From: Rubrivivax sp. | GTDB taxonomy: Bacteria > Pseudomonadota > Gammaproteobacteria > Burkholderiales > Burkholderiaceae_C | Direction: 5' to 3' | Length of the DNA: 64,000 bases | Assembly (NCBI GenBank): GCA_027484825.1 | Contig: JAIXSE010000016.1 | Coordinates: forward strand, 248,001-312,000 | Shown: piece by piece, positions 1-64,000 of the stretch | Layout: the number at the start of each line of letters is the position of its first letter | How positions within the stretch are numbered: position 1 is the stretch's first letter | The notes under the pieces: generated by a model | Databases searched by the model: none | What the model was told of the DNA's origin: nothing | Seen by the model: the letters and a program-made list of their open reading frames with translations, nothing else | Made by a program: the position numbers and the translations under genes

Positions 1-599
1 AGGAAACCGGCACGGTAGGCATACAGGCCCACATGGCGCATCACGGCGCCAGGGCGGATGCGGGCGCCGCCACCGGGCGCATCACGCCACCAGGGAATCG
101 GGGCGCGCGAAAAATACAGCGCCAGGCCCTGCGCATCGGTCACCAGCTTGACCACGTTCGGATTGGCGAATTCGGCGTCGTCATCGATGGCGTGGGCCAC
201 TGTCGACATCTGGCATTGCGGGCGCTGGCCCAGCAGTTCAGCGCAGGCCCGGATCATGCCGGGCGCGATCAGCGGCTCATCGCCCTGCACATTGACCACA
301 ACGGCGTCATCCGGCAGGCCGAGCTGCTCGCAGGCCTCGGCGAGACGGTCGCTGCCGCTGGCATGGTCGGCCCGGGTCAGCAGGGCTTGCACGCCATGGG
401 CTTGGCAGGCCTGCCGCACCTCATCCGCATCCGTGGCCACCACCACCTGCGCGGCGCCAGCCAGCGCAGCGCGCCGGGCCACCTGGACGATCATCGGCGC
501 GCCGCCGATGTCCGCCAGCGGCTTGTTGGGCAGCCGCGTGGACGCCAGCCGCGCCGGAATGATGATGTGAAAGGGCAGGGCGCCCGCCGCTGCGCTCAT
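1..599 (-). CDS. kdsB: 3-deoxy-manno-octulosonate cytidylyltransferase (CMP-KDO synthetase), C-terminus cut by window edge
   Basis: The frame opens at the ATG complementary to 597-599 and stays open to position 1, giving about 199 codons. The family is near 250 residues, so the last fifth is outside the window. The N-terminus carries the family signature [14 protein letters not shown] and later VQGDEPLI and [10 protein letters not shown], as expected for the nucleotide-binding fold. KdsB activates KDO with CTP in the cytoplasm for incorporation into the lipopolysaccharide inner core. Its start overlaps the stop of the Trm112-like gene by ATGA, and it shares an operon with lpxK, so both serve lipid A/KDO synthesis. 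Assignment is by motif reading and gene order. Confidence 0.93.
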
Positions 600-808
600 G
601 CGCCTTCGCCCTCGGCGTCCAGCACGCGGGCCTCGTTGGCCAGCATCACCGGGATGCCGTCGCGCACCGGGAACGCCAGCCGGTCGGCCGGGCACACCAG
701 TTCACGGGCGGGCAGGGCTTTGCCCGGGCCGGTGTCGGCATGGCGGCGGTCTTCGAGCGGGCCCTTGCAAACAGGGCACACCAGCATGTCAAGAAGTCTA
801 TGGTCCAT
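596..808 (-). CDS. Trm112/YcaR-family small zinc-ribbon-like protein
   Basis: This 70-residue protein starts [16 protein letters not shown] and has a CPVC pair plus a third cysteine in [21 protein letters not shown], the typical layout of bacterial Trm112-like (YcaR) proteins. It lies between lpxK and kdsB and overlaps both, an arrangement common in Proteobacteria. Eukaryotic Trm112 is a methyltransferase activator; the bacterial role is not established, so no function is assigned beyond the family. Translation is probably coupled to lpxK. Confidence 0.88.
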
Positions 809-1844
809 CAGGCAGCAGGCGCGTCAGCTCGTTGAGCAGCGCCTCCTCAAAGGCAGGTTCGGGCTGGAAGTCTAGCGCCACCACCCAGATGCGACAGCCT
901 TGCAGCGCTTCGGGGCGCAATTTCACGGCGTCTTTTTCGGTGATGACGACCTCATCGGTGCGGGCCCACGGCAGCGGGTCCAGCGGCGCATGGTCGGGCA
1001 GGGGCAGGGCGCGGAAGCTCAGGCCCTGGTCGCCCAGCATGTCAAAAAAGCGTTGCGGGCGGGCCAGGCCGGCCGCGGCGATCAGCGGCTTGCCACGCAG
1101 CGCATGCAGACGCTCCATCCGGGGCGCTTCGCCTCGCCACCAGTCCGCCAGGGCGCAGGCGCCGGCCAACTGACGCACGCCCAGATAGCCGGGCAGGCCG
1201 GTGCTGCGCAGGCCGGTGGAATACAGCACCAACTGGCGGTTGCTGCTGCCGGGTGGCGGCGGGAGCTGGCGCGACTGGCGCAGCGGCCCGGCGGGCAGCA
1301 AGCGGCCATTGGCCAGGCCGCGTTCGTCGAAGACCAGCACGCTGAGCTGACGCGGCAGGCGCCAGTGTTGCAGGCCGTCGTCGGAGATCAGTACCTGCAC
1401 GTCGGGATGCGCCTGCAGCAGCGCGTGGGCCGTGGCGACCCGGTCGCGGCCCACGGCCACCGGCACCCGGGCCCGCAGATGGATCATCAGCGGCTCGTCC
1501 CCGACGTCTGCGGCCCGATCGCCGTCCTGCAGCACACGGATGCGCTGGTCGTCCGCCCGGCCGTAGCCGCGTGAGATCACACCGGCGCGAATGCCGGCGC
1601 GTGCCAGGATGGCAAGGATGGCCAGGGTGGTGGGGGTCTTGCCGGCGCCGCCGACGACCCAGTTGCCCACCACCACGACCGGCACAGGCAAACGCGCAGC
1701 GCGCTTGAGGCCCAGCCGGTACAGGCCCACCTTCAGCCGCAGCAGGCCGGCATGCAGGGCGCCGAGCGGGCGCAGCCATTGCGCCAGGCGGTCGTTCTCC
1801 CGCCAGGCGCGCTGCAGCCGCTCTTCCAGCGAGCCGGGGTTCAT
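798..1844 (-). CDS. lpxK: Tetraacyldisaccharide 4'-kinase
   Basis: A 348-residue protein with the LpxK P-loop [11 protein letters not shown] at residues 60-70, after an amphipathic or membrane-associating N-terminal stretch ([17 protein letters not shown]). Further family motifs are VISRGYGR and [10 protein letters not shown]. LpxK phosphorylates the 4' position of the lipid A disaccharide at the inner face of the cytoplasmic membrane. Its length is close to the usual 330-350. It overlaps exbD by four bases upstream and the Trm112-like gene by eleven downstream, so the block is one transcript. Confidence 0.95.
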
Positions 1845-2257
1845 TCCCGGGGCTTGTTGGCGGCGAAGGTCAGCCGCGGCAAATTGGCGCGGCGGGCCGC
1901 GTCCATCACGTTGACCACCGCCTGATGCGGCGTGGCGGCATCGGCGGAGATGATCAGCACCGGCTCCTGCTTGCCCTGGGCGGCGGCTTGCAGGGCGGCG
2001 GCGAGCAGGTCGACGCTGCGGCCTTCCACCGTCTGGCTGTCGATGGCGTAGCGGCCGTCCGCCGAGATCGCCACGATGATTTCCGCGGGGCGGTCTTTCA
2101 TCGACTGGGCGTCGGCGGTGGGGAGGGTCACCTGGAGTTCCGTGAACTTCGAGTAGGTGGTCGAGAGCATCAGGAAGATGAGCACGACCAGCAGCACGTC
2201 GATGAACGGGATCAGGTTGATCTCCGGCTCCTCGCTCTGGCGACGGCGGAACTTCAT
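1841..2257 (-). CDS. exbD: ExbD/TolR-family biopolymer transport protein
   Basis: This 138-residue protein has one N-terminal membrane segment (about residues 14-32, NLIPFIDVLLVVLIFLML) containing the conserved aspartate that takes part in proton-driven energy coupling, followed by a periplasmic domain. It overlaps exbB by ATGA. With ExbB it forms the inner-membrane motor powering TonB-type outer-membrane transport or a related envelope process. No TonB gene is visible here, so the exact partner is unknown. Linkage to lpxK is common in Burkholderiales. Confidence 0.9.
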   Translation of the reverse strand: MKFRRRQSEEPEINLIPFIDVLLVVLIFLMLSTTYSKFTELQVTLPTADAQSMKDRPAEIIVAISADGRYAIDSQTVEGRSVDLLAAALQAAAQGKQEPVLIISADAATPHQAVVNVMDAARRANLPRLTFAANKPRE

Positions 2258-2946
2258 TTGCTGGGCACCTTGCTGGACGTGCGCACGGCGGGGGCGGCAG
2301 CCACGGGGGCCGAGGCCGATGCCGATGCGCCCGACTGGCGGCTGGTCAGCTGGTTCAGCAGACGTTCGCTGGCCTGTTCCATGTCGATGACATAGCCTTC
2401 CACGCGACCACGGAAGTAGCGATAGAACATCAGCGACGGAATGGCGACGATCAGGCCGAAGGCGGTGTTGTAGAGCGCGATCGAGATGCCGTGCGCCAGC
2501 AGCGTCGGGTTGTTGCCGGTGGGGCCCTGGCTGCCGAAGATCTCGATCATGCCCACCACCGTGCCCAGCAGGCCCAGCAGCGGCGCCGCAGCGGCCACCG
2601 TGCCCAGGGTGTTGAGGTAGCGCTCCATCTGGTGGATGGCGTGACGGCCAGCCAGCTCAAACACCTGGCGCAGGCGCGGCTCGGGCAGACGCGGGTCGGT
2701 CTGGGCGGCGCGCAGGCCGGAGGCGAGTACCTGACCCAGCAGCGAGTTCTCGGCCAGCTTGTTGACCACATCGCCGCTCGGAATCTGGAACTGGGTCACG
2801 CCCAGCACTTCCTCGATCAGGCTGTCCGGGGCCACGCGGCTGCCGCGCAGGCTCACAAGACGTTCGATGATCAGGGCCAAAGCCACCACGGAACAGAGCA
2901 GCAAGGGCCAAATGGGCCATCCAGCGGCTTGTATGATCGAAAACAA
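2254..2946 (-). CDS. exbB: MotA/TolQ/ExbB proton channel protein
   Basis: The protein reads MFSIIQAAGWPIWPLLLCSVVALALIIERL, with a first membrane helix at about residues 9-30 and later helices around AAAAPLLGLLGTVVGMIEIF and LYNTAFGLIVAIPSLMFYRYF, the ExbB/TolQ pattern. I chose the TTG start at 2946 because GGAGGG lies six bases upstream; the longer frame to 3018 adds a sequence without membrane or family character. The product is about 230 residues. It is the first gene of the leftward operon, and its start region is divergent to xseA. Confidence 0.9.
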   Translation of the reverse strand: MFSIIQAAGWPIWPLLLCSVVALALIIERLVSLRGSRVAPDSLIEEVLGVTQFQIPSGDVVNKLAENSLLGQVLASGLRAAQTDPRLPEPRLRQVFELAGRHAIHQMERYLNTLGTVAAAAPLLGLLGTVVGMIEIFGSQGPTGNNPTLLAHGISIALYNTAFGLIVAIPSLMFYRYFRGRVEGYVIDMEQASERLLNQLTSRQSGASASASAPVAAAPAVRTSSKVPSK

Positions 2947-3226
2947 GGCAATCCCTCCGTTCGGGCCACTCCAGCCCGGCGGCGCATTATGGCGCGAGGA
3001 GCCCGCGCCGCCGAGCATCCTTCGGCAGGATCACAAGCCCTTACAAACATCCACCATTCCTGTGGATAACTTTGTGGGAAACCTCGTGATCAAGCGCCAC
3101 ATGGCCCGTCTCCAAGGGACAAAGATTGGCTTGCTCAAAAATTCAGCAGGAAAAAGCTTTTGAAAAACAAGCGCTTATCGATATGTGACGGCCGCATGAC
3201 GGGCAAAGTGGCCCGCAGGACCAGCA
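2947..3226. promoter_or_regulatory. Divergent intergenic region exbB / xseA
   Basis: About 280 bases separate the two divergent genes and must carry both promoters. The stretch is visibly richer in A+T (3110-3190) than its surroundings. I see the exbB ribosome site and an AGGA six bases before the TTG at 3227, but no regulator site I could name. Short frames here look like chance. Confidence 0.5.
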
Positions 3227-4843
3227 TTGGCGCGGCTGTGGAGTTCCCGGGCCGCGCCACGCTTGGGTTTGCAGGTGATTGACGCCCCGGAAGCCGCATC
3301 ACCACGCAGGGTCTGGGGGGTGGCGGCCCTGTTGATGGCCCTTTCCGACGCATTGCAGGCCCGGTTCCCCGTGCTGACGGTGCAAGGCGAGCTCTCCGGG
3401 TTTACCCGGGCGACGAGTGGTCACTGCTATTTCAGCCTGAAGGACGGGGACGGCCAGGCGGCCATGATGCGCTGCGCCATGTTCCGCCGGGCGGCCAGCC
3501 TGATGGACTTCTCGCCCCGGGACGGCCATGCGGTGGAAGTGCGTGGGCGCCTGGCGCTGTATGAGCCGCGCGGGGAGCTGCAGTTCATCGTCGAGTCGAT
3601 GCGACGGGCGGGCGAGGGCGCGCTCTATGAGCAGTTCCTGCGCCTGAAGGCCCGTCTGGAAGCGCAGGGCCTCTTTGATGCCGACCGCAAGCGGGTGCCG
3701 CCGCCCTATGCGCGGCGCATCGGTGTCATCACGTCGGCGGCAGGTGCCGCGCTGCACGATGTGCTGACGGCCCTGGCGCGGCGGGCGCCACATGCGCAGG
3801 TTTTCGTCTACCCCAGCCCGGTGCAGGGCGCCGAGGCGCCGCCCGCGCTGGTCAGGGCCCTGGAGACCGCCAATGAGCGGGCCGATGCCGAGGTGCTGCT
3901 GCTGGTGCGTGGCGGCGGATCGCTGGAAGACCTGTGGGCCTTCAACGACGAGCGGGTGGTGCAGGCCATTGCCCAGTCGCACCTGCCGGTGATCTGCGGC
4001 GTGGGCCACGAAACCGACATCACCCTGGCCGACCTGGCCGCCGACGTGCGGGCCCCGACGCCCACCGCGGCGGCCGAACTGGCCACCGTGTCCCGCCAGC
4101 AATGTCTGGAGACGCTGGAAGCGCTGGAGCGACAGTTGCGCCGGCGTCTGGAGCAGCGGCTGGACAGTGCCTCGCAGCGGCTGGACCGACTGACGCTGCG
4201 GCTGGCCCGGCCGGGAGATGCGTTGAGCCGCCAGCGTCGGCGTCTGGATCTGTTCGGTCAGCGGCTGGGCCAGTTGCTGCCCCGGGCCGCCAGTCAGCGT
4301 CAGCAACGTCTGGATCTGCTGTCCCAGCGGCTGTCGCAGCTGCTGCCCCGCGCCGCCGCCCATCGCCAGCAGCGCCTGGACCATCTGGACGGTCGGCTGC
4401 AACGCGCGCTTCCGCAGCAGGCTGTGCGGGCCTCGCACCGGCTGGAGGCCCTGTCGAGCCGCTTGCAGGCGCTGGACCCGCGCCAGGTGCTGCAACGGGG
4501 TTTTGCCTGGCTGGACGACGGCCAGGGCCGGGCGCTGACCTCTATCGGGCAACTGCGCGAGGGTCAGGGCTTGAGGGCGGTGCTGGCCGACGGCGCGGCC
4601 GACCTGACGGTGGACCGGTTGATGGCCGATGGCGCGGCGGCGTCGCCCACGCCCGGTGCTGCACGCAAGCCGCGCGCGGCGCCCGTTCGGCGCGCGCAGG
4701 CGATTGAGCCGGCCGAGTCCGGCGAGCATGATGCGCATCCCGGGCCCACCGCAGCCCAGTCCTCGCTGCTGGACGGCATGGATCCTGCCGATCCCGCACC
4801 GGCGCCACGCCCGACCCGACGTCGCAAGACCAAGGATGGGTGA
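3227..4843 (+). CDS. xseA: Exodeoxyribonuclease VII large subunit
   Basis: The 538-residue frame has the N-terminal OB-fold (QGELSGFTRATSGHCYFSLKD), then the catalytic-domain signatures GVITSAAGAALHDVLTAL, RGGGSLEDLWAFNDE and GVGHETDITLADLAADVR, all typical of XseA. With the small subunit XseB (not here) it degrades single-stranded DNA to oligonucleotides in repair. The helical C-terminal half contains four imperfect 22-residue repeats (residues about 334-421). The start is uncertain: TTG 3227 has AGGA at good spacing, and GTG 3275 is an in-frame alternative closer to the usual N-terminus. Confidence 0.92.
   Translation: MARLWSSRAAPRLGLQVIDAPEAASPRRVWGVAALLMALSDALQARFPVLTVQGELSGFTRATSGHCYFSLKDGDGQAAMMRCAMFRRAASLMDFSPRDGHAVEVRGRLALYEPRGELQFIVESMRRAGEGALYEQFLRLKARLEAQGLFDADRKRVPPPYARRIGVITSAAGAALHDVLTALARRAPHAQVFVYPSPVQGAEAPPALVRALETANERADAEVLLLVRGGGSLEDLWAFNDERVVQAIAQSHLPVICGVGHETDITLADLAADVRAPTPTAAAELATVSRQQCLETLEALERQLRRRLEQRLDSASQRLDRLTLRLARPGDALSRQRRRLDLFGQRLGQLLPRAASQRQQRLDLLSQRLSQLLPRAAAHRQQRLDHLDGRLQRALPQQAVRASHRLEALSSRLQALDPRQVLQRGFAWLDDGQGRALTSIGQLREGQGLRAVLADGAADLTVDRLMADGAAASPTPGAARKPRAAPVRRAQAIEPAESGEHDAHPGPTAAQSSLLDGMDPADPAPAPRPTRRRKTKDG
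4226..4489 (+). repeat. Four 66-bp tandem repeats inside xseA
   Basis: Four successive 22-residue units with the pattern QRxxRLDxLxxRLxxLLPRAA occupy residues about 334-421. The first two differ at only a few positions; the later two are more diverged. They extend the coiled-coil region of the large subunit. Confidence 0.75.
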
Positions 4844-4931
4844 GCCGGCTTAATCCCCTCCCGGCGACGGTGCCGTTTAGCTGCCTACAATCGCCGCGAT
4901 CTTTGTCCAAACTCAACAAGAGGAGTGCCTC

Positions 4932-5513
4932 ATGGAACACGTTCTTCCCGATCTGCCCTACGACAAGAATGCCCTGGCCCCGCACATCAGCGCCGAGACG
5001 CTGGAGTACCACCATGGCAAGCATCACAAGGCCTACGTCGACAACCTGAACAACCTGCAAAAGGGCACGGAGTTCGATTCCAAGACGCTGGAAGAGATCG
5101 TCAAGACCTCCAGCGGCGGCATCTACAACAATGCCGCCCAGATCTGGAACCACACCTTCTTCTGGAGCTGCCTGCGCCCGAACGGCGGCGGTGCACCGAC
5201 CGGCGCGCTGGCTGACGCCATCAACGCCAAGTGGGGCAGCTACGACGCCTTCAAGGAAGCCTTCCAGAAGAGCGCCGTGGGCAACTTCGGCTCCGGCTGG
5301 ACCTGGCTGGTGAAGAAGGCCGACGGTTCGGTGGACATCGTCAACATGGGCGCCGCTGGCACCCCGCTGACGACCGGCGACAAGCCGCTGCTGACCATCG
5401 ACGTGTGGGAACACGCCTACTACATCGACTACCGCAATGCGCGTCCGAAGTTCGTCGAGACCTTCCTGAAGAGCCTGGTCAACTGGGACTTCGCTCAGGC
5501 CAACTTCGCCTGA
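4932..5513 (+). CDS. sodB: Iron (Fe/Mn-type) superoxide dismutase
   Basis: A 193-residue protein whose four metal ligands fall at the expected places: H27 (in YHHGKHH), H74 (IWNHTFFW), D157 and H161 ([13 protein letters not shown]). The sequence is of the SodB iron type in length and in motifs such as FGSGWTWL. It converts superoxide to peroxide and oxygen in the cytoplasm. GAGGAG precedes the ATG at good spacing and a strong terminator follows the stop, so it looks monocistronic. A TACAAT at 4886-4891 may be its -10, but no convincing -35 is visible. Confidence 0.96.
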
Positions 5514-5537
5514 GCCCACGGGTTTCCCGTGTGATCG

Positions 5538-5563
5538 AACGCCCCGCTCAGCGGGGCGTTTTT
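5538..5563 (+). terminator. Rho-independent terminator after sodB
   Basis: A perfect 9-bp stem (ACGCCCCGC / GCGGGGCGT) with a three-base loop is followed by a T run. Confidence 0.9.
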
Positions 5564-5572
5564 GTTTATGGC

Positions 5573-5586
5573 TTGACGTGAATCAA
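5573..5586. promoter_or_regulatory. FNR/Anr-type box upstream of ccoI
   Basis: TTGACGTGAATCAA fits the FNR/FixK pattern TTGAY-N4-ATCAA. It lies about 110 bases before the ccoI ATG. A weaker match (TTGATATTGGCCAA) is at 5652. Oxygen control of cbb3 assembly genes by this family is established; use of this particular site is inferred. Confidence 0.7.
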
Positions 5587-5699
5587 GCAGTTTCGGGGCC
5601 CGGAAAGGGGTTCCGCGCGAGCGTCGCTGATTCACCTTATCCATCGAATTATTGATATTGGCCAAATCGCGCGATCGGGGTTTCGCCCATCATCCGACC

Positions 5700-8171
5700 A
5701 TGCCGCCCGCCGATGCCGCCGCCGAAGCGGTCCTGCCCATTCCCCTCCCACCTGCTGCGACGGGCGGGACGCAGCCCGCTGCGCCGCCAAGGTCCGCGGG
5801 TCGTGAGGGTTCCAAGGGCTCCGAGAGCACCGAGAGCTCCGAGGCCCCCGGCGCCCCGGACCTGCTCTCCTACAGCGAATGGCTGACCGACACCGACGCG
5901 CGCTCCCGCCTGCGCCTCTCCGGCATGCACTGCGCGGCCTGCGCCGGCCTGATTGAAGCTCTGCTGCTACGCCAACCCGGGGTGCGGGCCGCCCAGGTCA
6001 GCCCTGCCACACAGCGCCTGACGCTGGACTGGGTACCTTCGCAGACCTCGCTGGCACACCTGCGCCGGGAACTGCGGCGCGCCGGTTATGACTGCGCCCC
6101 GGACCTGGCCACGCCCACCCGCGAGTTGCGCCGTCGCGAGCACCGGCAGGCCGTCTGGCGGCTGTTCGTCGCCGGCTTCCTGATGATGCAGGTGATGATG
6201 CTGGCCTGGCCGGCCTATGTGGCGGCGCCCGGCGAGATGACGCCGGATGTTGAGGCGCTGCTGCGCTGGGGCCAGTGGGTGCTGACGCTGCCGGTCATGC
6301 TGATGGCTGCCGGCCCCTTCTTCCAGGCCGCCTGGACGCAGCTGCGCAGCCGCCGGCTGGGCATGGACGTGCCGGTGGTGGTGGGCCTGACCGTGGCCTT
6401 TGTCGCCGGCACCGGCGCCACGCTGGACCCGAACGGGCCTTTTGGCCACGAGGTGTATTTCGACTCCATCACCATGTTCGTCGCCTTCCTGCTGGCGGCG
6501 CGTTATCTGGAGCTGCGGGCCCGGCACCGCGCCGTGCAAGCGCTGGAGGAAGTCGGCAGTGCGCTGCCGGATGAGGTCGAGCGGCTGCGGCCGGATGGCG
6601 GCAGCGACTGGGTGGCCGCCGAAGTCCTGCGGCCCGGCGATCAGGTCCGTGTTCCCGCGGGCCAGCGCATTCCGGCAGACGCGGTGGTGCTGCACGGCCA
6701 GGGCGCGGTTGACGAATCCCTGCTGAGCGGCGAATCGAGGCCGGTGAGCAAATCGGCGGGCGATGAGGTGCTGGCCGGCAGCATCAACCTGCATGGGGTG
6801 CTGGTGCTGTCGGTGCGGCAGGTGGGGGCGGCGACGCGGCTGTCCGCGCTGCAGCGGTTGATGGAACAGGCCTTCCAGGAGCGGCCCACGCTGCTCAAGG
6901 CGTCGGACCGCATGGCCGGTGTGTTCCTGGTCGGCGTGTTGACGCTGGCACTGGGGGCGGCGCTGGCCTGGCAATTCATTGATCCGTCGCGGGCGGTGGC
7001 CGTGGCGGTGTCGGTGCTGATCGTCACCTGTCCGTGTGCGCTGTCGCTGGCGGCGCCGGCGGCCTGGGTGGCCGCTGCCGGTCGTCTGGCGCGGCAGGGC
7101 CTGCTGCTGTCGCGGCTGGAGGCGATCGAGTCGCTGGCGCGCATCACCCACGTGGTGCTGGACAAGACCGGCACGCTCACCGACACCCGGCTGGCGCTCT
7201 CGGCGCAGTGGCCCACCGTGCTGTCGCCGCAGGAGGTCGATGTGGCCTTCTCACTGGCGGCGGCGTCGCACCATCCGCTGTCGCGGGCGCTCCTGTTGGC
7301 CCTGCAAGAGCAGCGGGCGCTGCAAGAGCGAGGGGCGCTGCCGGAGCAAACGGCGCTGCCGGAGCCAAGCGCGCTGCCAGGGCAATGCGAACTGCCGGTG
7401 CAACGAGTACCGATGACACAAGTGCCGACGGTCGAGCGGCCCACCGACATCACCACCGAACACACCGGCCGCGGCCTCGAGCGGATCGACGCCCAAGGCG
7501 TTGTCTGGCGGCTGGGCGCCGCCCACTGGGCGAGCCAGTCGCCGGTGGCACTGTCCGACGCCCAGCTGGTGCTGGCGCGCAACGGCGTGCCGCACGCCGC
7601 CTGGCGCTTCGACGAGCAACTGCGCGAAGACGCCCATGAGGCCGTGGCCGCCTGTCAGGCCCTGGGCCTGTCCGTGACGCTGCTGTCTGGGGATCAACCG
7701 GCGCGCGTTGCGGTGGCGGCTGAGCGAGCCGGCATCCGCGACTGGCAAGGCGGCGCCAGCCCTGAAGACAAACTGACCCGCGTGGCCGCGCTGCAGCAGC
7801 AGGGTGCCCAGGTCCTGATGCTGGGCGATGGCATCAACGACGCACCCGTACTGGCGCGCGCCCAGGCCTCCATCGCCATGGGGCAAGGGGCCGATCTGGC
7901 CAAGGTGCGTGCGGATGCGCTGCTGGTCCAGCCGCGCCTGTTCGTCGTGCCCGAAGCGCTGGCGCTTTCTCGCCGCACCGTGAAGGTCGTGCGCCAGAAC
8001 CTCGCCTGGGCGCTGGTCTACAACACCGCCTGCGTGCCGATGGCCCTGGTGGGCTGGCTGCCGCCCTGGGCCGCTGGCCTGGGCATGGCGCTGAGTTCGT
8101 GCGCGGTCATCGCCAACGCCGCCCGACTGGGTCGCGGCGCAGCGACGCCCGCCACCCCTTTTCAAGGCTGA
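5700..8171 (+). CDS. ccoI: Cation-translocating P1B-type ATPase for cbb3 oxidase assembly (CcoI/FixI)
   Basis: From the ATG at 5700 the product is 823 residues; a TTG at 5652 would add 16 and no clear ribosome site decides. After a poor, Ser/Glu-rich 70-residue leader comes a heavy-metal-binding domain (GMHCAACAG, Cys78 and Cys81), then paired membrane helices, the CPC ion motif (VTCPCALSLAAPAAW), the phosphorylation site DKTGTLTD and the hinge GDGINDAP. CcoI-type pumps move copper for the cbb3 active site. Its place directly before ccoS and ccoN supports this over a detoxification role. A repetitive Leu/Glu/Gln/Pro-rich insertion sits in the nucleotide-binding domain near residues 537-575. 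Confidence 0.92.
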   Translation: MPPADAAAEAVLPIPLPPAATGGTQPAAPPRSAGREGSKGSESTESSEAPGAPDLLSYSEWLTDTDARSRLRLSGMHCAACAGLIEALLLRQPGVRAAQVSPATQRLTLDWVPSQTSLAHLRRELRRAGYDCAPDLATPTRELRRREHRQAVWRLFVAGFLMMQVMMLAWPAYVAAPGEMTPDVEALLRWGQWVLTLPVMLMAAGPFFQAAWTQLRSRRLGMDVPVVVGLTVAFVAGTGATLDPNGPFGHEVYFDSITMFVAFLLAARYLELRARHRAVQALEEVGSALPDEVERLRPDGGSDWVAAEVLRPGDQVRVPAGQRIPADAVVLHGQGAVDESLLSGESRPVSKSAGDEVLAGSINLHGVLVLSVRQVGAATRLSALQRLMEQAFQERPTLLKASDRMAGVFLVGVLTLALGAALAWQFIDPSRAVAVAVSVLIVTCPCALSLAAPAAWVAAAGRLARQGLLLSRLEAIESLARITHVVLDKTGTLTDTRLALSAQWPTVLSPQEVDVAFSLAAASHHPLSRALLLALQEQRALQERGALPEQTALPEPSALPGQCELPVQRVPMTQVPTVERPTDITTEHTGRGLERIDAQGVVWRLGAAHWASQSPVALSDAQLVLARNGVPHAAWRFDEQLREDAHEAVAACQALGLSVTLLSGDQPARVAVAAERAGIRDWQGGASPEDKLTRVAALQQQGAQVLMLGDGINDAPVLARAQASIAMGQGADLAKVRADALLVQPRLFVVPEALALSRRTVKVVRQNLAWALVYNTACVPMALVGWLPPWAAGLGMALSSCAVIANAARLGRGAATPATPFQG
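7309..7413 (+). repeat. 18-bp tandem repeat insertion in ccoI
   Basis: Six-residue units (RALQEQ/RGALPE/QTALPE/PSALPG/QCELPV pattern) repeat about five times. The DNA units share GCGCTGCCGGAGC-like cores. The insertion falls between the DKTGT motif and the rest of the nucleotide-binding domain. Confidence 0.7.
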
Positions 8172-8176
8172 ACACC

Positions 8177-8323
8177 GTGGACATTCTTTTTCTTCTCATC
8201 CCGCTGTCCGTGGTGTTGGTGCTGCTGATTCTGGGTGTTTTCGGGTGGGCTTTATACAACGGTCAGTGGGAAACCGAGGCGCTGGATCGCGAAGGGCGAC
8301 GAATCCTTGAAGACGAGTCCTGA
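8177..8323 (+). CDS. ccoS: cbb3-type cytochrome oxidase assembly protein CcoS
   Basis: I chose GTG 8177, giving 48 residues starting MDILFLLIPLSVVLVLLILGV. One membrane helix is followed by a WALYNGQWETEALDREGRRIL tail, the usual CcoS pattern. CcoS is needed for cofactor insertion into the oxidase. It starts five bases after the ccoI stop, consistent with a ccoIS transcript. Confidence 0.85.
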   Translation: MDILFLLIPLSVVLVLLILGVFGWALYNGQWETEALDREGRRILEDES

Positions 8324-8326
8324 AGG

Positions 8327-8340
8327 TTGATCCCCATCAA
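8327..8340. promoter_or_regulatory. Perfect FNR/Anr box upstream of ccoN
   Basis: TTGATCCCCATCAA is a full match to the FNR consensus TTGAT-N4-ATCAA. It lies 66 bases before the ccoN ATG, at a distance allowing activation of a promoter near 8380, and implies induction of ccoNOQP at low oxygen. Confidence 0.85.
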
Positions 8341-8405
8341 TGCATGCCCAGGGCCGCTGCCGAAGAATGACCGGGAAATCCAAATAGATTGGTCAAGGAG
8401 CGTCA

Positions 8406-9887
8406 ATGAGTGGGGTTCTCAGCAAGGAAGGGATGGCACCTCCCAGCTATGACGATGGCGTGGTACGCGCCTTCGCTCTGGCTTCGGTGCTGTGGGGAGT
8501 GGTCGGCATGCTGGTGGGGGTGATCATCGCCGCCCAACTGACCTGGCCGGAGCTGAATTTCGGCATCCCCTGGTTGAGTTATGGCCGCCTGCGGCCGCTG
8601 CATACCAATGCAGTCATCTTCGCCTTTGGCGGCTGCGCCCTGATGGCCACCGCCTTCCACGTCGTCCAGCGCACCTGCCACACCCGGCTGTTTGCGCCCA
8701 AGCTGGCCTGGTTCACGTTCTGGGGCTGGCAAGCCGTCATCGTGCTGGCGGCCATCACCCTGCCGCTGGGCATCACCAGCGGCAAGGAATACGCCGAACT
8801 CGAATGGCCGATCGACATCCTGATCACCCTCGTGTGGGTCAGCTATGCCATCGTGTTCTTCGGCAGTGTCGGTATCCGCAAGGTGCGCCACATCTACGTG
8901 GCCAACTGGTTCTTCGGTGCCTTCATCATCGCCGTGGCCCTGCTGCACCTGGTCAACAGTGCCGAGATTCCGGTCAGCCTCACCAAGAGCTACTCCGCCT
9001 ACGCCGGCGTGCAGGACGCCATGGTCCAGTGGTGGTACGGCCATAACGCGGTCGGCTTCTTCCTGACCGCCGGCTTCCTGGGCATGATGTATTACTACAT
9101 CCCCAAGCAGGCCAACCGCCCGGTCTACAGCTACCGCCTGTCCATCGTCCACTTCTGGGCGCTGATCTTCACCTACATGTGGGCGGGCCCCCACCATCTG
9201 CACTACACCGCGCTGCCGGACTGGGCGCAGAGCGTGGGCATGCTGTTCTCGCTGGTGCTGCTGGCCCCGAGCTGGGGCGGCATGATCAACGGTGTCATGA
9301 CCCTGAGCGGCGCCTGGCACAAGCTGCGGGACGACCCCATCCTCAAGTTCCTGATCGTGGCTCTGTCCTTCTACGGCATGTCCACCTTCGAAGGTCCGAT
9401 GATGTCCATCAAGACGGTCAATGCCCTGTCGCACTACACCGACTGGACCATCGGCCACGTGCACAGCGGTGCGCTGGGCTGGGTGGGCCTGATCTCCATG
9501 GGCGCCCTGTACCACCTCATCCCGCGCATGTGGGGCCGCACCGCGATGTACTCCACCCGGGCCATCGAGCTGCACTTCTGGATCGCCACCGTGGGCATCG
9601 TGCTCTACATCGCCGCGATGTGGATCGCCGGTGTCATGCAGGGCCTGATGTGGCGCGCGGTCAATCCGGACGGCACGCTGGTCTACACCTTCGTTGAGAG
9701 CGTCAAGGCCACCTTCCCGTTCTACGTGGTGCGTCTGCTGGGCGGTCTGCTCTACCTGAGCGGCATGTGCCTGATGGCCTGGAACGTGGTGATGACGGTG
9801 CGGGTGGGCTCGGCCCGTCCGCAGCCGATCCCGTCGCTGAACGACGTGCCGGTGGGCGCCGTGCCGGCAGGCGCCGTGGCAGCCTGA
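8406..9887 (+). CDS. ccoN: cbb3-type cytochrome c oxidase subunit I
   Basis: A 493-residue polytopic membrane protein with the haem-copper oxidase ligand histidines: [54 protein letters not shown] and [13 protein letters not shown]. These hold low-spin haem b, high-spin haem b3 and CuB. CcoN reduces oxygen to water with high affinity and pumps protons. AAGGAG precedes the ATG. ccoO, ccoQ and ccoP follow closely, and a perfect FNR box lies upstream. Confidence 0.97.
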
Positions 9888-9915
9888 TCCCCAAGCGCAG
9901 AACAAGGAGAAAGTC

Positions 9916-10542
9916 ATGGCACAAGCCCATGCGAAACCGGTGGGTCACGAACGCATCGAGACCAGCAACTTCCTGATGATCGTGCTGGTGCTGCTGACCG
10001 TGGTGGTCGGCGGCATCATCGAGATCGTCCCGCTCTTCTTCCAGCGCTCCACCACGCAGCCGCTGGAGAACCTCAAGCCCTACACCGCGCTGCAACTGGC
10101 CGGTCGGGACGTCTACATCCGCGAGGGCTGCTACAACTGCCACTCGCAGATGATCCGCCCGCTGCGGGCCGAGACGCTGCGCTACGGCCACTATTCGGTG
10201 GCCGGTGAGTCGGTCTACGACCACCCCTTCCAATGGGGCAGCAAGCGCACCGGTCCGGACCTGGCCCGTGTGGGCGGCAAGTACAGCGATGAATGGCATC
10301 GCCTGCACCTGAACAACCCGCGCGACCTGGTGCCCGAGTCCAACATGCCGGCCTACCCGTGGCTGACCACCGGCCAGGTGGACCCGGACGGCATGGCCCC
10401 GCGCATGCGGGCGCTGCGCACCGTCGGTGTCCCCTATACCGATGCCGAGATCGCCGCGGCGGCGGACGAAGTCAAGGGCAAGACCGAGATGGAAGCGGTC
10501 ATCGCCTACCTGCAGGTGCTGGGCACCGCGATGAAGCGTTGA
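9916..10542 (+). CDS. ccoO: cbb3-type cytochrome c oxidase subunit II (monohaem cytochrome c)
   Basis: A 208-residue protein with one N-terminal membrane anchor (about residues 18-39, [21 protein letters not shown]) and a periplasmic CxxCH haem site in [16 protein letters not shown] later Met in SNMPAYPWL is the probable axial ligand. It passes electrons from CcoP to CcoN. AAGGAG stands eight bases before the start, 28 bases after ccoN. Confidence 0.96.
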
Positions 10543-10552
10543 GGAGACGGTG

Positions 10553-10729
10553 ATGGACACGTTTGATCTCAACCTCGTCCGTGCAGCGGTGACGCTGCTG
10601 TCCTTCGTGATGTTCCTGGCCATCGTGGCCTGGGCCTACGCCAAGCGCAACAAACAAGAACTGCAGGCTCTGGCCCAGTTGCCCTTCCTGGGCGACGAGC
10701 AGATGCCGGAAGGAGTTCGACATGAGTGA
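10553..10729 (+). CDS. ccoQ: cbb3-type oxidase subunit CcoQ
   Basis: A 58-residue protein starting MDTFDLNLVRAAVTLLSF with one membrane helix and a charged tail beginning YAKRNKQELQ, the CcoQ/FixQ layout. It stabilises the oxidase complex. Its stop overlaps the ccoP start by eight bases (10722-10729). Confidence 0.9.
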   Translation: MDTFDLNLVRAAVTLLSFVMFLAIVAWAYAKRNKQELQALAQLPFLGDEQMPEGVRHE

Positions 10730-11702
10730 TTTCTTTTCGAATGGGTGGTCCGTTTTCATCATGGCCGGCACGATCGGCGGGCTGGTGTTCTGCGTCGCCC
10801 TCTTGATCATTGCCAGCCGGCGCCGTGTGATGGCCAAGGACGACACCACCGGCCACGTCTGGGACGAAGACATCCGGGAAATGAACAACCCACTGCCGCG
10901 CTGGTGGATGGGGCTGTTCGTGCTGACCATCATCATTGCCGGCATCTACCTGGCGCTCTACCCGGGCCTGGGCAGCTACGGCGGCACACTGGGCTGGACC
11001 AGCGAGCGTCAATACCAGGACGAGCAGGCCAAGGCGCAGGTCGCCATGCATCAGGTCTATGCCCGCTTCGAGACCATGCCGGTGGAAACACTGGCCCGTG
11101 ATCCGCAAGCGCAGGGCATCGGGGAGCGACTCTTCGCCAACAACTGTGCCCAGTGCCACGGCGCGGACGCCAAGGGCTCCAAGGGCTTCCCCAACCTGAC
11201 CGACAACGACTGGCTCTACGGCGGCGACCCCGCCACCATCATCCAGACCATCACCCAGGGCCGCCAGGGCATGATGCCCCCGATGGCCGCTGCGGTGGGC
11301 AGTCCGGACGATGTGCGCAACCTGGCCAACTACGTGCTGAGCCTGTCGGGCAGCCCGCACAACTCGATTGCAGCGGCGCTGGGCAAGCCCAAGTTCTCGG
11401 CCTGCGCGGCCTGTCACGGTGCGGACGGCAAGGGCAACCAGGCTCTGGGTGCTCCCAACCTGACCGACAAGATCTGGCTGCACGGCTGGGGTGAGAACGC
11501 CATCGTGGCCATGGTCAACAACGGCAAGCACAACGTCATGCCCGAGCATGCGTCGCGGCTGAGCGCGGACCAGATCCGGGTGCTGGCGGCCTATGTCTGG
11601 GGCAAGTCGCACAGCGCGTCGGTCTCGGCGGACGCCTCTGGCAGTGGCAGCGTCAGTGTCAGCAGCGCAGGCACCACGGTGTCGGCAGCGCTCAAGCCGT
11701 GA
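10722..11702 (+). CDS. ccoP: cbb3-type cytochrome c oxidase subunit III (dihaem)
   Basis: A 326-residue protein with two N-terminal hydrophobic segments and two c-type haem sites, NNCAQCHGADAKG and SACAACHGADGKG, each followed by a Met-containing segment. It takes electrons from soluble cytochrome c and hands them to CcoO. The C-terminal tail is Ser/Ala-rich and low in complexity (about residues 302-326). GGAAGGAG lies just upstream of the ATG. Confidence 0.96.
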   Translation: MSDFFSNGWSVFIMAGTIGGLVFCVALLIIASRRRVMAKDDTTGHVWDEDIREMNNPLPRWWMGLFVLTIIIAGIYLALYPGLGSYGGTLGWTSERQYQDEQAKAQVAMHQVYARFETMPVETLARDPQAQGIGERLFANNCAQCHGADAKGSKGFPNLTDNDWLYGGDPATIIQTITQGRQGMMPPMAAAVGSPDDVRNLANYVLSLSGSPHNSIAAALGKPKFSACAACHGADGKGNQALGAPNLTDKIWLHGWGENAIVAMVNNGKHNVMPEHASRLSADQIRVLAAYVWGKSHSASVSADASGSGSVSVSSAGTTVSAALKP

Positions 11703-11809
11703 TCCCGCTGGCGCGACGTCCCCGGCCCTGCGCCGCGCGTGCAGGTCCGGGTGTCGCGCAGCGGGGATGAAGTCGTCCTCAAGCAGTAAGAAGTCAAGCG
11801 ACCGTCCCC

Positions 11810-13246
11810 ATGAACAAACCGCTCGCGGAACCTGAGCTCAAGACGGTGTCGCTTTATGCGGCGCAGCCCAAGATCTATCCCCGCGCCGTGCACGGCTGGT
11901 TCGCCGTCTGGCGCTGGGCCCTGGTGTTCCTCACCCAGGCGGTGTTCTACGGGATGCCCTGGTGGAACTGGAACGGTCGTCAGGCCGTGCTGTTCGACCT
12001 GGAAGCCCGGCGCTTCTTCATCTTTGACCTGGTCCTGTACCCGCAGGACCTGGTCTATCTGACCGCGCTGCTGCTGATCTCGGCCTACGCGCTGTTCCTG
12101 TTCACTGCGGTGGCTGGACGCCTGTGGTGCGGCTATGCCTGCCCGCAGACCGTCTACACCGAAATCTTCCTCTGGATCGAGCGCCACACCGAAGGGGACC
12201 GCGGCGCCCGCATCCGCCTGGACCGCTCCGACCTGAGTGTCGAGAAGGTGCTGCGCAAGTCCGCCAAGCATGGCGGCTGGCTGGCCGTGTCGCTCTGGAC
12301 CGGTTTCACCTTCGTCGGCTACTTCACGCCCATCCGCACCCTGGGCGACGCCACGTTGCACGGCCTGCTGGGCGGCTGGCAGACCTTCTGGATCCTGTTC
12401 TATTCGCTGGCCACTTACGGCAATGCGGGCTTTCTGCGGGAGCAGGTCTGCAAGTACATGTGTCCTTATGCGCGCTTTCAGAGCGCCATGTTCGACAAGG
12501 ACACGCTGGTCATCAGCTACGACCCGGCCCGCGGCGAACCGCGCGGCCCGCGTTCCAAGAAGCTGGGCATTGCCGATCTGTCGTCCGCCAATGTGGGCAA
12601 CTGCGTGGATTGCAAGCAGTGCGTGCAGGTCTGCCCCACCGGCATCGACATCCGCAACGGCCTGCAATATGAATGCATCGGCTGCGCGGCCTGCATCGAC
12701 GCCTGCAATGGCGTGATGGACAGTTTCGACTATCCGCGCGGCCTCATCCGCTATGCCACACAGAACGGCATGCAAAAGGGCTGGGACAGCGTGCAGCAAT
12801 GGCGCCGCGTGTTCCGTCCTCGCGTGATGATCTATTCCGTCATCCTCTGGCTGCTCGCCGCCGCCATGGTCTGGAGCCTGGTCACCCGGTTGCCGTTCCG
12901 GGCCGACGTGGTGCGCGACCGGGCATCGCTGGCGCGTCAGGTGGAGGACGGCTACGTGGAGAACGTCTACCGCCTGCAGCTGATGAATGCCAGCGGCGAC
13001 ACCCTGCGCCTGCAACTGGACGTCAGCGGTCTGGACACGGCGGCCTTCAGCAATGCACCCGGCGTGCAGACGCTCGCCCCGGCCGAGGCCCGCTGGGTGA
13101 CCGTGGCCCTGCGGGTGCCGCCGGAGACCGCGGGCCAGTTGAGCGCCGGTGCGCATCCCATGCAATTCCGCATCCAGCAGGTGCTGCCCGACGGCGCACC
13201 GGGCCGGGTGCTGGTCGAGAAGTCGACCTTCGTCATTCCCCGTTGA
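11810..13246 (+). CDS. ccoG: Cytochrome c oxidase accessory protein CcoG (RdxA/FixG family)
   Basis: A 478-residue membrane iron-sulfur protein. Several helices come first, with a WCGYACPQTVYTE motif, then two ferredoxin-like cysteine clusters (NCVDCKQCVQVCP and CIGCAACIDACN), a further helix near VILWLLAAAMVWSLV, and an immunoglobulin-like periplasmic domain. CcoG is implicated in reducing copper for the cbb3 active site. It follows ccoP after 107 bases in which I see no other gene. Confidence 0.94.
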   Translation: MNKPLAEPELKTVSLYAAQPKIYPRAVHGWFAVWRWALVFLTQAVFYGMPWWNWNGRQAVLFDLEARRFFIFDLVLYPQDLVYLTALLLISAYALFLFTAVAGRLWCGYACPQTVYTEIFLWIERHTEGDRGARIRLDRSDLSVEKVLRKSAKHGGWLAVSLWTGFTFVGYFTPIRTLGDATLHGLLGGWQTFWILFYSLATYGNAGFLREQVCKYMCPYARFQSAMFDKDTLVISYDPARGEPRGPRSKKLGIADLSSANVGNCVDCKQCVQVCPTGIDIRNGLQYECIGCAACIDACNGVMDSFDYPRGLIRYATQNGMQKGWDSVQQWRRVFRPRVMIYSVILWLLAAAMVWSLVTRLPFRADVVRDRASLARQVEDGYVENVYRLQLMNASGDTLRLQLDVSGLDTAAFSNAPGVQTLAPAEARWVTVALRVPPETAGQLSAGAHPMQFRIQQVLPDGAPGRVLVEKSTFVIPR

Positions 13247-13257
13247 AGGAGCCCCTC

Positions 13258-13695
13258 ATGGCCTATGCCGCCCCTGTTGTGTCCGCCGGCTCCACCGCCC
13301 GCGCAACTGCCCATTCAGCTGCCCATTCAACGACCCCGACCGACGCCGGCATGGCCGCGCCCAGCGGCCCCTGGTGGCGCCACCCGATGATGTGGCTGGT
13401 GGTGGGCGGGCCTTCCTTGGTGGTGGTGGCCAGCTTCATCACGCTGACCCTGGCCATCCGTCATGCGGACCCGGTGGTGGCGCACGGGAATCAGTCGGGC
13501 ACCGCGCATGTGTCGGCGGAAGACGCCGGCACGGAGGACGGCGCACGCAGCGGTGCGGCCGCACCGGGAGCGGGATTGGCGGCAACCCGTCAGACGGGCC
13601 AGAGCGCCGGTGACGGCTCGGACGTGACCGACCCGGCCCTTCAGCCGGCCATGCGGGCCCGCAACCACGCCGCAACAGGCGGCAAGGAGCATTGA
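13258..13695 (+). CDS. FixH-like small membrane protein of the cco cluster
   Basis: A 145-residue protein with one strong membrane helix preceded by WWRHPMMWLVVGGPSLVVVASF, as in small FixH-like proteins found after ccoG in Burkholderiales. The rest is a low-complexity Ala/Gly/Thr-rich tail, and the conserved C-terminal core of true FixH is not recognisable. AAGGAG precedes the ATG, 11 bases after ccoG. A role in oxidase assembly is inferred from position only. Confidence 0.6.
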   Translation: MAYAAPVVSAGSTARATAHSAAHSTTPTDAGMAAPSGPWWRHPMMWLVVGGPSLVVVASFITLTLAIRHADPVVAHGNQSGTAHVSAEDAGTEDGARSGAAAPGAGLAATRQTGQSAGDGSDVTDPALQPAMRARNHAATGGKEH

Positions 13696-13696
13696 G

Positions 13697-15253
13697 ATGA
13701 ACATCGTCATTGCACCTGCAGGCGCAGCCACTGGCACGCGTGCCTGTGGCGACAGCGTCTGCACGAATCGATGCGGTTGTAGTGGCCATGACCATGACCA
13801 CGCCCACGACCACGGTCATGCTCAAGCTGAACATGCGGACCATGGGCATGCGTCCCGCAGCCTGGTGGACGCCGATATGCTGCGCCGCTTCGACGTGGCC
13901 GGCCCGCGCTACACCTCCTATCCCACGGCCGACCGCTTCTCCGATGAATACAACGACAGCGGCTTGATCCAGGCGCTGCGCGAGCGTGCGATGTCGGAGC
14001 GTCGCGAGGAACCCGTCTCGCTGTATGTGCACATTCCGTTCTGTGAATCGGTCTGCTATTACTGCGCTTGCAACAAGGTCATCACCAAGCATCATGACCG
14101 CGGCGCGCCGTATCTGGAGCAGCTCAAGCGCGAGCTGGCACTGCTGGCCGAGCATCTGCCGGCCGACACCCCAGCCAGTCAGTTGCACCTGGGCGGCGGG
14201 TCTCCCACCTTCCTGTCCGACGACGAAATCGGCCGCTTGATGGAGCTGCTGCGCAGCCAGTTCGAGCTGACCGAGGATGCCGAGGTCTCCATCGAGGTGG
14301 ACCCGCGGACCGTGGACGCCACGCGTCTGGCCGCCTTGCGCCAGATGGGCTTCAACCGGCTGAGCTTCGGCATTCAGGACTTCGACCCGGACGTGCAACG
14401 GGCGGTGCATCGAGAGCAGTCTTACGACAGCGTGGCCGCGCTGATGGCCACTGCGCGGGCGCTGGGCTTCCAGTCCATCAATGCCGACCTCATCTACGGC
14501 TTGCCCAAGCAGACTGCGGCGTCGTTTGCCCGGACCATTGCCCAGGTGTCTGAACTGCGCCCGGACCGCATCGCCCTGTATGGCTACGCCCACCTGCCGG
14601 AGCGCTTCAAGCCGCAACGCCGCATCGACAGTGAGGCCCTGCCCACCGCAGGCGACAAGCTGCAGATGCTGTCCCACGCGCTGAGCGGCCTGCTGGCTGA
14701 GGGCTACAGCTACATCGGCATGGACCACTTCGCGCTGCCCGACGACTCGCTGGCCGTGGCCAAGCGGGAAGGGCGGCTGCAGCGCAATTTCCAGGGCTAC
14801 AGCACCCAGCCGGACCGGGACCTGATTGCCCTGGGCGTGTCGTCGATTTCCCGCATTGGCGCCCACTATTCGCAAAATGCCAAGGACCTCAGCGCATATG
14901 AAGAAGCGCTGGCGAAGGGACGTCTGCCGGTGGAGCGTGGCCTGACGCTGGACAGCAATGACCTGCGCCGGCGCGAGATCATCATGACGCTGATGTGCCA
15001 GGGGCGGCTGGACATGCGCAGCTTCGAGCGTCTGCATGATTTGTCGTTCGCGCAGGAATACCAGGGCGAGCTGGAACGGCTGGTCCAGTTGCAAAGCGAT
15101 GGACTGGTGACCGTGTCGGACCACCTGATCGAGGTCACTCCGCTGGGCTGGTACTTCGTCCGCGCCGTGGCCATGGTCTTTGACCAGTATTTCCGGCGCC
15201 CGCGTGCGGTGCAGCCGGAGGCCGCACCCGTGCGCTTCTCGCGCATTTTGTAA
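13697..15253 (+). CDS. hemN: Oxygen-independent coproporphyrinogen III oxidase
   Basis: A 518-residue radical SAM enzyme with the cluster motif in YVHIPFCESVCYYCACNK, the glycine motif HLGGGSPTFL and IYGLPKQT. It converts coproporphyrinogen III to protoporphyrinogen IX without oxygen, matching the low-oxygen use of the cbb3 oxidase. It starts two bases after the preceding stop, so it is in the cco transcript. The first 55 residues contain a Cys/His-rich stretch (CGCSGHDHDHAHDHGHAQAEH), an unusual possible metal-binding leader before the normal HemN start at about RRFDVAGPRYTSYPTADRF. Confidence 0.95.
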   Translation: MNIVIAPAGAATGTRACGDSVCTNRCGCSGHDHDHAHDHGHAQAEHADHGHASRSLVDADMLRRFDVAGPRYTSYPTADRFSDEYNDSGLIQALRERAMSERREEPVSLYVHIPFCESVCYYCACNKVITKHHDRGAPYLEQLKRELALLAEHLPADTPASQLHLGGGSPTFLSDDEIGRLMELLRSQFELTEDAEVSIEVDPRTVDATRLAALRQMGFNRLSFGIQDFDPDVQRAVHREQSYDSVAALMATARALGFQSINADLIYGLPKQTAASFARTIAQVSELRPDRIALYGYAHLPERFKPQRRIDSEALPTAGDKLQMLSHALSGLLAEGYSYIGMDHFALPDDSLAVAKREGRLQRNFQGYSTQPDRDLIALGVSSISRIGAHYSQNAKDLSAYEEALAKGRLPVERGLTLDSNDLRRREIIMTLMCQGRLDMRSFERLHDLSFAQEYQGELERLVQLQSDGLVTVSDHLIEVTPLGWYFVRAVAMVFDQYFRRPRAVQPEAAPVRFSRIL

Positions 15254-15268
15254 TCCCCGGGCGGCGCG

Positions 15269-16138
15269 ATGCTGGAACTGGCACTCATGGGCTCCGCCTT
15301 CCTGATGGGGATGGCGGGGAGCGTGCATTGCGTGTCCATGTGTGCGGCGCCCTGTGCGGCGGTGACCGGCGGGGCAGGGCGGTCGTCGGTGGCCTTCCAG
15401 GTCGGCCGTCTGACGAGTTATTCAGCCGCCGGCGCGGTGGCGGCGTCCAGCATCGGGCTGCTGTGGCAGTGGGAGCAGGCTGCGGCATGGCTGCGGCCGC
15501 TGTGGCTGGCTCTGCACCTGGCGGTGCTGACGCTGGGGCTGTGGCTGCTGTGGCGCGGCGAACAACCGCTCTGGATGCAGCGCCGCTGGGGGCGGACGCC
15601 GTCCGTGCTGCAGGCGGGGGACGCTGCAGACGCTGACGGGCGTACGGTTGGAAGCCTCTCTGGACGGTCGGACGGGTGGTCCGCCAAGGCTGCTGGCAGT
15701 GACGCTGGGAGTGGCACTGGGAGTCGCGCTGGCGTACGGGCCATGCTGGCAGGCCTGGCCTGGGTCGCCTGGCCTTGTGGCCTCCTGCAGTCCGCCTTGC
15801 TGGTGGCCGCCCTGGCCACCGGCCCGCTGACCGGGGCGCTGGTGATGTCGGCGTTCGCCATTGGATCGTCCCCTGGCCTGTGGGCCGGGCCGTGGCTGCT
15901 GCGGCGACTGGCGCAGACCCGGGCTGGATCGCCGGACGGATTGCCGAACGTCTCGGTGATCCGATGGGGAGGCCGGGCGCCGGCCATGGCGGGCGGGCCG
16001 ACGCTGGTGGCCGAGGTGGCATCCGGTGCGGCGGGCCTGCGCTGGGCGACCCGGCTGTCGGGTTTTTTGCTGAGCGCGGCGGCCCTGTGGGCCCTGGGGC
16101 ACGGGCTCTGGGTCCAGATTCGCGCGTATTGCGGTTAG
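15269..16138 (+). CDS. Sulfite exporter TauE/SafE-family (UreH-like) membrane protein
   Basis: A 289-residue protein with about six hydrophobic segments and the family start MGSAFLMGMAGSVHCVSMCAAPC, followed by a second half resembling the first (RAMLAGLAWVAWPCGLLQSALLVAAL). The Cys pairs in both halves suit the CcdA/UreH-like branch, whose members handle thiols or metals. In Burkholderiales such a gene often sits beside hemN. A low-complexity Gly/Ser-rich linker (about residues 110-150) joins the halves. The substrate is unknown. Confidence 0.75.
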   Translation: MLELALMGSAFLMGMAGSVHCVSMCAAPCAAVTGGAGRSSVAFQVGRLTSYSAAGAVAASSIGLLWQWEQAAAWLRPLWLALHLAVLTLGLWLLWRGEQPLWMQRRWGRTPSVLQAGDAADADGRTVGSLSGRSDGWSAKAAGSDAGSGTGSRAGVRAMLAGLAWVAWPCGLLQSALLVAALATGPLTGALVMSAFAIGSSPGLWAGPWLLRRLAQTRAGSPDGLPNVSVIRWGGRAPAMAGGPTLVAEVASGAAGLRWATRLSGFLLSAAALWALGHGLWVQIRAYCG

Positions 16139-16234
16139 GGCCATCGGACGGAAGCGGCAGCGGGCCCGGCTGCTGTCATAGAATCGGCGCTTCCGGTTAA
16201 TCACCCCCACCACGCGATTCGCGGAGACGACTCC

Positions 16235-17488
16235 ATGTACCAGCACATCAAGGTGCCCGAGGGCGGGCAGAAGATTACGGTCAACGCCGACTTCTCGCTC
16301 AACGTTCCCAACAACCCCATCATCCCCTTCATCGAGGGTGACGGCACCGGTTTTGACATCACCCCCGTGATGATCAAGGTGGTGGACGCAGCCGTGGCCA
16401 AGGCCTACGGCGGCGCCAAGAAGATCCACTGGATGGAAATCTATGCCGGTGAGAAGTCGACCAAGGTCTACGGACCGGACGTCTGGCTGCCGGAAGAGAC
16501 CCTGAAGGTCCTGAAGGACTACGTGGTCTCGATCAAGGGCCCGCTGACGACGCCCGTGGGCGGCGGCATCCGTTCGCTGAACGTGGCCCTGCGCCAGGAA
16601 CTGGACCTGTACGTCTGCCTGCGCCCGGTGCGCTGGTTCAACGGCGTGCCTTCTCCGGTCAAGGAACCCGAGAAGACCGACATGGTCATCTTCCGTGAGA
16701 ACTCGGAAGACATCTACGCCGGCATCGAATTCGAAGCCGAGTCGGACAAGGCCAAGAAGCTGATCAAGTTCCTGCAGGAAGAGTTCGGCGTCAAGAAGAT
16801 CCGTTTCCCGGAAACGTCGGGCATTGGCGTGAAGCCGGTGTCGCGCGAGGGCACGGAGCGTCTGGTGCGCAAGGCCCTGCAATACGCCATCGACAATGAC
16901 AAGCCCAGCGTGACCATCGTGCACAAGGGCAACATCATGAAGTACACCGAAGGTGGCTTCCGTGACTGGGCCTACGCCCTGGCCCAGAAGGAATTCGGCG
17001 CTGAGCTGATCGACGGCGGCCCGTGGTGCAAGTTCAAGAACCCGAAGACCGGCAAGGACATCGTGGTGAAGGACAGCATCGCTGACGCGTTCCTGCAGCA
17101 GATCCTGCTGCGCCCTGCCGAGTACTCGGTGGTGGCCACGCTGAACCTGAACGGCGACTACATCTCCGACGCTCTGGCCGCACAGGTCGGCGGCATCGGC
17201 ATCGCCCCGGGTGCGAACCTGAGCGACTCAGTCGCCATGTTCGAAGCCACCCACGGCACGGCACCGAAGTACGCTGGCAAGGACTATGTGAACCCCGGTT
17301 CCGAGATCCTGTCGGCTGAAATGATGCTGCGCCACATGGGCTGGACGGAAGCGGCGGACCTGATCATCTCGTCGATCGAGAAGGCCATCCTGTCGAAGAA
17401 GGTCACCTATGACTTCGCCCGCCTGCTGGACGGCGCCACGCAAGTGTCGTGCTCTGGCTTTGGGCAGGTGATGATCGAGAATATGTGA
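16235..17488 (+). CDS. icd: NADP-dependent isocitrate dehydrogenase
   Basis: A 417-residue protein with the icd signatures [47 protein letters not shown], the catalytic-region [14 protein letters not shown] and the cofactor segment [19 protein letters not shown]. It oxidises isocitrate to 2-oxoglutarate in the TCA cycle. TAGAAT at 16179-16184 is a plausible -10. The final codons and stop lie within the phage attachment core, so the last residues (IENM) and the terminator are supplied by the prophage. Confidence 0.97.
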
Positions 17489-17491
17489 GCA
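17469..17491 (+). repeat. attL core of the prophage
   Basis: This 23-bp sequence covers the last icd codons and stop (GAG AAT ATG TGA) and is repeated exactly at 56582-56604. Use of the icd 3' end as attB is established for several phages and islands. Confidence 0.93.
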
Positions 17492-17522
17492 TGTCGCCGG
17501 GTGTTTCCCGGCGTCTGATATG

Positions 17523-17557
17523 AAGCCCCGCCTCCTCTGGAGAGCGGGGCTTTTTTG
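17523..17557 (+). terminator. Phage-supplied terminator for icd
   Basis: A 9-bp stem (AAGCCCCGC / GCGGGGCTT) followed by a T run, downstream of the attL core. Confidence 0.88.
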
Positions 17558-17597
17558 TCGCCTGTAGTCGCCTGCGAACGCCCTGCATCGCCGCCCG

Positions 17598-17640
17598 TTG
17601 ATGCCACAATCGCTGCCACGGTTTCAGCCCGTGGCATCAA
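17598..17640. promoter_or_regulatory. Integrase arm-type sites at the left end, nested inverted repeats
   Basis: TTGATGCCAC (17598-17607) and GTGGCATCAA (17631-17640) form a 10-bp inverted repeat, with TGCCACGG / CCGTGGCA nested inside. The unit TGATGCCACGG is present inverted at 17629-17639 and twice directly near the right end (56501, 56513). This distribution fits integrase arm-type binding sites and possibly int autoregulation. Confidence 0.7.
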
Positions 17641-17655
17641 ACGCAGGGAGAGCGA

Positions 17656-18885
17656 ATGCGGCACTTCAACTACAAGCTTCGGCCGGTGACGATTGACAAC
17701 GCCAAGCCGAAGGACAAGCGGTACAGCCTGGTGGACGGTGGTGGCCTCCAGATCGAGATCAACCCGGGTGGCTCCAAGACCTGGCGCTTTGCGTACCGCC
17801 TGGACGGCAAGCAGCAGAAGGTCACCATTGGCGAGTACCCCGCTATCTCCATCAAGGAGGCTCGGGACGAGCACGAGCGGATGCGGGCCATGGTGGAGCG
17901 CGGCGAAAGTCCGGCGCTAGCCAAGCGCGTTGAGGTGGCCGCTCGCAAAGAAGGAGCGGCCGCAGGCGAGAGCAGCACCCTGTTCCGTCCCTTCGCGCTG
18001 GCCTGGATTGATGAGACCCTCTATCACCGATCAGAGACCTACCGGGCGCAAATGAAGCGCTGGCTCATCACCTATGTGTTCCCCCAAATCGGTGAGAAGG
18101 AAATGGACGAGGTGACGCCGGCAGAGGTGCTGCAGATCATTGAGGACGTGCGGCAGTACCCGGTGACGGCGGAGCGCATCCGGACGGTGATCCAGCAGGT
18201 TTACAACTACGGCATCCGCAAGCTCAAGGTCAATAGCAACCCAGCGGCACCGCTGCGTGGTGCCATTGTTGTTCCGCCAGCCGAGCACGCTCGCCACCTC
18301 AGCGAGAAGGAGCTCGGGGCCTTCTGGCGCTGCCTGGACATGCAGGGCGCCCACGCGACCACGATCCTGGCCAGCAAGCTGCTCATGCTCACGATGGCTC
18401 GGAAGATGGAACTGCTGAAGGCGAAGAAAGCGGAGTTCGATCTGGACGCCGGCATCTGGGACGTTCCGGCCGCGCGAATGAAAAAGCGGCGGCCGCACCG
18501 GGTGTTCCTTTCACTGCAGGCCGTCGATCTGCTGCGCCAGTTGTTCGCAATCACTGCAGCGTCTGAATACGTGGTCCCGTCCATCTTCCGAATCAGCACG
18601 CACATGGGGGAAGCGACGCTGAACCACTTCTTCAAGCGCATGGACTTTGGGGTGGAAGAGTTCTCGCCTCACGGCCTACGCGGGACGGCCGCGACGATCC
18701 TGCGTGAGCACGGGTTTCGCAAGGATGTTGTCGAGCTGCTGCTGTCCCACGTCGATGACGACCGAACAGCTGCCTCATACGTCCACCTGGAGGCGGTGGA
18801 GGAGAGGAAGCGTGCCATGCAGTACCTCGCTGACCTGGTGGACCGCGTGGCCACGGGGGGCGAGGTGATTGCACTGCGCGCCTGA
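17656..18885 (+). CDS. int: Tyrosine-type phage integrase (P4-like, DUF4102 N-terminus)
   Basis: The 409-residue protein has the N-terminal domain typical of P4-type integrases (YSLVDGGGLQIEINPGGSKTWRF, VTIGEYPAISIKEARDEHERM), a core-binding domain and a catalytic domain. Visible active-site features are the Arg in TMARKMELL, HGLRGTAATIL (H-x-L-R) and the region LLSHVDDDRTAASYVHLEAVEE carrying the final His and Tyr. It recombines the phage at the icd 3' end. AGGGAG precedes the ATG. Its N-terminal half closely resembles the truncated integrase at 56765. Confidence 0.95.
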   Translation: MRHFNYKLRPVTIDNAKPKDKRYSLVDGGGLQIEINPGGSKTWRFAYRLDGKQQKVTIGEYPAISIKEARDEHERMRAMVERGESPALAKRVEVAARKEGAAAGESSTLFRPFALAWIDETLYHRSETYRAQMKRWLITYVFPQIGEKEMDEVTPAEVLQIIEDVRQYPVTAERIRTVIQQVYNYGIRKLKVNSNPAAPLRGAIVVPPAEHARHLSEKELGAFWRCLDMQGAHATTILASKLLMLTMARKMELLKAKKAEFDLDAGIWDVPAARMKKRRPHRVFLSLQAVDLLRQLFAITAASEYVVPSIFRISTHMGEATLNHFFKRMDFGVEEFSPHGLRGTAATILREHGFRKDVVELLLSHVDDDRTAASYVHLEAVEERKRAMQYLADLVDRVATGGEVIALRA

Positions 18886-18935
18886 TTCGCTACAGTCGGC
18901 CTCATGCGCCTGGGACAGGGCTGCAGGGAGGATCT

Positions 18936-19346
18936 ATGGGGATTCGACTCAGGAAGAGCATCAAGCTGATGCCTGGCGTGAAGCTGAACATCAGCAAGAG
19001 CGGCATCAGCACGTCGTTGGGTGGCAAGGGCGCCACTGTGAACATCGGGAAGCGGGGTGTGCGCACGTCAGTGGGAGTTCCCGGCACGGGGATCGCGTTC
19101 ACATCGACGTCCAGCTCGCGCAGCCGCCAGCAGGCCCAGCGCGTGGCCAGCGCGGCTCAAGAGACGCCAGCGCTATCGGGTGAGGTGCCGGCCCGCCAAC
19201 TGACTGGATGGCTTTTCCTTGGCATTCTTCTCATGCCCTGGCTATTTGCTTGGCTCACTCTGCAGGAGGGTTACGGCAGAGGGGTGCGGTACCTCGCATT
19301 CGGGTGGCTGGCGATTTTGGTAATCGGCTACAGCGTGAAGAAATAG
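18936..19346 (+). CDS. DUF4236-family membrane protein
   Basis: The N-terminal 55 residues (MGIRLRKSIKLMPGVKLNIS, then SGISTSLGGKGATVNIGKRG) are the DUF4236 signature. A Ser-rich linker and two C-terminal membrane helices (about residues 91-108 and 116-132) follow. AGGGAGG precedes the ATG. It is 50 bases after int and convergent with the early operon. The function is unknown; position beside int suggests a lysogeny-expressed accessory gene. Confidence 0.75.
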   Translation: MGIRLRKSIKLMPGVKLNISKSGISTSLGGKGATVNIGKRGVRTSVGVPGTGIAFTSTSSSRSRQQAQRVASAAQETPALSGEVPARQLTGWLFLGILLMPWLFAWLTLQEGYGRGVRYLAFGWLAILVIGYSVKK

Positions 19347-19361
19347 CCCCGCCGAAGCGGG

Positions 19362-19916
19362 TCATTTGCAGTGCGGGCGCCTGCACCTAGATGCTCGTAG
19401 GCGGATCTCAGGCCTGGCGGCGATCTTCATGAACACCAGCCAGTGCGTCAGGCCCTTGCGGCCACTGACGTGACCGAACAGAGGTGGTTGCGGCACTAGA
19501 GCCAGTACCTCGCCGATCTTCACCTGCGTTTCGTTCCACTTGAACACAAGCGTCCCTCCCGGTTCCAGCACCCTCAGACACTCCGCAAACCCCTTGCGCA
19601 AGTCTTCGCGCCAGTCGTCGCTGAGCTTTCCGTACTTGGCTGCAAGCCACGACTTGGGGCCGGCTTTGACAAGATGTGGCGGATCAAACGCCACTAACTT
19701 GAATGAGGCATCCGGGAACGGCAGCGCGCGGAAGTCCATCAACGTATCCGGCGCAATCTGGATACTGCGCGTGCCGCTGGCGTTGCCGTGTGAGCGGTCC
19801 GTGACCGTGATGGTTTCTGCACGCCGGTCACCGAAGAGCACAACCGGATTGGCGCGATCGAACCACATCATCCGGCTACCGCAGCAGGGGTCTAGCACCG
19901 GTGGCAGGTCACTCAT
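19362..19916 (-). CDS. Phage class I SAM-dependent (DNA) methyltransferase
   Basis: The 184-residue protein begins MSDLPPVLDPCCGSRMMWFDR, with the catalytic motif IV as FDPPHLVK and LEPGGTLVFKWNETQVKIGEVL after it. DPP[YHF] is the motif of amino-methylating DNA methyltransferases, so the likely product is N6-methyladenine or N4-methylcytosine. I chose ATG 19916 because GGGAGG lies six bases upstream; it overlaps the preceding stop as TGATG. It is the last gene of the leftward operon. It may protect phage DNA; the target is unknown. Confidence 0.8.
   Translation of the reverse strand: MSDLPPVLDPCCGSRMMWFDRANPVVLFGDRRAETITVTDRSHGNASGTRSIQIAPDTLMDFRALPFPDASFKLVAFDPPHLVKAGPKSWLAAKYGKLSDDWREDLRKGFAECLRVLEPGGTLVFKWNETQVKIGEVLALVPQPPLFGHVSGRKGLTHWLVFMKIAARPEIRLRASRCRRPHCK
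19371..19386. repeat. Dispersed 16-bp palindrome copy 1
   Basis: GTGCGGGCGCCTGCAC, one mismatch to GTGCAGGCGCCTGCAC; it falls at the end of the methyltransferase gene. Confidence 0.8.
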
Positions 19917-20614
19917 CACTCGCCTCCCTTAGTGGAGCGGAGGGCGGCGTCAATGACCAGGCGGTGAACCTTGCCTGACGGCTCGACAATGTGAACCTCG
20001 CCCTCTGGCAAGTTGTCACGCAGCACCACCCGCATACCCAGGAAGCTGTCGCGCTCCTGCTCTTCCGTGAGCGCAGGGGCGGCGGTGCGGCTGGCGATTT
20101 CTGCGGCCTTCATCGCATTGATGCCGCCCGCCAGGATGTCCAAGAGCTGCGCGGCGTACTGGAGACGGTTACCCGCCTCAACGGACAAGGACACGGAGGG
20201 CGTTTCGTTGTAGAGACGCCCTGCAAACGAACGGCACTTCGCCGCGTGCCGCTTGGCCGCCGTGGCTTCCGGGATCAGGTCTTCCACCGGCTGTGCCGCC
20301 TGGGGTTGCGGGGTGGCAGGGCGCAGCGCCCACAGTCGCCGCTCAATGATCCCGGCAATCGGCTTGATGCGCTCATCATCAACGCCGCCGCCCAGATAGG
20401 CCACGACGACGCCCGCGACGTACTGCGCCCAGGTGCCGGGCTCTTCCTTCGCTTCGGCAGCGCGACGCGCCATGGCCTCCACGGACCCGTCGCAGTCATA
20501 GTCAGCGGGTGGGGACCACTCTGAGGGCTCCCGCGCGGGAGGGTCGTTCTCCGGGTCGTCCTGAGCTGCAGGGGTGAGCGTCTGACCCATGTAGTCCGCC
20601 CTATTCGCACTCAT
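19916..20614 (-). CDS. Hypothetical phage early protein
   Basis: A 232-residue acidic protein without a family I recognise. The N-terminus is Pro/Glu/Asp-rich; a middle helical part (EAMARRAAEAKEEPGTWAQY) and AKRHAAKCRSFAGRLYNETP follow. It overlaps both neighbours by a few bases, so it is translationally coupled in the early operon. No membrane segment or catalytic motif is visible. Confidence 0.7.
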   Translation of the reverse strand: MSANRADYMGQTLTPAAQDDPENDPPAREPSEWSPPADYDCDGSVEAMARRAAEAKEEPGTWAQYVAGVVVAYLGGGVDDERIKPIAGIIERRLWALRPATPQPQAAQPVEDLIPEATAAKRHAAKCRSFAGRLYNETPSVSLSVEAGNRLQYAAQLLDILAGGINAMKAAEIASRTAAPALTEEQERDSFLGMRVVLRDNLPEGEVHIVEPSGKVHRLVIDAALRSTKGGE

Positions 20615-20841
20615 TGTGGAGCTCCGGAATCCTGCGCACCAATGCTCAGCACCTGCTCAATGGGCCAAACGGTGGTCTTCTCACCGATCTTCCTACCCTC
20701 GGGCACTCGGCCCGCCTTCACCCACTTGTACCAAGTGGCGCGGTTGATGGGCAGCAAGCCGGGCTTGTTGTTCTTGGTGTCTCTGCAGATATCGGAGACG
20801 CGCAGCAGCGCTCCGGCGGGGTATTGCTTTTGGCCGGTCAC
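20611..20841 (-). CDS. AlpA/excisionase-like helix-turn-helix protein
   Basis: The GTG start at 20841 is preceded by AAGGAGG at ideal spacing and yields 76 residues. LLPINRATWYKWVKAGRVPE matches the winged-helix of AlpA/MerR-type excisionases and small regulators. It is probably an Xis or early regulator. It is in the leftward operon that runs toward int. A longer in-frame extension to 20916 overlaps the neighbour and lacks support. Confidence 0.7.
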   Translation of the reverse strand: MTGQKQYPAGALLRVSDICRDTKNNKPGLLPINRATWYKWVKAGRVPEGRKIGEKTTVWPIEQVLSIGAQDSGAPQ

Positions 20842-20957
20842 TTGTGGCCTCCTTCCTTGTCGATATTCAGGGGGCCGGCGATCCACCGGACAAGCTGGAG
20901 CATGGCTGCGCAGCATGCCGGGACGCCGGCGATGATCAGAACGGCGAGAGAGGTCAC
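20838..20957 (-). CDS. Small single-pass membrane protein
   Basis: A 39-residue frame from GTG 20957 reads MTSLAVLIIAGVPACCAAML then LVRWIAGPLNIDKEGGHK: one membrane helix and a short charged tail. It overlaps the upstream stop (GTGA at 20954-20957) and the downstream start, as its operon neighbours do, which is the main reason to call it. Function unknown. Confidence 0.55.
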   Translation of the reverse strand: MTSLAVLIIAGVPACCAAMLQLVRWIAGPLNIDKEGGHK

Positions 20958-21421
20958 GCCGCGGCCCTCCGCAGAAACGTAGGGTCCGAGACAGCTTTCA
21001 GCGCTGCGGCCTTCCTGTCGGCCCAAGCGCCCGCAAGCGCGAAGTTGGCCAAGTCAGTCTCCTTCGCCAGTTCGTCCATGACCTGAACGCCGTCCTTGGC
21101 GAGCTGGTAGTCGGGACCGGAGAACAACACGCGGCCTGTGTCCAAGAAGCGCTCGGTGACGCGGATCACCAGGTCGAACTGCTGCAGCATCTCCGGTACA
21201 CCGACGCGCAGCAGCTCTGCCACCTTCACCCAGGTGAGGGTGGTTTCAATCCAGTCCCAAAGGATCTGGCTGTTGGCTTGACCCTTGGCAATAGCGTCCA
21301 GCGTCTGCACATGCAGCAGGCCGAGCTTCACTCGGTCACGCTCGGTCATTCGCGGCCGGAGAGCCTTGGGCATACGCGCCAGCAGCTCTGTTGGCCCGAG
21401 CCGATGATGGCGTGGTTTCAT
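20954..21421 (-). CDS. Hypothetical phage early protein
   Basis: A 155-residue, mostly helical soluble protein (MKPRHHRLGPTELLARMPKA start). I recognise no family. The ATG overlaps the ParB stop by four bases. A function tied to replication or partition is possible from position only. Confidence 0.7.
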   Translation of the reverse strand: MKPRHHRLGPTELLARMPKALRPRMTERDRVKLGLLHVQTLDAIAKGQANSQILWDWIETTLTWVKVAELLRVGVPEMLQQFDLVIRVTERFLDTGRVLFSGPDYQLAKDGVQVMDELAKETDLANFALAGAWADRKAAALKAVSDPTFLRRAAA

Positions 21422-23160
21422 GCTTCCACCTCGGATGCCTGCTCGGTTGCAGCGTCGGCAGCGCCGGCGCTGCCCTCCTCATTCATGCCGGCGGAGCCGG
21501 CCTGTTCTTCTTCTACGAGGTCCGCCTGCACCGGTACCGGAGCGCTGGCTTTAGGCTTCGACTTGCGTTTTTTCGCGCCACCCTCCGGCGCTTGCGCAGC
21601 AGTGGAAGGGGTAGGAAGCGCTTCGGGATCCAGCGGGTTAATGCCATAGGACTTGGCCAGCAGGACGAGGGCGGGCGGTTGATCACGATAGTTGCAGCCG
21701 TACGGGGCATCGCACAGGGCGATCATGACGGCGAGGGCCCCAATTTCGTCTGCTGTCATCTGAGCGAGCTTGCCCGTCAGCCATTCGACGTCCTCGCCAT
21801 AGCCATCTAGGGCCGCAAGCTCCTCTTCCCAGCCCATGACTTCAGCGAGGGCTGCAGGGATCTCCGACAGCGCTTCCAGCATGTAGGCCAACACCAGCCG
21901 CAACTCGTCGGTTGAGCGGTCACGGTTGCGACACGCCTTGAGAACGTAGCGGAGGATCTCGCCCCAGTTCTGCCTGCAGGCTTCCTCTTCCTCCGTCAAC
22001 GGCAGGCTGGTGACTGTGTCGGTCGCTTCATCTTCCTGCTCGCGTTGGTGCGGCTCGGGAGCGATGCCGGCGGCGGTCAGCACGGCGTCCAAATCCTTGC
22101 GTGCGATGAAGCGAATCGGCTCGCCATCACCGGCGAGAGCCATCACGACGGGCGGGGCGGCTTCGCCCATTTGTGCAAGCGTCTTTTCGATGGTTGGGCC
22201 GCCGTCAGACACAGCCTTCTCCACGCACACATACTGCTCCTGATACTTCGTCGGCCAGTGGCGTGTGCGCATGGCTTCTGCGGCCTCTTCATCGGCGAGC
22301 ACCACGCCGCCTTGGGCCCGATGCAGATCAACCGCGGTCTCGAAGAGCCGCTTGTGCCTTGCGTCGAAGCAGTCGGTGTCAGTGCAGACGCCTGCACCAA
22401 ACAAATCAGTCAGGTCGGGGTCGTTGTCGCTGCAAAGAGCGCAACTGGTACAGGCGCGTCCATCATCGCTGAGCGTTGCGTCCGTCGTCATACCCTCAGA
22501 GGCGTCTTTCAGGGGGATGGTGAAGCTTGCGCCCTTCAGCGCGAGCTTCGCTGCGCGAGTGCTCTTCCATCCGATGGTTGCATGTTGGCCGTCCACCCAG
22601 CCCTTCTCACGCACCAGTTCCAGGGCCTTCTTCTGCATAGCCGCTGTAGGAATCCGGGCGATAGCTACGGCGATTTCAGCCGGCAATTCATCGGACTCAC
22701 AAGCGGAGCGGACTGCGTCACAGAGGTTCAGCAGCTTCAGGCGACCATAGATATAGCTCTTGCTCTTCCCCGAATCAGCAATGAGCTGCTCGGCTGTCAG
22801 CCCGTGGTCATCCATCAGGGCGCGGAAGCCTTCGGCCTCTTCCAATGCGGTCACATCGTCGCGGAGGAGGTTCTCGTGGATCTGCGCGACTTTGACGGCT
22901 TCATCGCTCATGTCTCGGATCACCGCCGGGATGCTGTCCAGGCCGGCCAGTTGCGCGGCACGGAAGCGACGGTGACCGAAAACGAGCTCCCATCCCGAAT
23001 AGCTGGGGACCGTCCGAGCAACCACAGGCGACATGACGCCCTGGCTCTTGATGCTCTCAGCGAGCTCCTGGAGCTTCACGGGATTGAAGTGCTTCCGTGG
23101 GTTGAATGGGCTCTCGCGTGTAGCTGCGAGCGACAGTTGAATGATCTTCTCGGTGGTCAT
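21418..23160 (-). CDS. Phage ParB/Spo0J-type DNA-binding protein
   Basis: The 580-residue protein opens with the ParB N-domain: PFNPRKHF, the nucleotide-binding motifs VFGHRRFRAAQLAGL (G-x-RR-x-R type) and IHENLLRDDVTALEEAEGF (E-N-x-x-R type), then a helix-turn-helix (LTAEQLIADSGKSKSYIYGRL). The intact motifs suggest a CTP-dependent clamp. The second half has a cysteine cluster (CTSCALCSDNDPD, CTDTDCFDARH) that may bind zinc, and a low-complexity tail. No ParA is nearby. The 16-bp palindromes dispersed over the prophage are candidates for its site. Confidence 0.88.
   Translation of the reverse strand: MTTEKIIQLSLAATRESPFNPRKHFNPVKLQELAESIKSQGVMSPVVARTVPSYSGWELVFGHRRFRAAQLAGLDSIPAVIRDMSDEAVKVAQIHENLLRDDVTALEEAEGFRALMDDHGLTAEQLIADSGKSKSYIYGRLKLLNLCDAVRSACESDELPAEIAVAIARIPTAAMQKKALELVREKGWVDGQHATIGWKSTRAAKLALKGASFTIPLKDASEGMTTDATLSDDGRACTSCALCSDNDPDLTDLFGAGVCTDTDCFDARHKRLFETAVDLHRAQGGVVLADEEAAEAMRTRHWPTKYQEQYVCVEKAVSDGGPTIEKTLAQMGEAAPPVVMALAGDGEPIRFIARKDLDAVLTAAGIAPEPHQREQEDEATDTVTSLPLTEEEEACRQNWGEILRYVLKACRNRDRSTDELRLVLAYMLEALSEIPAALAEVMGWEEELAALDGYGEDVEWLTGKLAQMTADEIGALAVMIALCDAPYGCNYRDQPPALVLLAKSYGINPLDPEALPTPSTAAQAPEGGAKKRKSKPKASAPVPVQADLVEEEQAGSAGMNEEGSAGAADAATEQASEVEA
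22382..22397. repeat. Dispersed 16-bp palindrome copy 2
   Basis: GTGCAGACGCCTGCAC, one mismatch; within the phage parB gene. Confidence 0.8.
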
Positions 23161-23615
23161 GCTTGAGCTCCAGGAACAGTGAAGAAACGGCGGTTGATGT
23201 GCTCGGGTGAAATGAACCCACCGCCCCCACTCGAGCTGGTGATGAAAGTGGTTCGGTGAGGTTTGGCGGGCGCGTCGCGGAAGGACTTCAGGCAGTTCTC
23301 GATGACGGCCGTGCGCAAGGAGTGGGCAGTCAGGTACTTGTGGCGAAGCGACAGGCTGATGAGTCCCATCGTGTCGCGGTCGGGCATCTGGCGGATCTCC
23401 AAATCCAAGTCCTCCACCAGGTCGGCGACGTTGAAGATGAAGGTGCCGGCGACGTCGTTTGCGATGGCCCGCAGAAAGCGTGATGGCTCCTGCAGTTCGT
23501 CGACCAGCACAAGATGCAGTTGCACCATGGTCCCGTCGCGAAGCGACAGGTCTTGGCTCGTGGAGAGGATCGAGTACCGATCCTTCTTGTACAGAACGTT
23601 GGGCTCATTCAGCAT
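23157..23615 (-). CDS. Hypothetical phage protein
   Basis: A 152-residue protein (MLNEPNVLYKKDRYSILSTS). The central part (VQLHLVLVDELQEPSRFLRAIAND) looks like an alternating beta/alpha fold. No family recognised. It overlaps the SSB-like gene upstream and parB downstream (ATGA), so it belongs to the recombination/partition part of the operon. Confidence 0.7.
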   Translation of the reverse strand: MLNEPNVLYKKDRYSILSTSQDLSLRDGTMVQLHLVLVDELQEPSRFLRAIANDVAGTFIFNVADLVEDLDLEIRQMPDRDTMGLISLSLRHKYLTAHSLRTAVIENCLKSFRDAPAKPHRTTFITSSSGGGGFISPEHINRRFFTVPGAQA

Positions 23616-23937
23616 GCTTAGGCTCCCTTGGGTCGTGGATGTTGGGAATCACGTCGGTGACGTTCTCCAGGCGGAGGACTGCGTTGCCGTGATCTGTTCG
23701 AGGTGAGAGGCCTTCGGCGTGAACCGTGACGGTCATGCCTCGGCGCAGAAGGCGCTGTTTGGCCTCGGCGGCGAAAAACCTGTTTGGGTCATCCCCGTAG
23801 TCCTGGACGCCAGTGAAGGGAAATCCCTTCGATGCGCCCAATTGGAAGAAGAGGAGAGCTCTCGGCTTTGGCCCCGGCGTGTAGCGGAGCTCTGCGTCGC
23901 TTCCAAGCTCGCCGGTGATCCTGATGGACGTGCTCAT
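23605..23937 (-). CDS. Single-stranded-DNA-binding-like (OB-fold) protein
   Basis: From the ATG at 23937 the product is 110 residues. MSTSIRITGELGSDAELRYT, then ALLFFQLGASKGFPF and RRGMTVTVHAEGLSPRTDHG, follow the strand order of phage SSB-like proteins, with GxLGxDAELR a strong hint. The longer frame upstream is discarded because the preceding gene occupies it. It probably coats single-stranded DNA during phage recombination or replication. Confidence 0.65.
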   Translation of the reverse strand: MSTSIRITGELGSDAELRYTPGPKPRALLFFQLGASKGFPFTGVQDYGDDPNRFFAAEAKQRLLRRGMTVTVHAEGLSPRTDHGNAVLRLENVTDVIPNIHDPREPKHAE

Positions 23938-24209
23938 GGGGCTTTCCCCTCCTCTGTGCTGACGACCAGCAGTGCGCCGTCCTTCGTCAGACCGATGCAG
24001 CGAGCGTCCGAAGTGCCGTCGTCGAGGTGTTGCTGCAGGTTGAAAAAATGGTCGCGCCACATGTCGGCGGCGCGGTCCGCGTCGGCGAGCTCTCGTTCAA
24101 CGAGCTCCAGTCGATTGCCTTGCTCGGCGACGACTTCACGGAGGTGTTGAAGCTCAAGGCGCTCCAGGCGACGCTTGATTCGTAGCGTGGCCGCGGTGTG
24201 CGTACGCAT
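23934..24209 (-). CDS. Coiled-coil phage protein
   Basis: A 91-residue protein whose first 65 residues form a long heptad helix (RLERLELQHLREVVAEQGNR and onward), ending in a short beta part (CIGLTKDGALLVVSTEE). GGAG stands seven bases before the ATG. Its stop overlaps the SSB-like start by ATGA. Function unknown. Confidence 0.65.
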   Translation of the reverse strand: MRTHTAATLRIKRRLERLELQHLREVVAEQGNRLELVERELADADRAADMWRDHFFNLQQHLDDGTSDARCIGLTKDGALLVVSTEEGKAP

Positions 24210-24212
24210 GGC

Positions 24213-24491
24213 CTAGCTCCGATGGGATTGCAGCTGGCGGAGTAGGCGGGTGCGCTCCTCACAGAGCTGCTGCAGAAGCCGTTGATCCTCCATGCGGCGC
24301 ATCTGCAGCGTCGGGCTCTTGAGATATCGCTCACGAAGCTCGGCCGCGCGGTTGTTGTCGAAATTGATGTGGGACAGCAACCGGTTGATCCGCTGCTGAT
24401 TCACCTTAAGGGCGGCCTCGATGCGACGCACATTGCGGCGGAGGTGCAGGCGCCTGTACAGCGCCATGGGCCATAGGGCTAGGAGAGTCAT
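24213..24491 (-). CDS. First gene of the leftward early operon, basic helical protein
   Basis: I chose ATG 24491 (GGAG six bases upstream) over TTG 24503. The 92-residue product has a hydrophobic N-terminus (MTLLALWPMALYRRLHLRRN) and a basic helical remainder rich in Arg, Leu and Gln. No family recognised. A phage operator pair and a putative promoter lie immediately upstream. Confidence 0.6.
   Translation of the reverse strand: MTLLALWPMALYRRLHLRRNVRRIEAALKVNQQRINRLLSHINFDNNRAAELRERYLKSPTLQMRRMEDQRLLQQLCEERTRLLRQLQSHRS
24444..24459. repeat. Dispersed 16-bp palindrome copy 3
   Basis: GTGCAGGCGCCTGTAC, one mismatch; near the start of the first early gene. Confidence 0.8.
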
Positions 24492-24520
24492 CGTGCGCTC
24501 CAATCGTTGACGACGGAGCG

Positions 24521-24560
24521 CAGATTAGCACGCTAATCTGCGTCTGTAAACGTGCTAATC
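24521..24560 (-). promoter_or_regulatory. Early leftward promoter with two repressor operators
   Basis: CAGATTAGCACGCTAATCTG (24521-24540) is a 9-bp perfect inverted repeat with a two-base centre. A second half-degenerate copy GTAAACGTGCTAAT is at 24547-24560. On the minus strand TTTACA (24545-24550) and TAATCT (24522-24527) stand 17 bases apart as -35 and -10, so binding would block the promoter. Confidence 0.75.
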
Positions 24561-24570
24561 GCTTTGGCGT

Positions 24571-24594
24571 AAAAAAACCCGCCGAAGCGGGTTT
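24571..24594 (-). terminator. Terminator of the LuxR/peptide transcript
   Basis: On the minus strand AAACCCGC-TTCG-GCGGGTTT is followed by a T run. It lies 20 bases beyond the peptide stop and isolates this two-gene unit from the early operon. Confidence 0.88.
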
Positions 24595-24613
24595 CAGGGG
24601 CAGCGCCAGAGGA

Positions 24614-24775
24614 TCAGTTGTCCGGCAGAGGGCCAGGGTTGGTGGGGCTGGTCGAGTCGGTGCGCACCACCTCAGTCTGTTCGCCACTGCTGCCGCCAGC
24701 GACGTTCTTCAGATCGTCAAGCGACAGCTCTTCGAGCTCTTCGACGCTCGTCTCGTTTTGCTTCGGGTTCTCCAT
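24614..24775 (-). CDS. 53-residue acidic peptide with double-glycine leader motif
   Basis: The ATG at 24775 is preceded by CGGAGG four bases away. The product (53 residues) contains LSLDDLKNVAGG at residues 17-28, an exact fit to the class II bacteriocin leader pattern LSxxELxxIxGG allowing Asp for Glu and Val for Ile. Cleavage after GG would release a 25-residue Ser/Thr/Pro-rich core without cysteine. It starts 24 bases after the LuxR-type gene and shares its terminator, so the two are co-transcribed. No C39-peptidase transporter is in the window. It could be a secreted peptide or an intracellular antirepressor; neither is shown. Confidence 0.75.
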   Translation of the reverse strand: MENPKQNETSVEELEELSLDDLKNVAGGSSGEQTEVVRTDSTSPTNPGPLPDN

Positions 24776-24799
24776 AAGACCTCCGTGTAACAAGGGAGG

Positions 24800-25510
24800 T
24801 CAGATAATACCCAAGCCCTTTGCACGGAAAGCAGCCGAAATAAAATTAGGGCAACCGAGAGTGCTGGTTGCGATACTCAGTATTGACTCAACCGCAGATT
24901 CACTGAGATGTAATGCTTTCGATATCTGTGCTGGGTCCTGGCCATTGGCAAGACGTCTAAGGGCATCAGTCTCGATTGGGGTCAATTCTTGACTCAACTC
25001 GCCCTCCGGGTCTGCCAGGTCGAACAGTGTCGCTGCGGGGACCATCGCGTATGCCGCTAGCATGCGGAAGTCGGGCAACAGGCGATCAAAGTTCGAGCGT
25101 GGGATCTCTTTATCCGTGTGTAGGGACAACTGCAGAAAGCGGCGTCGCGGCAGGTGAACGGACATGCTGATTCCAGATCGCAATCCAAAGCCGGAAAACG
25201 CGTCATAGATATCAGAGAGCTGCCGGTCTGCATACGTTCGATAGTCCCACACTGCCGGAGTCGAGTGGTATTTGCAGTGTTGCATCACCGGGCAGCGGCG
25301 CCCTAGGCCGAGCGGTGCGAGAGCGAGCCAATCATCAGACTGCGGCAGATTGTCGACGACGACTGTCCTGGGAGGCGCGTCTGCGCTTTGGATGAATGCG
25401 GTGGCGTCACACGTCCCAAAGCCCCACCTGTGGGAGAACGCTTCAAGCGGACGCAAGAACTCCTCAAGCGAAGAGGCTTCGGTGATGCTTGCCAGGTCGT
25501 CTTCGTTCAT
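24800..25510 (-). CDS. Phage LuxR-type transcription factor with autoinducer-binding domain
   Basis: The 236-residue protein has the two-domain layout of quorum-sensing receptors. The N-terminal autoinducer-binding domain keeps the conserved Trp in DDWLAL, Pro in RRCPVMQH, Trp in AVWDY and Gly in GFGLRSGISM. Two other canonical positions differ: the usual Asp before Pro is Cys, and the Tyr after the first Trp is Ala. The C-terminal LuxR helix-turn-helix begins LTPIETDALRRLANGQDPAQ and continues ISKALHLSESAVESILSI. No luxI homologue is in the window, so it is a solo receptor for a host or foreign signal. A lux-box palindrome and a phage operator are in its promoter. Confidence 0.88.
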   Translation of the reverse strand: MNEDDLASITEASSLEEFLRPLEAFSHRWGFGTCDATAFIQSADAPPRTVVVDNLPQSDDWLALAPLGLGRRCPVMQHCKYHSTPAVWDYRTYADRQLSDIYDAFSGFGLRSGISMSVHLPRRRFLQLSLHTDKEIPRSNFDRLLPDFRMLAAYAMVPAATLFDLADPEGELSQELTPIETDALRRLANGQDPAQISKALHLSESAVESILSIATSTLGCPNFISAAFRAKGLGII

Positions 25511-25550
25511 TTCGTTTCCATGTGCAACGGTCCCGGCGCATTCTGGCTCA

Positions 25551-25566
25551 CATTAGCACGCTAATG
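25551..25566. promoter_or_regulatory. Phage operator over the luxR-type promoter
   Basis: CATTAGCACGCTAATG is a 7-bp inverted repeat with the same core as the early operator at 24521. It covers the putative -10 (GCTAAT on the minus strand, 25552-25557), so the phage repressor should silence the receptor and peptide genes in the lysogen. Confidence 0.75.
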
Positions 25567-25571
25567 CAAGC

Positions 25572-25591
25572 ACCTGTAAAGCCTTACAGGT
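25572..25591. promoter_or_regulatory. lux box (LuxR binding site)
   Basis: ACCTGTAAAGCCTTACAGGT is a perfect 8-bp inverted repeat with a four-base centre. Its outer seven bases on each side are identical to the Vibrio fischeri lux box (ACCTGTA-N6-TACAGGT). It overlaps the putative -35 TTTACA (25575-25580, minus strand), which stands 17 bases from the -10. Because the box overlaps rather than precedes the -35, LuxR could activate or repress. Confidence 0.85.
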
Positions 25592-25674
25592 CACGGCACC
25601 CGGTGGAGGGTTGATTTCCCTGGTAAGTTGGCCCATAGTCGGGCGCTTCATGACGCGGTTAAAAGAATTTACAA

Positions 25675-25688
25675 ATAAGCACGCTAAC
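25675..25688. promoter_or_regulatory. Phage operator before the 120-residue rightward gene
   Basis: ATAAGCACGCTAAC matches the operator core ATTAGCACGCTAAT at 12 of 14 bases and lies 40 bases before the ATG at 25728. Confidence 0.5.
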
Positions 25689-25727
25689 CAGAAGGGGCCC
25701 AGCGAAGTGCTTGGGGGAGGCTTCTGG

Positions 25728-26090
25728 ATGCCGGTGCCAATGGACTGGAAGCAGGCTGCGCGTCTGCGCTTCCAGCACGTTGCGTCGATGCGCGGAGAGG
25801 CATTCACGACGCCTATGGGCCAGTTCAAGTCGGGCACCACGACGTGGGCGGCAATGAACTCGCAAGACGCGGTTCACCTCACGTGGGAATGGGTTGTATC
25901 GTCGGATGACGACTTGCGCATGGACCTGCGGGACCCGCTGGCCGTCCGATCAAACTTGCGCCTTTATGACAGCGGTCCCAATGGCACCGTGTACCTGGAC
26001 CGACTCCGCGCTTCAATCGTCATGACTCGAATCTTGGTGAGCATGGATTGGCAAGAAAGCGTGCTTCGTGCGCTGAGCGCAAACCGCTGA
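25728..26090 (+). CDS. Hypothetical 120-residue protein of the immunity region
   Basis: I chose ATG 25728 because GGGGGAGG lies seven bases upstream; the longer frame from TTG 25611 lacks spacing and would bury an operator in the coding part. The product (MPVPMDWKQAARLRFQHVAS) has no recognised domain; the C-terminal half (DRLRASIVMTRILVSMDWQE) looks helical. It runs right, divergent from the LuxR-type gene with the lux box between them, and converges on the repressor gene. An immunity or antirepressor role is only suggested by place. Confidence 0.6.
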   Translation: MPVPMDWKQAARLRFQHVASMRGEAFTTPMGQFKSGTTTWAAMNSQDAVHLTWEWVVSSDDDLRMDLRDPLAVRSNLRLYDSGPNGTVYLDRLRASIVMTRILVSMDWQESVLRALSANR

Positions 26091-26107
26091 ACTGACTCGG
26101 GAGAGTC

Positions 26108-26650
26108 TCAAGACTTGGGGCGAGCTGCGCCTGCTCCGCTGAACTGCTCGTCAACAGCTTCGACAAAACGAGTGAACTGATCACTCTTCGTCACGGCATC
26201 CACACCTGCTGCCATCTGCAGCGCAACGCCCCGCCATGCGGTAGTCGTGGTGGGTACCGGTCCGGTGCCTGGGTTCGTTGCAATAGCCCCCTCGATCATT
26301 GCCTCGATGCGTTGTCGGAGGTCTTGATCCAGCGACCACCAGAGCTCAGCGTCGATTCGCTCGAATGGCCATTCAGGCTGTTCCAGCTTCGGAGCTTCTT
26401 CGCCCTGAGCGTCTACGCGGTAACGCGGGCCCATGCCGCGTGCAAGCCATAGAGCTCTGAAGGGCGAGCCCTCAGCTATGCCCTCGGCGGCTTCCATCTT
26501 CCCAATGCTCTTTATTTCCTTGGAGCCGTTGCCTAGCCATTGCGATACCACGGACCGCGACTGGCCGGACCGCTGTACCAGGTCGGTCGGGCCTAGGTTC
26601 ATTTCTCGCATGAACAGTTCCAGCCGTTCCTTTAGGGACATGTTCTCCAT
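26108..26650 (-). CDS. CI-like phage repressor lacking a peptidase domain
   Basis: A 180-residue protein with an N-terminal XRE-type helix-turn-helix (LGPTDLVQRSGQSRSVVSQWL) and a C-terminal part of about 100 residues without the Ser/Lys motifs of S24 self-cleaving repressors. It is divergent from a Cro-like gene across an operator region, the classical immunity layout. Without self-cleavage, induction must come through another route, for example an antirepressor. ATG 26650 and ATG 26641 are both possible starts. Confidence 0.85.
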   Translation of the reverse strand: MENMSLKERLELFMREMNLGPTDLVQRSGQSRSVVSQWLGNGSKEIKSIGKMEAAEGIAEGSPFRALWLARGMGPRYRVDAQGEEAPKLEQPEWPFERIDAELWWSLDQDLRQRIEAMIEGAIATNPGTGPVPTTTTAWRGVALQMAAGVDAVTKSDQFTRFVEAVDEQFSGAGAARPKS

Positions 26651-26675
26651 GGACGCGAATTTAGCCTACTTAAAG

Positions 26676-26721
26676 TTAAACGTGCTCATCACAATGCGCA
26701 TGCTTACGTGAGCATGCTAAT
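26676..26721. promoter_or_regulatory. Repressor/Cro operator region with cro promoter
   Basis: Two operator-like sites are visible: TTAAACGTGCTCAT (26676-26689), resembling the site at 24547, and GTGAGCATGCTAAT (26708-26721, 11 of 14). A -10 TAATAT at 26718-26723 overlaps the second and predicts a start of transcription at about 26730, the A of the cro ATG. Confidence 0.65.
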
Positions 26722-26729
26722 ATGAATGC

Positions 26730-27032
26730 ATGAGTAACCCCCACGACACCGCCCAAACGGGTGGGGACGACGAGGACATTGTCGAGACGGTTGAGACGAA
26801 GGCTGAGGTGATTCGAGTGTTCGGATCACACAGCCAGGCGCACAAGGCGCTGGGGATTTCCCAGTCCGCGTTGTCTCAGTGGCCTGAAGTGCTCGGTCGT
26901 CACCACAAGAACGTCGTCCTCGCCGCCCTGTACCCGGTGCTTGTGCGTAAGTACCGGCGGTTGTGGGACCGATACCAGCTGCTGCAGGGCAGCGCAGCAG
27001 TGCGCAGTCCTTCAGACGACTCACGGAGTTAG
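26730..27032 (+). CDS. Cro-like helix-turn-helix regulator
   Basis: A 100-residue protein with VIRVFGSHSQAHKALGISQS then ALSQWPEVL, a Cro-type helix-turn-helix of the YdaS/Cro kind. The first 25 residues are acidic. It opens the rightward operon, divergent from the repressor. No ribosome site is visible before the ATG and the likely transcription start coincides with it, so the mRNA may be leaderless. Confidence 0.8.
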   Translation: MSNPHDTAQTGGDDEDIVETVETKAEVIRVFGSHSQAHKALGISQSALSQWPEVLGRHHKNVVLAALYPVLVRKYRRLWDRYQLLQGSAAVRSPSDDSRS

Positions 27033-27035
27033 ATC

Positions 27036-27359
27036 ATGCGACCAAAGGGAGACATCCGGCAGGCCGTAGAGAGCTGCATCCCGCTATCGGGACAAGGCGA
27101 CGCGGTCACCTGGAGGGACGTGGCTGCGCAGTTGCACAGCCGTAGGCTTGTGGACTGCAATGCTCCGTCCGAAGTTCGGATAGTTCGCCGAACCGTTGAA
27201 AACATGGCGACTGCGGGTGAGGTCCTGCGCGTTGGGAAACGTGCCGTGCCCGGTGCCCGCCGACAGATGACCACGTATGCCCGCCAATCGAGCTGGGCAA
27301 CAGCACCGTTCGGAAACGATTTGGGCGGCGTCATGCGCTCCTGGATCGCGTCAGTCTGA
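27036..27359 (+). CDS. Hypothetical phage protein, possible winged helix
   Basis: A 107-residue basic protein (MRPKGDIRQAVESCIPLSGQ); the segment VTWRDVAAQLHSRRLVDCNA then VRRTVENMATAGEVLRVGKR reads like a winged helix. It lies between cro and the replication gene, so a role in replication initiation or regulation is plausible but unproven. Confidence 0.65.
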   Translation: MRPKGDIRQAVESCIPLSGQGDAVTWRDVAAQLHSRRLVDCNAPSEVRIVRRTVENMATAGEVLRVGKRAVPGARRQMTTYARQSSWATAPFGNDLGGVMRSWIASV

Positions 27360-27415
27360 ATCACTAAGGGGAGTCGCATGCTGAGGAAAGATGGAATGCG
27401 CCGAGGAGCGCAGCG

Positions 27416-30085
27416 ATGAGTCTCGTCCCTATTGATTTCGTTCGCCTGAACGATGAGCTATTGCGCAACGTTGAGCATTACCTAGCGAAGTGGTTGCCGG
27501 CGGGGAAAGAGCGCAACGGCCGGTGGTACGTCGGGGACTTCGATGGAAGCCCGGGCAAGTCGGCGAACGTGAATATGGAGACGGGCCAGTGGGTTGACAA
27601 CGGGTCGGCAGACGACGTCGGCAAAGACCTTGTGAGCCTGTACGCACGCATCTTCAATATGAGCAACGGCCAAGCGGCGCTTGCGCTCATGGAGGAATTG
27701 GGCTGGAGTGACGCGTCCGGCAGCAACGCCCGCCGAGTGCAGGCGCCTGCACAGCGTGATCAGGTCAATCGCGCTGCGCCTGCGCCAGCCAAGGATGGGG
27801 CAGGTGCAGCGGATAAGCGCAAATCGAACTGGCAAGCAATTACTCCTGTGCCGCCTCATGCACCTGAGCCGGAATTCAGACATGGATACAGGGATTCCAC
27901 TAAGGGCGATGCTTGGGTGGAGCAGTGGCCCACCCGCACGTGGCGCTATGAGTTCGAGGGGCAGCTGTATGGATACGTTGCCCGCTTCGAGCGGGAGAAC
28001 AGCAAAGGGGAGATCGTCAAGGACACTTTGCCTCTGACGTGGTGCACCGATCTCTCAGATGGTCGAGGGCTTCAGCGGTGGCATTGGAAGATGTGGGAGG
28101 ACCCTCGTCCACTCTATGTTCCTGCGACTGTTCTCAGTCATGACGGCACGTTGCCGGTGGTTGTGGTCGAGGGCGAGAAGTGTGCCGAGGCAGGCTTCGA
28201 GCTCCTGGGGCATGAGTTCGATTTCGTGAGCTGGCCGGGCGGATGCAAGACCTGGTCGAAGGCGAATTGGGTGCCCTTGGCGGGGCGCACCGTATACCTC
28301 TGGCCAGATGCCGATGCACAACATGAGCGGCTGACCAAGAAAGAAAAAGACAACGGGGTTGATCCGAGCACCAAGCCGCTTCTGCCGCTCAACAAGCAGC
28401 CTGGCTACCTTGCCATGGCGGAGATCGGAACGCTCCTGCAGGCGAAGTACGGTTGCAAGGTCTACATCTGCCAGATTGGGAAACCCGGCGAGAAGCCGGC
28501 GGGTTGGGACATTGCCGACGCAATCGACCAGTTCAACTGGGGCCCCGACAAGGTCCGAGACTTCATTCGATCTGCGGCAGCGTTCGTCAGCCACCACGAT
28601 GAGGCACGGGCAAAAGTCGCTTCTACCCCATCCGACGCTGGCGCGGGCCCCGAGGGGGAGGTTGAGAGCTGGCGATCCAAGGTTTTCACGACTGGCTCGG
28701 GGGCGTACAAGGCGTGCCGGGAAAACATCGTGCTCGCGTGCGACGGCGTCCCGGAGCTCAGGATTCCAGGCGATGACCGCTTGAAGGGGGTGATTGCGTT
28801 CAATGAATTCACCAATGAGGTGATGAAGCTCAAGGAACCTCCCTGGGGCACGGAAGCCGGCCGCTGGCTGGAAGAGGATGAGCTTGAACTCGGCAACTGG
28901 CTTTCGCGAGAACTCTGGTTGCCGCCAATGCCACGCGGCACGCTTGAAGAGGCTGTGCTCATGGTATCGAAGCGCCACAAATACCATCCAGTGCGGCAGC
29001 AATTGGAGGGGTTGCGAGGGTCTTGGGACGGTGTTCCCCGCCTGGCAACGTGGCTGCGCCGCGTCTGCATGGAAGAGGATGAGTTCGACGATAACGATCC
29101 GCTGCAGCAATACCTCGCCCGTGTGGGGACATGGTTCGTCATGGCGATGTGCGCTCGCGTGCTGCCAGAGCTTAGGTTGGCGAACGGGGATCTGTACCAA
29201 GGCAAGGGCACCAAGTTCGATTACATGCTCGTGCTTGAGGGCGGGCAGGGCTGGGGGAAGTCGACCATCCCGAAGATCCTCGCGGGAGACGATTACTTTG
29301 CCGACACCGGTCTGATCCTGGGCGAAAAAGACAGCTATCAGAACATTCAGGGGATCTGGGTGTATGAGTGGGGCGAGCTGGACTCCATGGCCAAGGCCGA
29401 GGTCACCAAGGTGAAGCAGTTTGTTGCTTCGCCGAAGGACCGATTCCGGGCCACATTCGACCGAAGGCCGAAGGACTACCCGCGGCAAGTTGTGTTTGTC
29501 GGGACGACCAACGAAGACCACTACCTGACGGACCTGACGGGCAACCGTCGGTTTTGGCCTGTGCGTCTGGATGGGCCCGCAGACCTGAACTGGCTGAGAG
29601 CAAATCGGGATCAGATGCTGGCTGAAGCAATGGTGATGCTTGAGCGGAAAGACCGCTTCTTCCCCACAGCCTCCGAGCAGCGAAAGCTCTTTGATCCCCA
29701 GCAGAGCAAGCGGGTCGTCGAAAACTCGGTGGATCAGGCCATCCGGGCGTATCTCTATGACGAAAACCAGCGAGCTCCCATGAACGGGGTGAAGGGCACC
29801 GAGGTCACCAAGATCACTCTCAAGGAGTTGCTAGACCGAATCAACTATCCGCTGGACAAGCAGACGCCAGCAGTCGTCAAGCAGGCCAGCTCATCACTGG
29901 GCCGACTTGGCTGGTCGCCGGACGAGCGCCCCAGTGCGAAGGAATCTGGCGATCCCGCGCGTCCGCGCTACTACGTGCGCCCGAAACCATCAAGGCCGCA
30001 ACGGTCGGTTGGCGAAGACGCGATTCTTGAAACCCGCCCCGCGCAGGGCGATGAAGCTACGGAATATGAGCACATCCCGTTCTGA
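27416..30085 (+). CDS. Phage primase/helicase with Toprim-like and VapE-type ATPase domains
   Basis: The 889-residue protein has a Toprim-like region (VVVVEGEKCAEAGFELLG, then YLWPDADAQHE) in its first half. The second half is a virulence-associated-E P-loop ATPase: Walker A in LEGGQGWGKSTIPKIL, the Walker B region IWVYEWGELDSMAKAE and VVFVGTTNEDHYLTDLTGNR. This architecture is usual in the replication genes of temperate phages. GAGGAG precedes the ATG. A low-complexity linker (residues about 105-150) contains one perfect dispersed palindrome (VQAPA). Confidence 0.88.
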   Translation: MSLVPIDFVRLNDELLRNVEHYLAKWLPAGKERNGRWYVGDFDGSPGKSANVNMETGQWVDNGSADDVGKDLVSLYARIFNMSNGQAALALMEELGWSDASGSNARRVQAPAQRDQVNRAAPAPAKDGAGAADKRKSNWQAITPVPPHAPEPEFRHGYRDSTKGDAWVEQWPTRTWRYEFEGQLYGYVARFERENSKGEIVKDTLPLTWCTDLSDGRGLQRWHWKMWEDPRPLYVPATVLSHDGTLPVVVVEGEKCAEAGFELLGHEFDFVSWPGGCKTWSKANWVPLAGRTVYLWPDADAQHERLTKKEKDNGVDPSTKPLLPLNKQPGYLAMAEIGTLLQAKYGCKVYICQIGKPGEKPAGWDIADAIDQFNWGPDKVRDFIRSAAAFVSHHDEARAKVASTPSDAGAGPEGEVESWRSKVFTTGSGAYKACRENIVLACDGVPELRIPGDDRLKGVIAFNEFTNEVMKLKEPPWGTEAGRWLEEDELELGNWLSRELWLPPMPRGTLEEAVLMVSKRHKYHPVRQQLEGLRGSWDGVPRLATWLRRVCMEEDEFDDNDPLQQYLARVGTWFVMAMCARVLPELRLANGDLYQGKGTKFDYMLVLEGGQGWGKSTIPKILAGDDYFADTGLILGEKDSYQNIQGIWVYEWGELDSMAKAEVTKVKQFVASPKDRFRATFDRRPKDYPRQVVFVGTTNEDHYLTDLTGNRRFWPVRLDGPADLNWLRANRDQMLAEAMVMLERKDRFFPTASEQRKLFDPQQSKRVVENSVDQAIRAYLYDENQRAPMNGVKGTEVTKITLKELLDRINYPLDKQTPAVVKQASSSLGRLGWSPDERPSAKESGDPARPRYYVRPKPSRPQRSVGEDAILETRPAQGDEATEYEHIPF
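27737..27752. repeat. Dispersed 16-bp palindrome copy 4
   Basis: GTGCAGGCGCCTGCAC, perfect; in the linker of the primase/helicase gene. Confidence 0.9.
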
Positions 30086-30281
30086 CCAGCGATCGGTGCG
30101 CGCGCCGGAAAAGGTCACGGGCAGCCTCATCAGCATGCCTATGTAGTGAGCTTGCGACCAGGCGCGCCTGGCTGTCCGTCGTGTCCACGTGAATTTTGAG
30201 ATTCACCAGCTCTTTGCCGATGCAACTGCTGGTGATGTTGGCGGAGCCTTGCCCGAAATTCACGGTCCGGCTGTCCTTCAT
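30057..30281 (-). CDS. Possible antisense small protein in the gap after the primase/helicase
   Basis: The 283-base gap 30086-30368 has no rightward gene. On the minus strand an ATG at 30281 opens a 74-residue frame (MKDSRTVNFGQGSANITSSC start) with a balanced, protein-like composition. It overlaps the primase/helicase end by 29 bases. No ribosome site precedes it, and it opposes the operon, so it may be chance. Confidence 0.28.
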   Translation of the reverse strand: MKDSRTVNFGQGSANITSSCIGKELVNLKIHVDTTDSQARLVASSLHRHADEAARDLFRRAHRSLVRTGCAHIP

Positions 30282-30368
30282 AGACGTTGGGCGGGTGGGC
30301 GCAGGCACGTACAGACACGCGCGCCCAATGCGACTCACCTTCTCACGATTCATGGAAAGAAGGAGGAC

Positions 30369-30707
30369 ATGATGGACAGGAAGAAAAGCTGGGAATGGAT
30401 GAAAGAGCACATGCCGACTGTCGTCGCCATGTTGCGCGAGTACCGCGACCTTGGGGAAGGCGCCTTTGTGGATCGGTGCTGGCATAACGGGGTCGTGCTC
30501 GGACTGCCGAACTGGCTCTATGCCCGCGAGGGCGTGATCGCTGTTGGCGTCCCTTTCGACGGACCACGGCCTCCCATCCTCGGATCCATGGAGCAGTGCG
30601 AGCTCGCTAGGAGCGGCGTCCTGCTACAACTCGCCCCCCTTGGGTTTGACCTGGCTGAGAAGAAGCGCAACGCTCGCGCAACAGGAGGCATCAATGGCGC
30701 GCATTGA
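30369..30707 (+). CDS. Hypothetical phage protein
   Basis: AAGGAGGAC precedes the ATG at 30369. The 112-residue product (MMDRKKSWEWMKEHMPTVVA) has a helical N-terminus and a beta-like middle with Trp and Pro (GVVLGLPNWLYAREGVIAVG). It resembles small phage proteins preceding a Q-like gene. Its end overlaps the next start. Confidence 0.7.
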   Translation: MMDRKKSWEWMKEHMPTVVAMLREYRDLGEGAFVDRCWHNGVVLGLPNWLYAREGVIAVGVPFDGPRPPILGSMEQCELARSGVLLQLAPLGFDLAEKKRNARATGGINGAH

Positions 30708-31167
30708 AGACATTGAGCGCCGGCTGCTCAATTGGTCACGCTGGAAGCACGGTGCAGGCGCTCGGGGGCTTGGATATGCCCGCGTGAATCTCGCAATGGT
30801 GGTTGTGGACGGTGGGCAGGAGCGCGATTCGATCATCCCGACGGATGACTGTGAGGCACAGGACACCGATGCGGCCGTGATGACATTGCCTAGCGAACTC
30901 CGAGCAACCGTTGAGGTGTTCTACGTGCACGGCGGGACGATGGCGGCGAAGGCAAAGATTCTGTGCTGTACGGAGCCGACGATCCGGAACCGCATTGGCA
31001 AGGCCCACCCCATGATTCAGACGGCCCTTGCCGATCTAGCTGCGAAGCGCCGGGCGCGCCGGGCACTTGTCGAGGCAGGGCAGGCCAGCGCGAGGCCAAA
31101 GGGCTCCGTATCCGATGAGACCTTCGTGGATCAGATGAAGCGCATCCAGGCGCGGCGGGGGTTTTAA
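30694..31167 (+). CDS. Q-like antitermination protein
   Basis: AGGAGG lies before ATG 30694. The 157 residues begin MARIEDIERRLLNWSRWKHG, typical of phage late antiterminators, with a helix-turn-helix-like part (MAAKAKILCCTEPTIRNRIG). It lies just before a strong terminator and the late genes, as lambda Q does. It would load onto RNA polymerase to read through the terminator at 31247. Confidence 0.75.
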   Translation: MARIEDIERRLLNWSRWKHGAGARGLGYARVNLAMVVVDGGQERDSIIPTDDCEAQDTDAAVMTLPSELRATVEVFYVHGGTMAAKAKILCCTEPTIRNRIGKAHPMIQTALADLAAKRRARRALVEAGQASARPKGSVSDETFVDQMKRIQARRGF

Positions 31168-31246
31168 GGATTTTCGGCTTTCGGTACATTTCTGGCACGT
31201 TGAACGAACGCAAGCGCTTTTACTCCCTGAGCGCTGTCAACGCTTC

Positions 31247-31283
31247 GGGCCCGGCACTAACCATGTCGGGCCCCTTCTTTTTG
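31247..31283 (+). terminator. tR'-like terminator before the late genes
   Basis: GGGCCCG and CGGGCCC form a 7-bp stem with a 13-base loop, followed by CTTCTTTTT. It separates the Q-like gene from the late operon, the place where antitermination would act. Confidence 0.8.
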
Positions 31284-31291
31284 GGGTCGTC

Positions 31292-31885
31292 ATGGGCGTG
31301 AACATCAGCCTCAATACCAATGCGTCATCGGTGGCGATGGAACTCATGGCTGCGGCCCAGGACATGAAGACCACTGCAACCGTGCGCGCCCTTAACAAGA
31401 TGGGTCAGCAGGTCATTACTGCAATACCCAAAGGTATGCGGCAGGTTGGCTACAAGCTGAAAGCAGCGGACGTCAAGAAGGGGCTTCGTCTTCGTCGGGC
31501 CTCACCCAGCGAGCTTCGCGTAGTGATCACTGCGAGTGGACGACCTCTGCCGCTGATCAGGTATGGGGCACGGCAAACGCTCAAGGGCGTATCGGTCGAT
31601 GTGCTCAACGGGCGGAAGGTCATCGCGCACGCGTTCATATCCACCATGCCTAGTGGTCACCAGGGCGTCTTTGTCCGCGAGGACGGTGGGCGTCACAAGA
31701 AGGTGATGCGCGACGGTAAGGCGCGGTGGACTCAGCTTCCAATCAGGGAACTGTTCGGCCCTGCGATTCCTGATGGTGTGGCCAACGCCCAGGTGCAGGA
31801 GACGCTGGCTACCCTGGTGCAAGAGAAGTTCCCGGCTCTGCTCGAACACGAGAGCGCCTGGCTGGCGAGGTCGAAGGGTCGGTGA
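31292..31885 (+). CDS. Minor tail protein Z-like (tail completion)
   Basis: A 197-residue protein with the layout of prophage minor tail protein Z/GPZ: a helical start (TTATVRALNKMGQQVITAIP), a basic middle and IRELFGPAIPDGVANAQVQE near the end. It is unusually placed as first late gene, before the terminase. The ribosome site is weak. Confidence 0.65.
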   Translation: MGVNISLNTNASSVAMELMAAAQDMKTTATVRALNKMGQQVITAIPKGMRQVGYKLKAADVKKGLRLRRASPSELRVVITASGRPLPLIRYGARQTLKGVSVDVLNGRKVIAHAFISTMPSGHQGVFVREDGGRHKKVMRDGKARWTQLPIRELFGPAIPDGVANAQVQETLATLVQEKFPALLEHESAWLARSKGR

Positions 31886-31886
31886 G

Positions 31887-31902
31887 GTGCAGGCGCATGC
31901 AC
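31887..31902. repeat. Dispersed 16-bp palindrome copy 5
   Basis: GTGCAGGCGCATGCAC, one mismatch; intergenic, just after the tail-Z-like stop. Confidence 0.8.
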
Positions 31903-32040
31903 TGGCCCCGGCGGTTGGGCGGGTCCCTCCTGGACCTGATACCCAGCGGGCACGAAGACCGCGAAATTTCTCTACTGTCCAGCGGCCATGGGGGGCCATA
32001 AGGGACGGTCCTCTCTAGCAACAATCCCCAGGAGAAAACC

Positions 32041-32316
32041 ATGGAAAACCAACACCGGAAGATCTCCGGCTATCGTGAGCTGTCAGCCGAAGAAATCGAG
32101 CTGATGAACGAGGTGAAGGCGTTGGGGCCGCAGATCGAAGCTGTCTGCGACAAGATCCAAGCCCATATCTTTGCGCAGCGCCAGACTGCAGACGCGGATG
32201 AACTGGCGCGATTGAACAAGGCTGATCCGGAGCGCTGGGCTGCATGGGGGCGCGACTCGATGCAAGCCAATCTGATGTACCTGACTCGGGCAATCGCTCA
32301 GCCCACGTTCTTCTGA
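32041..32316 (+). CDS. Acb2/Tad1-type hairpin protein, predicted anti-CBASS cyclic-nucleotide sponge
   Basis: The 91-residue protein reads KISGYRELSAEEIELMNEVK at the start and ends AWGRDSMQANLMYLTRAIAQ-PTFF, the two most conserved parts of the Acb2/Tad1 hairpin family. Acb2 proteins sequester cyclic di- and trinucleotides made by CBASS defence. CAGGAGAAAACC precedes the ATG. The gene stands alone between the tail-Z-like gene and packaging genes, typical of a small anti-defence insertion. The call is by pattern recall and needs a profile search. Confidence 0.68.
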   Translation: MENQHRKISGYRELSAEEIELMNEVKALGPQIEAVCDKIQAHIFAQRQTADADELARLNKADPERWAAWGRDSMQANLMYLTRAIAQPTFF

Positions 32317-32329
32317 ACAGGAGGATTCG

Positions 32330-32677
32330 ATGCGTCTCGATCCTCGATACATCGTCTTGAAGATCAAGGACATCGAGTCCTCGCCGCTCACCATTGCTGA
32401 GCGTAAGACGCTCAGCTACCTGTGCGACCGAATCATGCTCAGCAGGTACATGGCAGGCAGGGGAATCCTTCAGTGCGTCGTGGTGGAAAGCGATTGGCCG
32501 GAGTACGACCCGGTGATTGCGATGCTGCGTATGCGCGTGGAAGGATCGTTCACCACGGCGAAGAAGCCACACCTCTGGCGGCGGATCCTGATGGCCAGGG
32601 ACCATTACAGAGTGCTTCGGCTGCACGCTTCCCGCTGGGAGGCGATCCAACTTGCAGTGCAATTTGCACGGCTCTGA
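32330..32677 (+). CDS. Hypothetical phage protein
   Basis: A 115-residue basic protein (MRLDPRYIVLKIKDIESSPL). AGGAGG precedes the ATG, and it is 13 bases after the Acb2-like gene, so both are probably co-expressed. It is rich in Arg/Trp/Tyr in the C-terminal half (HLWRRILMARDHYRVLRLHA). No family recognised. Confidence 0.65.
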   Translation: MRLDPRYIVLKIKDIESSPLTIAERKTLSYLCDRIMLSRYMAGRGILQCVVVESDWPEYDPVIAMLRMRVEGSFTTAKKPHLWRRILMARDHYRVLRLHASRWEAIQLAVQFARL

Positions 32678-32678
32678 C

Positions 32679-33221
32679 ATGCCAACCCAACAGCAGATAG
32701 CCGATCACCTCGGCATGAACCAGTCCGAGGTAAGCCGACACATGGCCACCCTCGGTATCGACTGGAAGGTGGTCGGGCTGGATGAGATTCGTCTGCGCTA
32801 CATCGCCCACTTGCGCGGCGTCGCCGCTGGGCACCGTTCTGTGGACGGAATCGACCTTGCCCGCGAGCGGGCCATGACTGAGCAGGTGGACCGGGAGCTC
32901 AAGCTGCTGACCCTCGCAGAGAAGAAGGGGCAACTCGTGAACGTGGCCGAGCTGGAGCCCGCTCTGGCGCGGCAGTACATGGCATTCAAGTCGGAGCTAG
33001 AAGCCTGCGCCGACAAACTGAAAGAGGAGATCGACGAGTTGTACGTGATTGACGTTGACCTCGATCTGATCTCTACCCATCTTCGTGAAGCTCTCGTCCA
33101 CCTCTCTGCAGACACCGGAAGCGGTGCAGGCGCTGCTACGCCGGCTTCGCAAGCTGGTGACGCCGACGCCCCGGCTGACGACGACGGAGTGGGCAACGCA
33201 GCGACGGTTTCTCAGCCCTAA
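32679..33221 (+). CDS. Terminase small subunit (Nu1-like)
   Basis: From ATG 32679 the 180-residue protein starts MPTQQQIADHLGMNQSEVSR, a helix-turn-helix as in lambda Nu1. A helical body and an Ala/Asp-rich tail follow. It recognises the packaging site and recruits the large subunit. Its last 137 bases overlap the large-subunit gene in another frame. Confidence 0.82.
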   Translation: MPTQQQIADHLGMNQSEVSRHMATLGIDWKVVGLDEIRLRYIAHLRGVAAGHRSVDGIDLARERAMTEQVDRELKLLTLAEKKGQLVNVAELEPALARQYMAFKSELEACADKLKEEIDELYVIDVDLDLISTHLREALVHLSADTGSGAGAATPASQAGDADAPADDDGVGNAATVSQP

Positions 33222-35229
33222 GGCTACCGCTCTCCCCGGACGCTACAAGGTCGAGCGAACCCCGTGGGTGCGCGGCATGCACGCGGCGCTGGATGATCCT
33301 GCTGTGACCGAGATGGTCTGCATGAAGTCGGCGCAGGTGGCGTGGACCGATGGCGTTATCCTGAACTACATCGGGAAGCGAATCGACATCGCGCCGTGCC
33401 CGATGATCATCCTGTTCTCGAAGGCTGGTGCTGCGAAGCAATTCAACAGCGAGAAGTTCGAGCCGATGGTGGAAAGCACGCCCGCGCTGGCTGCGAAGAT
33501 CCCCATCGAAAAGCATCGACATAAGGACAACCGCTGGGAATACAAAGGTTTCCCTGGGGGCTTCCTCAAGTTCGTGGGCTCCAACTCACCGGACTCAGTA
33601 AAGATGACTCCGGCGCCCGTGGTCGTTGTCGAGGAGCCCGATGACACCAACTCGAACGTCAAGGATCAGGGCGACACCATTACGCTCCTGCGCGAGCGGA
33701 CGAAGAGCTACCGGCGCCGGAAGCTCGTGTTTGGGGGGACCCCAACTGTCGAGGGATTCAGCAAGATCGAGGCTGCGTTCAAAGGCAGCGACCAACGCAA
33801 ATTCTTCGTGGCCTGCCCGCATTGCGAGGAGCCGCAGACCCTCGAATGGGAAGGTATCCGCTGGGAGGACAACGCGGAGGAAGAGCACGAAGTTTTCGGC
33901 CGCGCGAACCTGGAATCGGTTCGCTACTGCTGCACCCACTGCGGCTCGTTGTGGACAGACGCCGAGAAGAACCTGGCGGTACGAGTGGCGGAAGAGCGCG
34001 GACACGGGTGGAAGGCCACGCAACCGTACAAGGGTGTTGTCGGCTTCCACATCAATGAGGTGTACAGCCCGTTCCCCGGTAGCCGGATGGCGGAGCTGGT
34101 CAAGAAGTTCCTGACGGCGCAACACGCCCTGGTGGTGCACGGCGACGATACCAAGATGCGCTCGTTCCGGAACAACACGGAAGGGCTCCCCTACGCGCAC
34201 AAGTCCACGGTACCGGCCGGTACCGATCTCGCGGTGCGTGCCGAACGATACGCAGAGTTCACCGTGCCGGACGGAGGTTTCCTACTGACTGCAGGCGTGG
34301 ACGTCCAGCACGACCGACTGGCTGTGGTTATCCGGGCCTGGGGCCGCGGCGAAGAGAGCTGGCTGGTTTACTGGGGTGAGCTATATGGCTCAACCCTAAT
34401 TGCAGGTGAGGGCGCTTGGGCGGATCTGGACAAGCTCCTGACTCGCGACTTTCCACACGCGTGCGGGTCCGCCCTGCAGATCAGCGCGGCGTCAATCGAC
34501 GGTTCTGACGGCAACCGTACTGAGGTGGTCCAGTCGTATGTGCGTGCTCGGCGGCACCGTCGGTACATGGCAATCAAGGGCGCGTCGGAAAAAACCGACG
34601 ACAAGAAGGAGATCTACAGCGCACCGCGACGGCCTGACCTGAACAAGCGCAACAAGCCCATGCGCGGCAGTGTCGAGACACACATCGTCGGAACGCACCG
34701 CGCCAAGGACCTCATCTTGGAGTCCAGGCTGCAGCTCACGGGCAGCGGGCCAGGCCGGATGCACTGGTATGCCGGCGTTCGTGCCGACTACTGGGAGCAA
34801 CTGACCAGCGAGGTGAAGATCCCCGGCAAGGTCAACCGCGCAAAGAAGGTCTGGGACAAGAAGGCCGGAGCTCGTAACGAGGCGCTTGACTGTGAGGTCT
34901 ATGCACTCCATGCAGCTCGCGCGCTCAAAACCCACCTCATGCACGAGGCCCACTGGGCTGCACTTGAACAGCGCATCCGCCAAAGAACGCTTCTGGATCC
35001 TGTTGTGGATGACGCTCATGTTTTGAGCGAGACACAGGATGAGACAGACGCGATGGTGGATGCAGGCACGGCCGAGGCTGAGAACGTGCCAGTGCAGGCG
35101 CCTGCAGCGGATGAAGCTGCTCTGCCTGAACTGCCTCGGGTCGCTGTGCCGCCCCCAACCGCGCCGATTCGCAAGAAGAAGGCGCGGCGGGGCGGCGGGG
35201 GCGGTGGATTTGTAAACAACTGGCGATGA
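33085..35229 (+). CDS. Phage terminase large subunit (GpA family)
   Basis: The 714-residue frame from GTG 33085 has the GpA ATPase signatures MVCMKSAQVAWTDGVILNYIG and VVVVEEPDDTNSNVKDQGD, a CxxC zinc-like pair (ACPHCEEPQ, CCTHCGS) and a nuclease part with TAGVDVQHDRLAVVIRAWG. It cuts and pumps DNA into proheads. The true start may lie later than the GTG, since the first 25 codons overlap the small subunit. The C-terminal tail is low in complexity and carries a dispersed palindrome. Confidence 0.92.
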   Translation: MKLSSTSLQTPEAVQALLRRLRKLVTPTPRLTTTEWATQRRFLSPKATALPGRYKVERTPWVRGMHAALDDPAVTEMVCMKSAQVAWTDGVILNYIGKRIDIAPCPMIILFSKAGAAKQFNSEKFEPMVESTPALAAKIPIEKHRHKDNRWEYKGFPGGFLKFVGSNSPDSVKMTPAPVVVVEEPDDTNSNVKDQGDTITLLRERTKSYRRRKLVFGGTPTVEGFSKIEAAFKGSDQRKFFVACPHCEEPQTLEWEGIRWEDNAEEEHEVFGRANLESVRYCCTHCGSLWTDAEKNLAVRVAEERGHGWKATQPYKGVVGFHINEVYSPFPGSRMAELVKKFLTAQHALVVHGDDTKMRSFRNNTEGLPYAHKSTVPAGTDLAVRAERYAEFTVPDGGFLLTAGVDVQHDRLAVVIRAWGRGEESWLVYWGELYGSTLIAGEGAWADLDKLLTRDFPHACGSALQISAASIDGSDGNRTEVVQSYVRARRHRRYMAIKGASEKTDDKKEIYSAPRRPDLNKRNKPMRGSVETHIVGTHRAKDLILESRLQLTGSGPGRMHWYAGVRADYWEQLTSEVKIPGKVNRAKKVWDKKAGARNEALDCEVYALHAARALKTHLMHEAHWAALEQRIRQRTLLDPVVDDAHVLSETQDETDAMVDAGTAEAENVPVQAPAADEAALPELPRVAVPPPTAPIRKKKARRGGGGGGFVNNWR
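35092..35107. repeat. Dispersed 16-bp palindrome copy 6
   Basis: GTGCAGGCGCCTGCAG, one mismatch; in the terminase large-subunit tail. Confidence 0.8.
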
Positions 35230-35813
35230 CTATGCGCATTCCTTCTCAGATCACGGCAGGCGACCAGGTCACCTGGACAGAACTGCCGGTAGCCAACGCC
35301 TTCACTGGTGCGGTGTCTGCACCCACATTTAGCCTCCGTTTCAGTCTTCGCGGTCCCGCTGCCGGGGGCAAGCTGGACATCGATGGGGTGCCCGAGGGTG
35401 CTGGATGGCGACTCACCATTCCCAGCGACAAGACAGCAGCCATGAACCAAGCGACCGCTGCTGCGACTTGGGTGTGGCAAGCCTACGGACTGCGAGGAGC
35501 CGAGAGGTACACCGTCGGCAGCGGACGGCTGGTGATCCTGCCAAACCTTGCGGCCATCGATGCGCCGTTCGACGGGCGGAGCAACGAAGAGAGGGCGCTT
35601 GACCAGGTGGAGCAGGCAATTCAGGCTCGCCTGGATAACGACCTGGTCACCGAATACACCATCGGCGGTCGCAGTCTGAAGATGGAGTCGCTGGATGCGC
35701 TTGTGGCGCTGCGTCGTCACTATCGGCGTCTGGTGAGCAGACAGCAGAAGCGCCGCGCGATGCGTAACGGCTTGGGCAATCCTGGGCAGATTGGTGCGAG
35801 GTTCACCGGATGA
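35226..35813 (+). CDS. gpW-like head-tail joining / head accessory protein
   Basis: The 195-residue protein has a beta-rich N-terminal half (TAGDQVTWTELPVANAFTGA) and a C-terminal helical part, VTEYTIGGRSLKMESLDALV, like the gpW family that sits between terminase and portal genes in lambdoid phages. It overlaps both neighbours by four bases. The two-part structure suggests a fusion. Confidence 0.6.
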   Translation: MTMRIPSQITAGDQVTWTELPVANAFTGAVSAPTFSLRFSLRGPAAGGKLDIDGVPEGAGWRLTIPSDKTAAMNQATAAATWVWQAYGLRGAERYTVGSGRLVILPNLAAIDAPFDGRSNEERALDQVEQAIQARLDNDLVTEYTIGGRSLKMESLDALVALRRHYRRLVSRQQKRRAMRNGLGNPGQIGARFTG

Positions 35814-37528
35814 GTACAAACCTGAGAAGGACAGATCCTGTGGCCAAATCAATTCGCCTGCAGCCGTCCGTGCTGGAGGCCTGGCGCCGCACCAACGGTC
35901 CTGAGTTCCGCCGCGCGAGCCGCGAGCATGGGCTGGCGCAGGCAGGCCAGTGGGGCAGGGCCCGCCGCAGCTACGCCGGCGCGAACTACGGGCGAACCAC
36001 TGCTGACTGGCACACGCTGAGCACGAGCGCTGACGCAGAGATCTGGACCAGCTTGCGCACGCTGCGCAATCGCTCCCGGCAACTCTGTCGAGACAATGAG
36101 CACGCCAAGCACGCGATCCGTCTCATCGTGAACAACGTCGTCGGATGGCAGGGGATCGGCTTCCAGTCGGAAGTCATGATGCGCCGTGGGAACAAGCTTG
36201 ACGAGAAGCTCAACGACAAGATCGAGCAAGCCTGGTCACGCTGGGGCAAGGCAAGGCGCTGCCACACGGCAGGCAAGCTCAGCTGGAAGCAGATTCAGCA
36301 GACCGTCATTCGGGGCGTCGCGGAGGGCGGAGAGATCTTGGTGCGGAAGATCCGAAAGAAGTTTTCGGATAGTCGTGTCCCGTTCGCCCTGGAGCTGATC
36401 GAGCCAGACCAACTGGTGGACAACTGGACCGGACGTGCTCCCAACGGCAACGAAGTCCGGATGGGAATTGAAGTCGACGAGTGGCTGCGGCCTATCGCGT
36501 ACTGGCTCTACCCCCGCCATCCTGGCGACAACATGACGACGGGCGTCCCGCAGACCAACGAATACCAGCGGGTGCCTGCGGACGAAGTGATTCATGTCGG
36601 CGTCTTTGAGCGCCCGAATCAAACCCGTTGCGTTCCATGGCTTCATGCGGCTCTCACCAAGCTACGCCACATTGGCGCGACAGAGGAGGCGGAGATCGTG
36701 CGTGCTCGGGCAAGCGCGTCTGTGATGGGTTTCATCCAGACGGACGAACCTGAACTTCCAGAGGCGGGCGACAGCGGGGCTGGTGTCGAAGATGACGACT
36801 TCCACGGTGAGCGGGTCTGGGACATGGCGCCCGGGACCATCCGGGAGCTCAATCCGGGTGAGACGTTCAGCGGCTTCAACCCCTCCACAGCCAATGCGGC
36901 GCTGGAGCCATTCCTTCGGCACATGCTGAGAAGTGTTGCGGCAGGCACCGGCCTCAGTTACGAGAGCCTGACTCGGGATTACAGCCAAAGCAACTACAGC
37001 AGCAGTCGGCTCGCGCTGCGCGACGACCAGGACAACTGGCGAACTCTGCAGGTCTGGCTCATCGAGTCGTTTCACCAGGAAGTCTTTGAGGCATGGCTCG
37101 ATATGGCGGTTCTGAGCGGCGAGCTGAACTTGCCTGCGTATGAGAGCGACCCAGAGCTCTACCAGGCGGTTCGGTGGATGCCTCGCGGCTGGGATTGGGT
37201 TGACCCGGTTAAGGAGGTGGCAGCTGCCAAGGCGGCGGTCCGTGCTGGCTTCATGACGGTTGCGGATGTGATCGCCGCCAAGGGTGGGGACTGGGAAGAC
37301 GTCTTCCGTCAACGTCGTCGGGAGCTTGATACGGCGAAGGACCTCAACCTGGTGCTCGAAACCGATCCCGCCGAAACGACTGAAAAGGGCCAAGTGCAGG
37401 CGTCTGCACCGTCAACGTCCGCTCAAAGTGACGCATTGGCTTCTGGCCAAGCGTCCGACTCTGGGGACGAAGGCGGCGCGGAGGCGCAGTCCGATGGAAC
37501 TGACCCCAACGAAGAAGGAAACGACTGA
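35810..37528 (+). CDS. Phage portal protein (lambda family)
   Basis: A 572-residue protein with the lambda-type portal start (RRSYAGANYGRTTADW, RSRQLCRDNEHAKHAIRLIV, NNVVGWQGIGFQ) and later HMLRSVAAGTGLSYESLTRD and SNYSSSRLALRDDQ. It forms the dodecameric DNA gate at one prohead vertex. The tail is Ser/Asp-rich and has a one-mismatch palindrome copy. The ATG overlaps the upstream stop. Confidence 0.93.
   Translation: MSTNLRRTDPVAKSIRLQPSVLEAWRRTNGPEFRRASREHGLAQAGQWGRARRSYAGANYGRTTADWHTLSTSADAEIWTSLRTLRNRSRQLCRDNEHAKHAIRLIVNNVVGWQGIGFQSEVMMRRGNKLDEKLNDKIEQAWSRWGKARRCHTAGKLSWKQIQQTVIRGVAEGGEILVRKIRKKFSDSRVPFALELIEPDQLVDNWTGRAPNGNEVRMGIEVDEWLRPIAYWLYPRHPGDNMTTGVPQTNEYQRVPADEVIHVGVFERPNQTRCVPWLHAALTKLRHIGATEEAEIVRARASASVMGFIQTDEPELPEAGDSGAGVEDDDFHGERVWDMAPGTIRELNPGETFSGFNPSTANAALEPFLRHMLRSVAAGTGLSYESLTRDYSQSNYSSSRLALRDDQDNWRTLQVWLIESFHQEVFEAWLDMAVLSGELNLPAYESDPELYQAVRWMPRGWDWVDPVKEVAAAKAAVRAGFMTVADVIAAKGGDWEDVFRQRRRELDTAKDLNLVLETDPAETTEKGQVQASAPSTSAQSDALASGQASDSGDEGGAEAQSDGTDPNEEGND
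37394..37409. repeat. Dispersed 16-bp palindrome copy 7
   Basis: GTGCAGGCGTCTGCAC, one mismatch; in the portal gene tail. Confidence 0.8.
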
Positions 37529-39108
37529 TGGCCAAGCGCATCAACATGGCGCCAGGTGCCTCCGCACAAGGCGGTGTCGGTACCGGAACGATCACCAGCT
37601 CGGGGAATCCGTGGACCGTGGCAGACGGACTCGCAGACGAGCTGGTCAATCGCGGTGTCGCATCCTATGCGGACCCAGTGACTCAGCCGCTTCGGCCGGT
37701 AATGTTCAACCCGAACACCGGCAAGGCACAGGATTCGACCGGCGCCGAGCTCAGCTTTGGCGGTGGAACCAAGTCGACCCGATCCAACATCGGGGTCTGG
37801 TCTCCCCGGGCTGGTATGCAGTCCAACATGGCGGAGGGCAACAACGCAAACAAGGCCTGGCTGAAGATCAAGTTTGATCGCAAGCCTCGCAAGGTCCGCC
37901 TGTGGATCATGTCCCGGGAGCAGCGCTGCAGCGCGGGGTGGCAAGCCTGCATCGCATCCACGAACAGGGCGACAAACACCACGGTGGCGGAGGCGTTCAC
38001 TCCGTACTCGGGGGCATCGACTCAGAACAACGTCGCAGCTGCCTACGCTAGTCCGTACGGGTGGTACACGTTCGGATGGCGTGGCACCGACGACTTTGGT
38101 CCCAAGGGTCTCGGGAACATGGTGTCAGCCAATGCGGCACGATCCGGCATCCTGTACCACGCCAGTGATAACCGCCCCAACTGGGACGGTGCTGCACCGA
38201 ACCACGCCATCCTGAACTTCATTAAAACGGAGTGGCTGTCCGTCCCGGCTCAGTTGGCGACGGATGGGTCAGGGTATTACTACCTCCTGAAGATTGACCG
38301 TACCAGTGGGCTGTACGGGCTGTCTCAGGAGTCGACAAGTGCCTACGCATTCACCGCGGCTCAGTTGCAGGGGTTCGTCAACGCTGGCACCGGCTATATG
38401 GTTGGTGGGGCAAAGATGCCGGCGGGAGCAATCGTCACTGATCACACCTTGCTTCCAACAGGGCTCACCACCGTTGGAACCGATGCGACGAACATGCCTG
38501 CCTTCTTCCTGGAGGTGGACTACGGCGAGGCACGGGTGGAGACGCTGGCGTTCGTGGGCGAGAGCCACTTCGAGGGTTACCTGATCCCAGATAGCTCCTA
38601 CTTCGGTCTTTCTACGCCGGCGCTGTCGCTCGGATACTTCTGCATGGGGCAGTCGAGCAACCGATCAATCGAGTACCTGCAGAACGCGCAGAACTTCTTC
38701 AAGGCGGGTCTGGGGCCTCAACACGTGGTGCTGCAGTCGCACTCCACAAACGACCAGCTCATGACCAACAGTTGGGATGACGTGAGCTTCAACCTCCGGG
38801 CCTGTTACGCGGCGCTGGAGCGTCAGATCGACGAGTACCAGTCCATTGGAAGGACCGTCTGGGTTTGCCTGATGTTCTATCTGAAGGGGACGGACAACGC
38901 CGGGCTCTTCAACAACGGGTATGTCAACCAGTTCGCAGAGGACGTGAAGGCGCTTGCTGCGGCGAAGGGTTGTCCTTTGATCGATCTGTACAGCGACTGG
39001 AACCCGGTCACCATGATGGCCGGCGACCATACGCACGCCTCTGCGACCGGCATCGATTTCTTCCGACAGAAGCTCGCGGCCGCTGCAAGGTCCTATTTCG
39101 GTATCTGA
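37528..39108 (+). CDS. SGNH/GDSL-like hydrolase encoded inside the head module
   Basis: The 526-residue protein has C-terminal blocks of the SGNH fold: LAFVGESHFEGYLIPD (nucleophile Ser, G-x-S-x-x-x-G), VVLQSHSTNDQLMTNS (block III Asn) and AGDHTHASATGIDFFRQ (block V Asp/His). The N-terminal 200 residues are beta-rich, and the first 45 (MAKRINMAPGASAQGGVGTG) may be a separate small phage domain. A carbohydrate esterase on the virion surface, acting on host polysaccharide, is plausible. Its place between portal and protease/capsid is unusual. The start overlaps the portal stop (TGATG). Confidence 0.7.
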   Translation: MAKRINMAPGASAQGGVGTGTITSSGNPWTVADGLADELVNRGVASYADPVTQPLRPVMFNPNTGKAQDSTGAELSFGGGTKSTRSNIGVWSPRAGMQSNMAEGNNANKAWLKIKFDRKPRKVRLWIMSREQRCSAGWQACIASTNRATNTTVAEAFTPYSGASTQNNVAAAYASPYGWYTFGWRGTDDFGPKGLGNMVSANAARSGILYHASDNRPNWDGAAPNHAILNFIKTEWLSVPAQLATDGSGYYYLLKIDRTSGLYGLSQESTSAYAFTAAQLQGFVNAGTGYMVGGAKMPAGAIVTDHTLLPTGLTTVGTDATNMPAFFLEVDYGEARVETLAFVGESHFEGYLIPDSSYFGLSTPALSLGYFCMGQSSNRSIEYLQNAQNFFKAGLGPQHVVLQSHSTNDQLMTNSWDDVSFNLRACYAALERQIDEYQSIGRTVWVCLMFYLKGTDNAGLFNNGYVNQFAEDVKALAAAKGCPLIDLYSDWNPVTMMAGDHTHASATGIDFFRQKLAAAARSYFGI

Positions 39109-39118
39109 CGGAGGCGAG

Positions 39119-39673
39119 ATGGCATTCGACTATTTCATTGAAGGGCAGCCCAAGTTCGCTGACCTCGGGGCAAACGGCTGGATGGTGGGAGACGGCAATG
39201 CCTGGCCAATGCCCGCGACGACCTTGACCGCTGCGGCCGGGGCTTATCAGCTCGCGGCAGCGGACACGTCCAAGCTCAACTCCACCGACTACGTCGAGAT
39301 TTCTGGAGCAGGGCCGGGCGGCGTTGACGACTACTACATGGTCAATCAGATCGACTCGGGGGTGGCCTGGCGCATCTACCAGCTCAAGCCGCTGGCTACA
39401 GCGGTGAACGCGGCCAACGTGCAGAAGTACGTGCGAGTGATGACGAAGTTTCGGCCGGCGATGGTGAGGCTGGTGAATCTGGTCACCAGCGTTGAGTACG
39501 AGTGGCTCACCGGGATGCTCCCCAATCAAGCGGTGAAACGTGATGCCGCTGGCGTCAGATCGTTCCTGACATCAGGCGGGATCATCGTTGACAGCTGCGG
39601 CTTCGCGTTCCATCCGTCGATGGCGCCCGGCGCTTCTGACAAGCTCGCCTGGTCCGTGAGGTTCGGAACCTAG
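39119..39673 (+). CDS. Hypothetical virion-associated protein
   Basis: A 184-residue protein (MAFDYFIEGQPKFADLGANG) directly after the SGNH gene and before a terminator. It appears mostly beta. No family recognised. Pairing suggests it works with the esterase, perhaps as a decoration or attachment partner. Confidence 0.6.
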   Translation: MAFDYFIEGQPKFADLGANGWMVGDGNAWPMPATTLTAAAGAYQLAAADTSKLNSTDYVEISGAGPGGVDDYYMVNQIDSGVAWRIYQLKPLATAVNAANVQKYVRVMTKFRPAMVRLVNLVTSVEYEWLTGMLPNQAVKRDAAGVRSFLTSGGIIVDSCGFAFHPSMAPGASDKLAWSVRFGT

Positions 39674-39712
39674 CAGACCTCATTCCTCTCTGGCGCCTGG
39701 CGCCATCAACCC

Positions 39713-39749
39713 GGGCCGCAACGTGCAGACGCTGCGGCCCTTTTCTTTT
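39713..39749 (+). terminator. Terminator before the protease/capsid gene
   Basis: GGGCCGCA and TGCGGCCC form an 8-bp stem with a 12-base loop, followed by TTTTCTTTT. Confidence 0.75.
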
Positions 39750-39758
39750 GGAGGTCCT

Positions 39759-41906
39759 ATGCCTGCAACGGCAGTTCAGGAGCGCAAGCCGCTGACCAAT
39801 GGCGCATCGCTTGGAACGCTGTCCCGCAACTTCACGCTGACCCGCGCTGCAGCTCCAGGCGAAGAAGAAGCTCAGATCCAAGTTCCTGGCTTGAACGTGG
39901 ATGAGCGAACGCTTGAGCTCACGTTCTCCAGCGAGGAGCCGGTTGAGCGTTGGTTCGGGAACGAAGTGCTCAGTCACGACGCCAGCGCTGCAGACCTGAC
40001 CCGGTTGAACGATGGTGGCCCGCTTCTCTGGGGTCACAACACGCGGGACATGGATGCGCTGATCGGCGTAGTCGTGCGCGCGTGGATCGGCCCTGATCGG
40101 CGGGGCCACGCAATTGTCCGGTTTGCTGACAGCCCCAGTGGCAATCAGGCTCTCTCGCTGGTCCAGCAGGGAATCCTGCGGAACGTGAGCTTCATGTACC
40201 GGGTCAGCAAGTACGTCATCGAGTCGGAGGAGGAAGACCCTTACTACGACGACGACGCCACCTACACCGCCACGAGCTGGTGTTGTTTCGAGATCTCGCT
40301 GCTGAGCGTGCCGGCTGATCAAACGATCGGCGTGGGCCGCTCCGAAGCGGATGACGTCCGCGAGGTCGCTGTGGAGGTTCGCTCCCGTGCCTCGCATCAG
40401 TCGCCCCAGGGGAATAGCCCCGAAGGCATTCCCAGCAAGAAATCCACTCAGAACGAAGAGGACGAAGAAAAGATGAAATTCCGTCGCACCCAAGTCTGCC
40501 AAGCGGCGGACGTCGTCACCAGTACCGGTGGCACTGTCGCCCCGGCCGAAGTCAAAGACCCGCACGCCCTCGGCCTGCAGCGTGCTCAAGAAATCGTTGC
40601 GCTCGGTCGGCAGCACAACCTTTCGATGGATCGTGTCCAGGACATGATCAGCCGCGGGCTGGACATTGCCTCTGCGCGTGGTGAGGTCCTGGACGAGATC
40701 CTGGCCCGCTCCCAGCGCCCTGCGGCAGATTTCGGCTCGAGCTTTCAGCCGGACATGACCACGAAGGAGAAGAAGGCGTACAGCTTCCTCCGTGCGCTGC
40801 AGGCTCAAGCTTCTGGAGACTGGACCAAGGCGGGCTTCGAGCGGGAAGTTTCCGTGGCAATTGCGAAGGCGATGGGACGTGAGGCAGGGGCGGGCAGTTT
40901 CTTCTTGCCGAACGACCTGCCTTTCGCGCCGGACGAGAAGCATCAGCGCGCCTACGAGATGATGTCCACCCAGGGCCGCGTGCAGAAGCGTGCGCCGTAC
41001 CAAGTTGGCACGGCTGCGACCGGTGGCAATCTGGTCGCGACCCAGTTGCTGGCCGAGAGCTTCATCGAGGTCCTGCGCAACCAACTCGTGACCGCCCAGC
41101 TCGGGGCGCGCTATCTGACGGGCCTGGTCGGCAACATCGATATCCCGCGCCAGATCAGCCAGACCTCCACGAACTGGGTCGGCGAAAGTGCGGCGGCCAC
41201 CGAGGGCAATGCGACCTTCGACAAGGTCAGCCTGCGGCCGAAGACGATCACGGCATTGAGCCGGATGAGCCGTCTGATGCTTCTCCAGTCCACCCCGGCC
41301 ATCGAGATGCTGGCCCGACAGGATCTGCTTGCGGTCATCGCCTTGGCGATTGACCTGGCAGCGTTGAGTGGCAGCGGCGCAGGCAATCAGCCCACGGGGA
41401 TCGTCAACCAGGCCGGCGTCGCCAGTGTGGTGGGCGGAACCAACGGCGCGAACCTGAGCTTCGACCACATCATTCAGTTGAAGTACGCGACGAAGTTCGC
41501 GAACGCACCTCAAGGCGCTGCAGCCTATGCGCTCAACAGCAAGGCCATCGGCTACCTGAGCACGCTCAAGTCCACCACGGGCTCCTACCTGTGGGACCCC
41601 CAAGGTGGTTTGACTGCCGGGAGTCCGGACCGCCTGAAGGGCTCTCCGTACGCAGAGAGTCAACAGCTCCGCAGCAGCCTGACCAAAGGCACCAGCGCAG
41701 GCGTGTGCAGTGAGTTGATCTACGGCAACTGGCAGGAACTTTTCATCGGCCAATGGGGCGTCACCGAGCTGGCGCTGAACCCCTACGAGACCACAGCCTT
41801 CAGCAATGGCGACGTGCTGTTGCGTGCGATGCAGACGACTGACGTCGGGGTCCGTCACGGCGCAAGCTTCGCAGTGATGACGGATGCCCTGACTCCGGGC
41901 TTCTGA
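39759..41906 (+). CDS. HK97-type prohead protease fused to major capsid protein
   Basis: GGAGG precedes ATG 39759 (715 residues). Residues about 40-205 are an S78/U35-like prohead protease with His in PLLWGHNTRDMDALIGVVVR and Ser in LRNVSFMYRVSKYV. A charged linker (NSPEGIPSKKSTQNEEDEEK) follows, then a delta-like helical part and an HK97 capsid (ATGGNLVATQLLAESFIEVL, GNIDIPRQISQTSTNWVGES). One chain can give both protease and capsid after self-cleavage. An internal ATG at 40473 preceded by a purine-rich stretch could also start the capsid alone. Confidence 0.88.
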   Translation: MPATAVQERKPLTNGASLGTLSRNFTLTRAAAPGEEEAQIQVPGLNVDERTLELTFSSEEPVERWFGNEVLSHDASAADLTRLNDGGPLLWGHNTRDMDALIGVVVRAWIGPDRRGHAIVRFADSPSGNQALSLVQQGILRNVSFMYRVSKYVIESEEEDPYYDDDATYTATSWCCFEISLLSVPADQTIGVGRSEADDVREVAVEVRSRASHQSPQGNSPEGIPSKKSTQNEEDEEKMKFRRTQVCQAADVVTSTGGTVAPAEVKDPHALGLQRAQEIVALGRQHNLSMDRVQDMISRGLDIASARGEVLDEILARSQRPAADFGSSFQPDMTTKEKKAYSFLRALQAQASGDWTKAGFEREVSVAIAKAMGREAGAGSFFLPNDLPFAPDEKHQRAYEMMSTQGRVQKRAPYQVGTAATGGNLVATQLLAESFIEVLRNQLVTAQLGARYLTGLVGNIDIPRQISQTSTNWVGESAAATEGNATFDKVSLRPKTITALSRMSRLMLLQSTPAIEMLARQDLLAVIALAIDLAALSGSGAGNQPTGIVNQAGVASVVGGTNGANLSFDHIIQLKYATKFANAPQGAAAYALNSKAIGYLSTLKSTTGSYLWDPQGGLTAGSPDRLKGSPYAESQQLRSSLTKGTSAGVCSELIYGNWQELFIGQWGVTELALNPYETTAFSNGDVLLRAMQTTDVGVRHGASFAVMTDALTPGF

Positions 41907-41957
41907 TCGGAAGCCGCTCAAAGCGCAGTTGCTCAGCGGGGGCTTCCCCCGCCTTTG

Positions 41958-41993
41958 GCCTCGCCGCCGCAAGCGGCGGGGCCGCTTTTTTGA
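41958..41993 (+). terminator. Terminator after the capsid gene
   Basis: CCGCCGC-AA-GCGGCGG, extended by neighbouring G/C pairs and followed shortly by a run of six T. Confidence 0.8.
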
Positions 41994-42004
41994 GGAATAC
42001 ACCC

Positions 42005-42361
42005 ATGAAATTCAAAGTTCGCGAGGGCTTCGTTGCCCTGATCGTCACCTTCATCGATCTGGGTGACGGCAACCCTCCGCAGCGGCAGGAGAACCAGTAT
42101 TACGGCGGCCAGATCGTGGATCTGGACTTGACGCAAGCCCGTGAGCACGCCCACAAGCTGGAGCCGCTGGACAAGGAGGCGACCAAGTTTCTGGCTTCCC
42201 TCGAGCTGCCGAAGTCCGAAAGTGACGCCACCAAGGTCTCTGAAGATCAGCTGGCGCTGGTTCGCGCTATGGCCTCCGAAATGGTGGCCCAACTGGTGCC
42301 CGCGCTGATCCAGTCTGCGCAGGCGCAGGCAGTGCAGGCGTCTGCACCGGCGGGGGCGTAA
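42005..42361 (+). CDS. Hypothetical head/tail-connector-region protein
   Basis: From ATG 42005 the 118 residues begin MKFKVREGFVALIVTFIDLG, with a Gln/Ala-rich C-terminus that includes a one-mismatch dispersed palindrome (VQASA). The position after the capsid suggests a head completion or decoration protein; no family is recognised. Confidence 0.6.
   Translation: MKFKVREGFVALIVTFIDLGDGNPPQRQENQYYGGQIVDLDLTQAREHAHKLEPLDKEATKFLASLELPKSESDATKVSEDQLALVRAMASEMVAQLVPALIQSAQAQAVQASAPAGA
42332..42347. repeat. Dispersed 16-bp palindrome copy 8
   Basis: GTGCAGGCGTCTGCAC, one mismatch; end of the 118-residue head-region gene. Confidence 0.8.
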
Positions 42362-42367
42362 GGCGCC

Positions 42368-42670
42368 ATGGCGTTCAAGGAGAACCCCCGAGTCTTCCTC
42401 CGTCATTTCGGCAGGCCCTGTGTCTGTGATGGCAAGACCTTCACTGGTCTCCTCTGGATGCCGGGTGAGCTGATGGAGCTGAGCGGAGTTCCTGTTCAGT
42501 CCACTGGCTACACGCTACAGGCCCTCACTGAAGAGCTCGCGGCGGCAGGTGTTCAGCAGAAGTCTCTGATCACGGTGGACGGCAGCTTGTTCATGGTGAG
42601 GGAGGCAGTACCGATGGATGACGGGGTGTTCTCCACACTCAATCTCACTCGCAAAGGAGGTCAACCATGA
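42368..42670 (+). CDS. Putative head-tail joining protein
   Basis: A 100-residue protein (MAFKENPRVFLRHFGRPCVC) with a beta pattern like small head-tail attachment proteins (gpFII-like) after the capsid gene. AAGGCGCC is the only upstream purine signal. Its stop overlaps the next start. Confidence 0.55.
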   Translation: MAFKENPRVFLRHFGRPCVCDGKTFTGLLWMPGELMELSGVPVQSTGYTLQALTEELAAAGVQQKSLITVDGSLFMVREAVPMDDGVFSTLNLTRKGGQP

Positions 42671-42849
42671 CCGTCAAGACTTATCGGATCGTCCCTGGCA
42701 ACAGCTTCCGCCTGCCTGACGGAACGGTCCAGGACAGAGGGCTCATTGAGCTGGACCAAGAGCTGGCCCAACTTCACGCTGGCAAGGTGGAAGAGGTGAC
42801 TGGCGATGACGCGACGGACCTCCACGCTGACGGCGACCGCCATGCCTGA
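42667..42849 (+). CDS. Small hypothetical phage protein
   Basis: A 60-residue protein (MTVKTYRIVPGNSFRLPDGT), acidic at its end. AAGGAGG precedes the ATG at good spacing, which supports translation. No family recognised. Confidence 0.6.
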   Translation: MTVKTYRIVPGNSFRLPDGTVQDRGLIELDQELAQLHAGKVEEVTGDDATDLHADGDRHA

Positions 42850-43276
42850 ACCGGTGGCCATTCGGGAGCAGATCGTTTCCCGAGTCGTGGCGATCCTCCT
42901 GCAAGGGCTGGCTGGCGTGACTGTGGACCGATCGCGCCAGACGGCCTTGACCCGGGAGACAAGCCCGGCATTGGTAGTCACCGTGGCAGGTGAAGAGACG
43001 GATTCCATGGGTGACGCTGCTGATCGGCATCACCTGGAACTGACCGTCGGGCACTTCGTGCGTGGAGATCCATGGGACCAACTGGCTGCAGCGTCGGATC
43101 AAGCGGCGCACCGGATCCTGGCTGGCGAGGATGCCCTGCAGGGCCTCGCCGAAATTCGCCGGACCGGTACGGACATGGAAGCAATGGAGGCCGACGAAAC
43201 CGCAGGCGTTCTCAACGTTCGCTACAGGTTGACGTTCCTCACGTCCAGACACGATATCGCTCGCCCACCAACCTGA
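42842..43276 (+). CDS. Putative tail terminator (gpU-like)
   Basis: From ATG 42842 the 144 residues begin MPEPVAIREQIVSRVVAILL and continue with a beta/alpha pattern (PALVVTVAGEETDSM, HHLELTVGHFVRG) like lambda gpU-type tail terminators. It lies just before the major tail protein, as expected. An ATG at 42806 in the same frame is less likely, as it lies within the previous gene. Confidence 0.6.
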   Translation: MPEPVAIREQIVSRVVAILLQGLAGVTVDRSRQTALTRETSPALVVTVAGEETDSMGDAADRHHLELTVGHFVRGDPWDQLAAASDQAAHRILAGEDALQGLAEIRRTGTDMEAMEADETAGVLNVRYRLTFLTSRHDIARPPT

Positions 43277-43303
43277 CATTCAACATTACAAGGAGAGACG
43301 CAG

Positions 43304-44071
43304 ATGTCTCAATACGGATTCGGCACCGGCACCATGTGGGGGACCGCGACGCAAGATGCGTTCGGCAACACCCTCGCTGTGCCGACCCCCCTGAAGTTCG
43401 GTGAGCTCCAGGACCTGAGCATGGACTTCTCGCGGGACCTCAAGGTTCTGTACGGACAGAACGCCATGCCGGTGAGCGTTGCTGGCGGCAAGCAGAAGTA
43501 CGAGTTCAAGTCCAAGTTCGCTCGTATGGCGGGGCGCGTTTTCAACGACCTGTATTTCGGCCAGAACATGACCACAGGCACGGTCATGGCCGCATACAAC
43601 GACAACACCGGAAGCAACATCCCGTCGGCAGCCGGTTATCAACTGATCGTTGCGCCACCCGGCTCCGGCACGTGGAAGCGCGATCTCGGTGTGATCGATG
43701 CCAACGGCCAGCCGATGGCACGGGTGGCCTCCGCACCGGCAACCGGCCAGTACAGCGTGAGCGCGGGTACCTACACCTTCGCCGCTGCAGATGCTGGGAA
43801 GCTGGTGTTCATCAGTTATGGCTACGACACCAGCGTGTCCACCGGCCGGGTGATCACCCTACAGAACCAAGAGATGGGTGCTACGCCAATCTTTGGTGTG
43901 GACGTTGCGATGAAGTTCCAGGGCAAGTCGGCTGTCTGGCGCTTCCCCAACTGTGTGTCCGCCAAGCTGAGCTTCGAGCCGAAGCAGGATGACTACCTGC
44001 AGGCGTCGTTCGACTTCAGTGCCTTCACCGATGCGACCGGGGTCATCGGGTGGCTGTCCTTCACGGAGTGA
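43304..44071 (+). CDS. Major tail tube protein
   Basis: A 255-residue beta-rich protein (MSQYGFGTGTMWGTATQDAF) with GGKQKYEFKSKFARMAGRVF and a C-terminal LSFEPKQDDYLQASFDFSAF, typical of siphophage tube proteins. CAAGGAGAGACGCAG precedes the ATG. It sits between the terminator-like gene and the tail chaperones, the canonical order. Confidence 0.78.
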   Translation: MSQYGFGTGTMWGTATQDAFGNTLAVPTPLKFGELQDLSMDFSRDLKVLYGQNAMPVSVAGGKQKYEFKSKFARMAGRVFNDLYFGQNMTTGTVMAAYNDNTGSNIPSAAGYQLIVAPPGSGTWKRDLGVIDANGQPMARVASAPATGQYSVSAGTYTFAAADAGKLVFISYGYDTSVSTGRVITLQNQEMGATPIFGVDVAMKFQGKSAVWRFPNCVSAKLSFEPKQDDYLQASFDFSAFTDATGVIGWLSFTE

Positions 44072-44073
44072 GT

Positions 44074-44391
44074 ATGAAGACCATCACTCTTTTCAAGGGA
44101 ACGCCCCAGCAGCTCGTGCTCGGCCCCCTGCTTGCCGCGACCATCCGCGACAACAAGGAGGCGATCAACCTCGCCGAAACCGCTCAGCTCCCTCCGTCCG
44201 AGATGCTGCCACTGGTGAGCCGGCTTGCAGCAGCTTGCGCTCGCCGTGTGGATCCCGCAATCACCGATGACCAGGTGGACAACATTGTCGACATGAGCAA
44301 CTTCGGGGAGGTGTTCATGGCAGTCTTCGGGGCATCGATTCCGAAGCCAGCGCCGGGGGAGAGCACGGAGGCGGGGAGCGTGCCGGGCTGA
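44074..44391 (+). CDS. Tail assembly chaperone, frame 0 (gpG-like)
   Basis: A 105-residue protein (MKTITLFKGTPQQLVLGPLL), mostly helical, between the tube and tape-measure genes. Before its stop the -1 frame opens and continues into the next frame, with GGGGG at 44354-44358 as a possible slip site, recalling lambda G/GT. Confidence 0.68.
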   Translation: MKTITLFKGTPQQLVLGPLLAATIRDNKEAINLAETAQLPPSEMLPLVSRLAAACARRVDPAITDDQVDNIVDMSNFGEVFMAVFGASIPKPAPGESTEAGSVPG

Positions 44392-44705
44392 TCGACTGGG
44401 ACGGCATTTTTGCCTTTGTCATCCACGCTACCGGATGGACCTGGGACGAGGTGGAGAAGCAGTTGGATCTGCACCGCCTCTATGCGCTCACGCGCCACTG
44501 GCGGGTCCATCCCCCGGTCCACGTTCTAGTCGCGTCCTATCTGGGGTATGAGCCACCGTCACCGACCATCCTGGTGAAGCAGGATCAAGAGGTGGGCGGC
44601 GAGCTGGCACAGCTCCTCATGACCATGCCGGTCCGAAAGTCACCGGCAGTAGACGACTCTGCCTGGCGCGCTGCGCTGGGTGAAACGGAGCCTTCCAATG
44701 GCTGA
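44343..44705 (+). CDS. Tail assembly chaperone -1 frame extension (gpT-like part)
   Basis: The -1 frame is open from before the gpG-like stop and reads LIDWDGIFAFVIHATGWTWD, then a helical part ending at 44705. A GTG at 44451 is the only late start candidate and would drop the conserved-looking WDGIFAFVIHATGWTWDE part, so expression by ribosomal frameshift is more likely. In siphophages the fusion binds the tape measure during tail assembly. Confidence 0.6.
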   Translation, partial: EASAGGEHGGGERAGLIDWDGIFAFVIHATGWTWDEVEKQLDLHRLYALTRHWRVHPPVHVLVASYLGYEPPSPTILVKQDQEVGGELAQLLMTMPVRKSPAVDDSAWRAALGETEPSNG

Positions 44706-47076
44706 CAAGCAAGTCAATTACACGATCAGCGGCGACTCGTCCTCCTATGTGGCCGCGATGGAGCGCGCAGCGCGTTCCACCACTGATGCAACGGCAGGCA
44801 TCAAGGGCCAGCTGGACAATGTTGGAAAGGCGTTTGAGGTGGTGCAGGGCAAGCTTCTTGCCATCACCGCCATCGTCGGTGGAGGCGCCTTCTTCAAGGC
44901 GGCGATTCAAAGCGCGATCGCTTTGACGGGTGAGACGAACAACCTGGCCAAGAGGCTGCAGCTCACCTCCACCGAAGCCTCCGCACTCAATACAGCGCTG
45001 GGCGATATTGGGAGCGACAGCGAGACGTACATTGGCGCCTTCGACAAGTTCGCGAAGCAGATCAAGACCAACGAGGACGGGCTGCAGGCGATGGGCCTGA
45101 AGACCCGCGATAGCAGCGGCCACCTGCGCGATAGCAATACGCTGTTCATGGAGGCGATCCAGGTCGTTGGTGAGTACAAGCCGGGGTTGGATCAGACAAC
45201 TGCGGCGATGGAGCTGTTCGGCAAGGGCGTCGAGGACGTCATGAAGCTGCAACGGCTGAACAACCAAACCATTGAGGACGCCAAGCAAAAGAACGCCGAA
45301 CTCGGCATGACGATCACGAAGGAGAACGTCGCCGCCGCCAAGGCCTACAAGGCGGCGATGAATGATGTTGGGGACGTGCTGAACGCGGTCCAGAACCAGA
45401 TCGGCCAGGCCGTCATGCCGGTGTTCACGGAAATGGCGACCTATTTCGCCAGCTCAGGTCCCTATGTCGTGAACGTCTTCAAGGGCGCGCTGACTGGCTT
45501 GCTTGTCGTCTTCCGGGCAATTTCAGTCGCGGTCAAGGTTGTCTTCGAGGTGTGCGTGGAGCTGTTCTCTACGCTGGTGGACCAGATCGGGAATGTCGGC
45601 ACATTCATCGCTGCCGTGTTGCGGGGCGACCTCCAGGGCGCGCTGACCGCTGCCACGTCGTACAAGGATCGGTTCATGCGGACCGGCACCATGCTGGCTG
45701 AGAGCGTTGTGGACGGGTTCAGATCCGGCTCCGCTGCCTTCGCGGGCGACCTGGATCGTCTGTGGGGGGAGGGCACCGAGGTCGCAGCGCCGAAGGGAGG
45801 AAAGAAGCAGCAGGGCGAGTTTGACAAGGAAAAGAAGCAAAAGGCAGACCCCAGCTTCATGAAGTATTACGAGGCGGCTCTCGAGGAAGAGCGCCGCCTT
45901 GCAACGACCAGGGATGCCATCCATGGCATGAGCAAACAGGAGGAACTCGCATTTTGGGACTCCCTCTTGGCCAACGCAAAGCTGACCACTGCGGATCATG
46001 TTGAGGTGCAAAGGAAGGCCAGCGCCCTTCGGATCGAGATACTCAAGGACGAGGCGAAGAACGCGGCTGAGCTAGGAAAGCTCGGGCAGCAGAGCAGGGA
46101 GCAGGAGATGCTCAATGCCGTAGCGCTCGATGCGGAAGAGGCAAAGAACCGGCAGGCGCTGGGACAGATCACTCAGCAACAGTTGCTTGCGCAAGAGCAG
46201 CAGTTCGAGGACCGGAGGTATCAGATCCGGCAAGCGTCTCTGCAGGCCCAGCTCGCACAGCTTGACCCCACACGCGATCCTGTGCAGGTCGAGCAGACCA
46301 ACCTGAAATTGCAGGAGCTTGAGCAGCAGCACCAGCTGAGGCTTATGCAGATCCGCTCCCAGTCGACGCAGTTGCAGGCGCAGGAGCAGGGACGCATCTG
46401 GCAGGACCTGACAGGGCGGGTGTCAAGTCTTTGGGACCAAGGCGTGAACGCGATCATGAACCGGACCTTCACGTGGACGGGTGCATTCCGGGCCGTCGGG
46501 GCTCAAGTCGTGGGATGGTTCGCAAGCTCTGTCGTGAAGCCGATGGTCATGCAGTGGCTGTTTGGCGAAACAGCCAAGACAGGTGCCACAGCGACCGGGA
46601 ACGCTGCTCGTACCGGGATTGAGGCGTTGGCCGCAGCCAAGTCAGTGGTGCTGTGGGCTGCAACCACGGTCAAGAACATCATGGCCAACGCGTATGCCGC
46701 CATGGCTGCAGCCTGGCAGGCCATCGCTGGGATTCCAATTGTTGGCCCGGCTCTGGCTGTAGGTGCAGCAGCCGCGGCATTTGTCGGTGTCGCGGCATTG
46801 GCCGGGAAGGTTGCTTCAGCCGAGGGCGGGTTTGACATCCCTGCGGGGGTCAATCCGATGACTCAACTGCATGAGAAGGAAATGGTGCTGCCCGCGAAGC
46901 ACGCTGATGTGATCCGTGGCCTTGCCGACGGTCAAGGTGGCGGACTTGCGGGCAGCGGCGACTGGAACATCCAGTTGAAAGCCATGCCCATGCGCGGCAA
47001 CTTCTTCATGCTCCACCGGGATGACCTGGTGGACGCTCTGAGGTCAGCGACCCGAGACAAGGCAATGAAGAAATGA
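44698..47076 (+). CDS. Tail tape measure protein
   Basis: From ATG 44698 (GGAG seven bases upstream) the product has 792 residues. It is helical, with hydrophobic segments (VFKGALTGLLVVFRAISVAV) and a Gln/Glu-rich coiled coil (about residues 430-580), and the C-terminal ASAEGGFDIPAGVNPMTQLH then EKEMVLPAKHADVIRGLADG, a common end of tape measures. Its length sets the tail length. It overlaps the next gene by ATGA. Confidence 0.88.
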   Translation: MADKQVNYTISGDSSSYVAAMERAARSTTDATAGIKGQLDNVGKAFEVVQGKLLAITAIVGGGAFFKAAIQSAIALTGETNNLAKRLQLTSTEASALNTALGDIGSDSETYIGAFDKFAKQIKTNEDGLQAMGLKTRDSSGHLRDSNTLFMEAIQVVGEYKPGLDQTTAAMELFGKGVEDVMKLQRLNNQTIEDAKQKNAELGMTITKENVAAAKAYKAAMNDVGDVLNAVQNQIGQAVMPVFTEMATYFASSGPYVVNVFKGALTGLLVVFRAISVAVKVVFEVCVELFSTLVDQIGNVGTFIAAVLRGDLQGALTAATSYKDRFMRTGTMLAESVVDGFRSGSAAFAGDLDRLWGEGTEVAAPKGGKKQQGEFDKEKKQKADPSFMKYYEAALEEERRLATTRDAIHGMSKQEELAFWDSLLANAKLTTADHVEVQRKASALRIEILKDEAKNAAELGKLGQQSREQEMLNAVALDAEEAKNRQALGQITQQQLLAQEQQFEDRRYQIRQASLQAQLAQLDPTRDPVQVEQTNLKLQELEQQHQLRLMQIRSQSTQLQAQEQGRIWQDLTGRVSSLWDQGVNAIMNRTFTWTGAFRAVGAQVVGWFASSVVKPMVMQWLFGETAKTGATATGNAARTGIEALAAAKSVVLWAATTVKNIMANAYAAMAAAWQAIAGIPIVGPALAVGAAAAAFVGVAALAGKVASAEGGFDIPAGVNPMTQLHEKEMVLPAKHADVIRGLADGQGGGLAGSGDWNIQLKAMPMRGNFFMLHRDDLVDALRSATRDKAMKK

Positions 47077-47669
47077 GCCAACTGATTTTCCCTTCCTTCC
47101 CAGGGGTCGCATGGCCAGTGACGCGAACGATGGTCGCGCCTCCAGTCACCATCAAGACGACTCCCAGCAACCGAGAGTTTCGCTTTCGATTCAGCCGCGT
47201 CGCCCGCTACAAGATCTCCGTTGCCTTTGAGTTTCTGCGGGAGTCGCAGGGCTTCCACGAGTACCAGCAGCTACGCGCGTTTTTTGGTCGAGTTGGAGGA
47301 ACCTTCGACGACTGGCTGTTCGACGACGTGACTGACAACCATGCCAGCAACGAACTTTTCGCGGTTGGCGACGGCGTCACAACAACGTTCCAGTTCGCGC
47401 GGAGCATCGGCGGCCTGCTGGAGCCTGTCTATGGGCTTAACGGCGCACCCATCGTCACGGCCAACGGAGCTCAAGTTCAGCCTCGGGCAATCAGCGATGC
47501 TGGCGCCGTGAGCTTCAATCAAGCGCCGGCGGCCGGGGTCCAGCTCCGCTGGACGGGCGACTTCTTCTGGCGGTGCCGCTTCACCTCGGACAGCCTGGAG
47601 TTCACGCAGAACTATCGGACCTTCATGGAAGCGAAGAAGGTCGAATTCATCACAACGGTGCCACTATGA
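47073..47669 (+). CDS. Tail-tip protein, DUF2460 (GTA TIGR02217-like)
   Basis: A 198-residue protein with LIFPSFPGVAWPVTRTMVAP and the conserved FFGRVGGTFDDWLFDDVTDN, the signature of DUF2460 distal-tail proteins also found in gene transfer agents. It belongs to the baseplate hub with the next two genes. Confidence 0.85.
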   Translation: MSQLIFPSFPGVAWPVTRTMVAPPVTIKTTPSNREFRFRFSRVARYKISVAFEFLRESQGFHEYQQLRAFFGRVGGTFDDWLFDDVTDNHASNELFAVGDGVTTTFQFARSIGGLLEPVYGLNGAPIVTANGAQVQPRAISDAGAVSFNQAPAAGVQLRWTGDFFWRCRFTSDSLEFTQNYRTFMEAKKVEFITTVPL

Positions 47670-48547
47670 GAAAACCGCTCTGGGAAAGTTCACCGGGCGC
47701 GCTCGCCGGACTCCTGAACAGCGGAGTTCCGCTGGAGCTCGCGGACCTTTACACCATCAGGCTGTCGAACGGGACTGTGTTGCGCTGGACCAGCGCTGAG
47801 AGGCCAATCACGGCGAACAGTCAAACCTGGCTGGTGGGTCCCGGAATTGAGCGCACTCGCGTGAAATGGAACACTGGTATCGAGGTCGATTCGATGCAGT
47901 TGACCATCACAACCGACGAAGCGCGTCCGATCTCGATGGGTGGGATTTCGTTGTTCGCCTATATCGGTCGAGGCGGATTTGGGCGAGCTAGGGTCCAGGT
48001 AGACCGCGCGTTTTGGGGTGCCAACGATTCCAAGCCCACCGGGGCACTACTCTGGTTTGCGGGGCGAGTCTCAGAAGTGCGGGAGGTGGATCGGCTGGGC
48101 GCTCTGCTGGACGTGAAGAGCGATCTTGAGTTGCTGAACGTGCTGGTCCCCCGCGAGCTTTATCAAAGTCAATGCCTACGGACCGTCTACGACATGGAAT
48201 GCGGCCTGCAGGCGGCGGCCTACCAGGTGGCCGGGCAGGCCACGTCGGGCAGCTCTGTTGGTCGAACGCAGTTCTCGTCAAGCATCGCCAACCCGTCTGG
48301 ATACTTTGACCTGGGGACGCTCACCTGGACGACGGGGCCGAATGCCGGTGTCGCACGAACGGTGAAGTCGCAAATCGGCGGCGACTTTGTCCTTCTCTCA
48401 CCCCTACCGGCAGCGGTTGATCCAGGCCACGCGTTCACGGTCGTTCCCGGGTGCGATGGCCTTCAGCAGACCTGCAGCGGAAAGTTCAACAACATCGGCC
48501 GCTTCAAAGGTCAGCCGTACATACCTCAAGCGGACACGGTGACATGA
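47666..48547 (+). CDS. Tail-tip protein, DUF2163 (BR0599-like)
   Basis: From ATG 47666 the 293 residues include LADLYTIRLSNGTVLRWTSA and a C-terminal DGLQQTCSGKFNNIGRFKGQ, with PGCD before it, as in DUF2163 hub proteins that always neighbour DUF2460. The upstream part of the longer frame overlaps the previous gene and is left out. Confidence 0.85.
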   Translation: MRKPLWESSPGALAGLLNSGVPLELADLYTIRLSNGTVLRWTSAERPITANSQTWLVGPGIERTRVKWNTGIEVDSMQLTITTDEARPISMGGISLFAYIGRGGFGRARVQVDRAFWGANDSKPTGALLWFAGRVSEVREVDRLGALLDVKSDLELLNVLVPRELYQSQCLRTVYDMECGLQAAAYQVAGQATSGSSVGRTQFSSSIANPSGYFDLGTLTWTTGPNAGVARTVKSQIGGDFVLLSPLPAAVDPGHAFTVVPGCDGLQQTCSGKFNNIGRFKGQPYIPQADTVT

Positions 48548-48966
48548 ACGACCTGACGCGTAAATCGGTGGTGCAGGAGGCCCTTAGCTGGGTCGGGACG
48601 CCCTACCACCATCACGGCAGGGTGAAAGGGGTTGGCGTTGACTGCGCGCAGATCCTGCTCGCCGTCTATTGCGATGCCCTTGCCCTTGCCCCCGCGATGG
48701 ACGTGGGCCACTACAGCACGCAGTGGCATCTCCATCGTGGCGAGGAGGTCTATCTCTCGTGGCTTGAAAAGGCAGGCGCGAAACAAGTGCAGGCGCCTGC
48801 ACCGGGGGACATTGCAATGTTTCGGTTCGGGCGGACATACAGCCACAGCGCGATCTGTGTGGGCGATTTTTTCGTCCATGCCTACGTCAATTTGGGCGTC
48901 ATCCAGTCGAGGCTCGATGAAGAGCCGCTGGTCGGGCGCCCACTTCAGTTTTGGAGTCTTCTCTAA
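48544..48966 (+). CDS. NlpC/P60-type tail-associated peptidase
   Basis: A 140-residue protein with WVGTPYHHHGRVKGVGVDCA (catalytic Cys) and RTYSHSAICVGDFFVHAYVN (catalytic His), the NlpC/P60 layout. It probably cuts peptidoglycan locally during DNA injection. A perfect dispersed palindrome encodes the VQAPA before PGDIAMFRFG. Confidence 0.87.
   Translation: MNDLTRKSVVQEALSWVGTPYHHHGRVKGVGVDCAQILLAVYCDALALAPAMDVGHYSTQWHLHRGEEVYLSWLEKAGAKQVQAPAPGDIAMFRFGRTYSHSAICVGDFFVHAYVNLGVIQSRLDEEPLVGRPLQFWSLL
48787..48802. repeat. Dispersed 16-bp palindrome copy 9
   Basis: GTGCAGGCGCCTGCAC, perfect; in the NlpC/P60 gene. Confidence 0.9.
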
Positions 48967-51900
48967 ATGGGTGGCAAGTCGGTCAACACGAGCGCGACAA
49001 GGGCTGAGGCTCTGACTCTCCAAAGCTCCACCTACGGGGCGACCATCACCTGGCTACGTGGGATGCACCGCCTGCCGGGCAATCTGCTCTGGTACGGCGA
49101 TTTCAAGGCCACGCCGCACACTCAACAGCAAGGCGGCAAGGGTGGTGGCGGGAAGAACACCACTTACACGTACTCGGCGAGCATGGTGATGGGGCTCTGC
49201 CATGGGGCGATTGCCGACATTCCGAGCGTCTGGAAAGGGAAGAGCAGGACAACAATCGGCGCCCTTGGCCTTACCAAGCTTTCTGGCTCGGTCGGTCAAG
49301 CGGTTTGGAGTGGCTTGCTTGGAAAAGGTTCTGAGTCGATTGGCTATTCTGGGATCGCCGGCGTGGCAGTTCAGGCCTACGAGTTGGGCGACTCCGCATC
49401 GCTCGAAAACCACGCGTTCGAGGTGCGTCATGCAAGCGCGTATTCGGTGCACGCTTCGACGCCGGATGTGGATCCTGCACAAGCAACCCGCGAGCTGATG
49501 GTGCACCCGCTGCAGGGGGCCGGCCTTCCGGAAGAGATCATCGGGGACTGGTCTGCATGGAGTGACTACTGCGTTGCTGCGGGGCTGCTCATGTCTCCGA
49601 TGATTGACACGCAGGTGGAGGCGTCGGAAGCGCTGGAGCGGGTTGCGGATCTCACCAACACCGCAATCGTCTGGAGCGATGGAAAGCTGCAGATGCGCCC
49701 CTATGGCGATGAGCGCTTGACTGGGTTGGGGCGGGTGTACGAGCCTGAGACGGTCCCGGTCTACGAGCTGGACGATACCTGCTACCTGGTTGAGAACGGT
49801 GGCGCCCCCGTGGTCCGCTCCCTGAAAACGCCGGCCGACTGCTTCAATCAGGTGAGCGTTTCATACAAGGACCGGCAGAACGCATACAACGAAGCGGTCG
49901 TCACGGCCAAGGACCTGACGGATATCTCGGTAAACGGGGTGCGCGCCATGGACACGGTCCAAGCACCGTGGATCACTGAGGGCTCAGTTGCCCGCCTGGT
50001 CGCGGAGTTGAAGAAGCAGCGCTCGCTGATGGTCCTCGGGGAGTACACCTTCAAGCTTCCGATCAATTACGCCCTTGTGGAATGCATGGACTTGCTGACC
50101 CTCACCGAGGAGGCGTTGGCGTTGGAGGGGGTTCCCGTTCGCGTGAAGGAGATCGTCGAGGAGAGCGACTTCGAGCTGACGATCACTTGCGAAGACTATC
50201 CGGCGGGAGTGGCCTCAGCGCCGCGCTACCCGGTGCAGACGCCCGCCGGATTTGCCGAGGATGCTTACGCAGCTCCAGGCTCGGTGGTCGATGCCGCATT
50301 CTTCGAGGCTCCGGCCGCCATGGCTTCTGGCCCATCCGGGTTGGAGGTCTGGGTTGCAGTGCAGGCGCCTACACCCAACTGGGGCGGCTGTACGGTGCAT
50401 GTGAGCTTGGATGGCACCACTTACCGCGCGGTGGGGCGGCTCGAAGGGCCATCACGCATGGGGCTCCTGTCGGATGAAATTTCGTCTGGCCAGTTGAAGC
50501 TTCATGCCGTCAGTGGGCAACTGGTCGGAGCGAGTCTAGAGGACGCGCAGGCACTGACAACCCTTTCTGTCGTTCTCGGAGCTCAGCCCGAGTATCTGGC
50601 CTATCAGAATGCTCTGCTCGTTGGTGCAGGCGCCTACACTTTGACGGGTCTCGTGCGCGGCGCCTACTCCACCCCTGCGTCTGTGCATGCGCCTGGTGAT
50701 CGTTTCGTTCGCATCGATGAGTCGGTGGGGCGGAGTGGTGGGCTTGATGCTTCCTACATCGGTAAACGGATCTGGTTCAAGCTGACGTCTTTCAATCTCT
50801 ATGGCGGCGCCGAGCAGTCGCTGGCAGAGGTTGATGAGATGGCCTACGACGTGACCGGCGTGTTTGCCAAGGCGCTTCCTGGCCTCAATGGTCGTGGGGT
50901 GACACTCAAGGCATCCGCTCAAACGATTAAGCAATCAGAAGGTGGAGTGAGGCTCCCGGCTGCTGTCACCTTGACGGCGGAGCTTGGCGGCACCCTGGTT
51001 GGCACCCCTGTATGGACCGTTGAGGACGGCGCAGCAACGCTATCCGGATCGGGGCTGCAGCGAACTGTTGATACGAGCACCATCACTACACCGGCGCGCA
51101 TCCGCGTGACGGTTGTCGATTCTGTTGCCAACTACAGCGACGAAGTCACTCTCCAGGTTGTGGCTGACGGCGACGAGGGGGCGGCCGGTGCGGACGGTTC
51201 CAAGTTCACCTTGGTGAGCCTGTACCAGTGGTCCACCATCAGGCCTTCCGCGCCGAATGGCAAGAGCACTTGGACCTGGGCGACCGCTTCACAGACGGAC
51301 TACACGGGCGGTGCTGGTTGGCAGATCGGTATCCCGGCAAACCCCGGGGTTGTTGGATTGCAGCTATGGGCAGCATCAAAGCAAATCAGTGCTGCTGGCG
51401 GAACCCTGAAGACGGATATCGCATGGGGCGCTGATGCGACTGTGGCCGCTGTTGGCGCAAATGGTGATGGGGTGCAAGTAGGTGAGGCTGCTGTCTACAC
51501 CTGGGCCGCCAACCTGGCCAGCATCCCCGCGTTGCAGGGGACGTCTGAGTTCACGTGGTCGACCGGGGGGCTGAGCCAGATTCCCGCCGGCTGGTCGCTG
51601 GCACCTGGGGCGTCTGTCTCTCCGGGCATGACACTGTTCAAGGCCTCAGTTCGGCTTACCGACGCTGCAAGTTCTCCCGAGACGCTAGTGAATTGGACCC
51701 TTGCGGCGGTTTTTGCAGTCGGATACGCGGGCACTTCCGGAGCTCCCGGGCAGGCTGGCGCCAGTGCACGAGTCGCTTACGCCAAGGTCACTGGGACAAC
51801 TATCGGTTCTGGCCCCGTTGAGACTGTCGGGGCAGAGGGCTTCCCACCCGATGGGGCTTGGGGGCGAAACGAGCACTGGGCTGGAACTCTTCCAGAGTAC

Positions 51901-53037
51901 GGTGCAGACGAGTCGGTGATGGTCACCAACGGCGTCTACAGCCCGACTTCCGGCAAGACGGTCTGGAGCTCGCCATACCTCGCCGCCTTTAGGGTGGGCA
52001 AGCTCAGCGCCATCACGGCTGACATTGGGGACATAACGGCGGGAACCTTCAACATCGGTGGGAGATTTCAGGTTTCCTCCGATGGCTACTTCTCGGCAAA
52101 GGGAGGCCAGATCCTCGATGAGAGTGGGAATGTCATCTTCAGCACCAGGTCGGAGGCCACCGCGCAGTTGCCGAGCAACTGGGTGACGCCGGCTGTGGAC
52201 TGGCTTAACAGCAGCAACGCCAGTGGTGCCAACCTCATTCCAAATTCTGATCAAGCGACGTCTGTGACCATGGCCTGGGGCAATGCTGCGGCCGGCAGTA
52301 TTGATGTGGGCTTGCAGTACGCATCAAACCTGTGGGATTCGGTCTACACGCTGAAAGGGGTGGGAACGAGGAACCTGACTATCCACCAGAACAACAACAA
52401 CGGCAGTGGTGACGGCGGAGTGGGCGTTGATATCTATCCAATGGGGCCGTGGGATTTGGCGCATTCTGTACCAGCCATTCCAGGCCAGCGCTACTGCATG
52501 TCGTGCTACTTCCAGGCGCATCGTTGCTCTGGGGGGGTGGGGATTCAGTTCTTTGCTGCAGACGGTAACTTCATCTCGGAAGCGTATTCGGGACCTGTTG
52601 CCCCTACATATCCCGCTACCCCCAGCGCGGACTCATTGAGCCTCTACCGGCGTCCATTCGTGATTGCGACGGCGCCGCCGAATGCGTTCTACCTCCGGCC
52701 TTACGTGCGCAAGCACAACACGTGGAACGGTGGGAGTCCGGAGTCTTGGTTTTGGCTGGCTGCGCCACAGCTGGAAATTGTGGGCTCTACTGCATCAGGA
52801 CCGGGTGTGTACAGCCCGGGCCCGGCGTTGCTGGCCGGCCGAATCACGAGGGATGTTGCGACCTCGTACTTCGATAACGCGATCTTTGATGCGGCACATA
52901 TCCGGGCGCTTAGCGCAGGGCTCATCTCCACTGGCATTAATGGTGGAACCACGAATGGCATCCAGGTCCAGCAAAACATTTTGGCGGTCTTCAATGATGC
53001 CGGGGCCGAGATCATCACCCTGGGACGGCTGTCATGA
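48967..53037 (+). CDS. Central tail fibre / host-specificity protein (gpJ-like)
   Basis: The 1356-residue protein begins MGGKSVNTSATRAEALTLQS and has a hub domain like phage tail-tip J (about residues 1-620). An Ig-like part, a collagen-like hinge (GDEGAAGADGSKF), two related modules with WxxxxxxP patterns (about 745-930) and a C-terminal receptor-binding region follow. It recognises the host surface. Two one-mismatch palindromes lie in it. Confidence 0.88.
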   Translation: MGGKSVNTSATRAEALTLQSSTYGATITWLRGMHRLPGNLLWYGDFKATPHTQQQGGKGGGGKNTTYTYSASMVMGLCHGAIADIPSVWKGKSRTTIGALGLTKLSGSVGQAVWSGLLGKGSESIGYSGIAGVAVQAYELGDSASLENHAFEVRHASAYSVHASTPDVDPAQATRELMVHPLQGAGLPEEIIGDWSAWSDYCVAAGLLMSPMIDTQVEASEALERVADLTNTAIVWSDGKLQMRPYGDERLTGLGRVYEPETVPVYELDDTCYLVENGGAPVVRSLKTPADCFNQVSVSYKDRQNAYNEAVVTAKDLTDISVNGVRAMDTVQAPWITEGSVARLVAELKKQRSLMVLGEYTFKLPINYALVECMDLLTLTEEALALEGVPVRVKEIVEESDFELTITCEDYPAGVASAPRYPVQTPAGFAEDAYAAPGSVVDAAFFEAPAAMASGPSGLEVWVAVQAPTPNWGGCTVHVSLDGTTYRAVGRLEGPSRMGLLSDEISSGQLKLHAVSGQLVGASLEDAQALTTLSVVLGAQPEYLAYQNALLVGAGAYTLTGLVRGAYSTPASVHAPGDRFVRIDESVGRSGGLDASYIGKRIWFKLTSFNLYGGAEQSLAEVDEMAYDVTGVFAKALPGLNGRGVTLKASAQTIKQSEGGVRLPAAVTLTAELGGTLVGTPVWTVEDGAATLSGSGLQRTVDTSTITTPARIRVTVVDSVANYSDEVTLQVVADGDEGAAGADGSKFTLVSLYQWSTIRPSAPNGKSTWTWATASQTDYTGGAGWQIGIPANPGVVGLQLWAASKQISAAGGTLKTDIAWGADATVAAVGANGDGVQVGEAAVYTWAANLASIPALQGTSEFTWSTGGLSQIPAGWSLAPGASVSPGMTLFKASVRLTDAASSPETLVNWTLAAVFAVGYAGTSGAPGQAGASARVAYAKVTGTTIGSGPVETVGAEGFPPDGAWGRNEHWAGTLPEYGADESVMVTNGVYSPTSGKTVWSSPYLAAFRVGKLSAITADIGDITAGTFNIGGRFQVSSDGYFSAKGGQILDESGNVIFSTRSEATAQLPSNWVTPAVDWLNSSNASGANLIPNSDQATSVTMAWGNAAAGSIDVGLQYASNLWDSVYTLKGVGTRNLTIHQNNNNGSGDGGVGVDIYPMGPWDLAHSVPAIPGQRYCMSCYFQAHRCSGGVGIQFFAADGNFISEAYSGPVAPTYPATPSADSLSLYRRPFVIATAPPNAFYLRPYVRKHNTWNGGSPESWFWLAAPQLEIVGSTASGPGVYSPGPALLAGRITRDVATSYFDNAIFDAAHIRALSAGLISTGINGGTTNGIQVQQNILAVFNDAGAEIITLGRLS
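50359..50374. repeat. Dispersed 16-bp palindrome copy 10
   Basis: GTGCAGGCGCCTACAC, one mismatch; in gpJ. Confidence 0.8.
50624..50639. repeat. Dispersed 16-bp palindrome copy 11
   Basis: GTGCAGGCGCCTACAC, one mismatch; in gpJ but in a different frame (GAGAYT) from copy 10 (VQAPT). Confidence 0.8.
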
Positions 53038-53318
53038 GTGATTTCGGCCTGCGCGTGCGCAACCCTGCCACCCTCGCGATCTGGTTCGATTCGAGGCAGG
53101 CAATCGCCGGGGTCCCCCTGGACTTCATCAGCCAGCCTGCGAACGCGGCGGGTTTTCAGCGCACCTATCCAACATTCGTGGGCAGGACGGTCCGCTTGGT
53201 GAGCATGGACCTGTTCGGCGCCGTTGGTGGGGCTGCGGTGGACTACTCGCTGGGTTACCCCCGGCTTACCGTCTCGCCCCTCCCTTTTCCTCAGACCTTC
53301 ATGCTGATCGTTTCATGA
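53034..53318 (+). CDS. Small tail-associated protein, paralogue of next gene
   Basis: A 94-residue protein starting MSDFGLRVRNPATLAIWFDS. Its start closely resembles that of the following 247-residue protein (MSTFGLRIRNPGMG). It overlaps gpJ and the next gene by ATGA. Probably a distal tail or fibre-tip component. Confidence 0.65.
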   Translation: MSDFGLRVRNPATLAIWFDSRQAIAGVPLDFISQPANAAGFQRTYPTFVGRTVRLVSMDLFGAVGGAAVDYSLGYPRLTVSPLPFPQTFMLIVS

Positions 53319-54058
53319 GTACATTTGGATTGCGAATCCGGAATCCTGGTATGGGACTTGTGGTTGCAAGCGACGGGTTCGGCCTGAACTACCTTGGTCG
53401 TGCGTCTCTAGTCGGTTACGAGCCTGCAGCCGACTTGAACGGGTTGTCACCACCGGGCGGCACGAAGCCACAGTGGATGCGATACCGGATCGCCACAGCC
53501 TCACCTGTGGTGGTGCCGTTCCTTCCGCTGTCGGGCCTCTGCTGCGGCGTGGCCCAGGTTGTGAGGAGCGGAAATCAATGGGATTTCGTCGTGTTTAACC
53601 AGGACTCGTCGAATAACCCAGTGCCACTGGCGGTGTATTGCTTCGGCAGGCCCACCACGCACAGCCCTTATGGGCTGCGCATCCGCCAGGCCGACGGTGT
53701 GACCCTGGCCTACGAGTTTGGCCAGAGCAGGCCGCTAATGTTCGCTGGCGTGGTCGATCTGAATCCAGGGGTGAACTCCGCGACTATCTCCGGCGTCCAG
53801 GCGCCCGCAATCATGGGCTTTGCGCTTGGGTTCGTGGACCCGCTCTGGGTTTTGGTCAATGCCGCGCGGGGCCAATGGAGGGCGGACGCCCGTGTGGTTG
53901 GCTGGAGCCTAAATGGAACCGTGCTTTCGAGGGCAGAGCGGCAGACTCGAAGCAACGGCGACATCGTCGAATTTGGAGTTGGAGAAAGCCCGGGCAGCGA
54001 GGACTACCGAGGGCGTGCCGCCAGCGCTTTCATCATTGACGCCAACGGACTCTCCTGA
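53315..54058 (+). CDS. Tail-associated protein, FGLRxRNP family
   Basis: A 247-residue beta-rich protein (MSTFGLRIRNPGMGLVVASD), sharing its first 12 residues in pattern with its upstream neighbour. The place directly after gpJ suggests a receptor-contact or tip protein. No domain recognised. Confidence 0.65.
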   Translation: MSTFGLRIRNPGMGLVVASDGFGLNYLGRASLVGYEPAADLNGLSPPGGTKPQWMRYRIATASPVVVPFLPLSGLCCGVAQVVRSGNQWDFVVFNQDSSNNPVPLAVYCFGRPTTHSPYGLRIRQADGVTLAYEFGQSRPLMFAGVVDLNPGVNSATISGVQAPAIMGFALGFVDPLWVLVNAARGQWRADARVVGWSLNGTVLSRAERQTRSNGDIVEFGVGESPGSEDYRGRAASAFIIDANGLS

Positions 54059-54069
54059 GAGAGGAAGAC

Positions 54070-54723
54070 ATGCCTATTCTGAAAGAGCTCACAGTTCCCA
54101 ACGGGTCGCAGTGCAGCGTGCACCAGGTGCTGCACCTGGAGACCAACCTCACCCAGACGCCCGGCGGCCTGCTGGCCCGGGTCGCCAGCTACGCCACCGA
54201 GCAGCAACTGCTGGCCGACATTCCTGCGTACCACCATGCTCCCGTGCTGGTGCCGTTCACGTCGCTGGACGGCACAGACATGATCGGGAGCATCGAGGCG
54301 GTTCTGGTCGCCGCCACTGACTCCCCTTTTGTCGGTGGCAGCAAGATCGCCCCGGTGACAGAGCTGGCCACCGCCAAGGCGAGGCGCTGGGCGGAGATCA
54401 AGCAGCTGCGAGAGGGTCACGAGTTCGGCCCACTCGAATGGGACGGGGTCACCTTCGATGCCGACGAGCGAGCTCAACTTCGCATCATGGGCGCGGTGCA
54501 GCTTGCGACGCAGGCGGTCGCTGCCGGGCAGGACTTCGGCATGGACTGGACGCTGGCCGACAACACCATCCGCAGGCTTTCTGCTGCAGATCTCGTGTCT
54601 CTCGGGGATGCGCTTGGGCGGCAAGTGGCTGCAGCGCATGAAACGGCTCGGTTGCTGCGAGAGCGGATCGAGGCGGCTCAGACAGTTGAGGAGGTGTCCG
54701 CGGTCGGCTGGCCGCTGACCTGA
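54070..54723 (+). CDS. DUF4376-containing tail-fibre-associated protein
   Basis: The C-terminal half of this 217-residue protein, KARRWAEIKQLREGHEFGPL then EWDGVTFDADERAQLRIMGA, matches DUF4376, often found in tail-fibre assembly proteins. AGAGGAAGAC precedes the ATG. It ends before a terminator that closes the tail operon. Confidence 0.75.
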   Translation: MPILKELTVPNGSQCSVHQVLHLETNLTQTPGGLLARVASYATEQQLLADIPAYHHAPVLVPFTSLDGTDMIGSIEAVLVAATDSPFVGGSKIAPVTELATAKARRWAEIKQLREGHEFGPLEWDGVTFDADERAQLRIMGAVQLATQAVAAGQDFGMDWTLADNTIRRLSAADLVSLGDALGRQVAAAHETARLLRERIEAAQTVEEVSAVGWPLT

Positions 54724-54768
54724 CTCACGTAGGGAGCTCGCGGCCGCAAAGAGCCGCACCCATGACCA

Positions 54769-54796
54769 ATGCCCGCTTTAAGCGGGCTTTTTACTT
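54769..54796 (+). terminator. Terminator between tail and lysis modules
   Basis: GCCCGC-TTTAA-GCGGGC followed by TTTTT. Confidence 0.85.
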
Positions 54797-54809
54797 TCTG
54801 GAGGACTGA

Positions 54810-55229
54810 ATGGCAGAACCTGCATCTAGCGGGGTGGCCGGCGTTGCCGGCTGGAAGTTGATTGGAGGGTTGGCAGGCATCCTTGCAGCCGGATCGGCGC
54901 TGTCTTGGCTCGTTGTGGTGACCATGCGCAGACCGAAGACGGATGCCGAGTGGCTGGTGTCGCTTATCACGACGCTCTTGGCCTCGATCGCTGGGGGGGC
55001 GTGGCTCCTGCATTCCCTCGGGCTGAGTGATCTTGCTCAAAGTGGTTGGGTGGGCCTATCGGTGCTGCTCGGCTTGGCGTTCTTGTGCGGTCTGCCGGCG
55101 TGGGCGCTCGTTCGAGCTGTGTTTGCGTGGCTCAACAAGCGAGAACAGATGGATCTGGCGGAACTCGCTGCTGATGCAGTCCAGTCAGGCCGGGAGATCA
55201 TGGGAGGTCCGCATGGCGAAGGCCGTTGA
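54810..55229 (+). CDS. Putative holin
   Basis: A 139-residue protein with three hydrophobic segments (about 14-38, 48-68 and 80-103) and a charged C-terminus, directly before an endolysin-like gene and Rz/Rz1. This fits a class I-type holin that forms lesions in the cytoplasmic membrane at lysis. TGGAGGACTGA precedes the ATG. Confidence 0.65.
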   Translation: MAEPASSGVAGVAGWKLIGGLAGILAAGSALSWLVVVTMRRPKTDAEWLVSLITTLLASIAGGAWLLHSLGLSDLAQSGWVGLSVLLGLAFLCGLPAWALVRAVFAWLNKREQMDLAELAADAVQSGREIMGGPHGEGR

Positions 55230-55728
55230 TAGGGCGGAACTGGTGCAGCTCACGCTGGCGACGTGCATGGCAGAAGCGTTTTCGCTCCTTCCGGCGTCGA
55301 TGGACAGCGCCGATGCCCGCGTTCTGATGATCAGCATCGGCCTGCAGGAGTCCGAGTTCACCAGCCGAGTGCAGAAGCTGGACGGGGGGCGGCCGGGGCC
55401 AGCACATGGGCTGTGGCAATTCGAGTGTGGCGGCGGTGTGAAGGGTGTTCTTGAGCATCCGGTCACCAAAGGACTGGCGGAGCAGGTATGTGCAAAGCGC
55501 AGCGTCAAGGCGGTGAAGGAAGCAGTCTGGCTGCGACTTGCCACCGATGATGTACTCGCAGCAGCCTTTGCACGGCTGCTCCTGTACTCCGATCCCAATC
55601 CGCTGCCGTGCCCCGGTCGGCCAGACATGGCCTGGCTGTACTACCTACGCAATTGGCGTCCTGGTAAGCCGCGCCAGCGCGACTGGCCCGCCAACTACCA
55701 ATTGGCTGTACAGGCCGTTGGGCACTGA
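55213..55728 (+). CDS. Putative endolysin (lysozyme/transglycosylase-like)
   Basis: From ATG 55213 (GGGAGG upstream) 171 residues. MISIGLQESEFTSRVQKLDG contains a candidate catalytic Glu, followed by GPAHGLWQFECGGGVKGVLE and a C-terminal AWLYYLRNWRPGKP, resembling lysozyme-like muramidases of Burkholderiales phages. The lysis-cassette position supports it; the exact bond cut is unknown. Confidence 0.65.
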   Translation: MAKAVDRAELVQLTLATCMAEAFSLLPASMDSADARVLMISIGLQESEFTSRVQKLDGGRPGPAHGLWQFECGGGVKGVLEHPVTKGLAEQVCAKRSVKAVKEAVWLRLATDDVLAAAFARLLLYSDPNPLPCPGRPDMAWLYYLRNWRPGKPRQRDWPANYQLAVQAVGH

Positions 55729-55739
55729 CGGAGGTGGTT

Positions 55740-55931
55740 ATGGCGGAGCAAAAGCAAAAACCGCAACAGCCTCCCGTCGCCACTCCGTGTCGCGTTTGTC
55801 AAAAGCGCCGCACTGAGGAGTGCTCACACGTGGACTGCGCGCAGCGAAAGCACCGAACCGCAGGCGAGGGGGACAGCCTGGTCTCGGTCGGAGCTGGGTG
55901 CCTGCGCCGAACTCCCACCTGTCGGGATTGA
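55740..55931 (+). CDS. Small Cys-rich protein in the lysis cassette
   Basis: GGAGG precedes ATG 55740. The 63 residues contain ATPCRVCQKRRTEECSHVDC, four Cys and a His in zinc-finger-like spacing. It sits between the endolysin and Rz. Function unknown. Confidence 0.55.
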   Translation: MAEQKQKPQQPPVATPCRVCQKRRTEECSHVDCAQRKHRTAGEGDSLVSVGAGCLRRTPTCRD

Positions 55932-55933
55932 CC

Positions 55934-56293
55934 ATGGAAGTGACCACTTTCCTTCGTTTAGGCGTGGCTCTCTCGCTGGTCCTTGTTGGCGTGTGGTTTG
56001 GCAGCCACCACGTCCAGGCCAAGTGGGATGCCGCTCAGTTGCAGCAGGAGCGGGCAGCTCGGGTGCTCGCGGCGCAGCAACAGCGCATCTCACACCAGCA
56101 AGCCATCCAGCGCGAGCAGGCGCGCCAAGCGCTGCGAAATCAACTCAAGGAGGCCCTCAATGGTCTGGAAGCTGACCTCTCTGTCCCGGTGGCGTGTCCG
56201 GCCTCGGCGCCGTTGCGCTTTGGCGATGTGCCTGTGCCTGCCGGTGTCCTTGATAGGGTGCGCAACGCCGGTGCAGGCGCCAGCACCGATTGA
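55934..56293 (+). CDS. Rz-like i-spanin
   Basis: From ATG 55934 119 residues: one N-terminal membrane helix (LRLGVALSLVLVGVWFGSHH) and a Gln/Arg-rich periplasmic coiled coil (about 33-75), the i-spanin plan. With Rz1 it fuses inner and outer membranes in the last step of lysis. Confidence 0.75.
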   Translation: MEVTTFLRLGVALSLVLVGVWFGSHHVQAKWDAAQLQQERAARVLAAQQQRISHQQAIQREQARQALRNQLKEALNGLEADLSVPVACPASAPLRFGDVPVPAGVLDRVRNAGAGASTD

Positions 56294-56465
56294 GCCTCCT
56301 CCGGCCAACCTTGCCGCTCCGTGTTGGCCAGGGCCGGACTGGCCGGCGGAGGGGGCGTCGATGGCTGACTTTGTGGAGGTCGTGATCCAGCGTGAGAACG
56401 CTGCGGCGGATTGTCGAGATCAACTTGCTCGATTGGTAAGAGCCTGGCCAAAACCCGCGCCGTGA
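56226..56465 (+). CDS. Rz1-like o-spanin lipoprotein, overlapping Rz in another frame
   Basis: ATG 56226 opens 79 residues: MCLCLPVSLIGCATPVQAPA, with a lipobox (LIGC) and a Pro-rich mature part (APAPIEPPPANLAAPCWPGP). It overlaps the end of Rz by 68 bases in the +1 frame and extends beyond it, the usual Rz/Rz1 overlap. A palindrome copy lies in both frames. Confidence 0.75.
   Translation: MCLCLPVSLIGCATPVQAPAPIEPPPANLAAPCWPGPDWPAEGASMADFVEVVIQRENAAADCRDQLARLVRAWPKPAP
56271..56286. repeat. Dispersed 16-bp palindrome copy 12
   Basis: GTGCAGGCGCCAGCAC, one mismatch; in the Rz/Rz1 overlap. Confidence 0.8.
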
Positions 56466-56500
56466 CTTCGGTGACGGCCTCGATAAGCAGCGTGCGCAGT

Positions 56501-56523
56501 TGATGCCACGGGTGATGCCACGG
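56501..56523 (+). promoter_or_regulatory. Right-end arm-type sites of the prophage integrase
   Basis: TGATGCCACGG occurs twice in direct orientation at 56501-56511 and 56513-56523, about 60 bases inside the attR core. The same unit is inverted at 17629-17639 at the left end. Confidence 0.7.
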
Positions 56524-56581
56524 AGTTCATGCTGAACCAATGAAATCAATATGAATCAGTCACTTGCGATTTAATGATCGA

Positions 56582-56604
56582 TGATGATCGAGAATATGTG
56601 AGCA
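56582..56604 (+). repeat. attR core of the prophage
   Basis: Exact 23-bp repeat of 17469-17491, carrying an icd 3'-end copy (GAG AAT ATG TGA). It is also the left junction of element 2, whose truncated integrase begins 160 bases further on. Confidence 0.92.
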
Positions 56605-56635
56605 CATGCCCGGTGGTGAACCGGGCTGGCTTTGG

Positions 56636-56668
56636 AACCCCAGTGCATTGATTTGCCTGGGGTTTTTT
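56636..56668 (+). terminator. Terminator carried by element 2
   Basis: AACCCCAG and CTGGGGTT form an 8-bp stem followed by T residues; it resembles the terminator at 61140. Confidence 0.8.
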
Positions 56669-56711
56669 CATGTCTGTCGGTGACTGGTTGTGAAGGGTCA
56701 TGCCCCTAAAG

Positions 56712-56752
56712 TGGGGCCATGATCGGGGCCACTAAAAAGCGCCATGGCCCCA
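56712..56752. promoter_or_regulatory. Left arm-type repeats of element 2
   Basis: TGGGGCCATG at 56712-56721, a near copy CGGGGCCACT at 56724-56733, and an inverted perfect copy at 56743-56752 precede the truncated integrase. Two direct perfect copies lie at 60995 and 61007 beside the right end. Confidence 0.7.
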
Positions 56753-56764
56753 TTGGGGAGGAAC

Positions 56765-57340
56765 ATGGCCCAGTTGCGGCACGTCAACTACACACTGAAG
56801 CCAACGTCTATCGAGGCCGCGAAGCCCAAGGAAAAGGCCTACAGCCTCACTGATGGTGGCGGCTTGATCCTAGAAGTGCTGCCCGGCGGCTCAAAGGTGT
56901 GGAGGTTCAAATACCACCACCTCGGCAAGCGGGAGAAGGTGACCATTGGGCCTTACCCCTCCTGGAGCATCAAAGACGCCAGGAACGAGCACGAAAGGCT
57001 GCGAGAGCAACTGCACAAGGGAGAAAGTCCGGCGAAGGCCAAGCAGTCGCAGAAGGCGGAAAGGCTCGCAGCGGAAGCGCGGGCGGTGACCTTCAAAGCA
57101 TTTGCGCAGGAGTGGGTAGAAGAGAAGTTGATGCACCTGAGCGAGGCCTACCGAGCCAAGACAATTGGTTGGCTAGATTCGGACATCTACCCTGCGATTG
57201 GTCGGCTGGCCCTTGGGGAGGTGACGCATACCTCGCTCAGCCGTGTGCGGGCCAGAGCGAGGGTCTCCCTAGCTCCTTACTGGATGCCAGCGCCCAGGGC
57301 TGGGAACACGTCGGTAAACAGCAGCGTGATGAGCTGCTGA
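56765..57340 (+). pseudogene. Truncated tyrosine integrase of element 2
   Basis: From ATG 56765 the first 157 residues match the N-terminal half of P4-type integrases and closely resemble the phage integrase (YSLTDGGGLILEVLPGGSKV, VTIGPYPSWSIKDARNEHER). Similarity ends near 57237 within the core-binding domain, and the frame runs on into sequence antisense to the isochorismatase gene. The whole catalytic domain is missing, so element 2 cannot excise alone. Confidence 0.88.
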
Positions 57341-57882
57341 CCGGCTGGCGTGGACCAGTCTTGAGCGATCTCCGCCATCAGGGTGTTGGTGGCGGTCAGC
57401 ACCACGCCGGCGTCATGCATGCGCTGGCGCGAGAACTCTTCGGACAGCTCGCTCGGCGAGCCCGACGCGTCCATCACGGCCTGGACGTTGAAGCCTTCAA
57501 CCGCGGCGTCGATGGCCGGGAAGATCAGGCAGACGTCGGTGGTCACGCCAGCCATGATGAGGTTCTTGCGGCCAGTGGCGAGCACGGCATCGCGGAACTC
57601 GGGATACGCCCAGGCGTTCACAACGCCAGGGCGCTTGATGCGGGAGGCATGGGCCTCAGGCAGGATCTGGGCGATTTCCGGCAGGATCGGGCCTTGCGCG
57701 CGGTCCTCCTGGCTGGACGTGATGACGACCGGCAGGTTCAGAATCTTCGCCATCTTGGCCAGAGCGATGGACTGCTTGGCAGCCAGGTCCTTGTCGATGT
57801 TCTTGATGAGCTGCATGGTGCCGACTTGGTGGTCGATCAGCAGCAGGGCAGAGTTCTCAGCCGTGAAACGTTCAATCTTCAT
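57277..57882 (-). CDS. Isochorismatase-family cysteine hydrolase
   Basis: From ATG 57882 (AGGAG seven bases upstream) 201 residues. The catalytic Asp is in ALLLIDHQVGTM, a Lys in RIKRPGVVNAW and the nucleophile Cys in MAGVTTDVCLIFPAI, the fold's triad. The sequence resembles YcaC-type hydrolases of unknown substrate rather than true isochorismatase. It is last in the operon OYE–pirin–hydrolase. Confidence 0.85.
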   Translation of the reverse strand: MKIERFTAENSALLLIDHQVGTMQLIKNIDKDLAAKQSIALAKMAKILNLPVVITSSQEDRAQGPILPEIAQILPEAHASRIKRPGVVNAWAYPEFRDAVLATGRKNLIMAGVTTDVCLIFPAIDAAVEGFNVQAVMDASGSPSELSEEFSRQRMHDAGVVLTATNTLMAEIAQDWSTPAGQQLITLLFTDVFPALGAGIQ

Positions 57883-57945
57883 GATGTAGCTCCTAGGTTG
57901 GTCGTAATGGGGCACACGCCCCGGCGGGGATGTGTGGCGGCTGCT

Positions 57946-58770
57946 TTAGAGCTTCCCCATCTCGCCACGTTGATATGCGGCGGTTGCCGCGATCAGGTGC
58001 TCTTGGCTCGCGAAAGCCATCGGCCCATTCGAAAGTACGGGTTGGCGCAGAGGCTCGCCAACGAAGACGGCCACCTTGGCGCCGTCTGCGCCACCAGTCA
58101 GCTTGTGCGTCGCCGTTGCATCCGCCGGCGGCAGAATGGGCGCGCCCAAGTCGTCAAGTCCGAAGCCTTCGCCATCGAGCGCTGCGCTGCCGTAGATCGG
58201 CATCAGGAAGGCGCGCTTCCCTGCCGGGACGGTGAGGTCCAGCGCGGCACCGGCCTCCAAGGAGATGTCCAACAGCGTCACGTCCGTTGGCGGCGTCAGA
58301 GGCGAGTTAACACCTTCGAAGCTGCCGAGGGGGACGCGGACCTTCACCCCGGGCCTCGTCACGACAGGCACGTCCTGGGGCGCCAAGGTCAGCGCGAACG
58401 GAGTGTCGTTCTGACGCTCACGTGGCAGGTTGACGAAGATTTGCAACAGGTGCGTGGTGCTGCCCAGCACTGCTGGGTTCTCCTCGTGCACGACACCCCG
58501 TCCAGCGGCAGTCCAGTGCAGGCCACCCGGCTGGATCAGCGTGCGGTTCCCGTTGGAGTCGCGGTTTGCAATGCCTGTCTCCGAATCCAGGAACAGGTAA
58601 GTCACTGCGGAGAATCCGGCGTGCGGATGCGGCGGGAACGTCGGTTCGCTCATCCACGCGTGGTCGATGCCCATGAAGGGATCGAGCTGCGTCGGGTTCG
58701 CGCCATGCAGCCGGTAGGCCCGGAAGTGGGCTCCCCGGTTGGCGCGCTGCATGCGGACGGTGGTGGTCAT
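57946..58770 (-). CDS. Pirin-family cupin protein
   Basis: A 274-residue bicupin with the pirin start GAHFRAYRLHGANPTQLDPF and the metal-binding FPPHPHAGFSAVTYLFLDSE and WTAAGRGVVHEENP. Some pirins are quercetin dioxygenases, others regulators. It lies between the ene-reductase and the hydrolase genes. Confidence 0.9.
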   Translation of the reverse strand: MTTTVRMQRANRGAHFRAYRLHGANPTQLDPFMGIDHAWMSEPTFPPHPHAGFSAVTYLFLDSETGIANRDSNGNRTLIQPGGLHWTAAGRGVVHEENPAVLGSTTHLLQIFVNLPRERQNDTPFALTLAPQDVPVVTRPGVKVRVPLGSFEGVNSPLTPPTDVTLLDISLEAGAALDLTVPAGKRAFLMPIYGSAALDGEGFGLDDLGAPILPPADATATHKLTGGADGAKVAVFVGEPLRQPVLSNGPMAFASQEHLIAATAAYQRGEMGKL

Positions 58771-58792
58771 GGCGGTCAGCCTCTCTTGAAAT

Positions 58793-59866
58793 TTATGCGG
58801 TCTTACTCACCGGCAGCGCGGGGTAGTCGATGTAGCCCTGCGCGGTCGGAGGTGCGAAGAAGGTGTTGCGGTCCGGTGCGTTGAGCGCCGCGCCTTGTCG
58901 GAAGCGTTCGGGCAGGTCCGGGTTGGCAAGGAACGCGCTGCCGAAAACGGTGGCGTCGGTTTTGCCTTCGGTTACAGCGGCTTCGGCGCTGTCCTGTGTC
59001 AGCCCGCTACCCATGAGGTAGGTGCCTTCGAAGCGAGGGCGCAGGAGGGCGTGGTAGTCCGTCTTCGGCGAACCGAAGAGGGCCACATGCAGGTACGCCA
59101 GACCCCAGCCCTTCAACTGGTCCACCAGGTAGGTGTAGGTCTCTTGCGGGTTGGCGTCGGTGATGCTGTTGTAGTTCATCTCCGGCGAAATCTTGATGCC
59201 CACGCGGTCAGCACCGGCCTCCGAAGCCATGGCATCCAGTACGTCCAGCACGAAGCGAGTGCGGTTCTCCACCGAGCCGCCATACAGGTCCTGGCGCTGG
59301 TTGCTGCCAGAGGAAAGGAATTGCTCCGGCAGATAGCCCGAGGCGGCGTGGAGTTCGACACCGTCGAAGCCAGCCTCGATAGCGCGGCGTGTGGCCAAGC
59401 GGTAGTCCTCCACCACAGCAGCAACCTCCGCGACAGTCAGCTCACGGGGCGTCTCGAATTCGACTTGGCCCACCGGCGTCCAGGCCTGGCCGGCCGGCTT
59501 GATAGGCGAAGGCGCAACTGGCGTTTCGCCGTTCAGCAGTGACGGGTGCGAGACGCGGCCGCAGTGCATCACCTGCATGAAGATGCGGCCGCCGCGGGCG
59601 TGCACCGCCTCGGTCACCTTCTTCCAGGCGGCGACTTGCGCTTCGGTCTCGATGCCGGGCGTGTAGACGTAGCCCTTGCCCATCGCCGAGGGGAAGACAC
59701 CTTCCGAGATGATGAGACCGGCCGTGGAACGCTGCGCGTAGTAGGTGACGGTCATGTCGCTGGGTACGCCATCACCATCGGCGCGGGAGCGGGTCATCGG
59801 AGCCATCACCAGGCGGTTTGGGGCGACGTAGCGGCCGATGCGCACCGGGGTCAACAGTTGGGACAT
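58793..59866 (-). CDS. Old yellow enzyme-family ene-reductase
   Basis: From ATG 59866 the 357 residues include RLVMAPMTRSRADGDGVPSD, the catalytic-region IFMQVMHCGRVSHPS, GFDGVELHAASGYLPEQFLS and QDLYGGSVENRTRF, all OYE signatures (FMN-binding barrel). It reduces activated C=C bonds with NAD(P)H; N-ethylmaleimide-reductase-like activity is likely. It is divergent from the LysR regulator. The longer frame upstream covers the dehydrogenase remnant. Confidence 0.93.
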   Translation of the reverse strand: MSQLLTPVRIGRYVAPNRLVMAPMTRSRADGDGVPSDMTVTYYAQRSTAGLIISEGVFPSAMGKGYVYTPGIETEAQVAAWKKVTEAVHARGGRIFMQVMHCGRVSHPSLLNGETPVAPSPIKPAGQAWTPVGQVEFETPRELTVAEVAAVVEDYRLATRRAIEAGFDGVELHAASGYLPEQFLSSGSNQRQDLYGGSVENRTRFVLDVLDAMASEAGADRVGIKISPEMNYNSITDANPQETYTYLVDQLKGWGLAYLHVALFGSPKTDYHALLRPRFEGTYLMGSGLTQDSAEAAVTEGKTDATVFGSAFLANPDLPERFRQGAALNAPDRNTFFAPPTAQGYIDYPALPVSKTA

Positions 59867-59904
59867 ATTCGATTCCTTAAAGACGAGTTGGGTGGTGGGG
59901 AGGT

Positions 59905-59955
59905 TCAACGGCGTGCCTGGCCGGCGCCGGTGACGATTGCAGTGGTCTTGGACAT
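59905..59955 (-). pseudogene. Stub of a short-chain dehydrogenase gene
   Basis: AGGAG precedes an ATG at 59955 opening MSKTTAIVTGAGQARR and then a stop. VTGAG is the start of the Rossmann nucleotide motif of short-chain dehydrogenases, so this is the first 11-12 codons of a lost gene joined to the ene-reductase leader. The ribosome site and short frame may now act as a leader peptide. Confidence 0.7.
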
Positions 59956-60060
59956 GCTGTTTCTCCTGTTGGGTGATGCGTTGGGCGTATCTTTGATTAA
60001 TGCTGTCAAGAGATAAAGACGTTAGACTGGCATTCATTAATCCAAAAATGGAATAATTAA
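59956..60060. promoter_or_regulatory. Divergent LysR / ene-reductase regulatory region
   Basis: The gap contains A+T-rich DNA (60000-60060) with repeated ATTAAT elements (59996 and 60034) suiting a LysR-type T-N11-A site and both promoters. Exact boxes cannot be fixed by eye. Confidence 0.5.
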
Positions 60061-60939
60061 ATGGAGCTGCTCAATGACATGGCCTTGTTTGTGGAGGTCG
60101 CCCAAGCTCGCAGCTTCGTCCGTGCTGCGGAGGCGTCAGGCGTGCCGAGCTCGACGCTCTCCAGGCGGATAAGCGCATTGGAAAAGGCCATCGGTCTTCG
60201 GTTGCTGCATCGGACAACACGGAAGGTGGAGCTGACCGAGGCCGGGCAGCTCTACTACGAACGATGCCGCCGGATCGTTGATGAGGCTCGCTTGGCCCAT
60301 GAGCAGCTCGGGGAGATGCAGGCGCAGCCCACCGGGGTGCTTCGCGCGTCCTTGCCGGTTGATTTCGCCACCATCTACTTGGCGCCGCTGATTGCTGAGT
60401 TCGCCGGGCGCTACCCGGGTATCACCTTTGACTTTGACCTCACGCCGCGACGGGTGGACTTGGTGGCCGAACCGTTCGACGTCGCAATCCGCATGGGAGA
60501 GCTGAGCAACTCGAACCTGGTAGCGCGCCTTTTGGCCAAGCTGTCAGTGCGTGCCTTTGCGTCGCCCGGCTATCTTGGTCGTTCGGGTGAGCCGACTCAT
60601 CCCTCGGAGCTTGAACGGCATGAGTGCCTAGGCTTCTCAAGGTCGGGGAAGTGGGCGTTGGAGCGGGAAGGGGAAGCCCTCGAAGTGGACGTTGGGGGAC
60701 GCTTCCAGGTCAACAGCGTCGGTATGTTCAGGCGCTTGGCCACCTTGGATCTGGGCGTCGTTCTGTTGCCCGAAGAGATCGTGGCGGATGACGTCGCTGC
60801 AGGGCGGCTTCAGCCTATTTTGGGCAACTGGCGGGGCCGTGATACACCGGTCTACGCTCTGACGGAGACACGGCTTTTGCCGGCCAAGACGCAGCGCTTC
60901 ATTGAGTTCCTTCAGGAGCGCCTCGGTCGGCGCAACTAA
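60061..60939 (+). CDS. LysR-type transcriptional regulator
   Basis: A 292-residue protein with the LysR helix-turn-helix (QARSFVRAAEASGVPSSTLS then RRISALEKAIGLRLLHRTTR) and a C-terminal effector domain (IYLAPLIAEFAGRYPGITFD). It is divergent from the ene-reductase operon and is its likely regulator, perhaps sensing an electrophile. Confidence 0.92.
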   Translation: MELLNDMALFVEVAQARSFVRAAEASGVPSSTLSRRISALEKAIGLRLLHRTTRKVELTEAGQLYYERCRRIVDEARLAHEQLGEMQAQPTGVLRASLPVDFATIYLAPLIAEFAGRYPGITFDFDLTPRRVDLVAEPFDVAIRMGELSNSNLVARLLAKLSVRAFASPGYLGRSGEPTHPSELERHECLGFSRSGKWALEREGEALEVDVGGRFQVNSVGMFRRLATLDLGVVLLPEEIVADDVAAGRLQPILGNWRGRDTPVYALTETRLLPAKTQRFIEFLQERLGRRN

Positions 60940-60994
60940 GCATGGGAGCTCGCGCAAGCCATTGTTCGCTGATAACGACGCTGAGTCCTCCATT

Positions 60995-61016
60995 TGGGGC
61001 CATGAATGGGGCCATG
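60995..61016 (+). promoter_or_regulatory. Right arm-type repeats of element 2
   Basis: TGGGGCCATG occurs at 60995-61004 and 61007-61016 in direct orientation, 62 bases inside the right junction, mirroring the arrangement of the complete prophage. Confidence 0.72.
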
Positions 61017-61077
61017 CGTAGTGGTGTCCGGGGGTGGTGGTCGATGCCTTCTTGTCTTGGTGGCGGATTTAAGGGTT

Positions 61078-61093
61078 GATTGAGAACATGTAA
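61078..61093 (+). repeat. attR-like icd-end copy of element 2
   Basis: GATTGAGAACATGTAA encodes the icd end (I-E-N-M-stop) and matches 13 of 16 bases of the core at 56587-56602. It is followed by about 80 bases, including a terminator, that reappear near 63821. Confidence 0.75.
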
Positions 61094-61139
61094 TCTCGGT
61101 CGGTCGAGATTCAGCCCGGTGATGCCGGGTTGGTGGAGA

Positions 61140-61173
61140 AACCCCAGTGCGCGAGAGCGGCTGGGGTTTTTTT
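61140..61173 (+). terminator. icd-type terminator copy
   Basis: AACCCCAG and CTGGGGTT form an 8-bp stem with a 13-base loop, followed by a T run. It probably terminated icd before later insertions. Confidence 0.85.
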
Positions 61174-61408
61174 CTGTCGGCGACACGCGATGGACGCGGC
61201 CTATGAATGTGCACCTTGATGCCTGTCCGGTGCGAATAGGGTTGGTCGGTGTAGCTCTTCGACTCCCGCGTGTTGCGGATTGATGCGCGGGGCATCCTGA
61301 TTGGCGGCAACGAACACACTTGGCCTCGGAACAAGCGCACCAAGTACGTCCACAAGGGCGATCCCCCAGGGCTTTGCCCTAGCCGGAAGGATCATGAGAT
61401 CTTGCTAT
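61174..61408. other. Gene-free stretch
   Basis: I see no supported gene. A frame around 61262-61436 (RVLRIDARGILIGGN) reads protein-like but lacks a start and may be a fragment of a lost gene. Confidence 0.4.
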
Positions 61409-61429
61409 TTGTACAGGGTGGCTGTATAA
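61409..61429. promoter_or_regulatory. Likely MarR operator
   Basis: TTGTACAG-GGTGG-CTGTATAA is an 8-bp inverted repeat with one mismatch, 47 bases before the SnoaL-like ATG. Its size suits a MarR dimer, so autoregulation of the pair is likely. Confidence 0.55.
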
Positions 61430-61475
61430 ATTGACCGATGGCACCCCTGGGTGCGACAACAGCATCGGAGCAGTA

Positions 61476-61892
61476 ATGAGTGTGAGATCCCAGCCAAAGC
61501 AAGTCGTTCAACGCTTCAACCATGAGGTCATCCAGGGAGGACAACGCGCGTCTTTCGATGAACTCATGGATCCCGATTTCATCAACTGGTCCGCCCCGCC
61601 CGGTGCGCCTCGGGGAGGGGAAGGTCTTTGGACGACTTTTGACAAAGTGCTGCGTCCAGCGCTCAGCGACCTGACGGTGAGCATCCATGAACAGATCTGC
61701 GAAGGAGACAAGGTCACCACTCGGAAAACGGTGAGCGGCATCCACACAGGCCCACTCATGGGCGTGCAGCCGACGCAGAAAAGGCTGTCCATCGAAGTGA
61801 TCGACATCGTTACCGTCCGAGAAGGCCGCTACGTCGAGCATTGGGGCCTCAATACCCTCTCTTCCGTCCTGGCCGAACTTCGCGCGGCATGA
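61476..61892 (+). CDS. SnoaL-like / ester cyclase-family protein
   Basis: GGAG lies five bases before ATG 61476. The 138 residues follow the SnoaL fold: QRFNHEVIQGGQRASFDELM, ICEGDKVTTRKTVSGIHTGP and IDIVTVREGRYVEHWGLNTL. Many such proteins have unknown substrates. It overlaps the MarR-type gene by ATGA, so the regulator and enzyme are co-expressed. Confidence 0.8.
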   Translation: MSVRSQPKQVVQRFNHEVIQGGQRASFDELMDPDFINWSAPPGAPRGGEGLWTTFDKVLRPALSDLTVSIHEQICEGDKVTTRKTVSGIHTGPLMGVQPTQKRLSIEVIDIVTVREGRYVEHWGLNTLSSVLAELRAA

Positions 61893-62338
61893 GTTCCAAG
61901 AAGCTTGGCCACGAAGGCCTTTCGACCGCTGAACTGGCAGAGTCGCTGCGGGATGCCGTGGGAGGCTTGGTTCGCGCCGTTCGGGAAAAGACGGAAACCC
62001 CGAGCGATGCTCAGAGCGATGCACTCTCGTATTTGCAGCGCCACGGCCCAACCAGTGTGGCCATGCTGGCAGGAAGCCGCAACGTCACACACCAGACCAT
62101 GCGGGTTGTCGTCGCACGTCTCGAAGCCGCTGGACTGGTCGAGCGCCGCCCGGATCCTACAGACCGTCGAGGCCAGCTCGTCGAACTGACTGATCTGGGC
62201 AGAGACCTTGCCGCAGAGGGGCAGCGAGCAAGGGCCACCTGGTTAAAAGATGCCATCGAGGCCAGCCTTTCTCAAAAGGAGCAGGCTGTGCTGGAGGAAG
62301 CCGTCGCACTGCTCCGACGGATTGGCACTTTTTCTTGA
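61889..62338 (+). CDS. MarR-family transcriptional regulator
   Basis: From ATG 61889 149 residues with the winged helix LQRHGPTSVAMLAGSRNVTH and the wing RLEAAGLVERRPDPTDRRGQ, typical of MarR. It probably controls itself and the SnoaL-like gene through the palindrome at 61409. Confidence 0.87.
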   Translation: MSSKKLGHEGLSTAELAESLRDAVGGLVRAVREKTETPSDAQSDALSYLQRHGPTSVAMLAGSRNVTHQTMRVVVARLEAAGLVERRPDPTDRRGQLVELTDLGRDLAAEGQRARATWLKDAIEASLSQKEQAVLEEAVALLRRIGTFS

Positions 62339-62550
62339 AAGCGCACGATGGTGCCAGGATGGGAGTCATGGCGATGAGCTACATGCTCAAGTGCATTGAC
62401 CCAGTGATGAGGGGGCTGTCTCGCAGCGGTGCGTACAGAAATGATGCGTTGCGAGACTGCGTGGGTACTGACCTGTCGCGCGAGTCGGTACCGATGCCAC
62501 AGCACTGCTGAAACCCGTTCGCAGCATGCCGCTGCGGGTCCAGCGACTGG
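62339..62550. other. Intergenic stretch without a recognised gene
   Basis: About 210 bases between two convergent genes. Only short frames are present; I see no clear terminator. Confidence 0.4.
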
Positions 62551-63009
62551 TTAGGTGCCGGACCCACGACCTGCATGAATCGCGGCGCGCTCCGCCGCTG
62601 GCAACTCGCTGATCAAGGCAACGGCGAGACCTGCAAACAGAAAGGCGCGCCCGATAACAGGGATGATTCCGAAGATCCCGATAGCTGAGCTGCCGCCATA
62701 GGGAATTGAATTCAGGATGAAGCCAACAAATACGAGTGCTAAATACATCGCGTAGATTCCAAGGCCAATCTTCGCCAGCAGGATGCCGCGAGAGAGCTGC
62801 GCCGCAAAGGTAGCGATCTTGAGCCTTCGGAGTACGTACCAAGCAATGGCCAGCAATGGGCCGTAGACGACCAAACAATAGACGATTGGCCCCCACCATG
62901 CGGGTGCAATGCCCTTGTGAATCACGACGCCTGAGACCATATAGATGATCAAGTCCAGTGAAAAGAGACTTGAGAGCAAGATCGTCAGAGCAATAGTGAG
63001 CGGGATCAT
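62551..63009 (-). CDS. Small polytopic membrane protein
   Basis: A 152-residue protein with four hydrophobic segments (about 4-28, 42-62, 76-100 and 112-135) and a charged tail (LPAAERAAIHAGRGSGT). No family recognised. The codon use seems less G+C-rich than in core genes, suggesting acquisition. Confidence 0.6.
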   Translation of the reverse strand: MIPLTIALTILLSSLFSLDLIIYMVSGVVIHKGIAPAWWGPIVYCLVVYGPLLAIAWYVLRRLKIATFAAQLSRGILLAKIGLGIYAMYLALVFVGFILNSIPYGGSSAIGIFGIIPVIGRAFLFAGLAVALISELPAAERAAIHAGRGSGT

Positions 63010-63177
63010 TTGTGGAAGCTAACGTGCAAGGTCAATGAGTTGCGGTTCTGCACTTCGGCGAAGAAGTGTGCGTAGTCACGGATGCCATGCGCCCAAACCC
63101 CATTCAAGCGCCATTTCTGGGCTGCACACCAGGTTCATTGGCGACGGGTGATCGGGGGGCATCAATCCCGAGAGGTC

Positions 63178-63597
63178 TCAGCGCTGCGCTTTAGCCTCAA
63201 GGTCTTCTTTCTGTGCGTGTTCCACACTCCGCTTGCCGTAGGCAAGGGTGCCCAAGACGATGGCCGTGAGTGCCGCCCATCCCCACCAGTAGGTCGGAAG
63301 GTCCAGAGTATCGCGCCCTGCGACGGAGATAAGCTTCGCGTTGCTCATGGACAACCCCACGTTCAACGCGCCCAGCAGCGGCGCAAGGCTCATCAGCCAC
63401 AAGGCCGACAATGAAAATCCGCGCTCGACCGAGAGGGCTGCCAGTGGCATGCAGAAGACGACGACGGGCATCATGAATACAAGCGTGTCCGAGGCATTCG
63501 CACGCCCCACTGGTCCCACTCCGCCACTCAGCGCCATCGTCAAGCCCCAGGTCACAAAGCCCACCAGTAGCCCAAGAATCCATCCCACAATGCGCAT
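63178..63597 (-). CDS. Small polytopic membrane protein
   Basis: GAGGGAG precedes the start; ATG 63597 (139 residues) and ATG 63603 are both in range. It begins MRIVGWILGLLVGFVTWGLT and has about four membrane helices, ending in a charged tail (GKRSVEHAQKEDLEAKAQR). No family recognised. Confidence 0.6.
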   Translation of the reverse strand: MRIVGWILGLLVGFVTWGLTMALSGGVGPVGRANASDTLVFMMPVVVFCMPLAALSVERGFSLSALWLMSLAPLLGALNVGLSMSNAKLISVAGRDTLDLPTYWWGWAALTAIVLGTLAYGKRSVEHAQKEDLEAKAQR

Positions 63598-63820
63598 CGT
63601 CATCTCCCTCATAGTCGAACAGTTGGTGGTGCCTCTGCGGGCATCCTGGCGCTTCATCCAGACGCTAAATTCGCAGATCTGGAGAGACGGCTTTAAGGCG
63701 GCGCTGGATTCTAGACACCCAGCACCGCAAAATCGCCAATGATGCGATCACTCCCCCATCGAGGGGAGAGGCTTCGCCGGGCGGCGTCGAATCGAGCCAA
63801 GGAATGGGACGGCTTCCCGG

Positions 63821-63905
63821 GAACATGCAATCTCGGCCGGTCGAGATTCAGCCCGGCGTTGCGCGGGTGAGTGAGGCACCCCAGCGCACCAGAGCGGCTG
63901 GAGAC
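63821..63905 (+). repeat. Decayed fourth copy of the icd 3' flank
   Basis: The stretch from GAACATGCAATCTCGG onward repeats 61083-61165 at roughly three quarters identity, including the remnants of the terminator stem (CACCCCAG / CGGCTGGAG). The icd codons before it are lost and the stop codon is changed to CAA. It marks an older right junction. From here to 64000 I see no gene. Confidence 0.7.
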
Positions 63906-64000
63906 TTTGTTGGCCCATCGGCCGGTCTTGCCGAGGGCCCCAGCACAGTGATGCTCCAATAGCCCAAGAGTCACGCCCAGCCAGACTCCCGCGAGCGCCC

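Follow-up and report, generated by a model that had tools for sequence, protein, structure and literature searches.

A cassette of a LuxR-type receptor, an RsaM-type regulator and a candidate secreted peptide in the immunity region of a Rubrivivax prophage, and its exporter-linked chromosomal relatives

The immunity region of a prophage found in a Rubrivivax sp. genome, where the choice between lysis and lysogeny is controlled, has a cassette built into it whose three genes, as judged from their sequences, encode a receptor of the LuxR type, a regulator of the RsaM type and a small secretion-type peptide (Table 1). We tentatively interpret this cassette, at slightly less than even confidence, as a LuxR-RsaM-peptide circuit of the Sphaerotilaceae and related Burkholderiales, which was captured by the prophage and wired into its lysis-lysogeny control and whose peptide, equipped with a double-glycine (GG) leader, would be exported. 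The cassette is located in the window, by which we denote the entire stretch of 64,000 nucleotides that was analysed. An earlier note on this DNA had described a prophage LuxR unit consisting of luxR, a peptide gene, a lux box and an operator. These genes, the lux box, an operator-like repeat and the peptide are all recovered in our analysis, but the unit also includes the divergently oriented rsaM, which was overlooked.

Table 1. Positions of the described features in the window.
Feature	Position	Strand	Basis or location
Prophage	17469..56604	.	direct repeat of 23 bp, copies at 17469 and 56582
Operator-like copy, exact	24525..24536	.	ahead of leftward early genes
Intrinsic terminator past peptide gene	24571..24595	-	hairpin and T run, -14 kcal/mol
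Gene of 53-aa double-glycine-leader peptide	24614..24775	-	reading frame, SD
luxR-type gene, 236 aa	24800..25510	-	PF03472, E 2.7e-15
Operator-like TTAGCACGCTAA, exact	25553..25564	.	luxR promoter, over putative -10
lux box, ACCTGTAAGGCTTTACAGGT in luxR orientation (ACCTGTAAAGCCTTACAGGT)	25572..25591	-	pattern search, shuffles
Operator-like copy, one mismatch	25676..25687	.	upstream of rsaM
RsaM-like gene (PF16245/DUF4902), 120 aa	25728..26090	+	divergent from luxR
HTH phage repressor (CI-like), 180 aa	26108..26650	-	phrog_2328 transcriptional repressor, E 4.9e-5
Operator-like copy, two mismatches	26709..26720	.	directly upstream of cro
Cro-like regulator	26730..27032	+	P22_Cro PF14549, E 1.1e-7

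The prophage is delimited by a direct repeat, whose left copy coincides with the 3' end of icd, and it contains genes for an integrase, a VapE-like replication protein, a gpA terminase and a lambda-family portal. The genome of its host has a size of 5.66 Mb and is 95% complete. By sequence and predicted structure, the luxR product is a LuxR-type autoinducer receptor composed of an autoinducer-binding domain and a C-terminal helix-turn-helix (HTH). The match to PF03472 scores above the cut-off. The GerE family matches with an E-value of 8e-5 and 22.6 bits, just below its cut-off of 23.5. An AF2 model of the protein (pLDDT 89.4) has QscR, RhlR, SdiA and LasR as best matches in the PDB, and the Foldseek alignments with QscR, RhlR and SdiA extend over the whole length. 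Its residues E180, L184 and G190, which correspond to E178, L182 and G188 of TraR by position in the alignment and not by structure, are invariant in an alignment of nine rows, and the DNA-binding helix of the phage proteins has diverged. The peptide gene follows in the same direction, with an ATG at 24775 that is located 24 nucleotides past the luxR stop and preceded by GGAGGT, and with 53 codons and a stop. The proposal that luxR and the 53-codon gene form a single transcription unit ending in a terminator is supported; 4 of 200 shuffled sequences fold as stably as the terminator hairpin, which was not listed by a simple terminator scanner.

On the opposite strand, the RsaM-like reading frame starts with an ATG at 25728 that is preceded by GGGGGAGG. 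Its product matches PF16245, the family to which the RsaM domain is assigned (PMC10710839), with an E-value of 1.9e-4 and 21.8 bits, which is below the cut-off of 25, and a sequence search of the PDB with this protein did not find RsaM. An AlphaFold (AF2) model built from 45 aligned sequences (pLDDT 93.5) retrieves chains B and A of 4o2h (7.2e-6 and 1.1e-5) as its only PDB matches at E ≤ 0.001, and from this model the protein is predicted to have the RsaM fold. It is 48-49% and 32% identical to the products of reading frames that diverge from luxR in two further prophages, from Pelomonas and Mitsuaria respectively, which are described below. In light of this evidence for an RsaM fold, we define the unit as luxR and the peptide gene together with the divergent rsaM.

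The lux box of the luxR promoter is the sole exact ACCTGT-N8-ACAGGT in the 64 kb, and shuffling the 217-bp intergenic region 2000 times yielded no match as good. Its previous description as a perfect palindrome was slightly overstated, since the 8-bp arms are perfect but the 4-bp centre is not palindromic. The elements TTTACA and GCTAAT, separated by 17 bp, had been read as -35 and -10 sequences, an assignment that is consistent with the sequence, although the putative promoter was not called by a promoter scan. The operator that had been proposed to recur at the luxR, early and cro promoters is found as an exact repeat at the first two, while the copy at cro is two mismatches off. Further copies with two mismatches are located at 24547 and, outside the region, only at 36097 and 41557 in the 64 kb. 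At up to three mismatches, the 28 matches compare to a mean of 22.5, with 18 of 100 shuffles containing as many, and are thus not above chance, and the case for TTAGCACGCTAA as a putative operator lies solely in the apparent clustering of good copies in the immunity region.

When 399 genomes of the family were searched with the LuxR, two much closer copies emerged, with 47% and 42% identity, which are both borne by prophages. In Pelomonas sp. BJYL3 (L033/L068), the prophage is P2-like, with GPD, minor-tail and Ogr/Delta genes in the surroundings. When ORFs of the window prophage of at least 60 codons were compared at E 1e-4 with 72 kb of this locus, only the repressor (55% identity), cro, rsaM (49%) and luxR (47%) matched, which strengthens the proposed tie to the immunity region; an ORF for a GG-leader peptide is found downstream of luxR in this prophage too. 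The second prophage, of Mitsuaria sp. WAJ17 (L034/L069), is also represented by the IMG/VR contig 2914166182 (L044). It has the integrase (64%), the VapE protein (64%), the icd site and early genes in common with the window phage and shows little match in its structural half (54 kb compared). Its rsaM-luxR-peptide genes adjoin an HTH repressor with 27% identity to that of the window over 126 residues, which we consider to be a diverged relative, after rejecting the view that the two are unrelated. The arrangement of luxR, peptide and divergent rsaM is shared by all three prophages (window, Pelomonas and Mitsuaria), and the cassette travels with cro and the repressor between phages that are otherwise unmatched. 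The latter observation and the operator-like repeats in both divergent promoters make it very improbable that the three genes are cargo (morons) with no role in the lysis-lysogeny decision, a view that could draw on the terminator at the end of the cassette and on its detection in just three prophages.

All three phage luxR promoters contain a lux-box-like dyad upstream of a palindrome. The dyad is exact in the window, shows one mismatch in the Mitsuaria prophage (2 of 2000 shuffles being as good) and is weak in the Pelomonas prophage, with three mismatches (56 of 2000). The promoter palindrome is one among several similar copies in the Pelomonas prophage. The cassette region of the Mitsuaria prophage contains no second copy within one mismatch, and for that reason the status of its palindrome as operator is a guess. 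A hairpin over the ribosome site of the peptide gene was rejected as a candidate, with a z-score of -1.3 that is not significant, no equivalent in the Pelomonas prophage and a different fold in the Mitsuaria prophage.

A survey of 16 genomes of the genus revealed no additional copy that we recognised as phage-type. The 15 other genomes contain one LuxR match each (E 4e-50 to 6e-39), which we took as the chromosomal locus, and in an order-wide scan, with up to 7 candidates scored per genome, 2 of 399 genomes match at E 1e-40, corresponding to the host's own genome and a chromosomal locus. Among viral contigs, rsaM and LuxR alignments returned only the Mitsuaria phage again, and no viral contig was found with alignments of the repressor or of 26 LuxR rows. 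Alignment queries outperformed scans with the window LuxR as single sequence, which found no match in genome contigs and viral contigs. The same protein has no match in plasmids at E 1e-8, and the window RsaM has none in phage records at E 0.1. The only LuxR matches in phage records were two entries of Acinetobacter phage MD-2021a (24%), which we dropped as phage evidence because the inspected region, with lasI, sdiA and fatty-acid genes, looks chromosomal.

The phage peptide consists of a leader (...EELSLDDLKNVAGG) and a predicted mature part of 25 residues ending in NPGPLPDN. By reading, the leader displays hydrophobic positions ahead of its GG (...ELSLDDLKNVAGG). It matches families of GG leaders, including those of type-A lantibiotics and CCRG-2 RiPPs, all below cut-off, and no curated leader family scores above it. 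The mature parts of the three phage peptides differ, yet they share a C-terminal PGP[LF]P at equal distance from the end, with 4 invariant columns among the last 8, which is equalled in 0 of 200000 shuffles. Unlike their chromosomal kin, which end in Trp, they terminate in N or M. The motif is thus common to phages whose repressors are 55% and 27% identical to that of the window.

These features bear on the role of the peptide, which the earlier note had regarded as a trigger of lysis of the antirepressor type. In the Aeromonas phages Apop and ARM81ld, a LuxR-controlled smORF of 156 nucleotides inactivates cI (PMC10432266), and an equivalent module in the window would combine LuxR with an acyl-homoserine lactone (AHL) of neighbouring cells to produce a small protein that disables the repressor intracellularly and thereby causes lysis. 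The size of the window peptide and its place near the repressor are similar, the promoter contains a lux box and an operator-like repeat, and the relationship of the Mitsuaria repressor to that of the window would allow for a shared target. Still, we consider this working unlikely. The GG leader and the chromosomal kin located beside C39 exporters weaken it, as does the constancy of the C-terminal motif in phages with widely differing repressors, even if the latter argument loses some of its force because the Mitsuaria repressor is a relative. Moreover, the peptide gene comes after luxR and is co-oriented with it, the neighbour is rsaM and not an XRE gene, and the prospects of AHL sensing, as detailed below, are poor. 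Conversely, the combination of a conserved C-terminal end, a GG leader and C39-linked kin favours an exported peptide over an intracellular antirepressor, and so does the fact that the phages retain this motif despite strong divergence of their repressors. We thus read the phage peptide, from its sequence, as a candidate secretion substrate that would serve as signal or in interference.

The chromosomal relatives were collected in a scan of named genomes, where the best 80 of 90 confirmed loci belong mostly to Burkholderiales, with Roseateles, Rubrivivax, Rhizobacter and Ideonella among the genera in the record titles. After removal of L136, which yielded no luxR ORF, 79 loci were analysed, including those of the Pelomonas and Mitsuaria phages. 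A divergent RsaM-like gene was found in at least 69 of the 79, a CTGT-N8-ACAG lux box after luxR in at least 67, and a HlyD gene and a C39-type ABC exporter (PCAT) in at least 56 each; these counts are lower bounds, as illustrated by L072 (=L007) and L070 (=L006), where distance rules missed rsaM. The HlyD and Peptidase_C39/ABC domains were confirmed by Pfam in the one locus checked (L040). Downstream of luxR, 58 of 77 stretches (two of the 79 loci end too soon) contain an ORF with a GG leader whose product terminates in a P followed by two to four residues and a W; such an ORF is absent from the other strand of all 77 stretches and from all of 637 random stretches. Some of these peptides carry tandem terminal units, such as four copies of DPSPKGTW or five of GPNGGW, and the one of L071 ends in PGPLPGW. 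None of 8 peptides in NCBIfam and none of 7 in Pfam exceeds a curated cut-off. These exporter-linked relatives would fit a virus that has captured a circuit for signalling between cells, as their sequences are suggesting.

The chromosome of the host contains a circuit of this type as well, with its own luxR, a divergent rsaM-like gene, a lux box and a peptide in which the PKGTW unit occurs twice. Since mnmG lies only 0.7 kb away from this luxR, there is no exporter beside it. Similarly, no exporter relative was detected at E 1e-30 in the contig range of the window, and a cognate exporter is not linked to the phage peptide. Elsewhere, the host genome encodes full-length relatives of the reference exporter of L040 with 52% and 47% identity, the latter of which lies after three other ORFs with GG leaders (ELSL...) that resemble the one of the phage peptide by eye. 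C39 exporters often export bacteriocins, and this property together with the matches to lantibiotic and RiPP leaders, below cut-off as they are, could point to a bacteriocin-like weapon or an exclusion peptide released from infected cells. We regard such a function as improbable: neither a modification enzyme nor an immunity gene was seen among the cassette genes by eye, conservation is confined to the short C-terminal end, and the tandem repeats of the chromosomal kin resemble a repeated signal unit.

The notion of an AHL as ligand of the phage receptor, which had been raised previously, is weakened by its binding site. The residues characteristic of AHL-responsive LuxR proteins are, in TraR numbering, W57, Y61, D70, P71, W85 and G113 (PMC10134790). 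Whereas P71, W85 and G113 are retained in the phage proteins, the position of D70 is occupied by Cys in all three, and those of W57 (D/S/S in window, Pelomonas and Mitsuaria) and Y61 (A/S/A) in none by an aromatic residue, leaving the AHL-responsive set incomplete. Around W57 and Y61 the alignment is loose, with a Trp located one or two residues away in the phage copies, and the loss of the Trp is not specific to phages since most chromosomal rows contain Tyr or Phe at this position. In the column of D70, 77 of 82 rows have Asp, and Cys occurs in all three phage copies as well as in the exporter-linked chromosomal L121 of Roseateles koreensis, and is thus not confined to phages; these counts are biased, since the search pattern for the loci itself required [DC]PV[MQ]QHC. 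The sole T in this column belongs to L006b, a wrong-frame translation with the longest branch in the tree, which we disregarded. A search for luxI (PF00765) gave 0 matches in the host genome and was positive in 10 of 120 genomes of the family. The absence of a luxI match in the host and the altered pocket, as far as sequences allow us to judge, argue against a canonical AHL as ligand, although AHLs of neighbours may still act. A LuxR homologue that responds to a tripeptide has been described in PipR (PMC4981722).

In a phylogenetic tree, the phage LuxRs form a single clade (100/100), whose sister is a second chromosomal luxR/peptide locus in L070/L071 (100/99), with the depth of the clade being unsure because branches are long. 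The LuxR encoded on the host chromosome groups in this tree as a pair with that of Roseateles depolymerans, a placement by which the host would probably be a Roseateles. The coexistence of both systems in one cell raises the possibility of cross-talk, in which phage LuxR and RsaM would act intracellularly on the host circuit by competition for boxes, mixed dimers or anti-activation, or in which the host LuxR would act on the lux box of the phage and thereby let the phage eavesdrop on the host circuit. The host possesses a luxR, an rsaM-like gene and a GG peptide with a lux box of its own, and RsaM is referred to as dominant regulator of AHL quorum sensing in the title of one study (PMC10710839). 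Scored with a matrix built from 67 chromosomal boxes, the phage box attains 17.8 and the next best sequence in the 64 kb 13.5, but the lowest of the chromosomal boxes reaches 18.7 and all of them thus exceed the phage box. Since cross-talk would also leave unexplained why a peptide gene is retained with luxR in three of three prophages, we deem it rather unlikely. A second matrix match, at 54077, is located at the start of a tail-region ORF, lacks CTGT and was discarded.

For the captured circuit with an exported peptide, which we favour, we infer binding, regulation, export and outcome to proceed as follows. In the lysogen, the repressor would occupy operators in both divergent promoters and keep the cassette off. 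Once repression lapses during infection or induction, luxR with the peptide gene and rsaM would be transcribed, and LuxR would act back on the lux box of its own promoter, with RsaM damping this feedback. The peptide would be cleaved after its GG, leave the cell through a C39 exporter of the host and act outside, either as a density signal or by interfering with the related peptide system of the host. A more specific version, which we find conceivable but doubtful, resembles the arbitrium of Bacillus phages, a system in which the phage encodes a small peptide close to its lysogeny switch. Here, a LuxR blind to AHLs, an RsaM brake and a GG peptide released via the host C39 exporter would together report phage density to the lysis-lysogeny switch, the entire set being descended from a bacterial LuxR/RsaM/PxxxW-peptide circuit. 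The likeness lies in the small peptide encoded by a phage near its switch; the LuxR and RsaM genes, the GG leader and the Gram-negative host are different.

With respect to known systems, the closest functional likeness is found in the XRE-LuxR-smORF modules of the Aeromonas phages Apop and ARM81ld (PMC10432266; PMC6456758), where a phage LuxR and an ORF of about 50 codons equally belong to a lysis-lysogeny unit. The Aeromonas modules contain an XRE partner, a counter-oriented smORF that inactivates cI and C4-HSL as ligand, whereas the window combines an RsaM partner with a co-directional downstream peptide, a GG leader and an altered ligand pocket. A phage luxR within a lysis-lysogeny switch is also part of the xre-luxR-luxI module in unrelated prophages of Phaeobacter (PMC13345283), which carries luxI and makes an AHL and for which the accessible text of that paper does not mention RsaM. 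The divergent orientation of rsaM and a luxR solo corresponds to the type 6 topology of RsaM-LuxR-solo pairs, reported from Pelomonas, Kinneretia, Albitalea, Thauera and Xenophilus (PMC10710839); in the available part of that work phages are unmentioned, and its section 4 contains no GG peptide or exporter. LuxR solos of the PipR/OryR type illustrate that a LuxR homologue may respond to a peptide instead of to AHLs and are linked to peptidases and an ABC importer, with no mention of a GG peptide, RsaM or a phage in the accessible sections (PMC4981722). By its sequence, we file the window cassette as a putative member of the phage LuxR modules, outside the smORF-antirepressor class.

In searches of the open-licence PMC literature, we recognised no description of a phage RsaM or of a GG peptide linked to LuxR and RsaM. 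Phage LuxR receptors are already known, but the combination of RsaM and a secretion-type peptide within a phage switch cassette was not encountered in these searches. If the peptide is exported and sensed, phages of Gram-negative bacteria would be able to gauge density by a peptide in addition to AHLs. The chromosomal loci, which unite LuxR and RsaM with a lux box, a dedicated exporter and a GG peptide whose end is P-x-x-x-W-like and often repeated, are candidates for peptide signalling in Gram-negative bacteria; they may constitute an undescribed peptide pheromone system of the Sphaerotilaceae and their relatives, and such a system would supply luxR solos with a concrete output.

A luxR gene with a divergent rsaM, a lux box, a gene for a GG-leader peptide and genes for HlyD and a C39 ABC exporter form a recurrent chromosomal set in Sphaerotilaceae and their relatives, a system of which, to our knowledge, there is no description. 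The exporter genes, comprising HlyD and the C39 ABC protein, are found at at least 56 of 79 loci with a luxR ORF, drawn from the best 80 of 90 confirmed loci; two of the 79 are phage loci. The peptides of this system end in a PxxxW-like motif that often occurs as tandem repeats. In the host genome, three small GG-leader ORFs share mature starts of the form PQ[IV]xNDG.

Coordinates of loci and features
Feature	Location	Remarks
Chromosomal luxR/rsaM/peptide/exporter system	L040, L042, L043, L065, L066, L113, many of L072-L147	
Second chromosomal luxR/GG-peptide locus	L070 5992-6702; L071 5995-6705	two genomes, one genus
Three consecutive small GG-leader ORFs	L062 4223-4933 (host genome G000:C34)	directly 5' of C39-type ABC exporter gene
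7-bp inverted repeat	window 24778-24801	spans ribosome site of peptide gene; begins at luxR stop codon
Cro-position protein, Mitsuaria prophage	L034 6100-6384 (-)	
Integrase-like ORF, 198 aa	window 56744-57340	just right of attR
88-nt imperfect direct repeat (80%)	window 61084-61171 and 63821-63908	outside prophage
lasI, sdiA and fatty-acid genes	L151 (CAKLQH020000009.1, 102367-111065)	record named Acinetobacter phage MD-2021a

Within the phage cassette, the position of the inverted repeat would suit a translational coupling of luxR and the peptide gene; the repeat has no significance against shuffles and is not conserved in the other two cassette prophages. Whereas the Cro-position protein of the window prophage is P22_Cro-like, its Mitsuaria counterpart belongs to the YdaS family (PF15943, E 1.5e-15). 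The integrase-like ORF, with 59% identity over 160 aa to a prophage integrase, is probably what remains of a different element that occupied this site. An imperfect direct repeat also lies outside the prophage. The phage-labelled region L151 appears to be bacterial chromosomal DNA and not phage DNA.

At the second chromosomal locus rsaM is present, and no exporter was found there in either of the two genomes. The phage LuxRs have their closest relatives at this locus, which may have given rise to the phage cassette or be what is left of it.
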